A stretch of DNA of 64,000 nt from Dysidea avara (Eukaryota; Porifera; Demospongiae; Dictyoceratida; Dysideidae), in contig NC_089285.1 of assembly GCF_963678975.1 (NCBI RefSeq), forward strand, positions 12,215,725 to 12,279,724, read 5' to 3'. The notes beneath the pieces are model-generated. The model was not told the origin of the DNA, did not search any database, and saw nothing but the letters and a program-made list of their open reading frames with translations. The position numbers and the translations under genes were made by a program. Positions 1 to 64,000 of the stretch are shown here, in pieces; position 1 is the first letter of the stretch, and each line of letters begins with the position of its first letter.

Positions 1-147
1 ACATATGACCAGTAGTTTGCCTCAAGTCTTGTACGTTTAGGGCATATGACAAGTAGTATTAGCATTAGGGTTAGGGTCGGGTTCAGCTTTGGTTTCTTCT
101 TCACTTCAGTTGGACATTTATAACGTAGAAACTAATGCAGATCAGTA

Positions 148-225
148 GCTGCAGCACTGGTGGTACAGTGGTTACAAGTATAGACCATGAATATGGATGC
201 CAGGGTTCGAGCCCCAGCTAAGACA
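148..225 (+). repeat. tRNA-derived SINE head
   Basis: This stretch has pol III promoter-like boxes: TGGTACAGTGG as an A-box-like block and GGTTCGAGCCCC as a B box about 40 bp downstream, in a tRNA-sized segment. It is also present in GH32 copy B (27382-27460) at the same intron position and absent from the corresponding intron of copy C (near 36410). It therefore looks like an insertion older than the A/B duplication. It does not fold into a convincing complete tRNA, so I call it a SINE head and not a tRNA gene. Confidence 0.5.
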
Positions 226-1079
226 ACATTTTTCCCCCACTTTCTTATGTTTTTTGTCGAAGTTTTTTTTAAATGCACGTAGCTTCCACTGCTGGCAAAA
301 TATTCAGTGAAACAGTGGGCTCTATAACCTGTCTCACAATTATTGAAGAAATATAAAGTGACTGACTGTTCTGTTAGATTATTAAACTGCTCAATTAAAT
401 ATCTCGCTGTTGCAATTATTGTCCTTGGTCCATTTTCACCACCTATGTTAATACCCATCATATGTTTGCATTGAACTCACAGCAGCTAAAATAGTGAAAC
501 ATCCCAATATCAGGATCAATAACCAAGTAGAAATGCAATATACAGATATATACATATTGTACACATACTCTGCTCTAGGTCCAAGGGTACTGTTTCCAAT
601 CCACACAGTTGATACATACTCCCAGTTTATCAAGTTACTGCTGTTAAATAATAATGCCTGTGGAATGCTCCCTATCAGTGAAAATGAATGTGTAAATAAT
701 TTAAGCTAAGAAGTTTATACTAGGCTGTAAGCTAGTAACAGTACACTGTACAAGTCTTCAGCATGCTATTATTATACTTCAAAGTTCAATATTGCAAGTG
801 AGCTATAAAGATCATACCAGTTTTAGTTGGATCACCTTGAGCAGACCCAACCAGCACCATGTAATCACCAGATGGCTCTTCCTATAGGTATAAAACAATA
901 GTCATGCATACACATACTACATTGACTGTAAAGTGAAAAATCTTAATTTAATTTGTTGGAGGTAACAATTATTGAAAAATTTGCTGTAAAATGAGAGCAA
1001 TCTCTACCTAGAACATACATGACTAGCATGACGTTTCTTTGAACCATCAAAGAAACATGAGTATACTGTGAACGTGTGC

Positions 1080-1498
1080 GTGAAGTTGAGCATGGTGTGT
1101 TTACTCCCTTGGTGTTGTCATCCTCGGGAGGTATGGCTTGTGAGGCACTGTTTTTTTTTATAAACGGCTGGCTGAGCGTGTAAGTCAAAAGTGGGAGGAA
1201 AGTTATTCAGTAGTTATATTAGAGTATCTCGATCTTTTCTTGCAAACAGTGTCCCAAAAAGTGGGGGGCCATGGCCCCCCCGTCTCCACCGCCTATGGTA
1301 CCACCTAAAGGTGTGGAGACTGTACTTCAACATTTACTACAATTTCTTATGGGTTGGCTACAATGTCGAATCTCTTTTGCTATGTTGAGATATGCCATTA
1401 TGTGCATTAGGAGCAGCCGCTCTTCAGCTGGACACCCAGTGATGAAAAATGCTGCATCCCTGGCTGTTGCTGAAGGAGAGCTACAGCTTGACTGTTGA
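1080..1498 (+). repeat. Non-LTR retroelement 3'-ORF remnant with a nested repeat
   Basis: It encodes the end of a retroelement-like protein ([18 protein letters not shown], then GWLQC, SFAMLR, CIRS and a final EGELQLDC). The same protein end occurs at 28300-28596 and, in a better-preserved relative, at 31673-32147. Here the reading frame is interrupted at about 1214-1353 by a 140-bp insertion that starts with the ATTAGAGTATCTCGATC repeat. The copy at 28440 reads straight through that point. The whole fragment sits in a GH32 intron, antisense to the gene. Confidence 0.5.
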
Positions 1499-3054
1499 TT
1501 TTTTATTTCAATGCTTTATTTATTATGTAAAATATGGTCATATGTCTACTTGAAAAAAAATACACACATGTCTAGCAGTTGAGAAATAGATTTTAAGTTG
1601 GTGAAATGCTAATCTGTCTGACTTACTTCTATGCAGTATTTACTAATATTACAAACAGTTGGCAGTAGGTACACTGATGTGTGGTATATATACCTGCCAT
1701 ATGTGAGGATCACCAACATATGAAGCATTGATAGAGCTGGGGGTAGTGATTATTGGAGCAGGTGAGGAAGTGTTCCATGTCATCAGATCCTTGTCCATAC
1801 TAATGCTTAGACCAACCCCTTTAGATATGCCATATACGGCCACACCACTACAAATTAAATTAAGATTTACATGGTAATTTACACGGTAATTTACAACAGG
1901 AATGTAATTTAGCTTCAATCAATGGTGCATATTAGAGTACCACAGTATGTCTAGACAACCAGTAGTCCTCCAGTCCTTTTCCCCCAGTGGTTAAAATAGT
2001 TGCAATTGGGCTAGATCAATTAACTCATGAAAACGTGCAAATCTTAGTAGCATTTATAAATTCACCTGAAATCAAAGCAAACCAAAGTCAAACTAACTGA
2101 AATTGCCCCCAGCACCTTCGTGCGTACTAAGCGCCTCTAAAAATAATCATCGTGTTGCTGTAGTTTAAGAGATTCATAGCCTTTTACACAGCTTTAAGAC
2201 TTCACAACCATCTGCAAAAGCCTAAATGTCAAGAATCAACAGTGAGACACTACTAAGTGGTGATTATTTGCTGCTTCAAAAATGCAGCAACTAACAAGAG
2301 AAGTTCCCCAACCACCTAGCTACAACTCAGCCTGTTTGTGCCCCTCCCCTTGCCAGCTCCTGGATCCGCCCCTGCTGTGCAACAATGGAAAAAATTGAAG
2401 TGGTGAGGTGGAAAGTGATGCAAGTCGAAAAAAAAAACAATGTCTAAGTTTGCCTAGTATAGATATTGTGAGGCAGATTAACCATGCCAATTGGAGGATA
2501 CTATGATCAGTACAAGCAAAAATACCTTGAGCGCAAGTCTCATATCCTTTCTGATGCATTTACTTACACCATAGATCCTTTATACAATGTTACTTCTTTG
2601 TAAACATTGCCGCAAATTAAACACACAATGGCTATGAACAAGTTAGTGCCATTTCATCAAGACCATGCCCCTTACTTGCATTTTGATACTTTGTACAACT
2701 TCGTGATTTCTAATATATACCATACCACTGATATAGTAATATAATTGTAACAGAGCTGTGGGTTGTATATAGTGTGTACTTGTATGCATGCATGCAGTGT
2801 TAGCTATTTGGGACATGTCAATAAGAATAATACAGGGTGCATAAATGGTCTAGGATTCTAGCCCTTGTGCTGTAACAGGGAACCCCAGTCCGTTACATTG
2901 GAGGTTTCCCCTAGATAGAAACAGTACAGAAGTTGCTGTGACAACTAGGAGTTCAATCATTGGAGGAAGACATTTGCTGCCAATAACTTTTGAGGATAAT
3001 CACTAAAGGCATCCAGAGAGCTCTCTGGGTGAAACTGAGAGCCCTGGAGTAAAC

Positions 3055-3073
3055 CCCCCCCCCCCCCCCCCCC
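3055..3073 (+). repeat. Poly-C tract
   Basis: A run of about 17 to 18 cytosines in a GH32 intron. The duplicate copy near 30010 has only seven, so the run has changed length since the duplication. Confidence 0.8.
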
Positions 3074-3973
3074 GGCATAGAGACCAGACATGGGACCGAG
3101 ACACATAAGAAGGCCAGTTGGGTCTCGTCAGATCACAGGAGAACCAGGAGCTGAGTGGAGAGAGACAGAGAGGGAGGGAGGGGCAACTAGAGGACCAAGT
3201 CTTGTAATTTGTGTGGCCATGTAAGGAGACAACTGTGAAGGGATAGTAGGTGGACTAGCATCTGGGAGGGATGTTGAGAGTGTGAGCAAGGACTGGAAGT
3301 GTTATCATTGGATAGATGTGCTGTGGTGAAGAATGTAGTGAACTTATAGAAGTGACAAGAGGAGCTTAGAAGAAGAGTGATGATGCATCTATGAAACAGT
3401 CAAGCTTGGAGGCCTAAACTTTGTAGGGAAAGAGTGATGTTACAGAGCTGTGGACTGATTGTATAGTATTATGTACTTGTGCAGGGTATTTGGAACATGT
3501 CAATAAGAATAATATAAGGAAGACCCACATGGTCTAGGGTTCCAGCCCTTACACTGTAATGGTGCACCCTAGTCTTTTACAGAATTATATTATCTATGCA
3601 TATTATGATCCTTAAAGCTACACAATAACTAGGTGGCTGCCAAGATCAGTATATCTGCATACCTTCCATTGTAGTTTAGTTGAATAACTGAACCTGAAGC
3701 TGATCCATCAGGTATACCAGGGGGAGGATTACGTGACCAGGAAGCCAAATCCTCACTGCTGTCATGACACCAGTGATCTGTGTAGGTTATATATGTTACC
3801 AGGTAAGTCGAGAGAAGACCATCATGATTATGATGAATGTGTACAACAATAACAACAAAACAAAAAAAAAGAGACAAGTATGTGAATCCTCGGACTAACA
3901 TGCGACCACAGATCTGATCTACACAGTAGCTAGTCAGTTGTGTGCATGGCAAGGAAAGAAAAAGTGTAACTAC

Positions 3974-4221
3974 ATGCATACATACATACATACATACATA
4001 CATACATACATACATACATACATACATACATACATACATACATACATACATACATACATACATACATACATACATACATACATACATACATACATACATG
4101 CATACATAGCTACATACATACATACATACATACATACATACATACATACATACATACATACATACATACATACATACATACATACATACATACATACATA
4201 CATACATACATACATACATAC
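3974..4221 (+). repeat. (CATA)n microsatellite, about 250 bp
   Basis: About 60 tandem CATA units with two small interruptions near 4099-4112. The long MYVC/YIHT repeat reading frames here are products of the microsatellite and not genes. The block between about 3809 and 4312 is missing at the same intron position in GH32 copy B (near 30957). Confidence 0.95.
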
Positions 4222-4649
4222 AATAAGAAAAAGCCCTATAAGGTAACTACAAAATCTAGTTCAATCAGTCTGGGTCGATAGTCCATTCTTTACAGTTCCT
4301 CCCAAAAAAGATCTATTACAATGTTTGAATAATAGTTACCTTGTTGTCCAGGGGCCCATGGTGGGAGGGTTGAGTTCGGATTACATTGATAGAAGACATG
4401 ATACAGACCTTTAGGATCTAGATGAAGAACACTTATGTATTAATAGCTGGTAGAAATGGGCGTGGCTGACCTCTCGAAAAAGCTGGGTGTGGATCATTAA
4501 GCCATCCTCGTTCAGGTGTAATGTGGAAACCTGGCTTCCAATTGAACTGAGCGCTATTGCAAATTGTAGAATACATCAGGGTCAGCCAAATGCAGCATCC
4601 AAAACACTTATTCATTTGAAAAGAATATCTACGAGTCCACTCAATGCAC

Positions 4650-4716
4650 TAGTCTGGCGCCGCCCGCCCCTTCGCATAAAGTAACTTTTTGCGAAGGGGC
4701 GGGCGGCGCCAGACTA
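4650..4716 (+). mobile_element. 67-bp palindromic MITE with 9-bp target duplication
   Basis: A near-perfect foldback beginning TAGTCTGGCGCC and ending GGCGCCAGACTA with a loop of about 10 nt. It is flanked by direct 9-bp repeats TCAATGCAC (4641-4649 and 4717-4725). The duplicate locus near 31290 has the empty site with a single TCAATGCAC, so this is an insertion after the A/B duplication. Confidence 0.85.
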
Positions 4717-4733
4717 TCAATGCACAGACTGAC

Positions 4734-4806
4734 TAGTCTCGTGCCCAGACCGCTTTTTTCTCCGCCCCCACACAAAAAGAAAAAAAGCGGTCTGGGCACG
4801 AGACTA
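4734..4806 (+). mobile_element. 73-bp palindromic MITE with 9-bp target duplication
   Basis: A foldback with ends TAGTCTCGTGCCCAG and CTGGGCACGAGACTA, flanked by CAGACTGAC on both sides (4725-4733 and 4807-4815). It shares the TAGTCT/AGACTA termini and 9-bp duplication length with the element 18 bp upstream. The empty site is present in GH32 copy B (near 31295). Confidence 0.85.
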
Positions 4807-4904
4807 CAGACTGACTTAGTTTTAGCGCAGGCATCCGGCTTCAGGCGAGGCAATAGTCTGGGTAAGTGGAATTATAGGAAAACGGAAGCGACCAGCAGAT
4901 TCCA

Positions 4905-5125
4905 CTTAATGACCCTTATACCACAGTACTAGGATGGATTAGATGTAAATTGTCATTTTGTTTGCTGCGTTCAGCAATCCAGTGGCCAGTGCATTAGAGG
5001 AGCGCGATCTTCACAAGGTCATTACATCAAAAGTGCTCCTGTGGCTTTGGTGCAATCAGAGACTCAGTTTTTGATTTAATTGTTTGTATGTTCTAATCTT
5101 ATTTTCTTTATATCTCCCAAAAAAA
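4905..5125 (+). repeat. Degenerate non-LTR retroelement 3' fragment
   Basis: The fragment encodes remnants such as GWIRCKLSFCLLRSAIQ followed by frameshifted sequence. It resembles the GWLRCCLSFSLLRSSIQC segment of the element at 31673-32147. It lies between the GH32-A 5' end and the palindromic MITE at 5137 and is absent from the corresponding place in copy B. Confidence 0.4.
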
Positions 5126-5136
5126 ACTTACCCCAG

Positions 5137-5233
5137 TAGTCTCGTCCCCAGCCGCCCACGTGCTCGATCACGCGAAGACTTCAAGCGCGGGTATTCGCGT
5201 GATCAAACGCGTGGGCGGCTGGGGACGAGACTA
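5137..5233 (+). mobile_element. 97-bp palindromic MITE
   Basis: A foldback with ends TAGTCTCGTCCCCAGCC and GGCTGGGGACGAGACTA and about 40-bp arms. The same insertion exists in copy B at 32150-32593, split there by another transposon. It therefore predates the A/B duplication. It is absent between GH32-C and GK5. Confidence 0.8.
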
Positions 5234-5294
5234 GCGAGGCAGAGCATGCAGAGCTAGGTACCTCGCGTGGTACCGAAAACAGTGGAAGTAGAAA

Positions 5295-5350
5295 ATGTAT
5301 TTTGTTTTGGCAGTCGATAGCGCTATCGGTTCCACGCAGTTGAGATGCTT
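5295..5350 (+). pseudogene. GK5 kinase 5' end remnant (left)
   Basis: The first about 18 codons of the FGGY kinase at 38679 (FVLAVD then GSTQLRCF), divergent from GH32-A. A 6-bp insertion (AGCGCT) follows the VD codons and is shared with the remnant at 32655. Homology stops abruptly after the RCF codons and is replaced by sequence from the Rab gene intron. This is the join point of a tandem duplication. Confidence 0.85.
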
Positions 5351-5985
5351 TTTAATAAGTCAAGGCAGTCTGACCGCACTATTCTTTCCTATGCTGTCAG
5401 TGCGTAGATATACTAACCCCAGGTAGTATATCTATGGTCAGTGGTATTCGTGACTCACCAGTCATTGTTACAAAAATAGTAAACAAACAAGTATAAGGGA
5501 AATTTTATATTAGAGAAGGGAACCCTCTGCCTTCTGTGTACACCCTCCAGTGCCTAACTGGTAAAGTAGATAATAACAATAATAATAACAACACTGAACT
5601 AGAAATAAAAAGCAAGACAACAATGACTGAAGTTGTCCACTATAGATGCATGTGTAGATGACCAAATTTCTTATACTTGTCTTAATTAGGGTGATAGCTA
5701 TATGGATCACTTGAAAAGTTAATCAATCAATGAATTTTTTATGATCAATTGAACTATTCAAAATATTCGTGGTCAGCATAAATCAGAAACCGCATGGTGA
5801 CGGTCAAAAAATTGTATGGGTGATGAGCACCAGTTACGTTACTACAAACACTAAAGTCCAAGAGGTGACCCTAACTTTCTTGTTGAGTTGACATGGAATG
5901 ACTCTTCTAGTATTATTATTAACACTTTACAGTGACCAGCACTGAATTATATGTTTAATACATATGTTTTTATTCATCATTGTAG

Positions 5986-6254
5986 AGTGATTTAGTACCT
6001 TCTGAAATGCAAGTATTAAGGTGAAGGCAAGACAAAGAGCTTTCGATTTTGGAATGAAAGACTTCATAGTGGTGTCTGCAGTGAGTGAGTTTGGTAAGAC
6101 CGTCTCAGACTAAAACATGTCAGTCCTTTAAAGTTGTAAATTTTTGAAACTGCTATAGGTTTTAGACCATATTATTAAAGAACAAGAAGATGGTGTTATA
6201 CATGTAGAATCAAAAGACACCAATCAACAATCTGGCTGCCGATATCGATGCTAG
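5986..6254 (+). pseudogene. Rab-GTPase last two exons, degenerate copy (left)
   Basis: This matches exons 9-10 of the CARD-Rab gene (23580-23881). It starts at the SDLVPSE codons. One A is lost in the GAAAATG run, which breaks the frame. The segment coding for GAGMDELFGRVV is deleted, and the same deletion is present at 33403-33672. It sits tail-to-tail with the GH32-D fragment. Confidence 0.85.
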
Positions 6255-6390
6255 ATTTTGTTGTAACGTTATCTATACAGTAACCATCCCAAATGGTATA
6301 TACCACTAAAAGTTGACAAAATAAAAATGTGTGAAAGTGTGTGCACAAGTGCATGCAACATATTGTTTGGACACACATAATAATAATCAA

Positions 6391-7795
6391 TTATGTTTCT
6401 TTGTATGCATCCTTCATTACCCACGCGTCAACAGTAAATATTGCTGAAGTATTCTCAGTAAAAAGGACAACGCTATTGGAGCTGGCTAGGGTAGGGTAGA
6501 CTCGGGATGTGATCACTGCTTCACCCTTGTTAACAAACACCTCCACTGCACTCTTGTCTACCATTATCTCCAGAGTGACTAACTGGTCATGGCTATTCAC
6601 TTGAGCAGTATAAGACGACTTTGTTACATTAGTGGCAGGTAGTAAACTTGAATTAGTTGTTGAAACTTCCAGTTGTAACTAATTGAGTTAGCACATATCA
6701 CACACTGGGTAATCTGGTCACTGATCTCACCTGAGTTGAAGTGGTTCCTGATGTGCAGTTCACACGTGGTACAGGAGATGGGTGGGCATTTTTTAGCCAA
6801 CAACAAGTCTCATGAGATACACAAGTGAATGCAGAGTTGTTACCATAGTCAGTCTACAAGTGTGGTGTGTACATGTAAAAGCAGTTACTGAGCGTGTATG
6901 ATTTGTACAGAAACTTTAATTTAATTTGAAATTTTAGTACTATTTAGCACATATATTATGTTTATAAATGACGTACATGTTTTTGACAAATACATAGGAT
7001 AAAGGGATAAAATATAAGTATAATAATTATATGTTATTAATGGTGCACTCACCAGCAGTGGCTGAGGATCAGCAAAAGTCCAAGCCACACAACCAGAGTC
7101 TGCACAACAAGCTTTCTGACATACTGCTGGATCATGTCCATCCACCTTAAAACTATGTATATAAACATAGAACAGGAGAATGTTATTCCACTTTGCAAGT
7201 CCCATTACACCAGGTAAGTGATACCAGTTTGTATATAATATTCATTATAGCATACTTGTTGTCATAGTGCATTCACCAATCTCACATACTTAGTATAATC
7301 TGCTCCCGGTGTATCTGTACCAGTTGACCATTGTCCAATATGATTACAGTTGGAACCTGAAGAAACAATATAACTTCTTTGTACTGATTAGCTTACAAGA
7401 AATGATAAAGTAAAATGTGATCAATATAAAGAATGTTGCCATATTTCTTCATAGTTATCATGTCAGAGTATCTGACTAGTACTTACCAGAACTTTGGATA
7501 TTAATAGCAGTAAATTCTTTCATATTGTCATCAGCTAAAACTAATATTCCCACCTTGCTGTTGGGAGAGAACTTTCCCATTATGGTCACTACCATGTGGA
7601 GCTAATATGAGACAATAATTCAACATGTAGCGATAATGAAACATTACTGACTTGATTTCCCATGCCTCCAAGTTCATATGTTGCATTTTCTGGAAGAGAT
7701 ATTTCATTAAAGTAGCCCAAGTGATCTCCAGGTAGCAAACTTAGCTCCTGTAAACATAACATGTATATAAGTGACACTGACCTTAATGCAACCAA
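6391..7795 (-). pseudogene. GH32 glycosidase copy D, 3' part (exons 10-15)
   Basis: Only the 3' half of the gene remains: exon 10 (about 7650-7747, [12 protein letters not shown]), exon 11 with [11 protein letters not shown], exons 12-14 encoding the cysteine-rich PAN/apple-like module ([16 protein letters not shown] and CCWLKNAH), and exon 15 (start of ORF segment near 6678, stop at 6391) with [20 protein letters not shown]. That last segment is the GH32 C-terminal beta-sandwich signature. Homology to copy C stops at about 7795 in the exon 9-10 intron. There it joins an F-box/LRR gene through about 13 bp of filler. The catalytic half is missing, so it cannot encode an enzyme. Confidence 0.85.
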
Positions 7796-7805
7796 ACATT
7801 GTGAC

Positions 7806-9442
7806 TAACTATTCTTTACCATGTGAAATACTAGTTTTGATTGCTTCAATGCTAACTTTCCATGATGAGTCAATCTACGAAGCATTTCCTCAAGATTGGA
7901 AAGTGTATGCGATACACCGTCGTTGTGGAGAAGATCTCGGAGAAGATTCACCTGGCCACCACAAGTTGTGGATGCCCGCAACTGTGCGTACAAGGTATTA
8001 AGGTGGTATGGTCAGTATATACGAATACTATACTTTCCTGATGGCGTGCCTCTTTTCAATCTGCATTTGGTAAAGATATTACAAAGTTGTGCGAACCTTG
8101 CCTCACTTAGACTAATAGTATTTCGTGGACCCCACAACTACGACAAGTATTCAGTTTCCGTCATAAGATTGCTGAAATTTACATTAGAGTAAAGAAGTTA
8201 CAGTGGCTCGAATTCCTTATAGATGTAGATTCATGGCTGGAAGATTGGGCAAAGAATGATTTTCAGCCAAAAATGTTAAATGTTGTTGCTGGAGAGGGTA
8301 TTCCAGTAGAACAGTTCATAGAAAAGTGGCTTCAAGTTCAAAAGTCTAGTTTACCTATTGACCACACTGGCTGTCTTAAAATATTCAGTGCTTTAAAGGT
8401 ACCTATGGATCTTTTCCCTGCATTACCGAACTTTCAGTTGCAGCTTGGTCAGTCATGCAGGTTGCCATTTGTAATACCTAGAGTGTGCGGGTTGTTGGGA
8501 TTTGAAAAACATGATATTTTATTGACTGATTGTACTTTTGGCCATGGTGACTCGGCTAAGGTATACAAGGCAGTGTTGATCAGGCACATTCCTGGTATTG
8601 AACGTCGCCACTTCAGAACTGATATTACTGGTGTATATCTTACGCATTTCGATGCTTCGATGTGTAGTTTACTTTTTTCTGGTCACCTAAAACTGTTAGC
8701 CAATAGTTGTCCTAACCTAAAACACATCAACTTAAGTCAAAATGAGGACTGTTTGAGGAGATTAGATGGTTTACAAGCGATTGCTACTATCTGTAAAAAT
8801 CTTCAAGGGCTAAATTTACTGAATATTTCAGTAGTGGAGAGTCATGCAGTGTTGTGGAAAATCTTAGTTGATATGAGGCTGACTTATCTGGCAATTGAAC
8901 TCTCTTTGTTATTACCTAATGGGCAAGTCACACCACAAATTATTATCTCGTTCCAACAATTTTCAAAATTACAAGCTTTAGAAGTGCACAATAATGCAGG
9001 TTTTCATACACAATGCAACTTATCAGTGTTGTGCCACTTGCCAGTGCTTATTCATTGTTGTATATCCAATATACAGAATGATGTTCAAGTTGTGATTAAT
9101 TGTTGTTCAAACCTAAAACATCTGGTGTATAACAGTAATCAAGTCCCAAAATGGTTATCCACATGTGTAGAAAATAGTCATTTGGAACAGCTGTGTATTC
9201 TGACAGAATTCCAAAAGGATGTGAGCCTGGGTGATGAGTTTATGCAGACAGTTTCTGCACATTGTGGACTTGTGCATGTCTTTCTGTGTGCTTGTACAAT
9301 GACAGAAAAGGGGATTATTGCCATGATTAGAAATTCTTCAAAACTGCTGACATTTCACATTCATGTAAACAATATTACAACACCTGATGGATTTATCACT
9401 TTGATCAATATGAAGGAGCTACTGGAGAAGGGAGTTTTGTAA
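7806..9442 (+). pseudogene. F-box/LRR protein, copy 1, broken
   Basis: It begins inside the F-box (SLPCEILVLIASMLTFHD); the start codon and first dozen codons present at 54844 are missing at the duplication/deletion junction. One base is lost in the CATGAT(A)GAG run, which shifts the frame, and a second shift lies before 8190. From about 8200 to 9442 one long frame is open and encodes leucine-rich repeats (for example NLKHINLSQN, NLQGLNLLN). It is closely similar to 56626-57120 (inverted copy) and more distantly to the intact gene at 49950-51962. F-box/LRR proteins are substrate receptors of SCF ubiquitin ligases. A shorter protein from the downstream ATG at 8273 cannot be excluded. Confidence 0.8.
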
Positions 9443-9696
9443 AAGAAAATTGTTTACTTACGGAAATTTTGCTATATTGACAGCCTCTGTGGGTACATCC
9501 TGCCTCGAGGTTAACAATTTACTGATGGATTATAACACAGACATTTTTTTCATTTTGGTCCACTGTATGTATATGGGATTAATGTCATGTTGCTAGTATG
9601 TATATTATTGGATCTTATATGATTTCTTGTTTTAACACAAGTAGAGGATTGGGCGCTAATTTTCTTGGCAGTAGTATATTTATTATCAAACTGAGT

Positions 9697-10300
9697 ATTT
9701 ATTTATTTTAAATGCAGGTTATAAGCCTGTGCATGCATTAATGGCTTGTGGGCAACATGTACCCACAGCCAGGGAAAATATACATACACACAATATATCC
9801 TTATTACAATTACTACTTACACTATTACAGCTATACTAATAATTACAGTTGGTGGGGATTGGTTCCCTAGAGCAACGATAACAAGGACATAGAAAATGGT
9901 ACGTACAGGCTCTCTCACAATTAAAGTTGTCAGTAAAATGAGTCTAGAAGTAGTTAGTTATGTGATGCTTGATTATGTTTGAGTAGATAATGATAGGTCT
10001 AAGACTGGTAAACAGTTATAGTCTCACGATTTTGTTAAAGTAAAAATGGTGTTGAGTTGCTGTTGGTGTCCTGGGTGAATTAACTTTTGGTGGGTTCCAG
10101 ACCTCGTAGCACTGATAGCAAAAGTGATGTGATGATTGATATTAGAGTTATCTGTTGGTGATTTTAAAGATTTTATAAAGAACATTAGGTCATGAAGTTC
10201 GAAGATATACATAAGTGGCAGTAGATTTAGTTGTTGCAGTCTAGATTTGTATGATGAATTATTAGGTAGCTCTATGGGCCTGTGGGAATTATACTCCAAA
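9697..10300 (-). repeat. LINE 3' end (reverse-transcriptase ORF C-terminus), copy 1
   Basis: On the minus strand the frame reads LLPLMYIFELHDLMFFIKSL, then TRSGTHQKLIH, then a decayed THFTDNF and TYHFLCPC. This is the characteristic C-terminal region of jockey/CR1-like LINE proteins. The element ends in an AAATA-type tail near 9697-9715. A duplicate is at 57558-58120. It is 5' truncated and has stop codons, so it is inactive. Confidence 0.65.
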
Positions 10301-10515
10301 TTTCCATCATTATTCTATTCTGAATTTCTCCTAAATTTTCATCAACATGTTCATTTTTATGCTTCCGACTTTATCATTATTCCCCAATTACAGTTAATTA
10401 TAGCAAAACAGTATAACACATGCAAAAAGTCTAGCAAAACATTGCACACAATAATTTGTAAAGTAACTGTCAATAACTGCATTATGATACATTTAATTTC
10501 GCTCATAGGTGAAGT

Positions 10516-11755
10516 TCAACGACTATTATACTGCAGCATTAAGGACACCTCTACGTAGTCTTGCAATGAACTTTGCTGCTGGGAGTTAAAAGAAGACTTC
10601 AACAGTGAAAAGACCCACTCAGATGCTGCTGGTGATGGCTGTACAAGTAATACTTTACGGGCAGCTGCTGCCCAGCACAGTAAACCAGACACATTACGAT
10701 GCCACCACTGGAGGATATCAATTGCAGGATCCGAGTCAACCACTTTGGCTAGATAAGTAGGAAGCTCCTGTTTAAGTCCATCCAGGATTATCTGTGAATC
10801 TAAAAACCTTAACAGAATTAATAGCCTCAGGAATGTCCTTCAACTGCTGTGGAGAAAAGTATCTGCAGCTGGCTGCTTTAAATGCTAAAAGTGAGTCTTT
10901 TAGGTTGGAATCAAACATTTTGTTGAAGTAATCAAGGGCAAGTTGCACACATGCTGTCACATAGTGGATAATGTTTTGCTGTAAAGCTTGATTGGTACTT
11001 GTGAATCCTCTTGAGCACAATGGACGGAAAACTCCTTGCAGTAAACTCTTATCACTACTACTACACAATCTCCGAGCAATAGCATTGACATTAGGAACGT
11101 GCCCAGCATGAATTGAGGTCATGATAGTTTCTATTTTCTCACAGGCCTCCATGACTAAAGGACCATCTCCTTCAAGTGAATAAGTAGCAGTCACAAATGG
11201 CTTTCCCCAGTCCATTATGGCAGCAAGCTCCACTTCAAGCTGGGCCTTTTTTTGAGCAACAGAAAAAAGTTCAACAACTTTGCAGTAGTGGTAGCTGAAC
11301 CAAGATCATCATGTCGTAAAAATGGCAAAACATCTCCAAATTGAGTTGATACTTGTTCAATAACTTCCCAATGGCTTCACCAGCGTGTTGGACTATAAGT
11401 TGCCATTGATTTTCCTGTCTGTTCAAGCCACAAAAACCTTGTTTTAGGACCATGTGAAAACAGGCTAATCCAACTTGTGATAAATTCAGAAAGATTTAGT
11501 GCATTGAAATGTTCTCCTATGCGGTCAATGGTATGAGAAAAGCAGCCAATGCTCAAAAGGTTAGGGTAAACAACTTTGAGAGTACGAACAGCTGTTTCAT
11601 TTACAGCTGCCCTGTATTTCATGGGGGGTGGCTCTGCATGCAGACCTAATGATGACTGTACATGTACACCCACAGAGCAGATCCATGTAAGATGGATACC
11701 ATTACAAAGTGAATATGTACAGGAAATCTACGATGACCAACTCTGATTCATAATA
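10516..11755 (-). pseudogene. hAT-type transposase remnant, copy 1
   Basis: Broken frames on the minus strand encode a DDE-transposase-like core (GCFSHTIDRIGEHF, TRFLWLEQTGKS, YSPTRWWSHWEV). A C-terminal part follows with DILQWWHRN, ARKVLLVQPSPAASEWVFS. That pattern is the hAT dimerisation region (W..., L..P.S.A.SE..FS). Frameshifts separate the parts. The paired copy is at 58395-59963. Confidence 0.7.
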
Positions 11756-11837
11756 AAAGCAATGAAATGTCATGTAATCACTGTCCTATATAACATACAA
11801 CTAATTATCATACAAGTCAGTGTTAGTGTTGTTGTCA

Positions 11838-12652
<815 letters not shown>

Positions 12653-12874
12653 TTATTCAAAGTGGACAGCTTTAAATACACTAATAAACATGACTAACAC
12701 GGCAGCATGCTTATTAAGAAATTTGGCCTGTAGATGACCAACTTGGACAGGCTCTGTTGTACAAGCATTAAAGAAACAGTGAAACCTTACACTGTGGCTA
12801 CAGTATATGACCAGTACATTAAAGCATATACAGGTGTAACAAAAAAAAAGAGATTTTATGTTTGAATAGGGATC

Positions 12875-12955
12875 ATAGAAATAAAAAGCAATGAAATAAG
12901 GGAGGTCACCTACATCTGCAGCTATACTAGTCGACATTAAATCCCTGAAGTGTCT
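12875..12955 (+). mobile_element. Short MITE-like element (AGGGATCATAGAAATAAAAAGC family)
   Basis: About 80 bp running from AGGGATCATAGAAATAAA to CGACATTAAATCCCT, with short inverted ends AGGGAT/ATCCCT. A duplicate lies at 61078-61158 and a related element at 63929-64000. Halves of the same family occur at 5600, 20885-20930, 23168 and 33020. Confidence 0.55.
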
Positions 12956-13164
12956 CTTCAATCAATCCAGTCTGCCACAATATATTGTGCATCACGATAA
13001 TAGTGATAGAAATATTTCATGATAATTGTGATAATTTTTTTATGCCGATGCATAAAAACAAGTGTCAACTTTGTCAAATCATTGCTACAAAAAAAACTTG
13101 TCCTGTGAAAGCATTACCATATTCAATATATCGTGACTATTGTTATTAACATTTTCATATCGTA

Positions 13165-13640
13165 TTCTTCCATTATTTTCCGGTTATTCTTGCATACTTA
13201 GCAAAAGCCATTTTGAAACAGTGTCAGCAGTGTTATCAAGTTGGCACAAACTTCACGTTTGTGTTATTTTTGCAACTTGAAAAGGAAGGATGCAGCTTTT
13301 TATAGTTGTGCCAGGCAAACAATGGCTTGAAAAGCTGCCAATCTTATAATGAAATAATGGAAATGGACCGCCTGCCCGCATGCAAATATGCCTGAGGTCA
13401 GGACGGGACTCTGAAGGGGAAATTTATTTGGAGTGGCCTAAGCTACCTAGTGGAGTAATCGAGGCAAGCTTGGCTCTAGCATGATGCCTGGTCCAGCAGC
13501 CCTTGGTCTAGTAGAAAATTAATTAGTTCGAGGATTGGTTTGCTATTTTCTTCACCAGCAAAATATTTGGATGGGGAAAATTTGGCGAATTCATGGTCAT
13601 TCGCCAAATTTTAACGACGCCAAAGTTTCCCTCCATACGG
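13165..13640. other. Unassigned intergenic sequence
   Basis: Homology to the right-hand copy ends at about 13165, which is the edge of the segmental duplication. Beyond it I see no gene. A short inverted stretch around AATTTGGCGAATTC near 13580-13610 is the only structure. Confidence 0.5.
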
Positions 13641-14623
13641 TACACTCTGCAGTACACTCTTTTGCCCATGATAGCCCTTTAACAAGTTCCTCTCTGTAAT
13701 CTGATACAACCAGCTCTTGCATTGTCTGGCAACATCTGCATACATGCTATCCCCCACCAAGATTGCACTAACAAGTTGTACAACCAAACAAAATGTTCAG
13801 CAAGGGGGCCACTGTGAGCACTCAGGATTAGCTTCCTTAAGATGAGTTGAAGCCACTGCTCATCTTCTTGACTTGCACTTGGTAATATAACACGTTATCA
13901 ATTCCAAACTGGCTAGCTTGAGAACTATCTTACATGCTTGTTGCTCAGGACCCCTGATCAATATAACCATAGATTATAATCTATGATATAACGTAATACT
14001 TCGGCAACATACTGATGTATCCTCTAGTCTATTACCAATGCTGCTGGGCTAATGACGTAATTGCTAGGTGCAAGCTGACATGTCATCAACTACATTACTA
14101 CTACCACAACAGCAACTTGCACTTCTGACTCACCTAGACTTTCTATGGGAGCAGGCCCACCAAGGTTACAAGACAATGCATGTATCTGCATTTAGAGCTC
14201 TGCTCTGTGAATAATATCTACATTCTTGAGTCCACTACCAAACACTTTTGTCCATCATCGGGCATGTTTTCCAGATATGTTTGGGTTGAACAAAACAGCC
14301 ATGACTGCTTAATGATCAGAGTAGATTGTGATTTGTTGGTTATAAAGGTAATGGCTGATTGCCCACACAATAGCCAAAGTTTGCAGATTAGTTATACCAT
14401 AGTTCCATTCTGCTGGAGACAGTGCTCTACTTGCATAAGACACAAGATGTACACAATCATCTTCTTGTATTTGTGAAGAGTGTTTCTCCCATGCTTGAGC
14501 AACAAGCATCCATACCAGGATGAATCCTTTGTTAAAATTTGGATAATGTAACACTGGAGCTTCAGTCAACTTCTGCTTCAAGAGACTGCATGCTTGTTTG
14601 ACTGAAATGAGCATTTTCGCCAC
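13640..14623 (-). mobile_element. Ty3/Gypsy retrotransposon fragment (RNase H to integrase zinc region)
   Basis: From 14623 downward the minus strand encodes KLTEAPVLHYPNF, then SYASRALSPAEWNYGITN, then the SDH region, the standard RT-RNase H junction of Gypsy elements. Further down, AVMAVLFNP and HARWTKV continue the RNase H. GDSMYADVARQCKSW near 13720 resembles the H2C2 zinc region before integrase. Stops and frameshifts make it a dead fragment. No LTRs were found. Confidence 0.7.
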
Positions 14624-15362
14624 ATGAAAGTTTGTCCTCTTACAGTGCAGTTGTAACTGACTTTGCTTATTTTTGTCTGTTCTTGTATGGTATTGTTGTG
14701 TGCCTTTATGATTGTTGTCCTTGTACCTGTATGTATGTCTCGTCCATTTGCCTTTGTGTTTTGATCTACTAGGATTGTTACTGTGTGTATGAAATGAGAA
14801 TTTAAATACATTATGTAGAAAATGCCCAAGACATTGAAAGAAGTTGATGAATTAGCTGAGAGGGTGAAAACAAAAAGAAAGCAAAGAGAAGAATCTGTAT
14901 AATTAGCATCTATAATAACTTTAACACACTGTGTTGTTGTCATTTGTGTAACCACTAACCACTGTATAGTTACGCATGTATTTGGAAATGTCATTGATAT
15001 ACCAGCATAGTTATACTAATACCAGCATGCATCAGCATTAATTTCCTTATGATTGGAAGAAATCACAGGGATAATATAACTAAAATGGCCATCATTAAGT
15101 TTGTAGAAAAGCAGTCACATCTGAGGTTATGCTATTAAGTCTTAAATTTCAAATAAGGTAATTTTTTTTCCTGGGCAAGATGCTATGCACTTGCATGGTT
15201 TTGTTCTCCTAGCCATATACCAGCACCAGCATAATATAATATCCTTTGGTTCTAGATGGACTAGATCATTGGATCACGTGCTTGATACCGTCAAAAGGGA
15301 AAGTCCCGTGTTTATGGGCTCTTTGTTTATCGATCGTGTCATTGTATCAGGCTCAATGTTAC

Positions 15363-18300
15363 ATGGCTGCTAATGCTGTGAGAGAAGATAACGAGATCGC
15401 CAACATCGTTCTCAGGGACATGCACAAAGAGTTGGTGTTGCAGATCAACGTGGACGAGATCACAATTCATTTGGTGTCTGCTGGAATGATCACTAACTCA
15501 CAGCGCGAAACCCTACAGAATGACAGGTGTACGGAATCGAGCAGAAATGTGTTTTTACTGAGTAATGTACTGGGAGGGAAAGGCTATTGGGGACTAAAAA
15601 CACTGCTAGCTGCTCTAAGGGGTGATACTCTATATCAGCCACACATAGAACTTGCTAATAGGATTGAAAATAAGTATTGTGAGCGGTCGCAGCGTCCACT
15701 AAGTTTTGTGCAGCCAGCATCTCAATCCCATGTTAATCAGCAAACTCCTGACCCCAGGACTGGTGAATCACCAAGTACCATGTCGTCAACGATCTCTCAA
15801 CAAGGGTACTACCTTCGATTTACTAACCCTGGAGATTATCATGTGAAACTGAACTTATCTGAAAGTAGTGGATCATTACAAAGTCAGCCTTTAGTGTGGC
15901 GCAGGAATCATAAGGTTAGTATGTACTTACAATAACTTTTTGTGGGTGGGTGTGCATGCGTGCATGCGTGTTGATACCAGGCTGCACCAAATTCCCAATT
16001 GTCCTTGGCGGTTGGTAATGGGTTATTGTTGAACTTCACACTCCATTGATGACCTGGATAGTCCTCCCATGGGTTACTATTCCTGCTGCATTTCACTTCC
16101 GTAATGATGCAGAATCAAGTAATTTGAAATGACATTGAAAAAACATATACAGTCCAACTGTACAACTATCGCCTTTTAAAAACTGATTTGAAGTTCCAGG
16201 CTTACAATGTTGTCTTATAAGGAGTACAGTTTGACACTGCTTGAAAAATGAAGTCTCATATGCGTTTACTCTTATTAATCAACCATGTGTTGAGTGATTT
16301 GTGGAACAGCATGGTAGCAAATCATCTGCTTTGGCTCCTACTAGGAAGCCTTTTTTATCTATGTCAAAAGAAGAAGATGAGTAAGTAAATTGATAGTAAC
16401 ATTATGGTAAGCTAAGCCAAAAGAAACCTGTACTTTCATAAATTTAGTGCGTATACTAATCTGTAGGTGTATTGATATGAATACTCTATTAGAGTATCTC
16501 GATCTTTAAAAAAGCTTTCTTCCATGTAACCTCTCTAGATGTCCCTGAGAAACTATTTAAGTTTTTAGAATGTTGTGTTCTCAGTGTGTTGTTTCTCACT
16601 ACTTCTGTACCGCCAACATCGGTTCCTGCTGTGAAATTAAATTTAAAAGGAGTTTCCTGAAGCACTTCTTAGAAACTCCCTCTATATATCTGTAACAAGT
16701 GCATACTCAGCTACACATATCAGTTAACATTAGTAAATGTAATTGCTAATGATGCCGTGTAGTGAATTATTTGGTGCTCAATTATATTTCAGGACACAGA
16801 AAGTCATGATAATGGCGAAAATTACTCCTCTTGTCATTCTTCACTTTCATCACTATCAGTGAGTGTATGCAGTGTACTGTTGATTGAATGGGAGAAGTTC
16901 TTCACAAGTGAAGTAAAAGATCATCTTTAATGATGAGAGGTTGTAGTTTGCACACTTTGAATAAGCACACTGCATATTTGACATAACCCTTGTTTCATGG
17001 TCACCGTGCTGTGTGTGTACAACTTTTGTTGGGCTTGCAACTTGTTTCTGGTTCAGGAGGATTCCTAGAACTCTGCCATCATGGCTCACTGTACTGTGGC
17101 AGCTACCAAGTGACCAGGTGTGTGTAAATATTTTTATTTCTCCTAGTCACCACCACCACCACCACCAACAACAACAGCAATAAGATCATCACCAATATTG
17201 GCAACACCGAAAAGAGTAATTGCTTCCACTGATAGTGACTTAAAAGCTGTGTTACAAAAGGTAACCATATGCTGACACATGTTGAATATGTACTGGTATT
17301 TAAAAACATATAGCTACCTTTCGAACAATAAAAAAATTATAAAGTAACACCAGGTTTGCTTTCTGGAGACAGACTTCTGTAGGCATATCAAAGTGCACCA
17401 TCACTCTAGAGGCCTTGGAACAGACTATGTTATTGGCTTAGAACGGCTTGCAATGTTACACTAATGTACTGTGAAATAATTTGTGCCATTGCAGTCCATC
17501 TAGGCATGTGTAATTTGACCTGGAGCTTGCTATTTATAATTATTACACTCATCCGTTTTGAACCCTGACTGTTATCCACTCAACCATCCCCATCCTCCAA
17601 CCCTTTTTGAGGACCCCTCTTCCAGCAACATTTGTGAAAAAAAAACCTGATGGGAAATTGTAGAAGATGTCTCTTATACTCTAGATGCTTTAAATGCTTA
17701 TATGTGTCCATCTTACTCATAACTATCAAGGTTCAAGGCTGGTGAGTTATTACAATTTAAAGTATATGAAATGCTGTTTACCCACCATTGTACATATTGT
17801 GCTCAACAGGTAAGATTTCAAAATAACAGGTCACATAATATTATATGGTTTGTCATGCATGCTCAACGCCAGCAACGTCTTTTGACCTTTTTGGATTTGT
17901 GATTATAGAGCGTGTATTGTTAGATTCATTGCAAGAACGCCAGGTAACTATGGATTTATTACTTAGCCTTTTAATACATAATGAGAAACGTATGCAGCTA
18001 CATGTACGGGTATTTCTTTTGTATATTTTTAGTACAAAAGACTGCAAGATTCAAGACATTTGAAGATCATTCTGGTGGGGGATTCGTCTGTTGGAAAAAC
18101 ATCTATTATCCAGCAGTATGTGCATGGGGACTGTGGGACCCCACTAGCAACAGTATCCTTTGAGAAGTGCAAGATATGTGTTTTTTTTTGTCTTATAAAC
18201 TGAATTAGTTGGGAACCGGCTATGTATGCCAGTATGTACATCATACAGTGATGGATACCAATGTGAAAATGCATCTGTGGGACACTATGGGACAAGAGCG

Positions 18301-21300
18301 ATCTAGATCCATTACCAGAGTGAGTATTTAAAGTCATAGTTGTCAGCTACTACAATATCAAAAACAGGACCTGGGCATCTTCCTTGTACCACACAAAAAT
18401 TCACTTGTTACAGTTTTATAACCCAACATTTACCTGAAGTTTTGATTAATTTGTCTTGAGTGCTAAGATAGAGATACTTATTAATTACACAAGTATACCA
18501 ATAAGCATTGTGCATATTATTATGTATCATGTACCACGGTAGTGGTACATAATAGGGATCAGGCAGAAATTTTTCAAAACACTCTAATAGAACGCACGCC
18601 AAAAGCAGCCTTCCGGGCTTTAAATTTTATTTCTAAAACATTCTAGACCTTTCTTTTGTGTTTACAACACTAGCCAACAAGTATTAAAAGTAAGGGAAAT
18701 GGTTTTAGGTGTTTTTTAAAATTTTGAAAATGGTTAGATTCTCCATCTTCTTTCTTTCTTCTTTCTTCTTTCTTTCTTGTTTCGCGCGCCTACAGCTCGT
18801 AGGAAGTAGATATCAGCCCTAAAAACGTATGGCGTATTTAAAAAACATTCGTACCCAGGTCTGTGTGGTATTAAAATCTTCCCTCTCTAATGCGATTGCG
18901 AGATATAGAGCAAGAATCACTCTTCGAGATGCCATTCGATCGAGAAGCCATACAGATGATAATATAGAATTGTTTAAAATTCCATTGCTTTAGCTCACAG
19001 GACTAAAATGCATCAAGTTGTATCACACTAAACATTAAACATAACTATTGTTCACTGAAACTCGGGTTTTAGACTTCCTTCATTACGAGACAGTGAAGGG
19101 GGTGTGGCCCGCACCTCGTCACTTAAACTATTACTGTACGCCTTTCGTGTATACTTTCTATTATATTCTTCAGCTGTTTACCAGCTAAGAGTCGACATAA
19201 CAAGGCTTGTAAGCTATTGGAACACACTGGTAAATTTCGAATTGAAAATGGGTGTGTCCCTTCCGTACGCGATTGAAAAATAAAAAGCGGGATACTCCGT
19301 ATACTCAGCACTTTAATTGGAGTCGACCACGTTTTGTCAAGCGTGTGTTTTATTCGTGTTGACATTTCGCACCGCTTCGTTGCAGTAAACGGTCACACTA
19401 GTGGATTTATCTACTCGTCAAAGTATTGTTTACTGTATTGTTAACTGTATTGTTAACTAATTGTTTATTAAACTTATTTATGTAATTGTTTATTGCCAGT
19501 TGATATTACAATGGGTTTCTTTATTAAACAATCATGTACTGTTGAACGTATATTTAAGAAGTAGTCCATGTGCATGGACATGAAAAAAATCATGAAACTA
19601 GTGGGGCAAAAAAATTATTAATTTTCAACAAGTAGAATAGGGATCAAAGATTTGATTTTGAAAAAAACTGCGTAAACAAGAAGTAATAGGGATGATAATC
19701 CACAAAATTCTATGCATCATCAGTTCAAAGCAAGTTATTTGAATAGTGTACACTCAATTTGCGATTCCTATTTCAACTTGTGGTTAAATTTTGTTAAAAT
19801 GTTGAAATAGGAATCGCAAATTGAGTGTACACTATTCAAATAACTTGCTTTGAACTGATGATGCATAGAATTTTGTGGATTATCATCCCTATTACTTCTT
19901 GTTTACGCAGTTTTTTTCAAAATCAAATCTTTGATCCCTATTCTACTTGTTGAAAATTAATAATTTTTTGCCCCACTAGTATATATATATATATATATAT
20001 ATAGGCATAGCAACCCCCTTGCAATTTTCTGGTTGTAAATTGCAAAAGATTGAGATACTCTAATAGAGCAGTCAATTACTCTAATAAAGCAGTCACAGTC
20101 TTCTGAGTAGTGTAGCAAACTATTTGAAGTTGTAAATAACGATTTTTATGTGTTTTATCAGTGATACAATGTATACCTATTTGGTGGAAGGCAGCCATTT
20201 TTAGCAGGTATTGACCTTTTTTTTTGTTCTTCAACATTGTTCCCTTCCAAACCGAGAGCCTAGAGTCCCCTTATCTAATAATATCTTGCTACACCTATGT
20301 ATGCCTCACAATACCTTCATGGAACCTTGGCAGTATTACGTAGGTATAATCAACCCAAAGGTGCTTACAGTGTAACAAAAATGCTTCCAGTTGATTGCTA
20401 CAATCTTTATAGCTTTAAAAAAAAAAATTTAACAGACGTTTACTGACTGATTAACTAATTGATGCCTTCAGACAAGCGTGATTCAATAACAACTAATGTT
20501 ACAAGCTTGATTCTTTCACTGTTAGATGTTACTCAACCCGACAGATGTCTTTTGGCATACTGCAGTATGTACAATGCGTGCATCATCTACTTACTTTTGT
20601 GAGTTTATGTCCTGGCTGTCACTATTCAGCAGACTGGACTACTAGTTAAACACTGACATATTTTTTTGATTTTGCACATTCTGTGGTTGGATTTGCTGAG
20701 TTTCGCTAGTTAAGAGCCTAGAAAGCCTGCTACTAAACTCTGAATACAAGCAGTGAAATATGCAAAACCATCTTTAATAATTTTGCTACTGTTTGTTGTG
20801 CTGCTATACAGCACTTCACTCCTTATTCTGCTGTATAGTAATGCTGCAGGGAATGTGACAGTGATAGTTAACCAGCAATCAGTTTGTCAGGGTGGCCTCC
20901 TACACCTGCAGATATACTAGCGGACATTTGATCCCTACCTCAGTCATGGCTATAGTAGTGCTCAGTGATATCGGTAATACCGTTTATCGTGATAAATTAA
21001 CATAACCGGTTATCATACCGTGGCAGTCTTGATAACCGGTATATCAAAATACTGGTATAGGATTGTTTTAACCCAGCTAGCCTTTGGTGTTTAAGTACTC
21101 AATTTGTTGATGTTTAGCAAGCCACACCCTAAACAAACACTGAGGTTGCCACATTACAAGCACTTGCCTACTTGTGCTGAACTACATTCTTTGGTTTTTG
21201 GGAGGCATACCTATTCATAATATATAGGCCCAAGAAATGACACAATAGTCGCTATAACAAGCTAACTATATACCAATATACCACGATAATTTCCTGTTAC

Positions 21301-23881
21301 TAATACCATGCATGTATTCAAATGTTAATACCGCCGAGCATTAGGCTGTAGCAAAGAATATATCTGCAGGTGTAAGTGACCTCCCCTGTTTATTTCTGTT
21401 ATCCTTAAAATTCCTTGGTAGTACAATTTGAAGAAAGGAAGAAAGATGTTGCTTCACAATAATACGAACAACTGTGTTCATTTGTATATACAGTGCTGCA
21501 TTGTGTGTAATAGCAGTAGAAACCAAGAATGTCGAACGATGTATTAGCCCGTGATTAATGATTGCGTAAAGTAACATGGATATTTCAGTAATTGTTTGTT
21601 TACGTGAAATGGTAATTTGAAATGCGTATGTGGCAATGGGTCTTTGTTCACCAGTTTTCCATGTTATTCAACCAAGTATTCAACAGTTATTGTACAAAGA
21701 AAGTGTAGTAAGGACCCAAGATAACTCCAGCTTGCTAAAACAACGGTTGGCCAAACGAGCGTGTTGCCACGCCTTCAGGGATCTGCTTGGCATTGCCAGA
21801 ACTTTAACATTAGCTAATTCCCTTTAACGCTATCATGTTTTCGCATGGTTTAGTGGCTGAATTGGGCTAAACACAGCAACCCTTAATGGCAATGAAAACG
21901 AACAATTACTGAAATATCCGTGTTACCTTACGCAATGATTAATCACGGGGTAATACACCGTTTGATACTCTTGGTTTCTATTATATACTCTTGGTAGTAG
22001 TAATAATCTAGAGTGTGGTGTTATATTATAATGTTTGTGTTTACTGAAGAACTTTTACCAGAAAAGTGATGCTGCAGTAATAGTGTTTGACTTAGTATCA
22101 GAAAGCACATTCAATTCAGTACATTGGTGGCTCAAGGAGCTTCATGACCACTTACCTTCAGAGAGGAGAAATATCCCAATCCTTCTAGCAGGAAATAAGG
22201 TTTGGAAATGATTGAGTATGTTGTCTTTGTGGATACAAATGCCGGTGAAATGTCTTCATATATAAAACTGAAATGAACTTTTCACAATAAAATTCTTGTT
22301 ATCATCTCCTTGATTAATGTATAAACCTACTTTACATACAATAGTCAATGCATCCTGTACATTAACAGTCACCTCACTTAATTACGTACTGTATGTACTT
22401 AATTACTATGATTAATTACTAAACTTGGAATCAGTAGAACTTGACCATCTCTGTGAAATTCAGCTTTATAGCCTATCCAAAGTTCCGAATCAATATAACT
22501 ATTAATATTATTCACAAGTGAAATTATGGGTTGTCAAGATCGACTTTTTGGTGTGCAATATTTTTAGCCCCACAGACCACTTAGTTTCTGATTTGTCACT
22601 ATATACAAATATTTTGAATACCTGTCTCATGAAAATAATTATTGGTCTGTCTCAAGTATATATGTAACTTTGTATTGTGGTGATATTTTTAGGATGGCTG
22701 GCTGTGATATTGTGTGAGCATTGTTAACAGGAAGAGATAAAAATAGTGTGAGGCGAAGCTGAGTACTGACAACCAATGTAATTATTACTATAAGCAACAT
22801 AATTTCAAATAAAAACCATTGCAAAAGAACAATCAAACTTAGCAAAGCATTGCTATGGCTGTATACGGGTCGAACATACCTGAAAGTGAAGTGAGGTAGT
22901 CCTTCACTTCCCAGTAGTTGATGGTCAGGGCACTCGTTTAATTGGAATTTCTTTCTGTAGTGATTGGATTGATTGCTGAAGCGCACAGGCACTTCGTGTA
23001 CTATGAAACGGCAACAACTGATTTCCAGTAGTTGATAGTCAAGGCAGTCTGACGGCACCATTCTTTCCTATGCTGTGGCATACATGGTTCACCAGTCATT
23101 GTTACAAAAATAGTAAACAAACAAGTATAAGGAAAAATGGAAATTTTATATTAGAGAAGGGAACTAGGGATCATAGAAATAAAAAGCAAGAAAACAATGA
23201 CTGAAGTTGTCCACTATAGATGCATGTGTAGATGACCAAATTACTTTTCCCTTATACTTGTCTTAATTAGGGTGATATGGATCACTTGAAAGGTTAATCA
23301 ATCCATGAATTTTTTTATTTAAAAATTTAAGACAGACCAATTGAACTATTCAAACTATTTGTGGTCATAAATCAGAAACTACATGGTGACAGGGTCAAAA
23401 AATTGTATGGGTGATGAGCACCACAGTTACTACAAACACTAAAGTCCAAGAGGTGACCCTAACTTTCTTGTTGAGTTGACATGGAATGACTCTTCTATAA
23501 TTATTATTATTATTAACAATTTACAGTGACCAGCACTGAATTATATGCTTAGTACATATGTTTTTATTCATCATTGTAGAGTGACTTAGTACCTTCTGAA
23601 AATGCAAGTATTAAGGTGAAGGCAAGACAAAGAGCTTTTGATTTTGGAATGAAAGACTTCATAGTGGTGTCTGCAGTGAGTGGAGCTGGTATGGATGAGC
23701 TGTTTGGAAGAGTAGTGACTTTGGTAAGACCGTCTCAGACTAAAACACGTCAGTCCTTTAAAGTTTTAAATTTTTGTAACTGCTATAGGCTTTAGACCAT
23801 ATTATTAAAGAACAGGAAGATGGTGTTATACATGTAGAAAAAGACACCAATCAACAATCTGGCTGCCGATATCGATGCTAG
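15363..23881 (+). CDS. CARD - Rab-type small GTPase fusion protein
   Basis: Nine exons join in phase: 15363-15914, 16793-16858, 17147-17260, 17911-17943, 18033-18152, 18209-18319, 22050-22199, 23580-23723, 23789-23881, giving about 460 aa. Residues 1 to about 105 form a CARD death-fold (helical, with VSAGMITNSQRETLQ and LLAALRG). A Ser/Pro-rich linker with six prolines follows, then a short LLDSLQERQ helix. The GTPase has P-loop GDSSVGKTS, switch II WDTMGQERSRS, VIVFDL, G4 NKSD (split by an intron) and G5-like VSAVSG. The tail ends GCRYRC. These are Rab-family features. The fusion rests on consistent exon phases on one strand; no transcript was seen. A possible extra exon (16310-16380) does not fit the phase. 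The 3.7-kb intron 18320-22049 is filled with repeats. Confidence 0.75.
16485..16700 (+). repeat. Dispersed repeat (TCTATTAGAGTATCTCGATC family)
   Basis: It starts with the ATTAGAGTATCTCGATCTTT motif and ends with GTTTCCTGAAGC and AAACTCCCTCT. A related copy lies at 44390-44660. It falls in an intron of the CARD-Rab gene and has no coding capacity. Confidence 0.5.
19597..19980. mobile_element. 384-bp near-perfect palindrome (foldback element)
   Basis: Two arms of about 180 bp (19597-19777 and 19801-19980) are reverse complements with only an A-run length difference, around a 23-nt loop. Both ends read ACTAGTGGGGCA or its complement, and AGGGATCAAAG/CTTTGATCCCT lies inside. It is followed at once by (AT)12. 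It sits in the large CARD-Rab intron. Confidence 0.9.
19981..20004. repeat. (AT)n microsatellite
   Basis: About 12 AT units abutting the long palindrome. Confidence 0.9.
20275..20660 (+). repeat. Dispersed repeat shared with 49400-49620 and 63340-63700
   Basis: Shared blocks include CAAGCTTGATT(T)CTTCACT followed by GCATACTGCAGTATGTACAATGC-like sequence. They also occur near 49490-49570 and, partly inverted, near 63460-63620. No long reading frame. I could not place its ends exactly. Confidence 0.4.
21500..21990. repeat. Inverted-repeat element in the CARD-Rab intron
   Basis: The left arm (about 21500-21605: AGAAACCAAGAAT, GATTAATGATTGCGTAA, ATATTTCAGTAATTGTT) is matched in reverse by 21895-21985 (AACAATTACTGAAATAT, TTACGCAATGATTAATC, TCTTGGTTTCT). 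About 290 bp lies between, with no convincing gene. The arms have diverged, so the element is older than the 19.6-kb palindrome. Confidence 0.65.
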
Positions 23882-24048
23882 AAATTTAGATTTTGTTGTA
23901 ACGTTATCTATACAATAACCATCCCAAATGGTATATACCACTAAATGTTGACATTTTCAAGCAAAATAAAAATGTGTTATTGTGCTTTTCTGTGTAAAAG
24001 TGTGCACAAAAGCAACATATTGTTCAGAACACACATAATAAAAATCAA

Positions 24049-27000
24049 TTATGTTTCTTTGTATGCATCCTTCATTACCCACGCGTCAACAGTAAATATT
24101 GCTGAAGTATTCTCAGTAAAAAGGACAACGCTATTGGAGCTGGCTAGGGTAGGGTAGACTCGGGATGTGATCACTGCTTCACCCTTGTTAACAAACACCT
24201 CCACTGCACTCTTGTCTACCATTATCTCCAGAGTGACTAACTGGTCATGGCTATTCACTTGAGCAGTATAAGACGACTTTGTTACATTAGTGGCAGGTAG
24301 TAAACTTGAATTAGTTGTTGAAACTTCCAGTTGTAACTAATTGAGTTAGCACATATCACACACTGGGTAATCTGGTCACTGATCTCACCTGAGTTGAAGT
24401 GGTTCCTGATGTGCAGTTCACACGTGGTACAGGAGATGAGTGGGCATTTTTTAGCCAACAACAAGTCTCATGAGATACACAAGTGAATGCAGAGTTGTTA
24501 CCATAGTCAGTCTACAAGTGTGGTGTGTACATGTAAAAGCAGTTACTGAGCGTGTATGATTTGTACAGAAACTTTAATTTAATTTGAAATTTTAGTACTA
24601 TTTAGCACATATATTATGTTTATAAATGATATACATGTTTTTGACAAATACCATAGGATAAAGGGATAAAATATAAGTATAATAATTATATGTTATTAGT
24701 GGCATACTCACCAGCAGTGGCTGAGGATCAGCAAACGTCCAAGCCACACAACCAGAGTCTGCACAACAAGCTTTCTGACATAATGCTGGATCATGTCCAT
24801 CCACCTTGAAACTGTGTACAGGATGTGTATCAAACATAACAGTATGATGTGTATAAAATGGCATGTTTGCAAAAATCCCATAGGTAATATTGTATATGTA
24901 ATGGATTTAGAGCAGGAGTAAACTCTTCCCACTCTAAATCCATTTTCAGTGGTTATGCACCAGGTAAGTGATACCAGATTTTATATATGTCAAAGCATCA
25001 CCGCAACTGCTCTATACAAGAAATAAAGCACACTGAAAGAGTAGGTGAGAGAGATAAATGTACTATATTTTATCTTGAGACCACTCTTTGAGTGCTACAT
25101 TTTGCATATAGCATGAGCAAACTGATGCTTTAACTAGTATAGAGAACCGCCTTCAACCTGAAGTAAACAACGTGTATGAAACCACTGAGTAGTCTTGAAA
25201 TCCATTACAATCACAAGCTGTTCTATAGCTACCTGACATAGAACTGCTGATACATATATGTTAATATTTTATACACGAATTATCTGTATAATAGTTAAAA
25301 ATAATTTGTCGTTTTAATTTTTGTTGATACAGCCAGCGATGAAAATTTTGACGACAAATTTTTCCTGATTTACGGTAGTACATTCACTGATATAGAATAG
25401 GACACTATTTACATACTTGGTATAATCTGCTCCTGGTATATTTGTACCAACTGACCATTGTCCAATATGATTACAATTGGTATCTGAATAAACAATATAG
25501 CTTCATTAAAGCATCTTACATTAAACCAATCTGCATGCAAGAGATTATATAACAAAACATGATTAATATATATACTTCTTCATGATAATCATGTAAGAGT
25601 ACCATACTAACTAGTACTAAACATACTTACCAGAATTTTGGATATTAATAGCAGTATATTCTTTCATATTGTCATCAGCTAAAACTAATATTCCCACCTT
25701 GCTGTTGGGAGAGAACTTTCCCATTATGGTCACTACCATGTGGAGCTAATATGAAACAATAACTCTACATGTAGCGATAATGAAATACTGCTGACTTGAT
25801 TTCCCATGCCCCCAAGTTTGTATGTTGCATTTTCTGGAAGAGGTATTTGATTAAAGTAGCCCAAGTGATCTCCATGTAGCAAACTTAGCTCCTGCGAACA
25901 CAACATGTAAATAAGTGACATTGCTTACATTAGACCTTAAGGCATGAATGAGTGTGACTCTATACCTGAGTACTGCCTAGCAGTACTGGTGAAAATTATT
26001 ACTATGCATTTCATCAATTACAACCCCCCAGGCCTTCCCTTCTCAAGTGAAAGTCTTGTACAGTACTAACCTCCACAGGGTTGAACAACAAGGTGTTATC
26101 ACGAGACAATGATATTACCCGTGGTACACTCTGCATACCTAAGGATATAAAATATACACTATCATTACAGCTATATAGTGAGCCTTTATTGTTGTGCTTG
26201 TACAAATGACTTTTGGATTCAGTACATGGTCTGAAAGTATCTCATAGATAATACCATACACTGTATTTTGCTAGCTTTACAAATTGCTTTTACCTTTTCT
26301 TGCAGCACTACTAATGCCATGCACTAATCAACCTGATTTAGTGTTCTGACTGTCCATGGTGGAAATGGTAGCACTAATTTCAAATTCTAAATCAATCTGG
26401 AAAACGTGCAATTGAACCATGAATCTACATATAGGTACAATTAACGAAGCTTTTGAAAAATGCAAAAGTTTATTTCACAATACTTTTATGTTGCATGTTA
26501 CTACATGCTATGGTTGTTATAAACTTTAGTTATATAGGAATTTACAATGTGTTTATGAGTTGTGATGAAGAGTGCTACAGTAACTACTAGCATGTACTAG
26601 TCACCATAGGACATCTACCATATTACCTGCCCAGCCATTTTTATGAATAGTATCATCAGATAGAGACTCTGATATCCAGCCATACACTATCCTCCTACCA
26701 TGTGGATCAAAGAAACTATTAGCAGCATAGAAGTGACCATAGTCAACCATTCCTTTTGAAACTGTTTGGAATTTGTAACCAGCTCCCTGAAAATGATGAT
26801 GATGACGGTAGGTTTTGCAATATCAGTCTCACCATTTTGCCAACAAACCATAGTGATTTCCCCAGGTTGGGAGATGAGTAGATATACACATAGAGTTGAT
26901 CAGTAATAGGAAACATGTCTACACACCTGTAGAAAACAAGATACTTGACAACATCTCACAGTATTTAAAGTATTATGGTTTAGTACCCAGAGCAGACCAA

Positions 27001-30000
27001 AGAGTTACATATGGGGGGAGGGGGGAGTGTGAAGGCAACTTTGGCAATTGAAGCTACACAATGGAATTTGAAACATATAACATACGTACATGGAGGTAAT
27101 TTTATATCTGCAATATAACTATATTGACAATTACATAGTGGATATTGTGCTGGTACTTGTTAACAAGTATGAATGGCTATTGTGCCGGCATAGTAGTATT
27201 CCCTGAGTATTCCCCGAGTATTCGACTTTAGGACATATGACCAGTAGTTTGCCTCAAGTCTTGTACGTTTAGGGCATATAACAAGTAGTATTAGCATTAG
27301 GGTTAGGGTCGGGTTCATCTTTGGTTTCTTCTTCACTTCAGTTGGACATTTATAACGTAGAAACTAATGCAGATCAGTAGCTGCAGCACTGGTGGTACAG
27401 TGGTTACAAGTATAGACCATGAATATGGATGCCAGGGTTCGAGCCCCAGCTAAGACAACATTTTTCCCCCACTTTCTTATGTTTTTTGTCGAAGTTTTTT
27501 TTAAATGCACGTAGCTTCCACTGCTGGCAAAATATTCAGTGAAACAGTGGGCTCTATAACCTGTCTCACAATTATTGAAGAAATATAAAGTGACTGACTG
27601 TTCTGTTAGATTATTAAACTGCTCAATTAAATATCTCGCTGTTGCAATTATTGTCCTTGGTCCATTTTCACCACCTATGTTAATACCCATCATATGTTTG
27701 CATTGAACTCACAGCAGCTAAAATAGTGAAACATCCCAATATCAGGACCAATAACCAAGTAGAAATGCAATATACAGATATATACATATTGTACACATAC
27801 TCTGCTCTAGGTCCAAGGGTACTGTTTCCAATCCATACAGTTGATACATACTCCCAGTTTATCAGGTTACTGCTGTTAAATAATAATGCCTGTGGAATGC
27901 TCCCTATCAGTGAAAATGAATGTGTAAATAATTTAAGCTAAGAAGTTTATACTAGGCTGTAAGCTAGTAACAGTACACTGTACAAGTCTTCAGCATGCTA
28001 TTATTATACTTCAAAGTTCAATATTGCAAGTGAGCTATAAAGATCATACCAGTTTTAGTTGGATCACCTTGAGCAGACCCAACCAGCACCATGTAATCAC
28101 CAGATGGCTCTTCCTATAGGTATAAAACAATAGTCATGCATACACATACTACATTGACTGTAAAGTGAAAAATCTTAATTTAATTTGTTGGAGGTAACAA
28201 TTATTGAAACATTTGCTGTAAAATGAGAGCAATCTCTACCTAGAACATACATGACTAGCATGACGTTTCTTTGAACCATCCAAGAAACATGAGTATACTG
28301 TGAACGTGTGCATGAAGTTGAGCATGGTGTGTTTACTCCCTTGGTGTTGTCATCCTCGGGTGGTATGGCTTGTGAGGCAATTGTTTTTTTATAAAAGGCT
28401 GGCTGAGCGTGTAAGTCAAAAGTGGGAGGAAAGTTATTCAGTAGTTATGGGTTGGCTACAATGTCAAATCTCTTTTGCTATGTTGAGATGTGCCATTATG
28501 TGCATTCGGAGCAGCTGCTCTTCAGCTGGACACCCAGTGATGGAAAATGATGCATCCCTGGCTGTTGCTGAAGGAGAGCTACAGCTTGACTATTGATTTT
28601 TTATTTCATTGCTTTATTTATTATGTAAAATATGGTCATATGTCTACTTGAAAAAAAATACACACATGACTAGCAGTTGAGAAATAGATTTTAAGTTGGG
28701 GAAATGCTAACCTGTCTGACTTACTTCTATGCAGTATTTACTAATATTACAAACAGTTGGCAGTAGGTACACTGAAGTGTGGTATATATACACTGATGTG
28801 AGGTATCTATACCTGCCATATGTGAGGATCACCAACATATGAAGCATTGATAGAGTTGGGGGTAGTGATTATTGGAGCAGGTGAGGAAGTGTTCCATGTC
28901 ATCAGATCCTTGTCCATACTAATGCTTAGACCAACCCCTTTAGACATGCCATATACGGCCACACCACTACAAATTAAATTAAGATTTACATGGTAATTTA
29001 CACACACAGGAATGTAATTTAGCTTCAATCAATGGTGCATATTAGAGTACCACAGTATGTCTAAACAACCAGTAGTCCTCCAGTCCTTTTTCCCCAGTGG
29101 TTAAAATAGCTGCAATTTAAGAAATTGTAGTAAATGTTGAGGTACAGTCTCCACACCTTTAGGTGGTACTGTTGGCTATATAGGCCCACATACTAAGTTA
29201 CTTGCTCTTCATTCAGGGATCTTCATCAGTATTGGCTGATATTAATTATTATTGAGACGATGTCTGAAACCACAGTAACAGCAGAAGATTCCCTAATACT
29301 ACATTTCCCCAGCCATTTTCGACCAACAACATTTCTGTGCAACAGTTCTGTGCAACAATGGAAAAAATTGAAGTGGTGAGGTGGAAAGTGATGCAAGTCG
29401 AAAAAAAAACAATGTCTAAGTTTGCCTAGTATAGATATTGTGAGGCAGATTAACCATGCCAATTGGAGGATACTATGATCAGTACAAGCAAAAATACCTT
29501 GAGCGCAAGTCTCATATCCTTTCTGATGCATTTACTTACACTGTTACTTCTTTGTAAACATTGCCGCAAATTAAACACACAATGGCTATGAACAAGTTAG
29601 TGCCATTTCATCAAGACCACACCCCTTACTTGCATTTTGATACTTTGTACAACTTCGTAATTTCTAGTATATACCATACCACTGATATAGTAATATAATT
29701 GTAACAGAGTTGTGGGTTGTATATAGTGTGTACTTGTATGCATGCATGCAGTGTTAGCTATTTGGGACATGTCAATAAGAATAATACAGGGTGCATAAAT
29801 GGTCTAGGATTCTAGCACTTGTGCTGTAACAGGGAACCCCAGTCCGTTACATTGGAGGTTTCACCTAGATAGAAACAGTACAGAAGTTGTTGTGACAACT
29901 AGGAGTTCAATCATTGGAGGAAGACATTTGCTGCCAATAACTTTTGAGGATAATCACTAAAGGCATCCAGAGAGCTCTCTGGGTGAAACTGAGAGCCTTG

Positions 30001-31260
30001 GAGTAAAATCCCCCCCGGCATAGAGACCAGACATGGGACCGAGACACATAAGAAGGCCAGTTGGGTCTCGTTAGATCACAGGAGAACCAGGAGCTGAGTG
30101 GAGAGGGAGGGAGGGAGGGAGGGAGGGAGGGAGGGAGGGAGGGAGGGTGGAGAGGGAGGGAGGGAGGGAGGGTGGAGAGGGAGGGAGGGAGGGTGGAGAG
30201 GGAGGGAGGGAGGGAGGGAGGGTGGAGAGGGAGGGAGGGAGGGAGGGAGGGTGGAGAGGGAGGGAGGGAGGGAGGGTGGAGAGGGAGGGAGGGAGGGAGG
30301 GAGGGAGGGAGGGAGGGAGGGAGGGAGGGGCAACTAGAGGACCAAGTCTTGTAATTTGTGTGGCCATGTAAGGAGACAACTGTGAAAGGATAGTAGGTGG
30401 ACTAGCATCTGGGAGGGATGTTGAGAGTGTGAGCAAGGACTGGAAGTGTTATCATTGGATAGATGTGCTGTGGTGAAGAATGTAGTGAACTTATAGAAGT
30501 AACAAGAGGAGCTTAGAAGAAGAGTGATGATGCATCTATGAAACAGTCAAGCTTGGAGGCCTAAGCTTTTGTAGGGAAAGAGTGATGTTACAGAGCTGTG
30601 GACTGGTTGTATAGTATTATAGTGTGTACTTGTGCAGGGTATTTGGGACATGTCAATAAGAATAATATAAGGAAGACCCACGTGGTCTAGGGTTCCAGCC
30701 CTTACACTGTAATGGTGCACCCTAGCCTTTTACATAATTATATTATCTATATGCATATACGATCCTTAAAGCTACAGGTGGCTGCCAAGATCAGTATAGC
30801 TATCTGCATACCTTCCATTGTAGTTTAGTTGAATAACTGAACCTGAAGATGATCCATCAGGTATACCAGGGGGAGGATTACGTGACCAGGAAGCCAAATC
30901 CTCACTGCTGTCATGACACCAGTGATCTGTGTAGGTTATATATGTTACCAGGTAAGTCTATTACAATGTTTGAATAATAGTTACCTTGTTGTCCAGGGGC
31001 CCATGGTGGGAGGGTTGAGTTCGGATTACATTGATAGAAGACATGATACAGACCTTTAGGATCTACATGAAGAACACTTATGTATTAATAGCTGGTAGAA
31101 ATGGGCGTGGCTGACCTCTCGAAAAAGCTGGGTGTGGATCATTAAGCCATCCTCGTTCAGGTGTAATGTGGAAACCTGGCTTCCAATTGAACTGAGCGCT
31201 ATTGCAAATTGTAGAATACATCAGGGTCAGCCAAATGCAGCATCCAAAACACTTATTCAT
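24049..31260 (-). CDS. Secreted GH32 beta-fructosidase with embedded PAN-like module (copy B)
   Basis: Fifteen exons join in frame (589 aa): 31260-31116, 31062-30985, 30926-30812, 28966-28813, 28113-28050, 27903-27801, 26926-26833, 26786-26627, 26138-26071, 25891-25796, 25745-25631, 25483-25417, 24811-24712, 24511-24389, 24336-24049. A signal peptide precedes WLNDPHP, the GH32 nucleophile motif. YVGDPHIW sits where the family has RDP. The acid/base motif ECVDMFP is made by joining exons 6 and 7. [18 protein letters not shown] is typical GH32. Residues from about 400 to 495 (exons 12-14) are a cysteine-rich PAN/apple-like module (DYTNFKVDGHD, CQKACC, CVAWTF, CCWLKN). The last exon is the C-terminal beta-sandwich ([13 protein letters not shown]). 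GH32 enzymes hydrolyse sucrose or fructans. It lies tail-to-tail with the CARD-Rab gene (about 170 bp apart). No damaging mutation was seen. Confidence 0.85.
27382..27460 (+). repeat. tRNA-derived SINE head (copy B)
   Basis: The same sequence as 148-225 with the GGTTCGAGCCCC B box, at the same place in intron 6 of GH32. It was carried by the duplication. Confidence 0.5.
28300..28596 (+). repeat. Non-LTR retroelement 3'-ORF remnant
   Basis: An uninterrupted version of the fragment at 1080-1498: [18 protein letters not shown] followed directly by [16 protein letters not shown]. It lies antisense in GH32-B intron 4, so reading frames here are not host exons. Confidence 0.5.
30097..30329 (+). 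repeat. (GGGA)n / GGTGGAGA minisatellite, about 230 bp
   Basis: GGGA units are interrupted at irregular intervals by GGTGGAGA, making one strand almost pure purine with many G-triplets. The duplicate locus in copy A (near 3160-3180) has only about three units. The long Gly/Glu/Arg and Pro/Ser/Leu reading frames here come from the repeat. It lies in GH32-B intron 3. Confidence 0.95.
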
Positions 31261-31415
31261 TTGAAAAGAATATCTATGAGTCCACTCAATGCACAGACTG
31301 ACTTAGTTTTAGCGCAGGCGCATCCGGCTTCAGGCGAGGCAATAGTCTGGGTAAGTGGAATTATAGGAAAGCGGAAACGGGAACGGGAACGGAAACGACC
31401 AGCAGATTCCACTTA

Positions 31416-31658
31416 CCGTGTTTTTCAGGTTTCTGGCGAAAATCAAAGCATTAACGTGATCAAACACGTGATCCGTGCTTCGAACTAGCAAGGCTTACAT
31501 AACTTGCAACATACTAGCAATACTTGAACGTGTACAATGATCGGCAAAAGGTACGAATATTCACTTTAATGCCTTGCAAGTTCGAGATGTTTGAATTACA
31601 GATCACGTGTTTGATCACGTTTATGCTTTGATTTTTGCAAGAAACCTGAAAAACACGG
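31416..31658 (+). mobile_element. 243-bp TIR element with TA duplication
   Basis: Inverted ends CCGTGTTTTTCAGGTTTC and GAAACCTGAAAAACACGG, with TA on both outer sides (31414-31415 and 31659-31660). Longer sub-terminal complementarity includes AACGTGATCAAACACGTGATC-like sequence. It is absent from the A and C copies of this promoter region, so it is a recent insertion upstream of GH32-B. Confidence 0.8.
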
Positions 31659-31672
31659 TACCCCAGTAGTCT

Positions 31673-32147
31673 GGCTGCTTCTAATGCGTCCTCATCACTG
31701 GCCTCCTGTTATCGGAGGCACGAGAACATTAAGAAACGTGCGTATGCTCAGAGAATTCGTGAGGAGGAGCATGCCTCTTTTACCCCCCTGGTAATGTCTG
31801 CCTCTGGTGGTCTGGCTCATGAGGCTTCTGTTTTTTATCAACGCTTGGCTCATCAACTTTCAAACAAGTGGGGCGATGATTACTCTGTTGTCATGGGGTG
31901 GTTAAGGTGCTGTCTATCTTTTTCTCTCTTGCGGTCCTCCATACAATGCATCCGCGGAGCCCGCTCATCCATCGGTCACTATGTTAAGACTCCCCCAATT
32001 GTGGAGCTGATTCGGGCAGAGTCTCAGTTTGCCGTGGACTAAGAAAGTCCCGGTTTGTCCACCACAGGCCATTTATGTGCTGGGGGTGGTAGGCAAGGGC
32101 AGTCCATCAAGCCCGGGTAAAAAAAAAAGAAGAAAAAAAAAAAAAAA
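31673..32147 (+). mobile_element. 5'-truncated non-LTR retroelement with poly-A tail
   Basis: It encodes the C-terminus of a retroelement protein (AYAQRIREEEHASFTPLV, FYQRLAHQLSNKWGDDYS, GWLRCCLSFSLLR, CIRGARSS, ending AESQFAVD and stop). An A-rich tail follows near 32120-32147. Flanking repeats AGTAGTCT (31665-31672) and AGTAGCCT (32148-32155) look like its target-site duplication. It inserted into the left edge of the palindromic MITE that is intact at 5137-5233. Confidence 0.65.
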
Positions 32148-32149
32148 AG

Positions 32150-32347
32150 TAGCCTCGTCCCCAGCCGCCCACGTGCTCGATCACGCGAAGACTTCGAGCG
32201 CGGGCAGTGTTGCCATGCTGTGAATAAAGTTCATAGATTTATGAACTTTTTGTCTTGTTTGTGAACCTGAAATAATCTATGAACTTTTTTATGAACCTGG
32301 AGTAATCTGTGAACTTTTTATGAACTTTTGGCAATTTTAGGTGGTAA

Positions 32348-32385
<38 letters not shown>

Positions 32386-32593
32386 TTTTTTTTTTTTGCT
32401 TTTCAGTGCCCTACTAACCCAGAGATCCACCTATTTATAATGTGTAGGCTAGTTTTCTGAAAGTGACTATGGATTTATGAACTTTTTATGAACAAATTTA
32501 TTTTTTCACATGAACATTTGGAGCAAATCATCTGGCAACACTGAGCGCGGGTCTTCGCGTGATCAAGCGCGTGGGCGGCTGGGGATGAGACTA
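32150..32593 (+). mobile_element. Palindromic MITE split by a nested hAT-like MITE
   Basis: The outer element is the same as 5137-5233 (TAGCCTCGTCCCCAGCC to GGCTGGGGATGAGACTA). Inside it, 32205-32543 is a 339-bp element with ends CAGTGTTGCCA and TGGCAACACTG, flanked by the 8-bp duplication AGCGCGGG (32197-32204 and 32544-32551). An 8-bp duplication is typical of hAT-type transposition. The inner element contains a long poly-T run. Confidence 0.85.
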
Positions 32594-32654
32594 GCGAGGC
32601 AGAGCATGCAGAGCTAGGTACCTCGCGTGGTACCGAAAACAGTGGAAGTAGAAA

Positions 32655-32712
32655 ATGTATTTTGTTTTGGCAGTCGATAGCGCTATCGGTTCCACGCAGT
32701 TGAGATGCTTTA
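32655..32712 (+). pseudogene. GK5 kinase 5' end remnant (right)
   Basis: Codons for YFVLAVD, a 6-bp AGCGCT insertion, then GSTQLRCF; the rest of the kinase is absent. It is divergent from GH32-B as the intact kinase is from GH32-C. Together with 5295-5350 it marks the right breakpoint of the duplicated unit, inside the kinase exon. Confidence 0.85.
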
Positions 32713-32734
32713 CATTATTCATAGTAGTCTATAA

Positions 32735-32835
32735 GTTAGTCTCGCGCAGCCAGACCACTATTTCTCCCAACGGCGCTTATCGATTAGAGATTATAAGCGC
32801 CTTGGGGAGAAATAGTGGTCTGGCTGCGCGAGACT
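32735..32835 (+). mobile_element. About 100-bp palindromic MITE
   Basis: A foldback with ends TAGTCTCGCGCAGCCAGACC and GGTCTGGCTGCGCGAGACTA and about 40-bp arms. It is flanked by imperfect copies of TATAAGT and sits exactly in the duplication join between the kinase remnant and the Rab-intron sequence. The matching join at 5350 lacks it. Confidence 0.8.
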
Positions 32836-33402
32836 AAGTATAAGTCAAGGCAGTCTGATGGCACTATTCTTTTCTATGCTGTCAGTGCATAGATATACTA
32901 ACCCCAGGTAGTATATCTATGGTCAGTGGTATTCGTGATTCACCAGTCATTGTTACAAAAATAGTAAACAAACAAGTATAAGGGAAATTTTATATTAGAG
33001 AAGGGAACCCACTGAACTAGAAATAAAAAGCAAGAAAACAATGACTGAAGTTGTCCACTATAGATGCATGTGTAGATGACCAAATTACTTATACTTGTCT
33101 TAATTAGGGTGATAGCTATAGATCACTTGAAAAGTTAATCAATCAATGAATTTTTTATGATCAATTGAACTATTCAAAATATTCGTGGTCGGCATAGCTA
33201 AATCAGAAACCGCATGGTGACGGTCAAAAAATTGTATGGGTGATGAGCACCACAGTTACTACAAACACTAAAGTCCAAGAGGTGACCCTAACTTTCTTGT
33301 TGAGTTGACATGGAATGACTCTTCTAGTATTATTATTAACACTTTACAGTGACCAGCACTGAATTATATGTTTAATACATATGTTTTTATTCATCATTGT
33401 AG

Positions 33403-33672
33403 AGTGACTTAGTACCTTCTGAAAATGCAAGTATGAAGGTGAAGGCAAGACAAAGAGCTTTCGATTTTGGAATGAAAGACTTCATAGTGGTGTCTACAGT
33501 GAATGAGTTTGGTAAGACCGTCTCAGACTAAAACATGTCAGTCCTTTAAAGTTGTAAATTTTTGAAACTGCTATAGGTTTTAGACCATATTATTAAAGAA
33601 CAGGAAGATGGTGTTATACATGTAGAATTGAAAGACACCAATCAACAATCTGGCTGCCGATATCGATGCTAG
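33403..33672 (+). pseudogene. Rab-GTPase last two exons, degenerate copy (right)
   Basis: A copy of CARD-Rab exons 9-10. The frame SDLVPSENASMKVKARQRAF is open. The codons after IVVSTV are then lost by the same deletion seen at 5986-6254. The upstream exons and P-loop are not present, so it is a non-functional tail carried by the GH32 duplication. Confidence 0.85.
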
Positions 33673-33827
33673 AAATTTAGATTTTGTTGTAACGTTATCT
33701 ATACAGTAACCATCCCAAATGGTATATACCACTAAAAGTTGACATTTTCAAACAAAATAAAAATGTGTGAAAGTGTGTGCACAAGTGCATGCAACATATT
33801 GTTCGGAACACATATAATAAAAATCAA

Positions 33828-36800
33828 TTATGTTTCTTTGTATGCATCCTTCATTACCCACGCGTCAACAGTAAATATTGCTGAAGTATTCTCAGTAAAA
33901 AGGACAACGCTATTGGAGCTGGCTAGGGTAGGGTAGACTCGGGATGTGATCACTGCTTCACCCTTGTTAACAAACACCTCCACTGCACTCTTGTCTACCA
34001 TTATCTCCAGAGTGACTAACTGGTCATGGCTATTCACTTGAGCAGTATAAGACGACTTTGTTACATTAGTGGCAGGTAGTAAACTTGAATTAGTTGTTGA
34101 AACTTCCAGTTGTAACTAATTGAGTTAGCACATATCACACACTGGGTAATCTGGTCACTGATCTCACCTGAGTTGAAGTGGTTCCTGATGTGCAGTTCAC
34201 ACGTGGTACAGGAGATGAGTGGGCATTTTTTAGCCAACAACAAGTCTCATGAGATACACAAGTGAATGCAGAGTTGTTACCATAGTCAGTCTACAAGTGT
34301 GGTATGTACATGTAAAAGCAGTTACTGAGCGTGTATGATTTGTACAGAAACTTTAATTTAATTTGAAATTTTAGTACTCTTTAGCACATATATTATGTTT
34401 ATAAATGACGTACATGTTTTTGACAAATACCATAGGATAAAGGGATAAAATATAAGTATAATAAATTAATTATATGTTATTAATGGTGCACTCACCAGCA
34501 GTGGCTGAGGATCAGCAAAAGTCCAAGCCACACAACCAGAGTCTGCACAACAAGCTTTCTGACATACTGCTGGATCATGTCCATCCACCTTAAAACTATG
34601 TACAGGATGTGTATATAAACATAGAACAGGATAATGTTATTCCACTTTGCATGTCCCATGCACTATCAGTGGTTACACCAGGTAAGTGATACCAGTTTGT
34701 ATATAATATTCATTATAGCATACTTGTTATCATAGTGCATTCACCAATCTCACATACTTAGTATAATCTGCTCCTGGTATATCTGTACCAGTTGACCATT
34801 GTCCAATATGATTACAGTTGGAACCTGAAGAAACAATATAACTTCTTTGTACTGATTAGCTTGCAAGAAATGATAAAGTAAAATGTGATCAATATAAAGA
34901 ATGTTGCCATACTTCTTCATAGTAATCATGTCAGAGTATCTGACTAGTACTTACCAGAACTTTGGATATTAATAGCAGTAAATTCTTTCATATTTTCATC
35001 AGCTAAAACTAATATTCCCACCTTGCTGTTGGGAGAGAACTTTCCCATTATGGTCACTACCATGTGGAGCTAATATGAGACAATAATTCAACATGTAGCG
35101 ATAATGAAACATTACTGACTTGATTTCCCATGCCTCCAAGTTCATACGTTGCATTTTCTGGAAGAGATATTTCATTAAAGTAGCCCAAGTGATCTCCATG
35201 TAGCAAACTTAGCTCCTGTAAACATAACATGTATATAAGTGACACTGACCTTAATGCAACCATCTGTGACTCTACAACCTGAGTACTGCCTATAGTGCTA
35301 CTGGTGAACATTATTTCTATGCATTAATTACAATCTTCCTTCCCTTAAGCTTCTCATGTGACACATCTTGTACAGTACTAACCTCCACAGGGTTGAACAA
35401 CAAGGTGTTATCAGGAGACAGTGATATTGCTCGTGGTACACTCTGCATACCTAAGAATATAAAACGTACACTTTCATTATAGCTATATAGTGAGCCTTTA
35501 TTGTTGTGCTTGTACAAATGACTTTTGGATTCAGTGGATTAGCCTGAAAGTATCTCATGGGTAATACCATACACATGCAGTAGTTTGCTAGCCTTACAAA
35601 TTCTAGCTACTGTAAACCTGGCAAACTTTTGTGCAAAGCGTATTCGAACCATGAATCTACATAGCTATAAGAATTAACCATCATGAATGAAGCTTTTGCG
35701 ATTTTGTCACATGCAATTGTGAACAATGCAAAAGTTTATTTATGCATATACTCTAAGCTACTACATGCTATGGTTGTTATAAACCTTATTATAGGTAATT
35801 TACAATGTGTTTGTGAGTTGTGACGGAGAGCACTACAATAACTACTAGCATGTACTATAACCACCATAGGACATCTGCCATGTTACCTGCCCAGCCATTA
35901 TTATGAATAGTATCATCAGATAGAGACTCTGATACCCAGCCATACACTATCCTCCTACCATGTGGATCAAAGAAACTATTAGCAGCATAGAAGTGACCAT
36001 AGTCAACCATTCCTTTTGAAACTGTTTGGAATTTGTAATCAGCTCCCTGAAAATGATGATGATGATGTTATGCAGTATGTTATGTATTCAGTCTCACCAT
36101 TTTGCCAACAAACCATAGTGATTTCCCCAAGTTGGGAGAAGAGTAGATGTACACATAGAGTTGATCAGTAATAGGAAACATGTCCACACATCTGTAAGAT
36201 GCGTACGAGTGGTAGAAGACAATAAATGTGAAGCTAAGATGCTTGACAATATTAAAAGTATTTTTGTTTAGTACCCAGAGCAGACCAAAGAGTTAGGAGG
36301 GCCAACTTTAACAATTGAAGTTAAACAATGGAGTTTGAAGCATACAACATACATGGATCTCATGTATGGGGGTCTGGGGGAATACACCCAGAGAAATTTT
36401 ATATCTGTAATGAGTGTTTGCTAATAAAAATTGAGCAGCTATACTTACAATTATTGAGGAAGTTACGAAATTACAAATATTGAAATATAAAGTGATCGAC
36501 TGTTCTGTTAGAGTAGTTAGAGTATTAGACTGTTCTATTGGAGTATCTTACTGTTACAAGCATTGTCCCTGGTCCATTTCACCATCTATGTTAATACCCA
36601 TCATATGACTCACAACAGCTAAAATGGAACATCCTAATATATCAGGACCAATTAGAATGTTCCACTGTTTTAGCTGTTGTAATAACCAAGTAGAAATGTA
36701 ATATTATATACACATTGCACACATACTCTGCTCTAGGCCCAAGGGTACTGTTTCCAATCCACACAGTTGAAACATACTCCCAGTTTATCAGGTTACTGCT

Positions 36801-38597
36801 GTTAAATAATAATGCCTGAGGAATGCTCCCTATCAATAAAAATGTATGTGTAAATGATTTAAGCTAAGAAGTTTATACTAGGCTGTAGGTTAGTAGTAGT
36901 ACAGCAATACAAGTATTATGTACTTTAAAGATCAATATTGCAAGTGAGCTATAATATACGTAGATCATACCCATTTTAGTTGGATCACCTTCAGCGGACC
37001 CAAGCAGCATCATGTAATCACCAGATGGCTCTTCCTATATGTATGTATAAAACAGTAGCCATGCACACACATGCATACACATACTACATTTACTTTAAAG
37101 TAATGCTGCCTAGAAACATACATGACATGACAGTTGAGAAATGGAACTTATTAGGTTTTGATTTGATGAAATGGCATGCTATATCACTAATTTGTCTGAC
37201 TTACTTCTATGCAGCATTAATATTTACTTATAAACTGCTGGGTGAGGTACACTGATGCATGCTATACCTGCCATATGTGAGGATCACCAACATATGAAGC
37301 ATTGATAGAGTTGGGGATAGAGATTAATGGAGCAGATGAGGAAGTGTTCCATTTCATCAGATCCTTGTCCATACTAATACTTAGACCAACCCCTTTAGAT
37401 ATGCCATACATGGCCACACCACTACAAATGAAATTAAGATTTATGTGGTAATTTACACACACACAGGAATGTGATTCAGCTGCAATCAATAGTACATATT
37501 AGAGTACCTCAGTATGTCTAGACAACTACTGAGTCCTCCATGGCCATGCAGTGTCCCCCTTCCACGCTATATTGTAAATGTTGAAATACATGTCTCTCCT
37601 CTAGGTGCTACTGTTGGCTATACTTGATTACTTGCCCTTCATTCACAAATTTGGGATATTCATCAGTGTTGGCGGGAGGTCTGATATTTCATTATTGAAT
37701 CTTTCCAAATTACAGCAGACTCTGAAAGATTCTCTTACTATTCATTCTCCCTGCCTATATGCTGACCAACAACATTTATTTTTCTTTGTTATTATATAGC
37801 AGCAACAATGAAATACGATGGAAAACATAATTCATGATGAAGTTTGCTTAGTCTAGGGTCTAGGCAGATTAACCATGGATATTATGACCAATTCAAGCCA
37901 AAAAATTGAGCTAAATACCCTGAGCACAAGTCTCATATCCTTTTTGATGCGTTTGCCATGCCCCTAACTTGCTTTGCACTCCTTTGTTGTGCCAAAAACC
38001 ACTCAATTTTTGCTAACACATTTTAATTTATATTTCTATACCCTGCATCTACACCATAGATAATCCATACCATATAGCTAACTGACTCTTAAAGTTACAC
38101 AATAACTGACTAGCTATATGCCAAGCTCGGTAGCTGCATACCTTCCATTATAGTTTAGTTGGATAACTGAACCTGAAGCTGATCCATCAGGTATACCAGG
38201 GGTAGGATCATGTGACCAGGAAGCTAAATCCTCACTACTGTCATGACACCAGTGATCTGTGCAGGGTTATATCAGGTGGTTCAACAAGTCCCTGAATAAT
38301 AGCTACCTTGTTGTCCAGGGGCCCATGGTGGGAGGGTTGAGTTCGGATTACATTGATAGAAGACATGATACAGACCTTTAGGATCTACATGAAGAACATG
38401 TGTGTTCTAATAGCTGGTAGAAATGGGCGTGGCTGACCTCTTGAAAAGGCTGGATGTGGATCGTTAAGCCATCCTCGTTCAGGTGTAATGTGGAAACCTG
38501 GCTTCCAATTGAACTGAACGCTATTGCAAATTGTAGAATATATCAGGGTCAGCCAAATGCAGCATCCAAAGCACTGATTCATTCGAGAAGAGTCCAC
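33828..38597 (-). CDS. Secreted GH32 beta-fructosidase with embedded PAN-like module (copy C)
   Basis: A complete second gene with the same exon order as copy B and shorter introns. Exon 1 (ending near 38450; start at 38597 or, matching copy B, at 38582) has a signal peptide and GWLNDPHP. The exon near 37268-37422 has DKDLMKWN and YVGDPHIW. The exon ending near 36731 has LINWEY and GPRA, joining to a downstream exon to give ECVDMFP. The exon near 35888-36047 has [26 protein letters not shown]-module exons lie near 34800, 34500-34600 and 34170-34290, and the C-terminal exon ends at 33828. Differences from copy B are mostly silent or conservative. Its ATG faces the GK5 kinase ATG 81 bp away, so the two probably share a promoter. 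I did not join every base of this copy. Confidence 0.8.
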
Positions 38598-38678
38598 TCA
38601 ATTAAAAGTCACACTGACTGACTTTTAGCGCAGGCGCACCTTCGGATTAATTGCATGCGAGAACAGTGGAAGTAGAAA
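38598..38678. promoter_or_regulatory. 81-bp divergent promoter region of GH32-C and GK5
   Basis: The start codons of the two genes lie about 80 bp apart on opposite strands. There is no clear TATA box. GCGCAGGCGCA at 38628-38638 resembles the NRF-1 consensus often found in bidirectional animal promoters. The same block is kept upstream of GH32-B (near 31311) and, one or two bases shorter, of GH32-A (near 4830), where transposons have pushed the two starts apart. Confidence 0.55.
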
Positions 38679-40214
38679 ATGTCTTTTGTTTTGGCAGTCG
38701 ATATCGGTTCCACGCAGTTGAGATGCTTTGCATTTAATAAACAGGCGAAACCCATTGCAAGTTGTTTTAGTCCTGTGATTGTCATTCATCCTGAAACAGG
38801 AGCTTCAGAAATCGAACCAGAAGAGATATGGAACACGTTCAAAACTACAGTGAAGGACACATTGGATGCTGGTGAGTTAAATCCGAAAGATGCTGTTAGT
38901 CTGGGAGTCACGTGTCAGAGAAATTCGTTTTTGTTGTGGAACAGAGCAAGTGGACAGCCATTATGCAATATAATCACGTGGCAAGATCGCAGATCTGCAC
39001 CCTACTGTGACAGACTGAATGGGTGTTTGCCATTACACCTGCTGCATATGTTTTCTAGTGTTGCATATTTCTTTACACGCAGTAATCGCTTCTTATTGGG
39101 AAGTGTGGCAAAGTTTGTACCAGTCCAAGTGGCACCTCGGCTGTACTGGGCACTACATAATATTCCACATGCATTTGAATTGGCAGAAAAGGGGGAGCTA
39201 TGTTTTGGTAGTCTTGATAGCTGGATGTTGTGGAAGCTTACAGATGGCAAAGTACATGCCACTGACTATACCAATGCCTCCAGCACACTTTTGTTTGATC
39301 CATTTTACTTGTGTTGGAGTGACCTGATGTTGACACTACTGGGAATACCAAAATCTATTTTGCCAGAAGTAAAAGACACAAGCGGCGACTTTGGGACTGT
39401 CTCCAAGGATATATTTGGTGCAGAAATTCCAATTTGTTGTTTAGTTGCAGATCAGCAAAGTGCACTGTTTGCTCAGTGCTGTTGGGACATGGGTGACATT
39501 AAAGCTTCTCTTGGCACAGGAACATTTCTAGACATCAATACTGGGAGTTATGTGCATGCGTCTACAAGTGGCATCTATCCTCTCATCGCTTGGAAAATAG
39601 GACCTGAAATCTGCTACATTGCAGAATGTCATTCTCCCAGTACAGGAAGTGTGGTAGAATGGGCGAAGCAGTTTGGTCTGTTTGAAGATGTAGCGGATAC
39701 AGAGAAAATTGCTAGATCAGTTGCTGACTCAGGAGGGGTAACCTTTGTGCCTGCCTTTGATGGTATGGTGGTGCCATATGAAGACCCAACTGCCACAGCT
39801 GTAATACTGGGCCTTAATCACAAGACACAGAAAGAACATGTACTGAGGGCATTGCTCGAATCCTTTGCTTTTCAGCTAACATATCTCCGAAGTATGTTAC
39901 GCAAAGAACTACATTTTCCTGTTAAGCCAATCAAGGTGGACGGAGGTGTAGCTAATAATAACTTTGTACTACAGTTAGCTTGTGACCTGATGAGAGAGAC
40001 AATCCAAAGACCAGACAACCTGGACATGACGGTCCTGGGTGCTACTTTTCTTGCTGGATTGGCAGTCGAGTTTTGGGACAGGGATGAGCTCAGGAAGTTT
40101 TGGACACTTAAAAATTCATTCAGTGCTAGTGATAAAGGTCTCTGTATAAAAGAAGAGAGTGCTTATAGAGAGTGGTTAAGGGCTTCAGAAAGGACTTGTA
40201 ATTGGTACCAATAA
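38679..40214 (+). CDS. GK5: Glycerol kinase 5-like FGGY carbohydrate kinase
   Basis: An uninterrupted 511-codon reading frame. The N-terminal FGGY phosphate-binding segment is VLAVDIGSTQLRC. TCQRNSFLLWN and ITWQDRRS follow, then FTRSNRFLLGS, CFGSLDSWMLWKLT, DYTNASSTLLFDP, VADQQSALFAQCC, GTGTFLDINTG and KVDGGVANNNFVLQ, ending near NWYQ. This order matches animal GK5 along its whole length. FGGY kinases phosphorylate a polyol or sugar with ATP; the physiological substrate of GK5 is not settled. The start matches both pseudogene heads (5295, 32655). Having no intron is notable beside its 15-exon neighbour and could reflect retroposition or loss. Confidence 0.92.
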   Translation: MSFVLAVDIGSTQLRCFAFNKQAKPIASCFSPVIVIHPETGASEIEPEEIWNTFKTTVKDTLDAGELNPKDAVSLGVTCQRNSFLLWNRASGQPLCNIITWQDRRSAPYCDRLNGCLPLHLLHMFSSVAYFFTRSNRFLLGSVAKFVPVQVAPRLYWALHNIPHAFELAEKGELCFGSLDSWMLWKLTDGKVHATDYTNASSTLLFDPFYLCWSDLMLTLLGIPKSILPEVKDTSGDFGTVSKDIFGAEIPICCLVADQQSALFAQCCWDMGDIKASLGTGTFLDINTGSYVHASTSGIYPLIAWKIGPEICYIAECHSPSTGSVVEWAKQFGLFEDVADTEKIARSVADSGGVTFVPAFDGMVVPYEDPTATAVILGLNHKTQKEHVLRALLESFAFQLTYLRSMLRKELHFPVKPIKVDGGVANNNFVLQLACDLMRETIQRPDNLDMTVLGATFLAGLAVEFWDRDELRKFWTLKNSFSASDKGLCIKEESAYREWLRASERTCNWYQ

Positions 40215-40426
40215 ATTGTATTATAAACTGTGTGTATTCAGAGTGGTGTAAGGCTTTGCAACACAAGTGCTGAAGGTCTGTATATAGGACACCTGCAGAG
40301 CTGCCAAAAGTACCGCTACTCCCTTGTGGTCGTATATAGCATCACCGGTTTGACCATCTATGGCTTCACCTGGACCATTGATAATCTGTAAAAATTGCTC
40401 ACGTGGTAAGACGACGTAATCGCGTG

Positions 40427-43400
40427 ATGTTGGTGCGCTCTAGAAGGTTGCTGTCCAGTACGAGGTCCAGTACTAGGTTTATCTCCAGATCAGCGAAGAA
40501 AAAGGAGGAGGTCGAGAAAGTTAGTTTTTAAAATGTGTTTGGTTTGTATGAAAATTGGGTTGATATAGACCTTTATCGCATCGGGTGATGGGTTATTCTC
40601 GTGGGTGTCTTGCCCAGACCGCTTTTTTTCTTTTTGTGTGGGGGCGGAGAAACGCCCCCACACAAATAGAAAAAAGCGAAACGCCCCCACACGAAAAGAA
40701 AAAAAGCGGTCTGGGCACGAGACTAGTGATGGGTATAGTCTCGTGCCCAGACGGCTTTTTTTCTTTATGTGTGGGGTGAAAAAAAAATCCTCCCCCCCCC
40801 CCCCCACACACACACACACACAAAAAGAAAAAAAAGCGGCCTGGGCACGAGACTAGTGATGGGTATGGGTATGACCCGGGGTGTGACCATAGATAATATC
40901 CCCGGGGGGGGGGGGGTTATATTATCTATGGTATGAAACGTTACAGCTGAGATATCCGCAGCTTAATTTAGCTAGTGTAATTATATGCAGAAAGCATTCG
41001 TAATGAAAGACCTAAATCGTTCCTTACAGGGGCGATTATTAATTAGAATTACCATTTGTTGACATTGTAATGCACCTATCAATATTATTCCCCACCTCCC
41101 TCCTCCTGGGCGTAATAGGGGAAATGGTGGGGATTGACTTTGATTCTCCACCCATACCAATAGAAAAATGGCAATGCTGTGAGAATATTATTGTGCACCT
41201 TAATGATTAAGAGAATTAAATACCATGGCAACATCTATTTATATTTGTGTAGATACCTAAGAGAAAAGGAGAGTACATTTATGGTGTAGCACCATGCTTG
41301 GCAACGCTGATAGCCAAGCGAAGGAAGATTTATACTCTTCTAATGAAAAAGGATCTCAAAGTAAATAACAGAGATCTAAAACAGTAAGCAATAACAAAAT
41401 GGTTCTGGCTAGTTGCAGACTCTGTACATAGAGTTACTATTGAAAAGATCTATGCTCATGCACGACAGCATGACACCAAAATACACTACATTGGTAAAGA
41501 AAAACTGGAACGGATATCTGGAAAGAATGCCCACCAAGTATGTGAATATATATATATATATTTTTTTTTGTTGAGCCATGTCTATTGTATTTACAGGGAA
41601 TTGCTATGGATGTTGAGCCATTAGAATTCAAATCATTTCGTGAGGATTTATATAAAATGTTTGTACTTACATGTTCACTGTGAACCCCACCCTATGAGTA
41701 CAATTGTTTCAAGCTGTACATTGCCAGGTCAAAATTGAAGGGGTCAGTGGAAAAAGGGGGCAACTCACATTTTAAGATTAGCCATATGATAATGTTTCCA
41801 CAAAATTTAACAACAGGACTTAAAAGTTCAAATCACAACCAAATTTAAATTTGTATTGTACGGCAATTCAGGAATGTCTGAAAATTCTATTTAATGTCCA
41901 CTATGCAGTCATTTTATTTTTCAAATGTGGTTATCCCCTTTTTCCACTGACTCTTTTAAGAATAATACCTTATCTTAGTAGGTGCTTGTTTGAAAAAAAA
42001 TCACGAGTGTACAATCCACTTCTCCAATTTTTATGAATGAATGTACCTACTAATAAGGACAGTTGTTGGTATGGTCAAACCTCATTTAATATCAGTAGCT
42101 CTAAGATGTATGTAGCTGTATATGCTACAAATACTAGTGTTGACTATTGGGTGTGTAGAATTTTTAAACATTTGAACCATCAAACTGACTGTTGTGTTAG
42201 TGTGTATGCTCTATTAGAGTACATAAACATGTTTGGGTGGTGTGTTGTTACATTAGTGATGTGTTACATATTAATTCCTTTCAGTTCTAAAGAACAGCAA
42301 GCATCTTTACCTGTGAGACTTGCACTGGATGGTATTCACGATCCTATGAATTTTGGTGCCATTTTAAGATGTGCTTACTACCTTGGTGTGGACAAGGTTG
42401 TCACTGGAAAGAACAAGTAAGAGTTAGTACTTTATCTATATAATGTGTTGTAACATGTCACATGATGTGTGTGCAGTGTAACACATCTTGATCACTAAGG
42501 CTCTAAATATTCATTACTACTGTGTGACTATTCTATTAGAGTGGTCAATGTTGTCCAACTGCTTTATTAGGGTACTTTATTTGACAGTTATAAATTGCTT
42601 GACAAGTGAGTTAAGTTTTGAATTATATGTCCAGTCCCATGGTGGATTTAGATGTACCACTTTTTCTATCTGTAACTGCCATAGTGTTTAGCTACTATAA
42701 CATATTCTTATCCTTGATGAATTCTATAGTACATCTTTGTTCCTAATCCTTCCTGAGTACCAAACCAAGAAAGCCTACTTGGACATGTGGCTCTGCAACA
42801 AGTCACATCTGTACCATTAGGATCACAGTGGTTCAGCAGCTTCAACCTAAAAGAGTTATTCTGCTCCATGTATCGTGCTGTATGTAATATGTATGCCAAT
42901 AGCACTAAGCCCTAAGAGCATGGACTTCTTCCTTAACACTGTTTTAGTGTGACCTCCTTATGAATAGATAGTAGTATATTAAAGTTGTCTGTGTCCTTTT
43001 TAGTTGTCTCTTGTCACCAGTGGTCAGCAAGGCCAGTGCTGGAGTTATGGAACTGATGCCAGTCTACTCTGTGAATAATATCATTGCTTTCCTACAGGTG
43101 AGAAACGTCATACTTCTATCTGCTAAGTGCTGGTACAGTTTTTACAAACTTAACTATACACATACTTGCTCTGGCCATATACAGCCTATAAGTCACATTG
43201 ATTTTTACTATTGGGAAACAGGCTTAATTTTTTGCAATATGCAAGGTTTAAGCTTGTGTGGGGCTTCTGTTGTGAGCACAGATGTGATTATGCTGTTTTG
43301 TCAGTGAATGATACTCCTTTGGTCTTGTTGTTGTAATGGTGATCTCATGCCTGTGTTACTGTTGCAAACACTGTCTGGTGCCAATGCTTAGGCATGGAAG

Positions 43401-44931
43401 TGAAATCCAGGGATAACATTGTCTTTCCAATCAGAATTTAGGACTTGTGTAGTTGAATGAACGTACTGATGTAAAAAGCAGATGTGTTGAAGCTGTTTTG
43501 TAAAAGTTTTTACTGGAGAAGTTTGCTGTCAAGTTATGCTTTCTGATCTCACCTGGAAAAATTGTGACAGGATATTTCATCAGAAGTGAATTGTTATCTA
43601 ATACTAACTAGATAAGAAAGATTGTCTCTAGTACATTGAAATGTTTTCTCAAAAATGAACATTTAACTCTTCAACTGTGATTGCAATGTTTTGCATTTGT
43701 GGGCCCAAGAAATTTTGAGCATTGTCAACAGACGGTGTTTGTGCTATTAGCACAGGCCAGGTTGGGCACAAGACTATTATACTGGTAGTTTAAGCTGTGT
43801 CACAAAATGCTTTGATACACACCCTCACAAGGGGAACTTTAATATTAAGAGCAGTCACAAGTAACAGAGATTCACTATATCAGTGATCGTTTCACGATCT
43901 GTAGGAAAGTTCTGTTCATGGCTGGGAGGTTGTTGGTACCAGTGACCCCAAGGTATTTGACCAGACAGCTAATGCTACTGTTCATTCTTGTTCAGAATAC
44001 CACCTTCAACATCCAACTGTCATCGTCATTGGTAAGATCAAAAATTCTGTCACATGTATAGTAGCATGTGCCTTGGTTGATTGAAATTGATGGGGGCATA
44101 TCCAGGATTTTCCAGGGTGGTTTCCAAATTTGGTAGCGATTTATAGGTGCAGGGAAAACTACTGACAGGTTATGTACATTAAAATGCTTCAAAATGTATG
44201 ATTTTAACTATGAACTATTATTATATGCTTAATGCCTATATGGCAATTATTATGGTTTTTGGCTGGTCAGGCATTGACATATAGTCATCCAAAATCTCCA
44301 ATGGAAATTAAAAATTCAAGATATAGTGCTGTGTTATCTTTAAATTTAAGTTACCAAGTCTATTATTCTTTAATACAAATTGTGTTCCTTATGAACATTC
44401 TATTAGAGTAGTTTGACTGCTCCATTAGAATACATCTGACTGCTCTATTAGAGTATGTCAATCTTTATAAAGCTTTTCAATACATAACCCTTGTTTAAGT
44501 TTCCTATTACATTGTAGCTATACTGCCCTGTTCCCATTTGTTCTGTCTGTTTGTACTGCCAAACTAAGATAGTCTGGTGTTCCTGCTGCAAACTTAAATG
44601 TTAAAATTTCAGAAGGGGTTTCCTGAACCCCAGGAAACCCCTCTAAAATGTACCCCTGATTGGTGCTTAATTTGGTTTGACCATTTGGCCCATAAGTGTC
44701 CTAGGTCTCATTGTATGTGTTCTACAAATACAGTATATGGTTACTATTCAATATTACCATCATACAGGTAATGAAGGATATGGAGTGAGTGAAGCAATCA
44801 AAAGAGAATGCAGTGTGATGTTATCAATACCACCTTATCGTCACCTACCCTCTACATTTGACTCACTTAATGTGGCAGTAGCTACTGGTATTGTATTGCA
44901 TTCATTACAAGTGAACAAGTCTAGAACATGA
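40427..44931 (+). CDS. MRM1: Mitochondrial rRNA 2'-O-methyltransferase (MRM1-like, SpoU family)
   Basis: Eight exons join in frame: 40427-40519, 41253-41383, 41432-41537, 41597-41658, 42285-42416, 43004-43097, 43905-44031, 44768-44931. Exon 1 encodes an Arg/Ser-rich, acid-poor leader (MLVRSRRLLSSTRSSTRF), a good mitochondrial targeting signal. Exon 2 has EYIYGVAPCLATL, the substrate-binding domain start. The SpoU catalytic domain has LDGIHDPMNFGAILRCA (motif 1), VVSKASAGVMELMP, GNEGYGVSEAI (motif 2) and SIPPYRH then DSLNVAVATGIVLH (motif 3). These enzymes methylate a ribose in the large mitochondrial rRNA using S-adenosylmethionine. A 48-bp intron (41384-41431) is needed to skip an in-frame TAA. 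Intron 1 holds two palindromic MITEs. Confidence 0.85.
40594..40725 (+). mobile_element. Palindromic MITE 1 in MRM1 intron 1
   Basis: A foldback with TATTCTCGTG...TGCCCAGACCGC at the left and GCGGTCTGGGCACGAGACTA at the right. It is flanked by GTGATGGGT (40585-40593 and 40726-40734). The left end is rearranged compared with relatives. An internal GCCCCCACAC/GTGTGGGGGC segment adds further hairpins. Confidence 0.75.
40735..40855 (+). mobile_element. Palindromic MITE 2 in MRM1 intron 1
   Basis: Ends TAGTCTCGTGCCCAGACGG and CTGGGCACGAGACTA, related to 4734-4806. It shares the target duplication GTGATGGGT with MITE 1 and has a third copy at 40856-40864. The two elements therefore inserted next to each other at the same target. 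The interior contains poly-C and a CA repeat. Confidence 0.75.
40885..40932. repeat. Short hairpin around a poly-G tract
   Basis: CCATAGATAATAT and its reverse complement ATATTATCTATGG flank CCCCGG followed by about 13 G residues. It lies in MRM1 intron 1, just after the two MITEs. Confidence 0.7.
44390..44660 (+). repeat. Dispersed repeat (TCTATTAGAGTA family)
   Basis: Three TCTATTAGAG-type motifs precede a block ending GTTTCCTGAACCCC and GAAACCCCTCT, related to 16485-16700. It lies in the last MRM1 intron and is non-coding. Confidence 0.5.
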
Positions 44932-45600
44932 TACAATAAACTGGGGGTACTGTAGTTTGTAGAAGTGATATAGCTACTGACTCTGTTGCAGCAGTATTCC
45001 AAACGCAAGCCTTTACAGTGCTATCACACACTTGCGCGCGTACTTACACACACATAGATAGATGTACTACACCTACACACAAGACATAGCCACAACAGTT
45101 GGGAAAGACAATTTGAAACTTATTTCCTGTGTGTTGTCAAATTATAAACTATGTTCCCTTGAGTTGTACCATTTCTAAGTGATACCTCCAGTTACAAAAA
45201 ATAAAGCTGTCTACTGTAGATGAGCCTTAGTTTGTATGAGGATAGCTGTGATGGAACCTTATAATTGTTGAATGTACCATACATTTATCTCCCTTATAAA
45301 GGCTATTATCACATTGACCAACAGTTACAACCAATAACCAACCTAAGTGTAATCTTTAATGTGCATCACAACCACTATGCCATCTAAGTGCTAACCATAA
45401 CAACCACCATTTAATAGTCCTAGCACTTATACCTATGCATATAGTCAAGAGTTAATAATTGAGAGGAGAGTGTCCAACACATTACAGAGCCTCTACAAAT
45501 GATTCAGTGTGATTCAAAGGGATTCCTCTGTACAATTCTGTGATTTGTAGTATATTCTATATGTGAAGATTGTTTTAATCATCACATTTCTTTGTTCTTC
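44932..45600. other. Intergenic, nothing recognised
   Basis: 3' flank of MRM1. No reading frame, tRNA or clear repeat was identified. Confidence 0.5.
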
Positions 45601-45679
45601 CCATGTGCAATCATCACATTTCCAACAGTATGCAGCCGCACTGTTCAGATATTTTCATGAATTTGCCATTATCAGTTAC

Positions 45680-47147
45680 TACAATGGCATGTTTAGATGA
45701 TGAACACAAAATAAAAATACGGGAACCTTGGTTTCCAGTTGCAGCAGCCAAAAGGGGGAGAAGAGTACTTGCTTGTCAAAGTGGAAACAAGCTTTGGAGT
45801 AGGTGACCATGATTTTACGAAATTTGGTATTATACCAAGTGTGGTTCTCATCAATAATATACCTGACGAGTTTTCTGGTTCTTGGTACCAAGGACAAGTT
45901 AATGTATCGCTGAAAGAATTCCTCTCCTATGAGTCATGTAACAGAGCTGTCGTATTTTGGATAGTCAAGTAGAAAAACATTTTACTAGTGTATCAGGTGG
46001 TGGGCCAAATCATCAAGTAACTTATTTATCAGTGCAGGTAGCTCTAATTTCATCATTTTTTTAAAATTTGACTTGGACTTTGTTTGTGCTCTCCATGCCA
46101 TTCTTGGCGAAATCTAGTGGAGCATATTATGTCCACTCTTAACTTTATAATATGTAGGAGAGAAGGTGGATGATCATTTCGAGGATGAAGTCAAAAAGTG
46201 TAATAATCTAAAACAGTTACGAGATACAGCTAAAAATACCAGGTTTTTCCAAATAGTATTTCACACACCAGAGTTCTTTTGACACAAATTATGGAAAGAA
46301 GATGAAAAAAAGTTGTTAGATGACGAAATTGAATTAATGTGGTCATATTTACATTCTATTCATGACAGTTTGTCATCTTGCATAACATTGCAGAAAGACA
46401 AAAAGCCTCAACTTAAAGCATTTCTAGACCACTGCTGTAGGGCACGGAAGTATATGTTTCAAATTTAAAAATGTGGATCCATTTAATACAGTATTTGCAA
46501 GCCTCCAAAATTGCCCACGGAAATATTTTAATCTATCAACTTCATACCAGCCCCAGTACCTGGAGATGAAGGTCACTATAGGTGCTTTCTGATGTATAAG
46601 GAACAGATACTAGTGAGAAACATTGCCCTAGCTTCAAAAAGCTAAATAAACAGGAAAACCTTGCCATTTGCATTAAACTCAATTCATGTAAGGAATGATG
46701 ATATGATGCTGCAATGTGAAGAATGTGATTGCTCCATTCTCAACATAAGCTTAAAAGAACCCAATGTTTACAGTTCAAAAGAGCTTTAAGAGATTACACT
46801 TTACATGTAGTGCATCAATGAGTGATCTCGAGTTACCAGAGGGACTTGATGCTTATGCAAGAGATATAGCTTGTAATGAACCAACTGAAAAATTTTATTA
46901 CGCTACGAAGTATCCACCTATTTGCGTCTATTGTGCAAAAGATATTGAATGGAGTGAAAAGGAATATTATCCCCAATGTACTGACTGTAAACAACCCAAA
47001 ATTCAAAAAATAATCATGATGTACTCATATTGCACTGTTGTATTCTACCATTTATTGTTAAGTTTTGTAACTATGATGTCACTTATTTATTTTATGCAAC
47101 ATGGTAATGGTGAAATGTTTATTGTAGTATACAATACTTCTTCATAA
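45680..47147 (+). pseudogene. Decayed protein gene of an unknown, probably mobile-element family
   Basis: Separate open stretches on the plus strand encode EYLLVKVETSFGVGDHDFT (45760-45972), EKVDDHFEDEVKKCNNL (46155-46250), LQCEECDCSILNISLKEP (46705-46765) and a zinc-ribbon-like segment, ICVYCAKDIEWSEKEYYPQC (46800-47010). Frameshifts and stops fall between them. The style (scattered Cys pairs and acidic helices) resembles uncharacterised multicopy transposon-associated proteins of invertebrates. I cannot name the family. It may be one decayed unit with 47897-49018, now separated by an inserted repeat. Confidence 0.4.
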
Positions 47148-47269
47148 TTTTGCGGTTGCTGAATTTCACCTACCCGCATCTAGAATTTAATTTTAAGGGA
47201 CCAGAAACATAAATACCAATTGGAGTGGCCTAAACCACCCCGGATCACTGGGATCAGCATTGGGTGTGC

Positions 47270-47540
47270 ACAAGATCAAGATACTGTAATAGAGCAGTCA
47301 CCTAACTACTCTAATAGTACATTCAGTAGATACATTGGTGAGTCTCTCTCCCTACGTACTGTGAATTGTGATGCTGGTGACATAGGCGGTGGAGACGGGG
47401 GGGCCATGCCCCCCCCCCCCCCACTTTTTTGGGACACTGTTTGCAAGAAAAGATCGAGATATTCTAATAGAACAGTCAGGATCTGAATACTCTAATAGAG
47501 CAGTCATAGTATTCAGAGAAGCAGTGTAGCAAATTACTTA
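47270..47540 (-). repeat. Dispersed repeat with TCTAATAGA ends
   Basis: CTCTAATAG motifs at both ends surround GGCGGTGGAGACGGGGGGGC, a poly-C tract and a TTTTTGGGACACTGTTTGC block. The reverse complement of that inner block is the 140-bp insertion at 1214-1353. Confidence 0.55.
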
Positions 47541-47896
47541 GCTACGTATGCGCAGTTATAAATAAGGAGATATAATTGGTGGAGAGCAGCTATTGTCAGC
47601 AGGCTGTGACCTTTTTTTTTTTTTTGGTCTTCAACTCACAGCTGGCCTGGCCCCCTCACTCTTTGGCCTGCTCCACCGCCCCTGGCTGGTGCTCTCCTAG
47701 ATATCAAGGCATCTGGCTACTGGGCGTTCTTTTTGGCTTCTCCAGAAATGTTACATTTTTTCAAAATTTAATGAATTTAGAGGGTAGTTTTAAACAAGCC
47801 ATCACAATGCAGCTGTCGACAAAATCAAAGCTGCAATATACTAAGCCATGGTAATCCATTTGCTGCTGAAGGCAGCCAGATATTACAAATGCACAT

Positions 47897-49018
47897 GTGC
47901 CACAAGAATATGTTCCACAGATCTTAAATGCTGATGAGATTTGCCAGAAGATTGATGAAAATTATGTTGCAGAACATATCAATGAGCACCAGTTAAAAGC
48001 AGAACAACAATTGTACGATATGTCTGGGTGCAAGAAGCTAACTGTAAAGATCCATGATAAGACAGTTGAAATGAAAGAGACCAAAAATTGGTATGGTCGT
48101 CTGATGGGTTTTACTAGATCCAACAGGGACATTGATCAGAAGGTTGGCAACTGTGAATTTACCCTGACTCCAAGAGCACTGTTTGCACCAGTGTTAGCAT
48201 GCACTGACAAGTCGAAATTGATACATAACCTTGAAAAATTAGCAAGCACAGTTAATATCAACGAGAGTTTGCCCTCTAGTGAGTGGAATGATTGTTTATC
48301 CACATCTTTAATTACAAAGATTGCTATTGCTGATGCCAGTATACCTGATTTAAGGTGGCATAAGACCATAATTTCTGCAAACAACTTGCAGAAAGTAACA
48401 AGTTACCATCTACTATTGGTGTACTAGAAGAGCACGTAAAATGCAGTGGCAGATCTAGATGGGTTTCTGAGGTTTTGACAGGAACCCCCTTTTAAATTTA
48501 GCTCAGTTGGCTTAGTCACAACTTTTTCCCTACAGATAGCTCTAGTATTTACAGTTAAAGTATTGGATTTATTTTAATTGTTAACTAAAAATAAAATTCA
48601 ATCTCAGAGCTTCTAAAATTTCAAAAAAATTTGGAAAATGTCCTCAGATGCCTTATTTTTCAGCTATAATGCCTTGTAAAAATCCTAGATCCGCCAATGA
48701 AGTGTGTGCATTTACAAAGTTGGGTATGGTACCAAGCCACTATCATGCATTGGAGCAGCCTTTTGAACCACTACAATTTGCAAATTGGTTACTATAAGGA
48801 CACAGATGGTCAGTTGCTGCCAGTCATCACACAGATTCTTCCTGCACCACAAACCATTCTTGAGTTGGTTTAGATGCCAGTATAAAACTAACTGCTCTAT
48901 GCTAAAGTGCTGCAACAACTTACACAGAACTGTGTTTGTGTGGTACAGATGGAGAATGTACAAATGATGAAGATTTCATCATCAAAAATGATAACAGTAA
49001 CAGTGATGATGACCATTA
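47897..49018 (+). pseudogene. Transposon-associated Cys-rich protein fragment, interrupted by a MITE
   Basis: A 176-codon frame (47897-48427) contains TDKSKLIHNLEKLAS and ADASIPDLRWHK. After an insertion at about 48443-48699, coding similarity resumes with YYKDTDGQLLPVITQILPAP (48795-48860), a decayed cysteine cluster (RCQYKTNC, KCCNN, CLCGTDGEC) and an acidic end with stop at 49018. A segment of the type GQ..P..T...APE..L..IRC.CK..C followed by Cys clusters is known from the C-termini of uncharacterised repeated proteins in many invertebrates. Frameshifts show it is inactive. Confidence 0.45.
48443..48699 (+). mobile_element. MITE with AGTGGCAGATCTAG / CTAGATCCGCCA ends
   Basis: Inverted termini GTGGCAGATCTAG and CCTAGATCCGCCA surround about 230 bp of AT-rich sequence. 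It separates two parts of the decayed Cys-rich gene. The target duplication is not clear to me. Confidence 0.55.
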
Positions 49019-49209
49019 GGATCGGATAATCTGTTCTTGTTTTTGAATTAGTGCAACTATATGTATATGTACATACAGCTGTACATACGTAACCATAATG
49101 TTGTGATGATACGAGCGCTATCCCCAATATCAATTATTCATTTTGTTACATGCAATAGCTATCCGCTAAATAAACTACTTTTAAGTTTCTTAGCAGTTTA
49201 AAAGCCTAC

Positions 49210-49320
49210 TATTGGAATCCATTTGGTGATGGAACACCAAATGGATGAATGAATTTTCGAACACTTGAAAATTCATTTGGAACACCAAATGAATTTTCAA
49301 ACACTTGAAAATTCTAAAAA
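49210..49320. repeat. Small direct/inverted repeat cluster
   Basis: CCATTTGGTG/CACCAAATG and GAATTTTC..ACACTTGAAAATTC blocks recur several times within 110 bp, in both orientations. There is no gene. Confidence 0.6.
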
Positions 49321-49949
49321 TGATACATCCATTACTCAATATTTCAGTAAACTCGTTAACAGTTTACATAAGTTGGAATTCACATGATCTTGAGCGACGA
49401 AAGCCATGTTGTTGGTTGCATAAGATGTCATGGCCAAAACTATTAAATGGAATTTTCTACTGTAACTCAATAACGGCTAAGGCCACAGGCTTGATTTTTC
49501 ACTGTTTGACATTTGCTTCAGCCCGAGAGGTGCCTTTTGGCACACCACAGTACATACAATGCATTCTTCATGGACTCACCACTGTACTCCTACTTTGCAT
49601 TTCCATTATGGTATCTTGAGCACAGTAGGGATATAACATGCACTTTTTATTGCTTTACTGTGATTTAATATTGTGCACTACTCCAGCTTGTTTCAGCATG
49701 CACTATATGGTCCCTACTCTAGTTGAATATTCCAAATTTTCTTGTGTACTTGTGAATAACAGTTTCTTGGAATTCCTAACAACAAAATTGTATTTGTACT
49801 TTACTACTGTCCTGACAAAAGTACTTGCAATTTGTATTTTAAAACTTTGTTCTAGTATTTGTATTAAAAATACTATGCACTGTATTTGACCCCAAGTTAA
49901 GTCTACTGCTGCAAGGACTTATTTATTATTACACATGAAATATAATTAT

Positions 49950-51962
49950 TTACAGAACAGGTATAAAATCGCATGCGAATTTGCAACCACTGTACATAGT
50001 GGACCACAATGAAAGAATGTCTGCGTTACATTTGATCAGTAAATCTTCGATACTTTGTGTACAGGATAAATCAAAACTTCCACAAGTGAATAGTTTTCTT
50101 TTAGAAAATTTCTTCTTTAGCATTATTTCTAATTCATTTACTGTGAAGTATTCGTAGCTTCCAGAGGTCTTCAAGAAGAAGCGTGAATAAATGTGACATG
50201 TCAAGAGTTCATAAGAATTTTCTATCAGAGCCGTAATACCATCAGCATACAGAATACCTACCCTCAGCACTACATGCACCAGTCGGCCATGAGCTGATAC
50301 CGACTGCATGAAGATGGCAGGAATTCTTACATGTTCTGGGCTCACTGATCTAATGCACAACTGCTCCAAGTTCTCATTTTGTATGGGTAACTGTTTTGAA
50401 AATTCTGAACAGTGGCACGCATATGTAATGTACTTGAGCTTTGAGCAGCTATTGAGAATGATTTCAATATCAGCAGAGAAATTGCTTACAAAGCAGTGAA
50501 CAAGTGATGGAAATGAAGAGAGTACTGATAAGTCTCTTTTATCTTTGCATCCAGGGCAACAGGCACTTTTTTGAAATTCTAATGATTTTAATTTTGAACA
50601 TTTATGGAATGAGTTGATAATTTCTGGCTTAGCTTGCCCATTCTCTTCCTGAGGTATTAATACACATAGATCAATGGCCAGATAAGTCAACCTCATATCA
50701 ACTAAGATTTTCCACAATTGAACATCACTCTCCACTTCTGACACATTGAGTAAGTTTAGTCCTTGAAGATTTCTACAACAAGCAGCAATCACATGTAAAC
50801 CACGTAACCTCTTCAAACAATGAAAGTTTCTTTCTAAGTCAAGGTATTGCAGATTAGGACAAGCTGTGGCTAATTGCTCTAGGTGACCAGGTTCAATTTG
50901 CCACTCTGAAGCATCAAACTGTGTCACAAAACTAAGACCATTAACATCACCGTTAAAGTGACTACATTCAATACCAACATTGCATCCCATCATCACTGCC
51001 TTATTCCCATAATCAGTGTCAATTAATAAAATGTCCTCTTCTTCCAATCCTAGCAACCCACACTTGCTGGGTTTCACAAATGGTAGGGTGCACAATTGAC
51101 CAAAGTTCAACTGAAAGTCTGGTAGTGCAGGGAAAAGATCCATGGGTACTTTCAAACTATTAAAAAAATTAAGGCAGCCAGTGTGGCCAGTGAGCGAACA
51201 GGGGTTCAATTGAAGCCATTTTCCAACTAAATTTCTTAATGCACTAATACATTGTCCAACAACGAAGTTTAACATTAGTGGGTGAAACCCTTTCATAACC
51301 CAGTTATCCAGCCATGAATCTACTGGAGAATAGAAACAACTTTTTCCTATTGTTCTAATTGTTAGTTCTTTTAGTCTACTACAAATTATAATTAGTGGGT
51401 CGATTTCACTTTCCCATGAAACATCCAGCCTCTGTAAAACATCCATACGTTTTAAGGCATTTCCCAATTGATCACAACTCAATTTAGTGGTTGGAATATG
51501 AAGTTCTACGAGGTTAACACAATGTCGTAACATTGCCGTAAACTCGACAGGAGGCATCACCATCACGTGATCAGAGAAAGATAATTGTTTCACGTATTGA
51601 CCATACAATTTTAACAAATTCTTCACATAACGCTGTTCATGTATGTCCAAATGTGGCCAGATAAACTCCCTCCACAATAACGGGGTTTCGCAAACACTTC
51701 GCAATCTTCTTGAAACAATTCGCAGCTTCGCTATGTAACAGACGTTGTTCAAAAATGAAAGAATATAAACTAGTAACTCAGAAGGAAGAGTTACAATGTT
51801 CATGGATTCTCCATTTGATTCAACGTTTTGATCCATTGTTAGTTCAAGTGACGCAAGTACGTTGCCAGATGCAGATTTCGATTGTGGGAACTTGTTGACC
51901 ATTATGTTGCGCGGGCCCGACCGACAAATGAAATAATTTTGAAAATCACGTGTACGGATCAC
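49950..51962 (-). CDS. F-box / leucine-rich-repeat protein (intact)
   Basis: A single-exon frame of 670 codons. Alternative ATGs at 51902 and further in are equally plausible starts, since the first about 20 residues have no family match. The F-box is TLPSELLVYILSFLNNVCYIAKLRIVSRR (given in parts: LPSELLVYIL, LRIVSRRLRSV), about residues 55-100. LRR-like strands follow through the C-terminus (NLVELHIP, RLKELTI, NLQYLDLERN, NLQGLNLLN, SKLKYITYA). F-box proteins bring substrates to SKP1-CUL1 ubiquitin ligases through SKP1; here that is inferred from the family. It is a paralogue of the broken genes at 7806 and 54844/57145, and the only intact one in the window. Confidence 0.85.
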   Translation of the reverse strand: MIRTRDFQNYFICRSGPRNIMVNKFPQSKSASGNVLASLELTMDQNVESNGESMNIVTLPSELLVYILSFLNNVCYIAKLRIVSRRLRSVCETPLLWREFIWPHLDIHEQRYVKNLLKLYGQYVKQLSFSDHVMVMPPVEFTAMLRHCVNLVELHIPTTKLSCDQLGNALKRMDVLQRLDVSWESEIDPLIIICSRLKELTIRTIGKSCFYSPVDSWLDNWVMKGFHPLMLNFVVGQCISALRNLVGKWLQLNPCSLTGHTGCLNFFNSLKVPMDLFPALPDFQLNFGQLCTLPFVKPSKCGLLGLEEEDILLIDTDYGNKAVMMGCNVGIECSHFNGDVNGLSFVTQFDASEWQIEPGHLEQLATACPNLQYLDLERNFHCLKRLRGLHVIAACCRNLQGLNLLNVSEVESDVQLWKILVDMRLTYLAIDLCVLIPQEENGQAKPEIINSFHKCSKLKSLEFQKSACCPGCKDKRDLSVLSSFPSLVHCFVSNFSADIEIILNSCSKLKYITYACHCSEFSKQLPIQNENLEQLCIRSVSPEHVRIPAIFMQSVSAHGRLVHVVLRVGILYADGITALIENSYELLTCHIYSRFFLKTSGSYEYFTVNELEIMLKKKFSKRKLFTCGSFDLSCTQSIEDLLIKCNADILSLWSTMYSGCKFACDFIPVL

Positions 51963-52044
51963 GTGTTTTTAATGAAAGACAACATGACGTAAACATCGTT
52001 GTGTTATATATACTATAGCTAAAAGTGGAGATTTCACAGACTGA

Positions 52045-52165
52045 CCAGCAGTGTTGGGCAAGTTACTTTGTAAAAATAACTAGTTACATATTACTTGCAA
52101 CTGAACTATTTGGTTACAGTTACATATTACCCATAAAATAAAGTAACTATAATAAATTTCAAAAC
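52045..52165 (+). repeat. Terminal fragment of a common TIR-transposon-like repeat
   Basis: It starts AGTGTTGGGCAAGTTACTTT and contains AACTAGTTACATATTAC and a complementary AAAGTAACT. This motif style is typical of non-autonomous hAT-like elements in many animals. It lies directly upstream of the LINE. Confidence 0.4.
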
Positions 52166-52169
52166 TGTA

Positions 52170-53611
52170 AATAATCAACTTAGAAGCCTAACTCGCAACC
52201 TTAAAAAGGACTACGAAAAGCAATTAGTTCAGAATGTTAAATCCATGCAAGCCTAAAGCTTTTTAGCAGTATGTAAACTCCAAAGTTAAGACATGCCCCA
52301 GCATTACTGAATTGATCTGTTCTGATGACACTGTGACATGCTCTGATTTTGAAATAGCTACCTTGTTTAATAATTATTTTTCCACTGTTTTTACTAATGA
52401 ATATATCACTTCTATCCCTGCAATAGACCCTAATGGTTCCCCTCCCATATCTGAGTCCCATTCACAAGAAAGGTGATGTTAGTAACTACCATCCAGTCAG
52501 TCTTACGTCCATTTTTGGTAAGTTAATGGAGTCTATAGTTAAAGATCATCTAATAAGTCATTTAATATCGAACAATTTGCTCTCAGCTTGCCAATCTGGA
52601 TTTGTACCTGGCAGATCGTGTACTACTCAATTACTTCATGTACTTGATTATTTCACTAAACACTTAGACGAAGGTTACTCTGTTGATGTGATATATCTAG
52701 ATTTTCAAAAAGCCTTTGACACAGTTCCCCACCAACGCTTGATTCAAAAATTGTCTTCTTTTGGGATACATGGTAAGATGCTACAGTGGATAAAAGATTT
52801 TCTTAAGGACAGAACACAAGAAGTAGTGCTTAATGGAAAGAAATCTAATTCCATTCCTGTTACAAGTGGAGTCCCACAGGGTTCAGTGTTGGATCCCATC
52901 TTATTCACGATGTTTGTCAATGACTTACCTTCGGTTGTATCAAGTCCCATGTATATGTTTGCTGACGACACTAAGATTTTCCGTGTCGTACAAACTAGTT
53001 AGGATTATTCAGTACTACAACATGATTTGGACTTACTTTATGAATAGTCAATTCGTTGGCAACTTAAGTTCAATATCTTGAAGTGCAAGCATATGCACCT
53101 TGGACTGATGCATCACTATGGACCTTATTATTTGGATGGAACAGTTATTGACAATATTGATTCTTGCAAAGACTTGGGCATTATTTTGGACCACCAACTT
53201 AAGTTCCACCCGCATACCACAGAGGTTGCTGCAAAAGCTAATCGATTACTAGGATTAATTAAGAAATCTTTCGATTATTTAGATTCTGATATGTTGACTA
53301 AATTATTTACAGTTTTCGTACGTCCAACACTTGAATATGGTAACGCAGTATGGGGGCCTTTCTTTGTACTTGATCAAAGGAAAGTGGAGAAAGTCCAACG
53401 TAGGGCTACACGTTTTTTGCCACCATTAAGAGATAAACCGTACGAAGAGAGACTAGCAGCGCTACAGCTACCATCCTTGGCTCACAGGCATCATAGAGGT
53501 GATATGATACTACTTTACAAGATTATCAATAACTATTTTAATTCAGATTTTTCCACTCTATATGTGACTGAATTTGACAAAACAAGGCTTCGACGCACAA
53601 AGCTTCGTTAG
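52170..53611 (+). mobile_element. LINE (jockey/CR1-like) reverse-transcriptase fragment
   Basis: The plus strand encodes a reverse transcriptase: SPIHKKGDVSNYHPVSL, KLMESIVKDHL, QSGFVPGRSCTTQLL, DVIYLDFQKAFDTVPH, SGVPQGSVLDPILF and the catalytic FADDT box. After a frameshift near 53000 comes the C-terminal region (DLGIILDHQLKFHPH, RPTLEYGNAVWGPF, RRATRFLP). The pre-RT part upstream has a stop. It is 5' truncated, frameshifted and inactive. It does not belong to the LINE copy at 9697/57558 by any shared sequence I could see. Confidence 0.85.
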
Positions 53612-53619
53612 GAGATATG

Positions 53620-54360
53620 GCAATTTTAAGTAATCATTGTGTAATAACTTCCCAGTGCCTACAGCTGTGCAAACAAAATTTGCACCAATTATTCATCTAT
53701 TTACTAGCTATCACTGAGTGGGTGTATACATTTCTGATACCCAAAATTTGCCCTGTTTTGGGCAGTTTTTTTCGAGTGGGTAATAATATCATCAGGTACT
53801 CTTGTTCATGAAGCCACCAACATTATATAGCTAGATGTTAGTGCCACACACAATTGAAGAAATTATGCATGCACATCAGTAGCTATGTGTAATCATGACT
53901 CCGTTGGTATGTAATGATTTGATTACTCCTTAATCATTGGTAATGATCAAATTTAAGTGTATTCACACAATAGCACATAACAATTGTCTTAGTATCACGT
54001 GCATTTTGCATGGGTACACCTAGTATATATATGAGAAGAATGTTCTAGAACTTACCAGACTGCATACTAATTAAACAATAAGCAATGACATTGTAGTGCT
54101 ATAAAAACAGATGTAATTTTATGTACATTGATTGCTCAGTGTAATTTTAATGTCAAAGAAGTTAGTCTGCTCTAGAAGGTGTATTACTGGGAAGGTGTTT
54201 ACAATATATTAACACCTTATGGAATCATACAAACATTCTTTGTTATAGTCATCACAATCATATCACTTATAACAATGGTAGTATCTGCACCTTCAAGCAT
54301 ATGAGCAGTACAGACTTATAGTTTCAGCTGTATCTAGAGTGTCTAGAATTAATTCTAGAA
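53620..54360. other. AT-rich spacer, nothing recognised
   Basis: No reading frame or repeat structure could be supported between the LINE and the next dispersed repeat. Confidence 0.4.
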
Positions 54361-54369
54361 TAATACAAT

Positions 54370-54770
54370 TTACATCATCAGTGGCGGAGGAAGTAGTTGA
54401 TATGAGGGGGGGGCTGACCAGGGGCAGAAATGAACTGAGGTACTAAATTGTCTCAAGTTTGGTAAGGTGAGACCAAAAAAAAAAAAAGGTCACAACCAGC
54501 TGACAATATAGCTGCCAATCTCACCAGCTACGCATTTATAGCCGATAAGCTATATGAAAATCCTTACATAGCTCGCTACACCCTGTTCTAATACTGTGAC
54601 TGCTTTATTAGAGTGACTACTCTATTACAGAATTTCGATCTTTATCACGGTTTTCAGCCCCAATGATAATTCGGCGTGATATCATTCTGAGGGGGCCTAA
54701 GCCCCTAGCCCCCCCGCCCCCTCCCTTCCGCCGCCCCCTCCCTTCCGCCGCCTGTGTACATCATAATGCT
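54370..54770 (+). repeat. Dispersed GTGGCGGA / TCTATTAGAG repeats with C-rich tandem
   Basis: CAGTGGCGGAGGAAG opens a repeat block. CTTTATTAGAG and CTCTATTACAG motifs follow near 54600-54630, and CCCTCCCTTCCGCCG is repeated twice near 54718-54748. It lies just upstream of the F-box start codon at 54844. Confidence 0.45.
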
Positions 54771-54843
54771 GTCAACGCTAGCCCAAAATTTGGTTGTCAC
54801 GTCACAGCGCACCACGAGATAACACGTGGACACGCGGCGCAGC

Positions 54844-55188
54844 ATGGCTGACAAGGGTGAGAATGTCGACCCTGTCGACTATTCTTTACCATGTGAAATA
54901 CTAGTTTTGATTGCTTCAATGCTAACTTTCCATGATAGAGTCAATCTACGAAGCATTTCCTCAAGATTGGAAAGTGTATGCGATACACCGTCGTTGTGAA
55001 GAAGATTCACCTGGCCGCCACAAGCAGTGGATGCCCGCAACTGTGCGTACAAGGTATTAAGGTTGTAAGGTCAGAATATACTATACTTTCCTGATGGCGT
55101 GCCTCTTTTCAATCTGCATTTGGCAAAGATATTACAAAGTTGTGCGAACCTTGCCTCACTTAGTATTTCGTGGACCCCACAACTACGA
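54844..55188 (+). pseudogene. F-box/LRR protein copy 2, 5' fragment up to an inversion breakpoint
   Basis: It starts MADKGENVDPVDYSLPCEIL and continues through the F-box (RVNLRSISSRLESVCDTPSL). Homology to the copy at 7806 is lost after the AACTACGA sequence at 55188, where inverted 3'-flank sequence begins. Small deletions in 55000-55160 relative to copy 1 also break the frame. Confidence 0.85.
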
Positions 55189-57145
55189 GGCAGGATGTAC
55201 CCATGCACAGAGGTTGTCAATATGTGACCTGATCTTGGTAAACCTACCTTTTTGGCACATGGGTCAATTTTCTGTTTTATAGCTTAAATTAGGTACTAGG
55301 TGCTCACCTATCTTGTGTTAAAATTTCAGCTTAATATCTTTAAGCATTCCTGAGATATGGCCGATTTTCTGTCCTGTACATTACAAACTAACTTTTATGG
55401 TAATGTATTGAGTTCTGTGAGTGATTAAGGGTGACAAATGGTGACAAATCACTTTGTTTACTAATAATTCCATTCTTACCATCTAAAATACTTTAAAAGA
55501 TATTTCTGATAGTTTAATGAAGTATTCTTGGTATTTTTCTGCAATTAAATGGCATGTATCATTGTCTAACACTAAGTTTTAGCTATTCCAGCACCTGAAC
55601 AAATCACCCAATTTGTAAGTTACTTGTTGTCCCACACATGTGAAATTACTACATGGTCTGATATAATCATCCATATCTCCTAGGAAAAAGAAGCTATGGG
55701 TATGAAACTTCACAGCAAGAAGGTTTAATAGTTGCTTTATCCAAATGTGCAAAAAAATTAATTTAAAAAATATTGTTGAAATTTTCATTTGAGTTTTCCC
55801 AAAAAGTTAGCTTGTGCCCAAAAGGTAGGTTTTCCAAGATCCGGTCACATATAGCAAAATTTCCGTAAGTAAACAATTTTCTTTTACAAAACTCCTTCTC
55901 CAGTAGCTCCTTCATATTGATCAAAGTGATAAATCCACCAGGTGTTGTAATTTTGTTTACATGAATGTGAAATGTCAGCAGTTTTGAAGAATTTCTAATC
56001 ATGGCAATAATCCCCTTTTCTGTCATTGTACGAGCACACAGAAAGACATGCACAAGTCCACCAGGTGAAGAAACTGCATGAACTCATCGCCCAGGCTTAC
56101 ATTTTGGCATTCTGACAGAATGCACAGCTGTTCCAAATGACTATTTTCTACACATGTGGATAATCAGTTTGGGACTTGATTACTGTAATACACCAGATGT
56201 TTTAGATTTGAACTACAATTAATCACAACGAACATCATTCTGTATATTGGATATACAACAATGAATAAGTACTGGCAAGTGGCACAACACTGATAAGTTG
56301 CATTGAGTATGAAAGCCTGTATTATTGTGCACTTCTAAAGCTTGTAATTTTGAACATTGTTGGAATGAGACAATAATTTGTGGTGTGACTTGCTCATTAG
56401 GTAATAACAGAGAGAGTTCAATTGCCAGATAAGTCAGCCTCATATCAACTAAGATTTTCCACAACACTGCATGACTCTCCACTACTGAAATATTCAGTAA
56501 ATATAGCCCTTGAAGATTTTTACAGACAGTAGCAATCGCTTGTAAACCATCTAGTCTCCTCAAACAGTCCTCATTTTGACTTAAGTTGATGTGTTTTAAG
56601 TTAGGACAACTATTGGCTAACAGTTTTAGGTGACCAGAAAAAGTAAACTACACATCGAAGCATCGAAATGAATATCAGTTCTGAAGTGGCGACGTTCAAT
56701 TCCAGGAATGTGCCTGATCAACACTACCTTGTATACCTTAGCTGAGTCACCATGGCCAAAAGTACAGTCAGTCAATAAAAGATCATGTTCTTCAAATCCC
56801 AACAACCCGCACACTCTAGGTATTACAAATGGCAACCTGCATGACTGACCAAGCTGCAACTGAAAGTTCGGTAATGCAGGGAAAAGATCCATAGGTACCT
56901 TTAAAGTACTGAATATTTTAAGACAGCCAGTGTGGTCAATAGGTAAACTAGACTTTTGAACTTGAAGCCACTTTTCTATGAACTGTTCTACTGGAATACC
57001 CTCTCCAGCAACAACATTTAACATTTTTGGCTGAAAATCATTCTTTGCCCAATCTTCCAGCCATGAATCCAGATCTATAAGGAATTTGAGCCACTGTAAC
57101 TTCTTTACTCTAATGTAAATTTCAGCAATCTTATGGCGGAAACTG
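55189..57145 (-). pseudogene. F-box/LRR protein copy 2, inverted 3' part
   Basis: Read on the minus strand from 57145 downward, this is the continuation of the gene broken at 55188: EIYIRVKKLQWL, then MLNVVAGEGIPVEQFIEKWL, the LRR region, and the C-terminus near 55880. At its far end comes the gene's 3' flank. The left junction joins AACTACGA to GGCAGGATGTACCC; the right junction joins ...GGAAACTGA to TTTACTGATGG. Copy 1 (8150-9520) shows the uninverted order. The frame is further broken near 56600 and 56200. A TIR element (55223-55849) sits inside. Confidence 0.85.
55223..55849 (+). mobile_element. 627-bp TIR element with TA-type target
   Basis: Inverted ends TGTGACCTGATCTTGGTAAA and the reverse of TTTTCCAAGATCCGGTCACA, flanked by ATA/TATA. 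The empty site is in copy 1 near 9475 (reverse orientation). It inserted into the 3' flank of the F-box gene. Confidence 0.75.
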
Positions 57146-57323
57146 ATTTACTGATGGATCATAACAGACATTTTTTCATTTTGGTCCACTGTATGTATAT
57201 GGGATTAATGTCATGTTGCTATATATATAGTATGTATATTATATGATTTCTTGTTTAGCACAAGTAAAGGATTGGGCACTAATTTTCTTGGCAGTAGTAT
57301 ATTTATTATCAAACTAAGTATTT

Positions 57324-57557
57324 GTGACTGGATTTGACAAAAACAGGCTTGCACACACATCCATTTCTTCAACTTTAACCGCTTGTAACCTGACCTCTCA
57401 GTAGGCTATTGACATACAATTTTCACAAAAATCTTTCACTGCATTAAATAACAGGTCAAACTTTGAAAGTGATAGTTTACTCCTATACTGAGTTATGGTC
57501 CTTTAAAGTTGCAAATCTGGATGTGTGTGGAAGCCTGGTTTTGTCAAATCCAGTCAC
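57324..57557 (+). mobile_element. 234-bp TIR element in the LINE tail
   Basis: Ends GTGACTGGATTTGACAAAA and TTTTGTCAAATCCAGTCAC are perfect inverted repeats. It is flanked by ATTT units of the LINE tail, and the empty site is at 9697-9715 in the paired copy. Confidence 0.8.
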
Positions 57558-58120
57558 ATTTATTTATTTTAAATGCAGCATTAATGGCCTGTGGGCAACA
57601 TGTACCTGCAGCCAGGGAAAATATACATACACACAATATATCCTTATTACAATTACTACTTACACTATTACAGCTATACTAATAATTACAGTTGGTGGGG
57701 ATTGGTTCCCTAGAGCAACGATAACAAGGACATAGAAAATGGTACGTACAGGCTCTCTCACAATTAAAGCTGTCAGTAAAATGAGTCCAGAAGTGGTTAG
57801 TTATGTGATGCTTGATTATGTTAGTAGATAATGACAGGTCTAAGACTGGTAAACAGTTATAAAGTCTCATGATTTTGTTAAAGTAAAAATGGTGTTGAGT
57901 TGCTGTTGATGTCCTGGGTGAATTAACTTTTGGTGGGTTCCAGACCTCGTAGCACTGATAGCAAAAGTGGTGTGATGATTGATATTAGAGTTATCTGTTG
58001 GTGATTTTAAAGATTTTATAAAGAACATTAGGTCATGAAGTTCGAAGATATACACAAGTGGCAGTAGATTTAGTTGTTGCAGTCTAGATTTGTATGATGA
58101 ATTATTAGGTAGCTCTATGG
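57558..58120 (-). repeat. LINE 3' end, copy 2
   Basis: The duplicate of 9697-10300 with the same MYIFELHDLMFFIKSL frame and decayed C-terminus. It is inherited with the segmental duplication. Confidence 0.65.
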
Positions 58121-58394
58121 GCCTGTGGGAATTATGCTCTAAATTTCCATCATTATTCTATTCTGAATTTCTCCTAAAATTTCATCAACATGTTCATTTT
58201 TATTCTTTTTATGCTTCTGACTTTATCATTATTCCCCAATTACAGTTAATTATAGCAAAACAGTATAACACATGCAAAAAGTCTAGCAAAACATTGCACA
58301 CAATAATTTGTAAAGTAACTGTCAATAAATGCATTATGATACATTTAATTTCGCTCATAGGTGAAGTTCAACGACTATTATACTGCAGCCATTA

Positions 58395-59963
58395 AGAACA
58401 CCTCCACGTAGTCTTGCAATGAACTTTGCTGCTGGGAGTTAAAAGAAGACTTCAACAGTGAAAAGACCCGCTCAGATGCTGCTGATGATGGCTGTACAAG
58501 TAATACTTTACGGGCAGCTGCTGCCCAGCACAGTAAATCAGACTCATTACGATGCCACCACTGGAGAATATCTTATTGCAGGAGGTTGCACACATGCTGT
58601 CGCATAGCGGATAATGTTTTGCTGTAAAGCTTGATTGGTACTTGTGGATCCTCCTGAGCACAATGGACGGAAAACTCCTTGCAGTAAATTCTTATACAGT
58701 GGAACCTGTCTATAATGGTCACCTTGGGACCAGATATATCTGGCCATTATATACAGGTGGCTGTTATAGAGAAAACCTGTATAAGGTGGTCAGCAGCATT
58801 TTAGTGGCTATGGCCGTTATAAATGAGTGATTATTATTAAGAGGCTCGCGCCAACCGCAATGCAGTAATATTTTTAGTACAGAAAGGACAAGGTGAGCTT
58901 GTTATGAATGTTGGTTGTAGCTATTGAATACGTTTAAGCAATGGAGCCTGATAGATTATATAGTATTCATTGAACGGCAGGAAGTGTGATAATTGTGAAA
59001 CTGTGCCGTGGTGCCAGACAGTTGGCTTAACAAGCCACCATAAAAGGTAGCGACCGCTATATGAAGGAGAAAGTTATGTATACAGTGATTCATAGTCGAA
59101 TTCTTGGTTGGCCGTTATACGCGTTAGACAGGTGACCGCTTAATGCAGACAACAATGCATACGTTTGTATGGGAAAATATTTGGGACCTCGTGTCCATGG
59201 CCGTTATGCAGAGGTGACCGCTTAATCCAGGTGACCGTAACACAGGTTCCACTGTATCACTACTACTACTACTACACAATCTCCGAGCAATAGCATTGAC
59301 ATTAGGAATGTGCCCAGCACGGATTGAGGCCCTGACAGTTTCTATTTTCTCACAGGCCTCCATGACTAAAGGACCATCTCCTTCAAGTGAATAAGTAGCA
59401 GTCACAAATGGCTTTCCCCAGTCCATTATGGCAGCAAGCTCCACTTCAAGCTGGGCCTTTTTTTGAGGAACAGAAAAAAAGTTCAACAACTGTGCAGTAG
59501 TGGTAGCTGAACCAAGATCATCATGTTGTAAAAATGGCAAAACATCTCCAAATTGTGCTGATACTTGTCCAATAACTTCCCAATGGCTCCACCAACGTGT
59601 TGGACTATAAGTTGCCATTGATTTTCCTGTCTGTTCAAGCCACAAAAACCTTGTTTTAGGACTATGTGAAAACAGGCTAATCCAACTTGTGATAAATTCA
59701 GAAAGATTTGGTGCATTGAAATGTTCTCCTATGCGGTCAATGGTATGAGAAAAGCAGCCAATGCTCAAAAGGTTAGGGTACATAACTTTGAGAGTACGAA
59801 CAGCTATTTCATTTACAGCTGCCCTGTATTTCATGGGGGGTGGCTCTGCATGTAGACCTAATGATAACTGTACATGTACACCCACAGAGCAGATCCATGT
59901 AAGATGGATACCATTACAAAGTGAATATGTGCAGGAAATTTCCGATGACCAACTCTGATTCAT
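58395..59963 (-). pseudogene. hAT-type transposase remnant, copy 2, with inserted element
   Basis: A longer open frame than copy 1 (59963 down to about 59270): GCFSHTIDRIGEHFN, TRFLWLEQTGKSMATYSP, WWSHWEV, AAIMDWGKPFVTATYSLEGD. It is then interrupted by the element at 58697-59254. The remaining C-terminal part (LCWAAAARKVLLV) lies at 58400-58560. A deletion relative to copy 1 (about 10740-10950) removes part of the middle. Inactive. Confidence 0.75.
58697..59254 (+). mobile_element. 558-bp Tc1/pogo-like TIR element
   Basis: Perfect 13-bp ends CAGTGGAACCTGT and ACAGGTTCCACTG with TA on both sides. The CAGTGGAACCT end is the style of pogo/Tigger elements (inferred). The paired copy at about 11045 has the empty site (CTTATCAC). 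There is no transposase inside, so it is non-autonomous. Confidence 0.8.
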
Positions 59964-60050
59964 AATAAAAGCAATGAAATGTTATGTAATTCACTGTCCT
60001 ATATAACATACAACTACTTATCATACAAGTCAGTGTTAGTGTTGTTGTCA

Positions 60051-63109
<3,059 letters not shown>

Positions 63110-63339
63110 CTGTGGAGGGAAACAGGAAATGTTTATATTAAGAAGTATATTCACTAATCCACCATCTAAAGTAGCCACTTGTCTGTTGCAGCTAAGCCTG
63201 GTTCCACTGCTAATATTTATCCTGTAGACCACACCTAACTATTTAGTTATAGTATAGAAACCTTAGTGTATATACAGTTACAGGAAATACTCTGCACACT
63301 TTTCAAAATCATACGATACGGTAGTACTATATATTAGGG

Positions 63340-63700
63340 ATCATGCAGAACTGGGCTTTTCCAGCCAAAAATATCACCCTAAAACCAACCTCAGTTTCCC
63401 TTCATGACAACTTGGCAGTATTGGTTAACCCAAAAATGTCTTCAGACCAACCCCAAAAGTTTCTATGGAAACTAACTGATGCATTCAGCCAAACATAACT
63501 TGACAATGGATATAGCTTCAAGCTTGATTTCTTCACTATTCAACATCCACTTTTGGCCAACTGTAGTACGTACTGCTCTTTGTTTGTAATGTTGCACAAT
63601 GGACTGAAGCAAAGCATAATGGTCACTGTTCAATCCAGAGTAGTTGGGGCTCATGAATCATCTGTATTTTTTGTGGGACTTTATTGATTGCATCTGGAGG
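63340..63700. repeat. Dispersed repeat related to 20275-20660
   Basis: AGGGATCATGCAGAA at the start, then CAAGCTTGATTTCTTCACT and GTAGTACGTACTG. Parts match the repeats near 20500 and 49500. It is non-coding, inside an EZH intron. Confidence 0.4.
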
Positions 63701-63928
63701 TGCTTTTCTTACTGTTCTTCATTTATAGCACTGTATAGCAGGTGAACATAGCTCGAAGCATAATGGCTATTTCACTTTAGAGTCAGTAATTGATACCTGG
63801 GGTGCATGTTCAGACGAAAACATTAACCCTGGTGCCATTCTTTCTTTTGATGTGGTATGCATGGGTTCATAATGTTACAAAAAAGTAAACAAACAAGTAC
63901 AAGGAAAAATCAGGAATTTTAAATTCAA

Positions 63929-64000
63929 TTAGGGATCATAGAAATAAAAAGTAGGGAAGCAAGGGAGTTGCAAATATACTAGTGGACATTTAATCCCTAA
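63929..64000 (+). mobile_element. Short MITE-like element (AGGGATCATAGAAATAAAAAG family)
   Basis: 72 bp from TAGGGATCATAGAAATAAAA to TAGTGGACATTTAATCCCTA. The ends are short inverted repeats (TAGGGAT/ATCCCTA). It is the most complete member in the window. Confidence 0.6.

Follow-up and report, generated by a model that had tools for sequence, protein, structure and literature searches.

Does the stretch of Dysidea avara DNA at 15363-23881 encode a single protein that joins a caspase-recruitment domain (CARD) to a Rab-type GTPase, and if so, what might such a protein do? CARDs serve in immune and cell-death signalling, and Rab switches ordinarily mark cell membranes. Within the window (the whole stretch of 64,000 nucleotides that was analysed, C14:12215725-12279724 in a genome of 550.8 Mb and 108 contigs), a preliminary description had proposed nine plus-strand exons with GT/AG boundaries, all in phase 0. 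Direct inspection of the sequence bore this out: the nine exons have AG/GT borders and lengths that are multiples of three, and all are phase 0. Our corrected gene model encodes 460 amino acids, from a CARD at the N-terminus (residues ~1-108) through a flexible Ser/Pro-rich linker (~109-260) to a complete Rab-like GTPase (~265-430) and a short tail. Its parts are as follows.

15363..15914, plus strand: exon 1, initiating Met, then the CARD (residues ~1-108) and onset of the low-complexity linker; phase 0
16793..16858, plus strand: exon 2, linker DTESHDNGENYSSCHSSLSSLS; phase 0
17147..17260, plus strand: exon 3, proline-rich linker; phase 0
17911..17943, plus strand: exon 4, RVLLDSLQERQ, 11 codons; phase 0; the weakest call
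18033..18152, plus strand: exon 5, beta-1 and P-loop GDSSVGKTS (G1), terminating at the switch I Thr
18153..18208, plus strand: intron 5, 56 nt, within the switch I coding region
18209..18319, plus strand: exon 6, switch I/RabF1 region, WDTMGQE (G3) and RSRSIT; acceptor at 18208
22050..22199, plus strand: exon 7, G-domain core up to AGNK (first half of G4)
23580..23723, plus strand: exon 8, SD of NKSD (G4) and SAV (G5)
23789..23881, plus strand: exon 9, C-terminal tail ending in GCRYRC, and stop

A search of the genome with the uncorrected G domain gave 86 places at E 0.01 (129 of 129 candidates scored); those with at least 55% identity were all on C14, and the others reached at most 46%. A tandem paralogue lies at C14:12203834-12212397, upstream of the window and on the same strand, with a start-to-start distance of ~27 kb. 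The paralogue can be modelled as nine exons in the same order, all phase 0 with GT/AG borders, encoding 470 residues and a protein 73% identical to the window copy; its exon 4 is tentative. By tblastn, exons 1 (80% identity over 182 residues), 2 (71% over 21), 5 (70% over 43), 6 (68% over 28), 7 (82% over 50), 8 (79% over 48) and, weakly, 9 (42% over 26, E 0.037) found collinear counterparts on one strand. Exon 3 had no match in the paralogue by blastn or tblastn; the paralogue frame at that position terminates in AVLQK/GT, as does exon 3 in the window. The candidate for exon 4 (NLFDSLQ, 23 codons, longer than that of the window) is identical at 5 of 11 aligned residues, and, with its LFDSLQ core, scores 25, the next unrelated candidate scoring 14. 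Where the copies differ in length (exons 1, 2, 3, 4 and 9), the frame is preserved.

At the DNA level, blastn of window positions 14001-24500 against 19 kb holding the paralogue gave matches at the first part of exon 1 and at exons 2, 5, 6, 7 and 8, and none at exons 3, 4 and 9. Exon 2 stands as an isolated island of 82% identity. Upstream of exon 1, matches were found at 14001-14173, 14623-14740, 14790-15146 and from 15294 onwards, and no conserved DNA was detected directly 5' of the GTPase exons, including exon 5. The remaining matches were one on the 3' side (24049-24499) and a pair of short stretches, 25 and 34 bp long, in antisense. Two partial copies of exons 8-9 also lie in the window, neither with an adjoining match to exon 1 or exon 5 (tblastn, E up to 1).

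6003..6251, plus strand: partial copy of exons 8-9
33403..33669, plus strand: partial copy of exons 8-9

The 3' neighbour of the gene (24049-24336, minus strand) codes for a GH32 C-terminal domain (Pfam 6.6e-17), a domain unusual in an animal. The segment 24049-28448 has a second copy at 95.9% identity, which starts 3.2 kb ahead of the window and extends into it as far as position ~1217, and more partial copies lie at 5600-7779 and 32926-37777. Retroelement fragments occur just 5' of the CARD-Rab gene (14309-14851, minus strand, RNase H-like domain) and at 52427-53002 (plus strand, reverse transcriptase domain). Intron 6 contains a near-perfect palindrome (19597-19980; 96% to its own reverse complement over 385 alignment columns), perhaps a foldback or MITE-like element. 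Further away are an intronless 512-residue single open frame with FGGY carbohydrate kinase domains (38676-40214, plus strand) and, by Pfam, an F-box protein frame (49950-51968, minus strand); frames at 8111-9442 (plus strand), which had no Pfam match, and 56219-57147 (minus strand) resemble diverged copies of the latter by eye.

The paralogue also refined the gene model. Because the paralogue is conserved there (CGTGYFTQYVHH versus LGTGYVCQYVHH), the exon 6 acceptor was placed at 18208; the same evidence spoke against an exon 6 start at 18233 (acceptor 18232, giving a 452-residue model) and against a different donor at 18180, and pointed to 18209. Starting exon 6 at 18209 restores switch I and changes the Pfam scores from 101 to 105.6 bits for Ras, 81 to 89.8 for Roc, 61.9 to 60.9 for Arf and 23.9 to 21.4 for EF-Tu. 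An extra exon at 16310-16380 (HGSKSSALAPTRKPFLSMSKEEDE) was also rejected: its phase 2 donor would put exon 2 out of frame, and tblastn detected nothing equivalent in the neighbouring DNA that was retrieved. Exon 4, with its poor acceptor GATTATAGAG, and exon 9 are the weakest exons of the predicted model.

In the window copy intron 5 is 56 nt long, against 1130 nt in the paralogue. Both versions begin with GTATCCTTT, a nonamer that has no second occurrence on either strand of the window and is recorded as a U12-type donor in PMC7367187. That source describes U12-type introns as biased against phase 0, the phase of intron 5, and the branch point candidates CTTATAAAC and CTTATATAC are not good U12 matches. 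Intron 5 is thus likely, but not proven, to be of the U12 type.

These comparisons bear directly on whether the CARD and the GTPase belong to one gene. The fusion had been proposed with exon phase as its main support; that argument is replaced by a stronger one, the tandem paralogue, which we regard as decisive for the predicted join and which leaves the fusion well supported. Exon 1, whose donor in the window is AAG/GTTAGT, terminates in K/GT in both copies, and P0001, a relative available as protein only, has K and then V at this point. Reading through the donor yields VSMYLQ, VGRKP and VSDHPYDLFCKFL, tails with nothing in common past the first residue or two, as expected if this sequence is intron. 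Since the window copy lacks any Met at residues 141-309 and its P-loop is at 271, a separate GTPase would have to start in a first exon not seen here. In the paralogue, Met codons at 238 and 276 precede the P-loop (282), and a short GTPase form could possibly start there. Taken together, the two loci make it very probable that one gene encodes a CARD-Rab protein.

Divergence between the copies suggests that both ends of the protein are maintained. In our own Nei-Gojobori count on a single pair (window copy versus paralogue, with Fisher's test assuming independent sites), the CARD (residues 1-108, 93.5% identical) had a dN/dS of 0.14 (p 3e-5) and the remainder of exon 1 0.39 (p 0.004). Values were similarly low for exons 5 (0.13, p 3e-6), 6 (0.16, p 1e-4) and 7 (0.12, p 7e-7), and reached 0.83 for exon 8 (p 0.76) and 0.63 for exon 9 (p 0.40); pooling exons 5-8, the G domain, gave 0.21 (p 1e-12), and all 446 codons gave 0.32. 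These ratios indicate that purifying selection acts on the CARD and on the G domain. The linker exons are not significant individually (exon 2, 0.28, p 0.11; exon 3, 0.65, p 0.45; exon 4 undefined, with dS saturated and dN 0.97). As dS ranges from 0.14 in exon 8 to 1.5 in exon 5, conversion between the copies is likely.

The CARD call, which the preliminary description had left to a profile search, held in part. Pfam CARD (PF00619) matched residues 17-87 at just below its cut-off of 23.9 bits, scoring 22.2 bits (E 1.5e-4) when exon 1 was scanned by itself, 21.0 and 21.3 when the complete proteins of both copies were, and 20.7 for P0001. Profile-profile comparison gave a good match, 91.4% to eight CARDs from the same genome. 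An AlphaFold model of moderate confidence places helices at 2-19, 21-27, 30-39, 45-53, 58-70, 75-86 and 92-109, which agrees with a six-helix death fold with a broken helix 1. The closest solved folds were nearly all CARDs; the few others among the 50 Foldseek matches listed were two designed proteins, Fas death domains, CYRI-B and CorA. The predicted CARD assignment rests on this model together with the profile comparison.

The description of the other end as a complete Rab-like G domain stands for the nucleotide-binding core and is weaker for Rab-specific features. In the corrected model, Pfam Ras covers residues 266-429 (105.6 bits), and G1 (GDSSVGKTS), G3 (WDTMGQE), G4 (NKSD), G5 (SAV) and the switch I Thr are intact; this Thr heads a T-LG stretch that corresponds to T-I-G in Rabs. 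The best 60 of 917 PDB matches were all Rab/Ypt or Rab-like (60 of 60), by which measure the domain is closer to Rabs than to Ras, Rho, Arf or Ran. Rab5, Rab7, Rab6, Rab11, Rab27 and others were near-equal among these 60, so that no subfamily can be named. In published Rab surveys, a protein needs one or more RabF motifs (igvdf, klqiw, rfxxxt, yyrga or lvydit; PMC3192815). By eye, the paralogue has RFNSIT, which fits rfxxxt, and KLYLW, and the window copy has RSRSIT, KMHLW and IVFDLV; LGTGY and FYQKS are poor matches, and RabF1 and RabF4 appear poorly kept. Proteins without C-terminal prenylation residues have been set aside as Rab-like (PMC2954822, as far as the available text goes). The last residues of the paralogue, CSC, form a Rab-type prenylation tail. 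The window copy finishes with the non-standard GCRYRC, without CC/CXC; CRYRC also ends both partial copies. The lipid anchor of the window copy has therefore perhaps been lost or changed, or its prenylation is non-standard, and its membrane anchoring is uncertain.

What would a protein of this kind do? The reading we favour, to which we assign a probability of roughly 0.6 for the single gene and the mechanism together, is a CARD adaptor switched by GTP and addressed to a membrane, with the layout of a large Rab in which a CARD replaces the EF-hands. The GTPase, as a nucleotide switch, would put the protein on a chosen membrane, by way of the CSC tail in the paralogue; the CARD, tethered there by a linker of ~150 residues and clustered, would nucleate assembly together with another of the many CARD proteins that the genome encodes. 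The EF-hand/coiled-coil part usual at the N-terminus of a large Rab would thus have been swapped for a death-fold adaptor. A nucleotide-switched scaffold that brings CARD partners to a vesicle, as first suggested for this locus, seems the most economical reading. In its more specific form, a lineage-specific molecule would be Rab and CARD adaptor at once, its Rab switch and membrane address directly gating CARD nucleation, so that GTP loading is needed before a death- or inflammasome-like complex can form on a given organelle; this form is tentative, and we would put it at somewhat less than even odds.

Of the alternatives, the one that survives best, although we consider it unlikely, keeps the single gene and takes the G domain of the window copy as a soluble, nucleotide-dependent assembly module controlling CARD clustering, like the NTPase of Apaf-1 and NLRs. 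Such a module would suit the CRYRC tail without CC/CXC in the window copy and both partial copies, as well as the good Pfam Roc score (89.8 bits), Roc domains being found in death-domain proteins such as DAPK1. However, the best PDB matches (best 60 of 917) are Rabs, COR is absent from the Pfam matches listed and the paralogue retains its CSC tail. More doubtful still is a single-gene decoy or regulator, a membrane-bound CARD that sequesters CARD partners instead of activating them. The Pfam matches listed for the two copies include no caspase, kinase or NACHT domain, and inhibitors with a single CARD are known, ARC and ICEBERG for example; nothing specific speaks against this proposal, which sequence cannot separate from the switched-adaptor reading. 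Very improbable is the idea that two adjacent genes, one CARD-only and one for a GTPase, were duplicated together and resemble one: tandem duplication would keep neighbour order whether or not they were joined, reading past the exon 1 donor gives a short CARD-only tail (VSMYLQ and stop) and the paralogue has its two Met codons before the P-loop, but the donor is present in both copies with P0001 agreeing at the protein level, the read-through tails are unrelated, linker exons 2 and 3 recur in the paralogue with phase 0 on either side and are Met-free in the window copy (which lacks Met throughout 141-309), and conserved upstream DNA precedes the CARD exon and not exon 5.

Relatives of the predicted CARD-Rab protein were sought more widely. 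Three protein searches (one of which scored only the 7997 candidates with most shared words, in collections from which proteins of this genome were possibly excluded) returned 31 proteins, one CARD relative, P0001, and 30 GTPase-side matches. Given that possible exclusion, a model of this gene may already be deposited. P0001, from a 906-bp contig, covers exon 1 only; its identity to the exon 1 proteins of the two copies is 69% and 70%, against 80% between those two, which makes it an outgroup, from another species or another copy. The precomputed domain column listed PF00619 for none of the 30 GTPase-side proteins, a column that would miss such a CARD, being empty for P0001 itself. A Pfam scan of ten proteins found a CARD in P0001 only (for P0016, among the best 25 of 32 matches). 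Scans of viral contigs and genome contigs using an alignment of the CARD exon gave no relative; of their 111 and 127 pattern matches, respectively, tblastn confirmed none. In the sponge's own genome, at least 127 places resembled a CARD at E 0.001, with 150 of the 331 candidates scored; by eye they were commonest on C1, C6, C7 and C9. None of the 127 listed is on C14; the search was blind to this gene's own CARD there, so the lack of further copies in it says little. Among the places listed, the closest CARD and GTPase places are, by eye, ~230 kb apart on C11.

CARDs and Rabs are each familiar, and their natural fusion would link membrane identity to death-fold signalling, a connection otherwise built from separate proteins. 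It would add a domain combination to the CARD repertoire of a CARD-rich animal genome and offer a compact system for testing whether a GTPase cycle switches CARD assembly on a membrane. Large Rabs (Rab44, Rab45/RASEF and Rab46/CRACR2A-L) likewise place a protein-protein module N-terminal to a C-terminal Rab domain, and Rab44 and Rab46 have a proline-rich stretch ahead of the Rab domain, as here; however, their N-terminus is an EF-hand and coiled coil rather than a CARD, and 'card' does not occur in the available main text of that account (PMC8303950). Neither copy here has an EF-hand match in Pfam up to E 0.01. In Dysidea avara, a survey counted 39 CARD genes and described NLRs, among them CARD-NACHT-LRR genes in which the CARD has other partners; its available passages mention no CARD-Rab, and its main text does not use 'gtpase' (PMC12909245). 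A sponge expression study reports a gene combining a CARD with Ig domains (PMC6208332), and none of the CARD combinations in the available text of these two sources includes a Rab or other small GTPase. Among the titles and abstract openings listed from the open-access literature, we found no description of a CARD-Rab fusion.

Other systems share single features. ROCO/DAPK1-type proteins carry a death-fold domain and a small-GTPase-like domain in one chain, but there a Roc-COR tandem is combined with a death domain, whereas here the death fold is a CARD and the closest G-domain matches are Rabs. The CARD fold is common to this protein and to the CARD adaptors and CARD-NTPases Apaf-1, NOD1, CED-4 and MAVS. 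In Apaf-1 and NOD1 the CARD is joined to a nucleotide switch, a STAND/NACHT ATPase, and in MAVS to a membrane anchor, a transmembrane helix; in the protein predicted here, one small GTPase could do both jobs.
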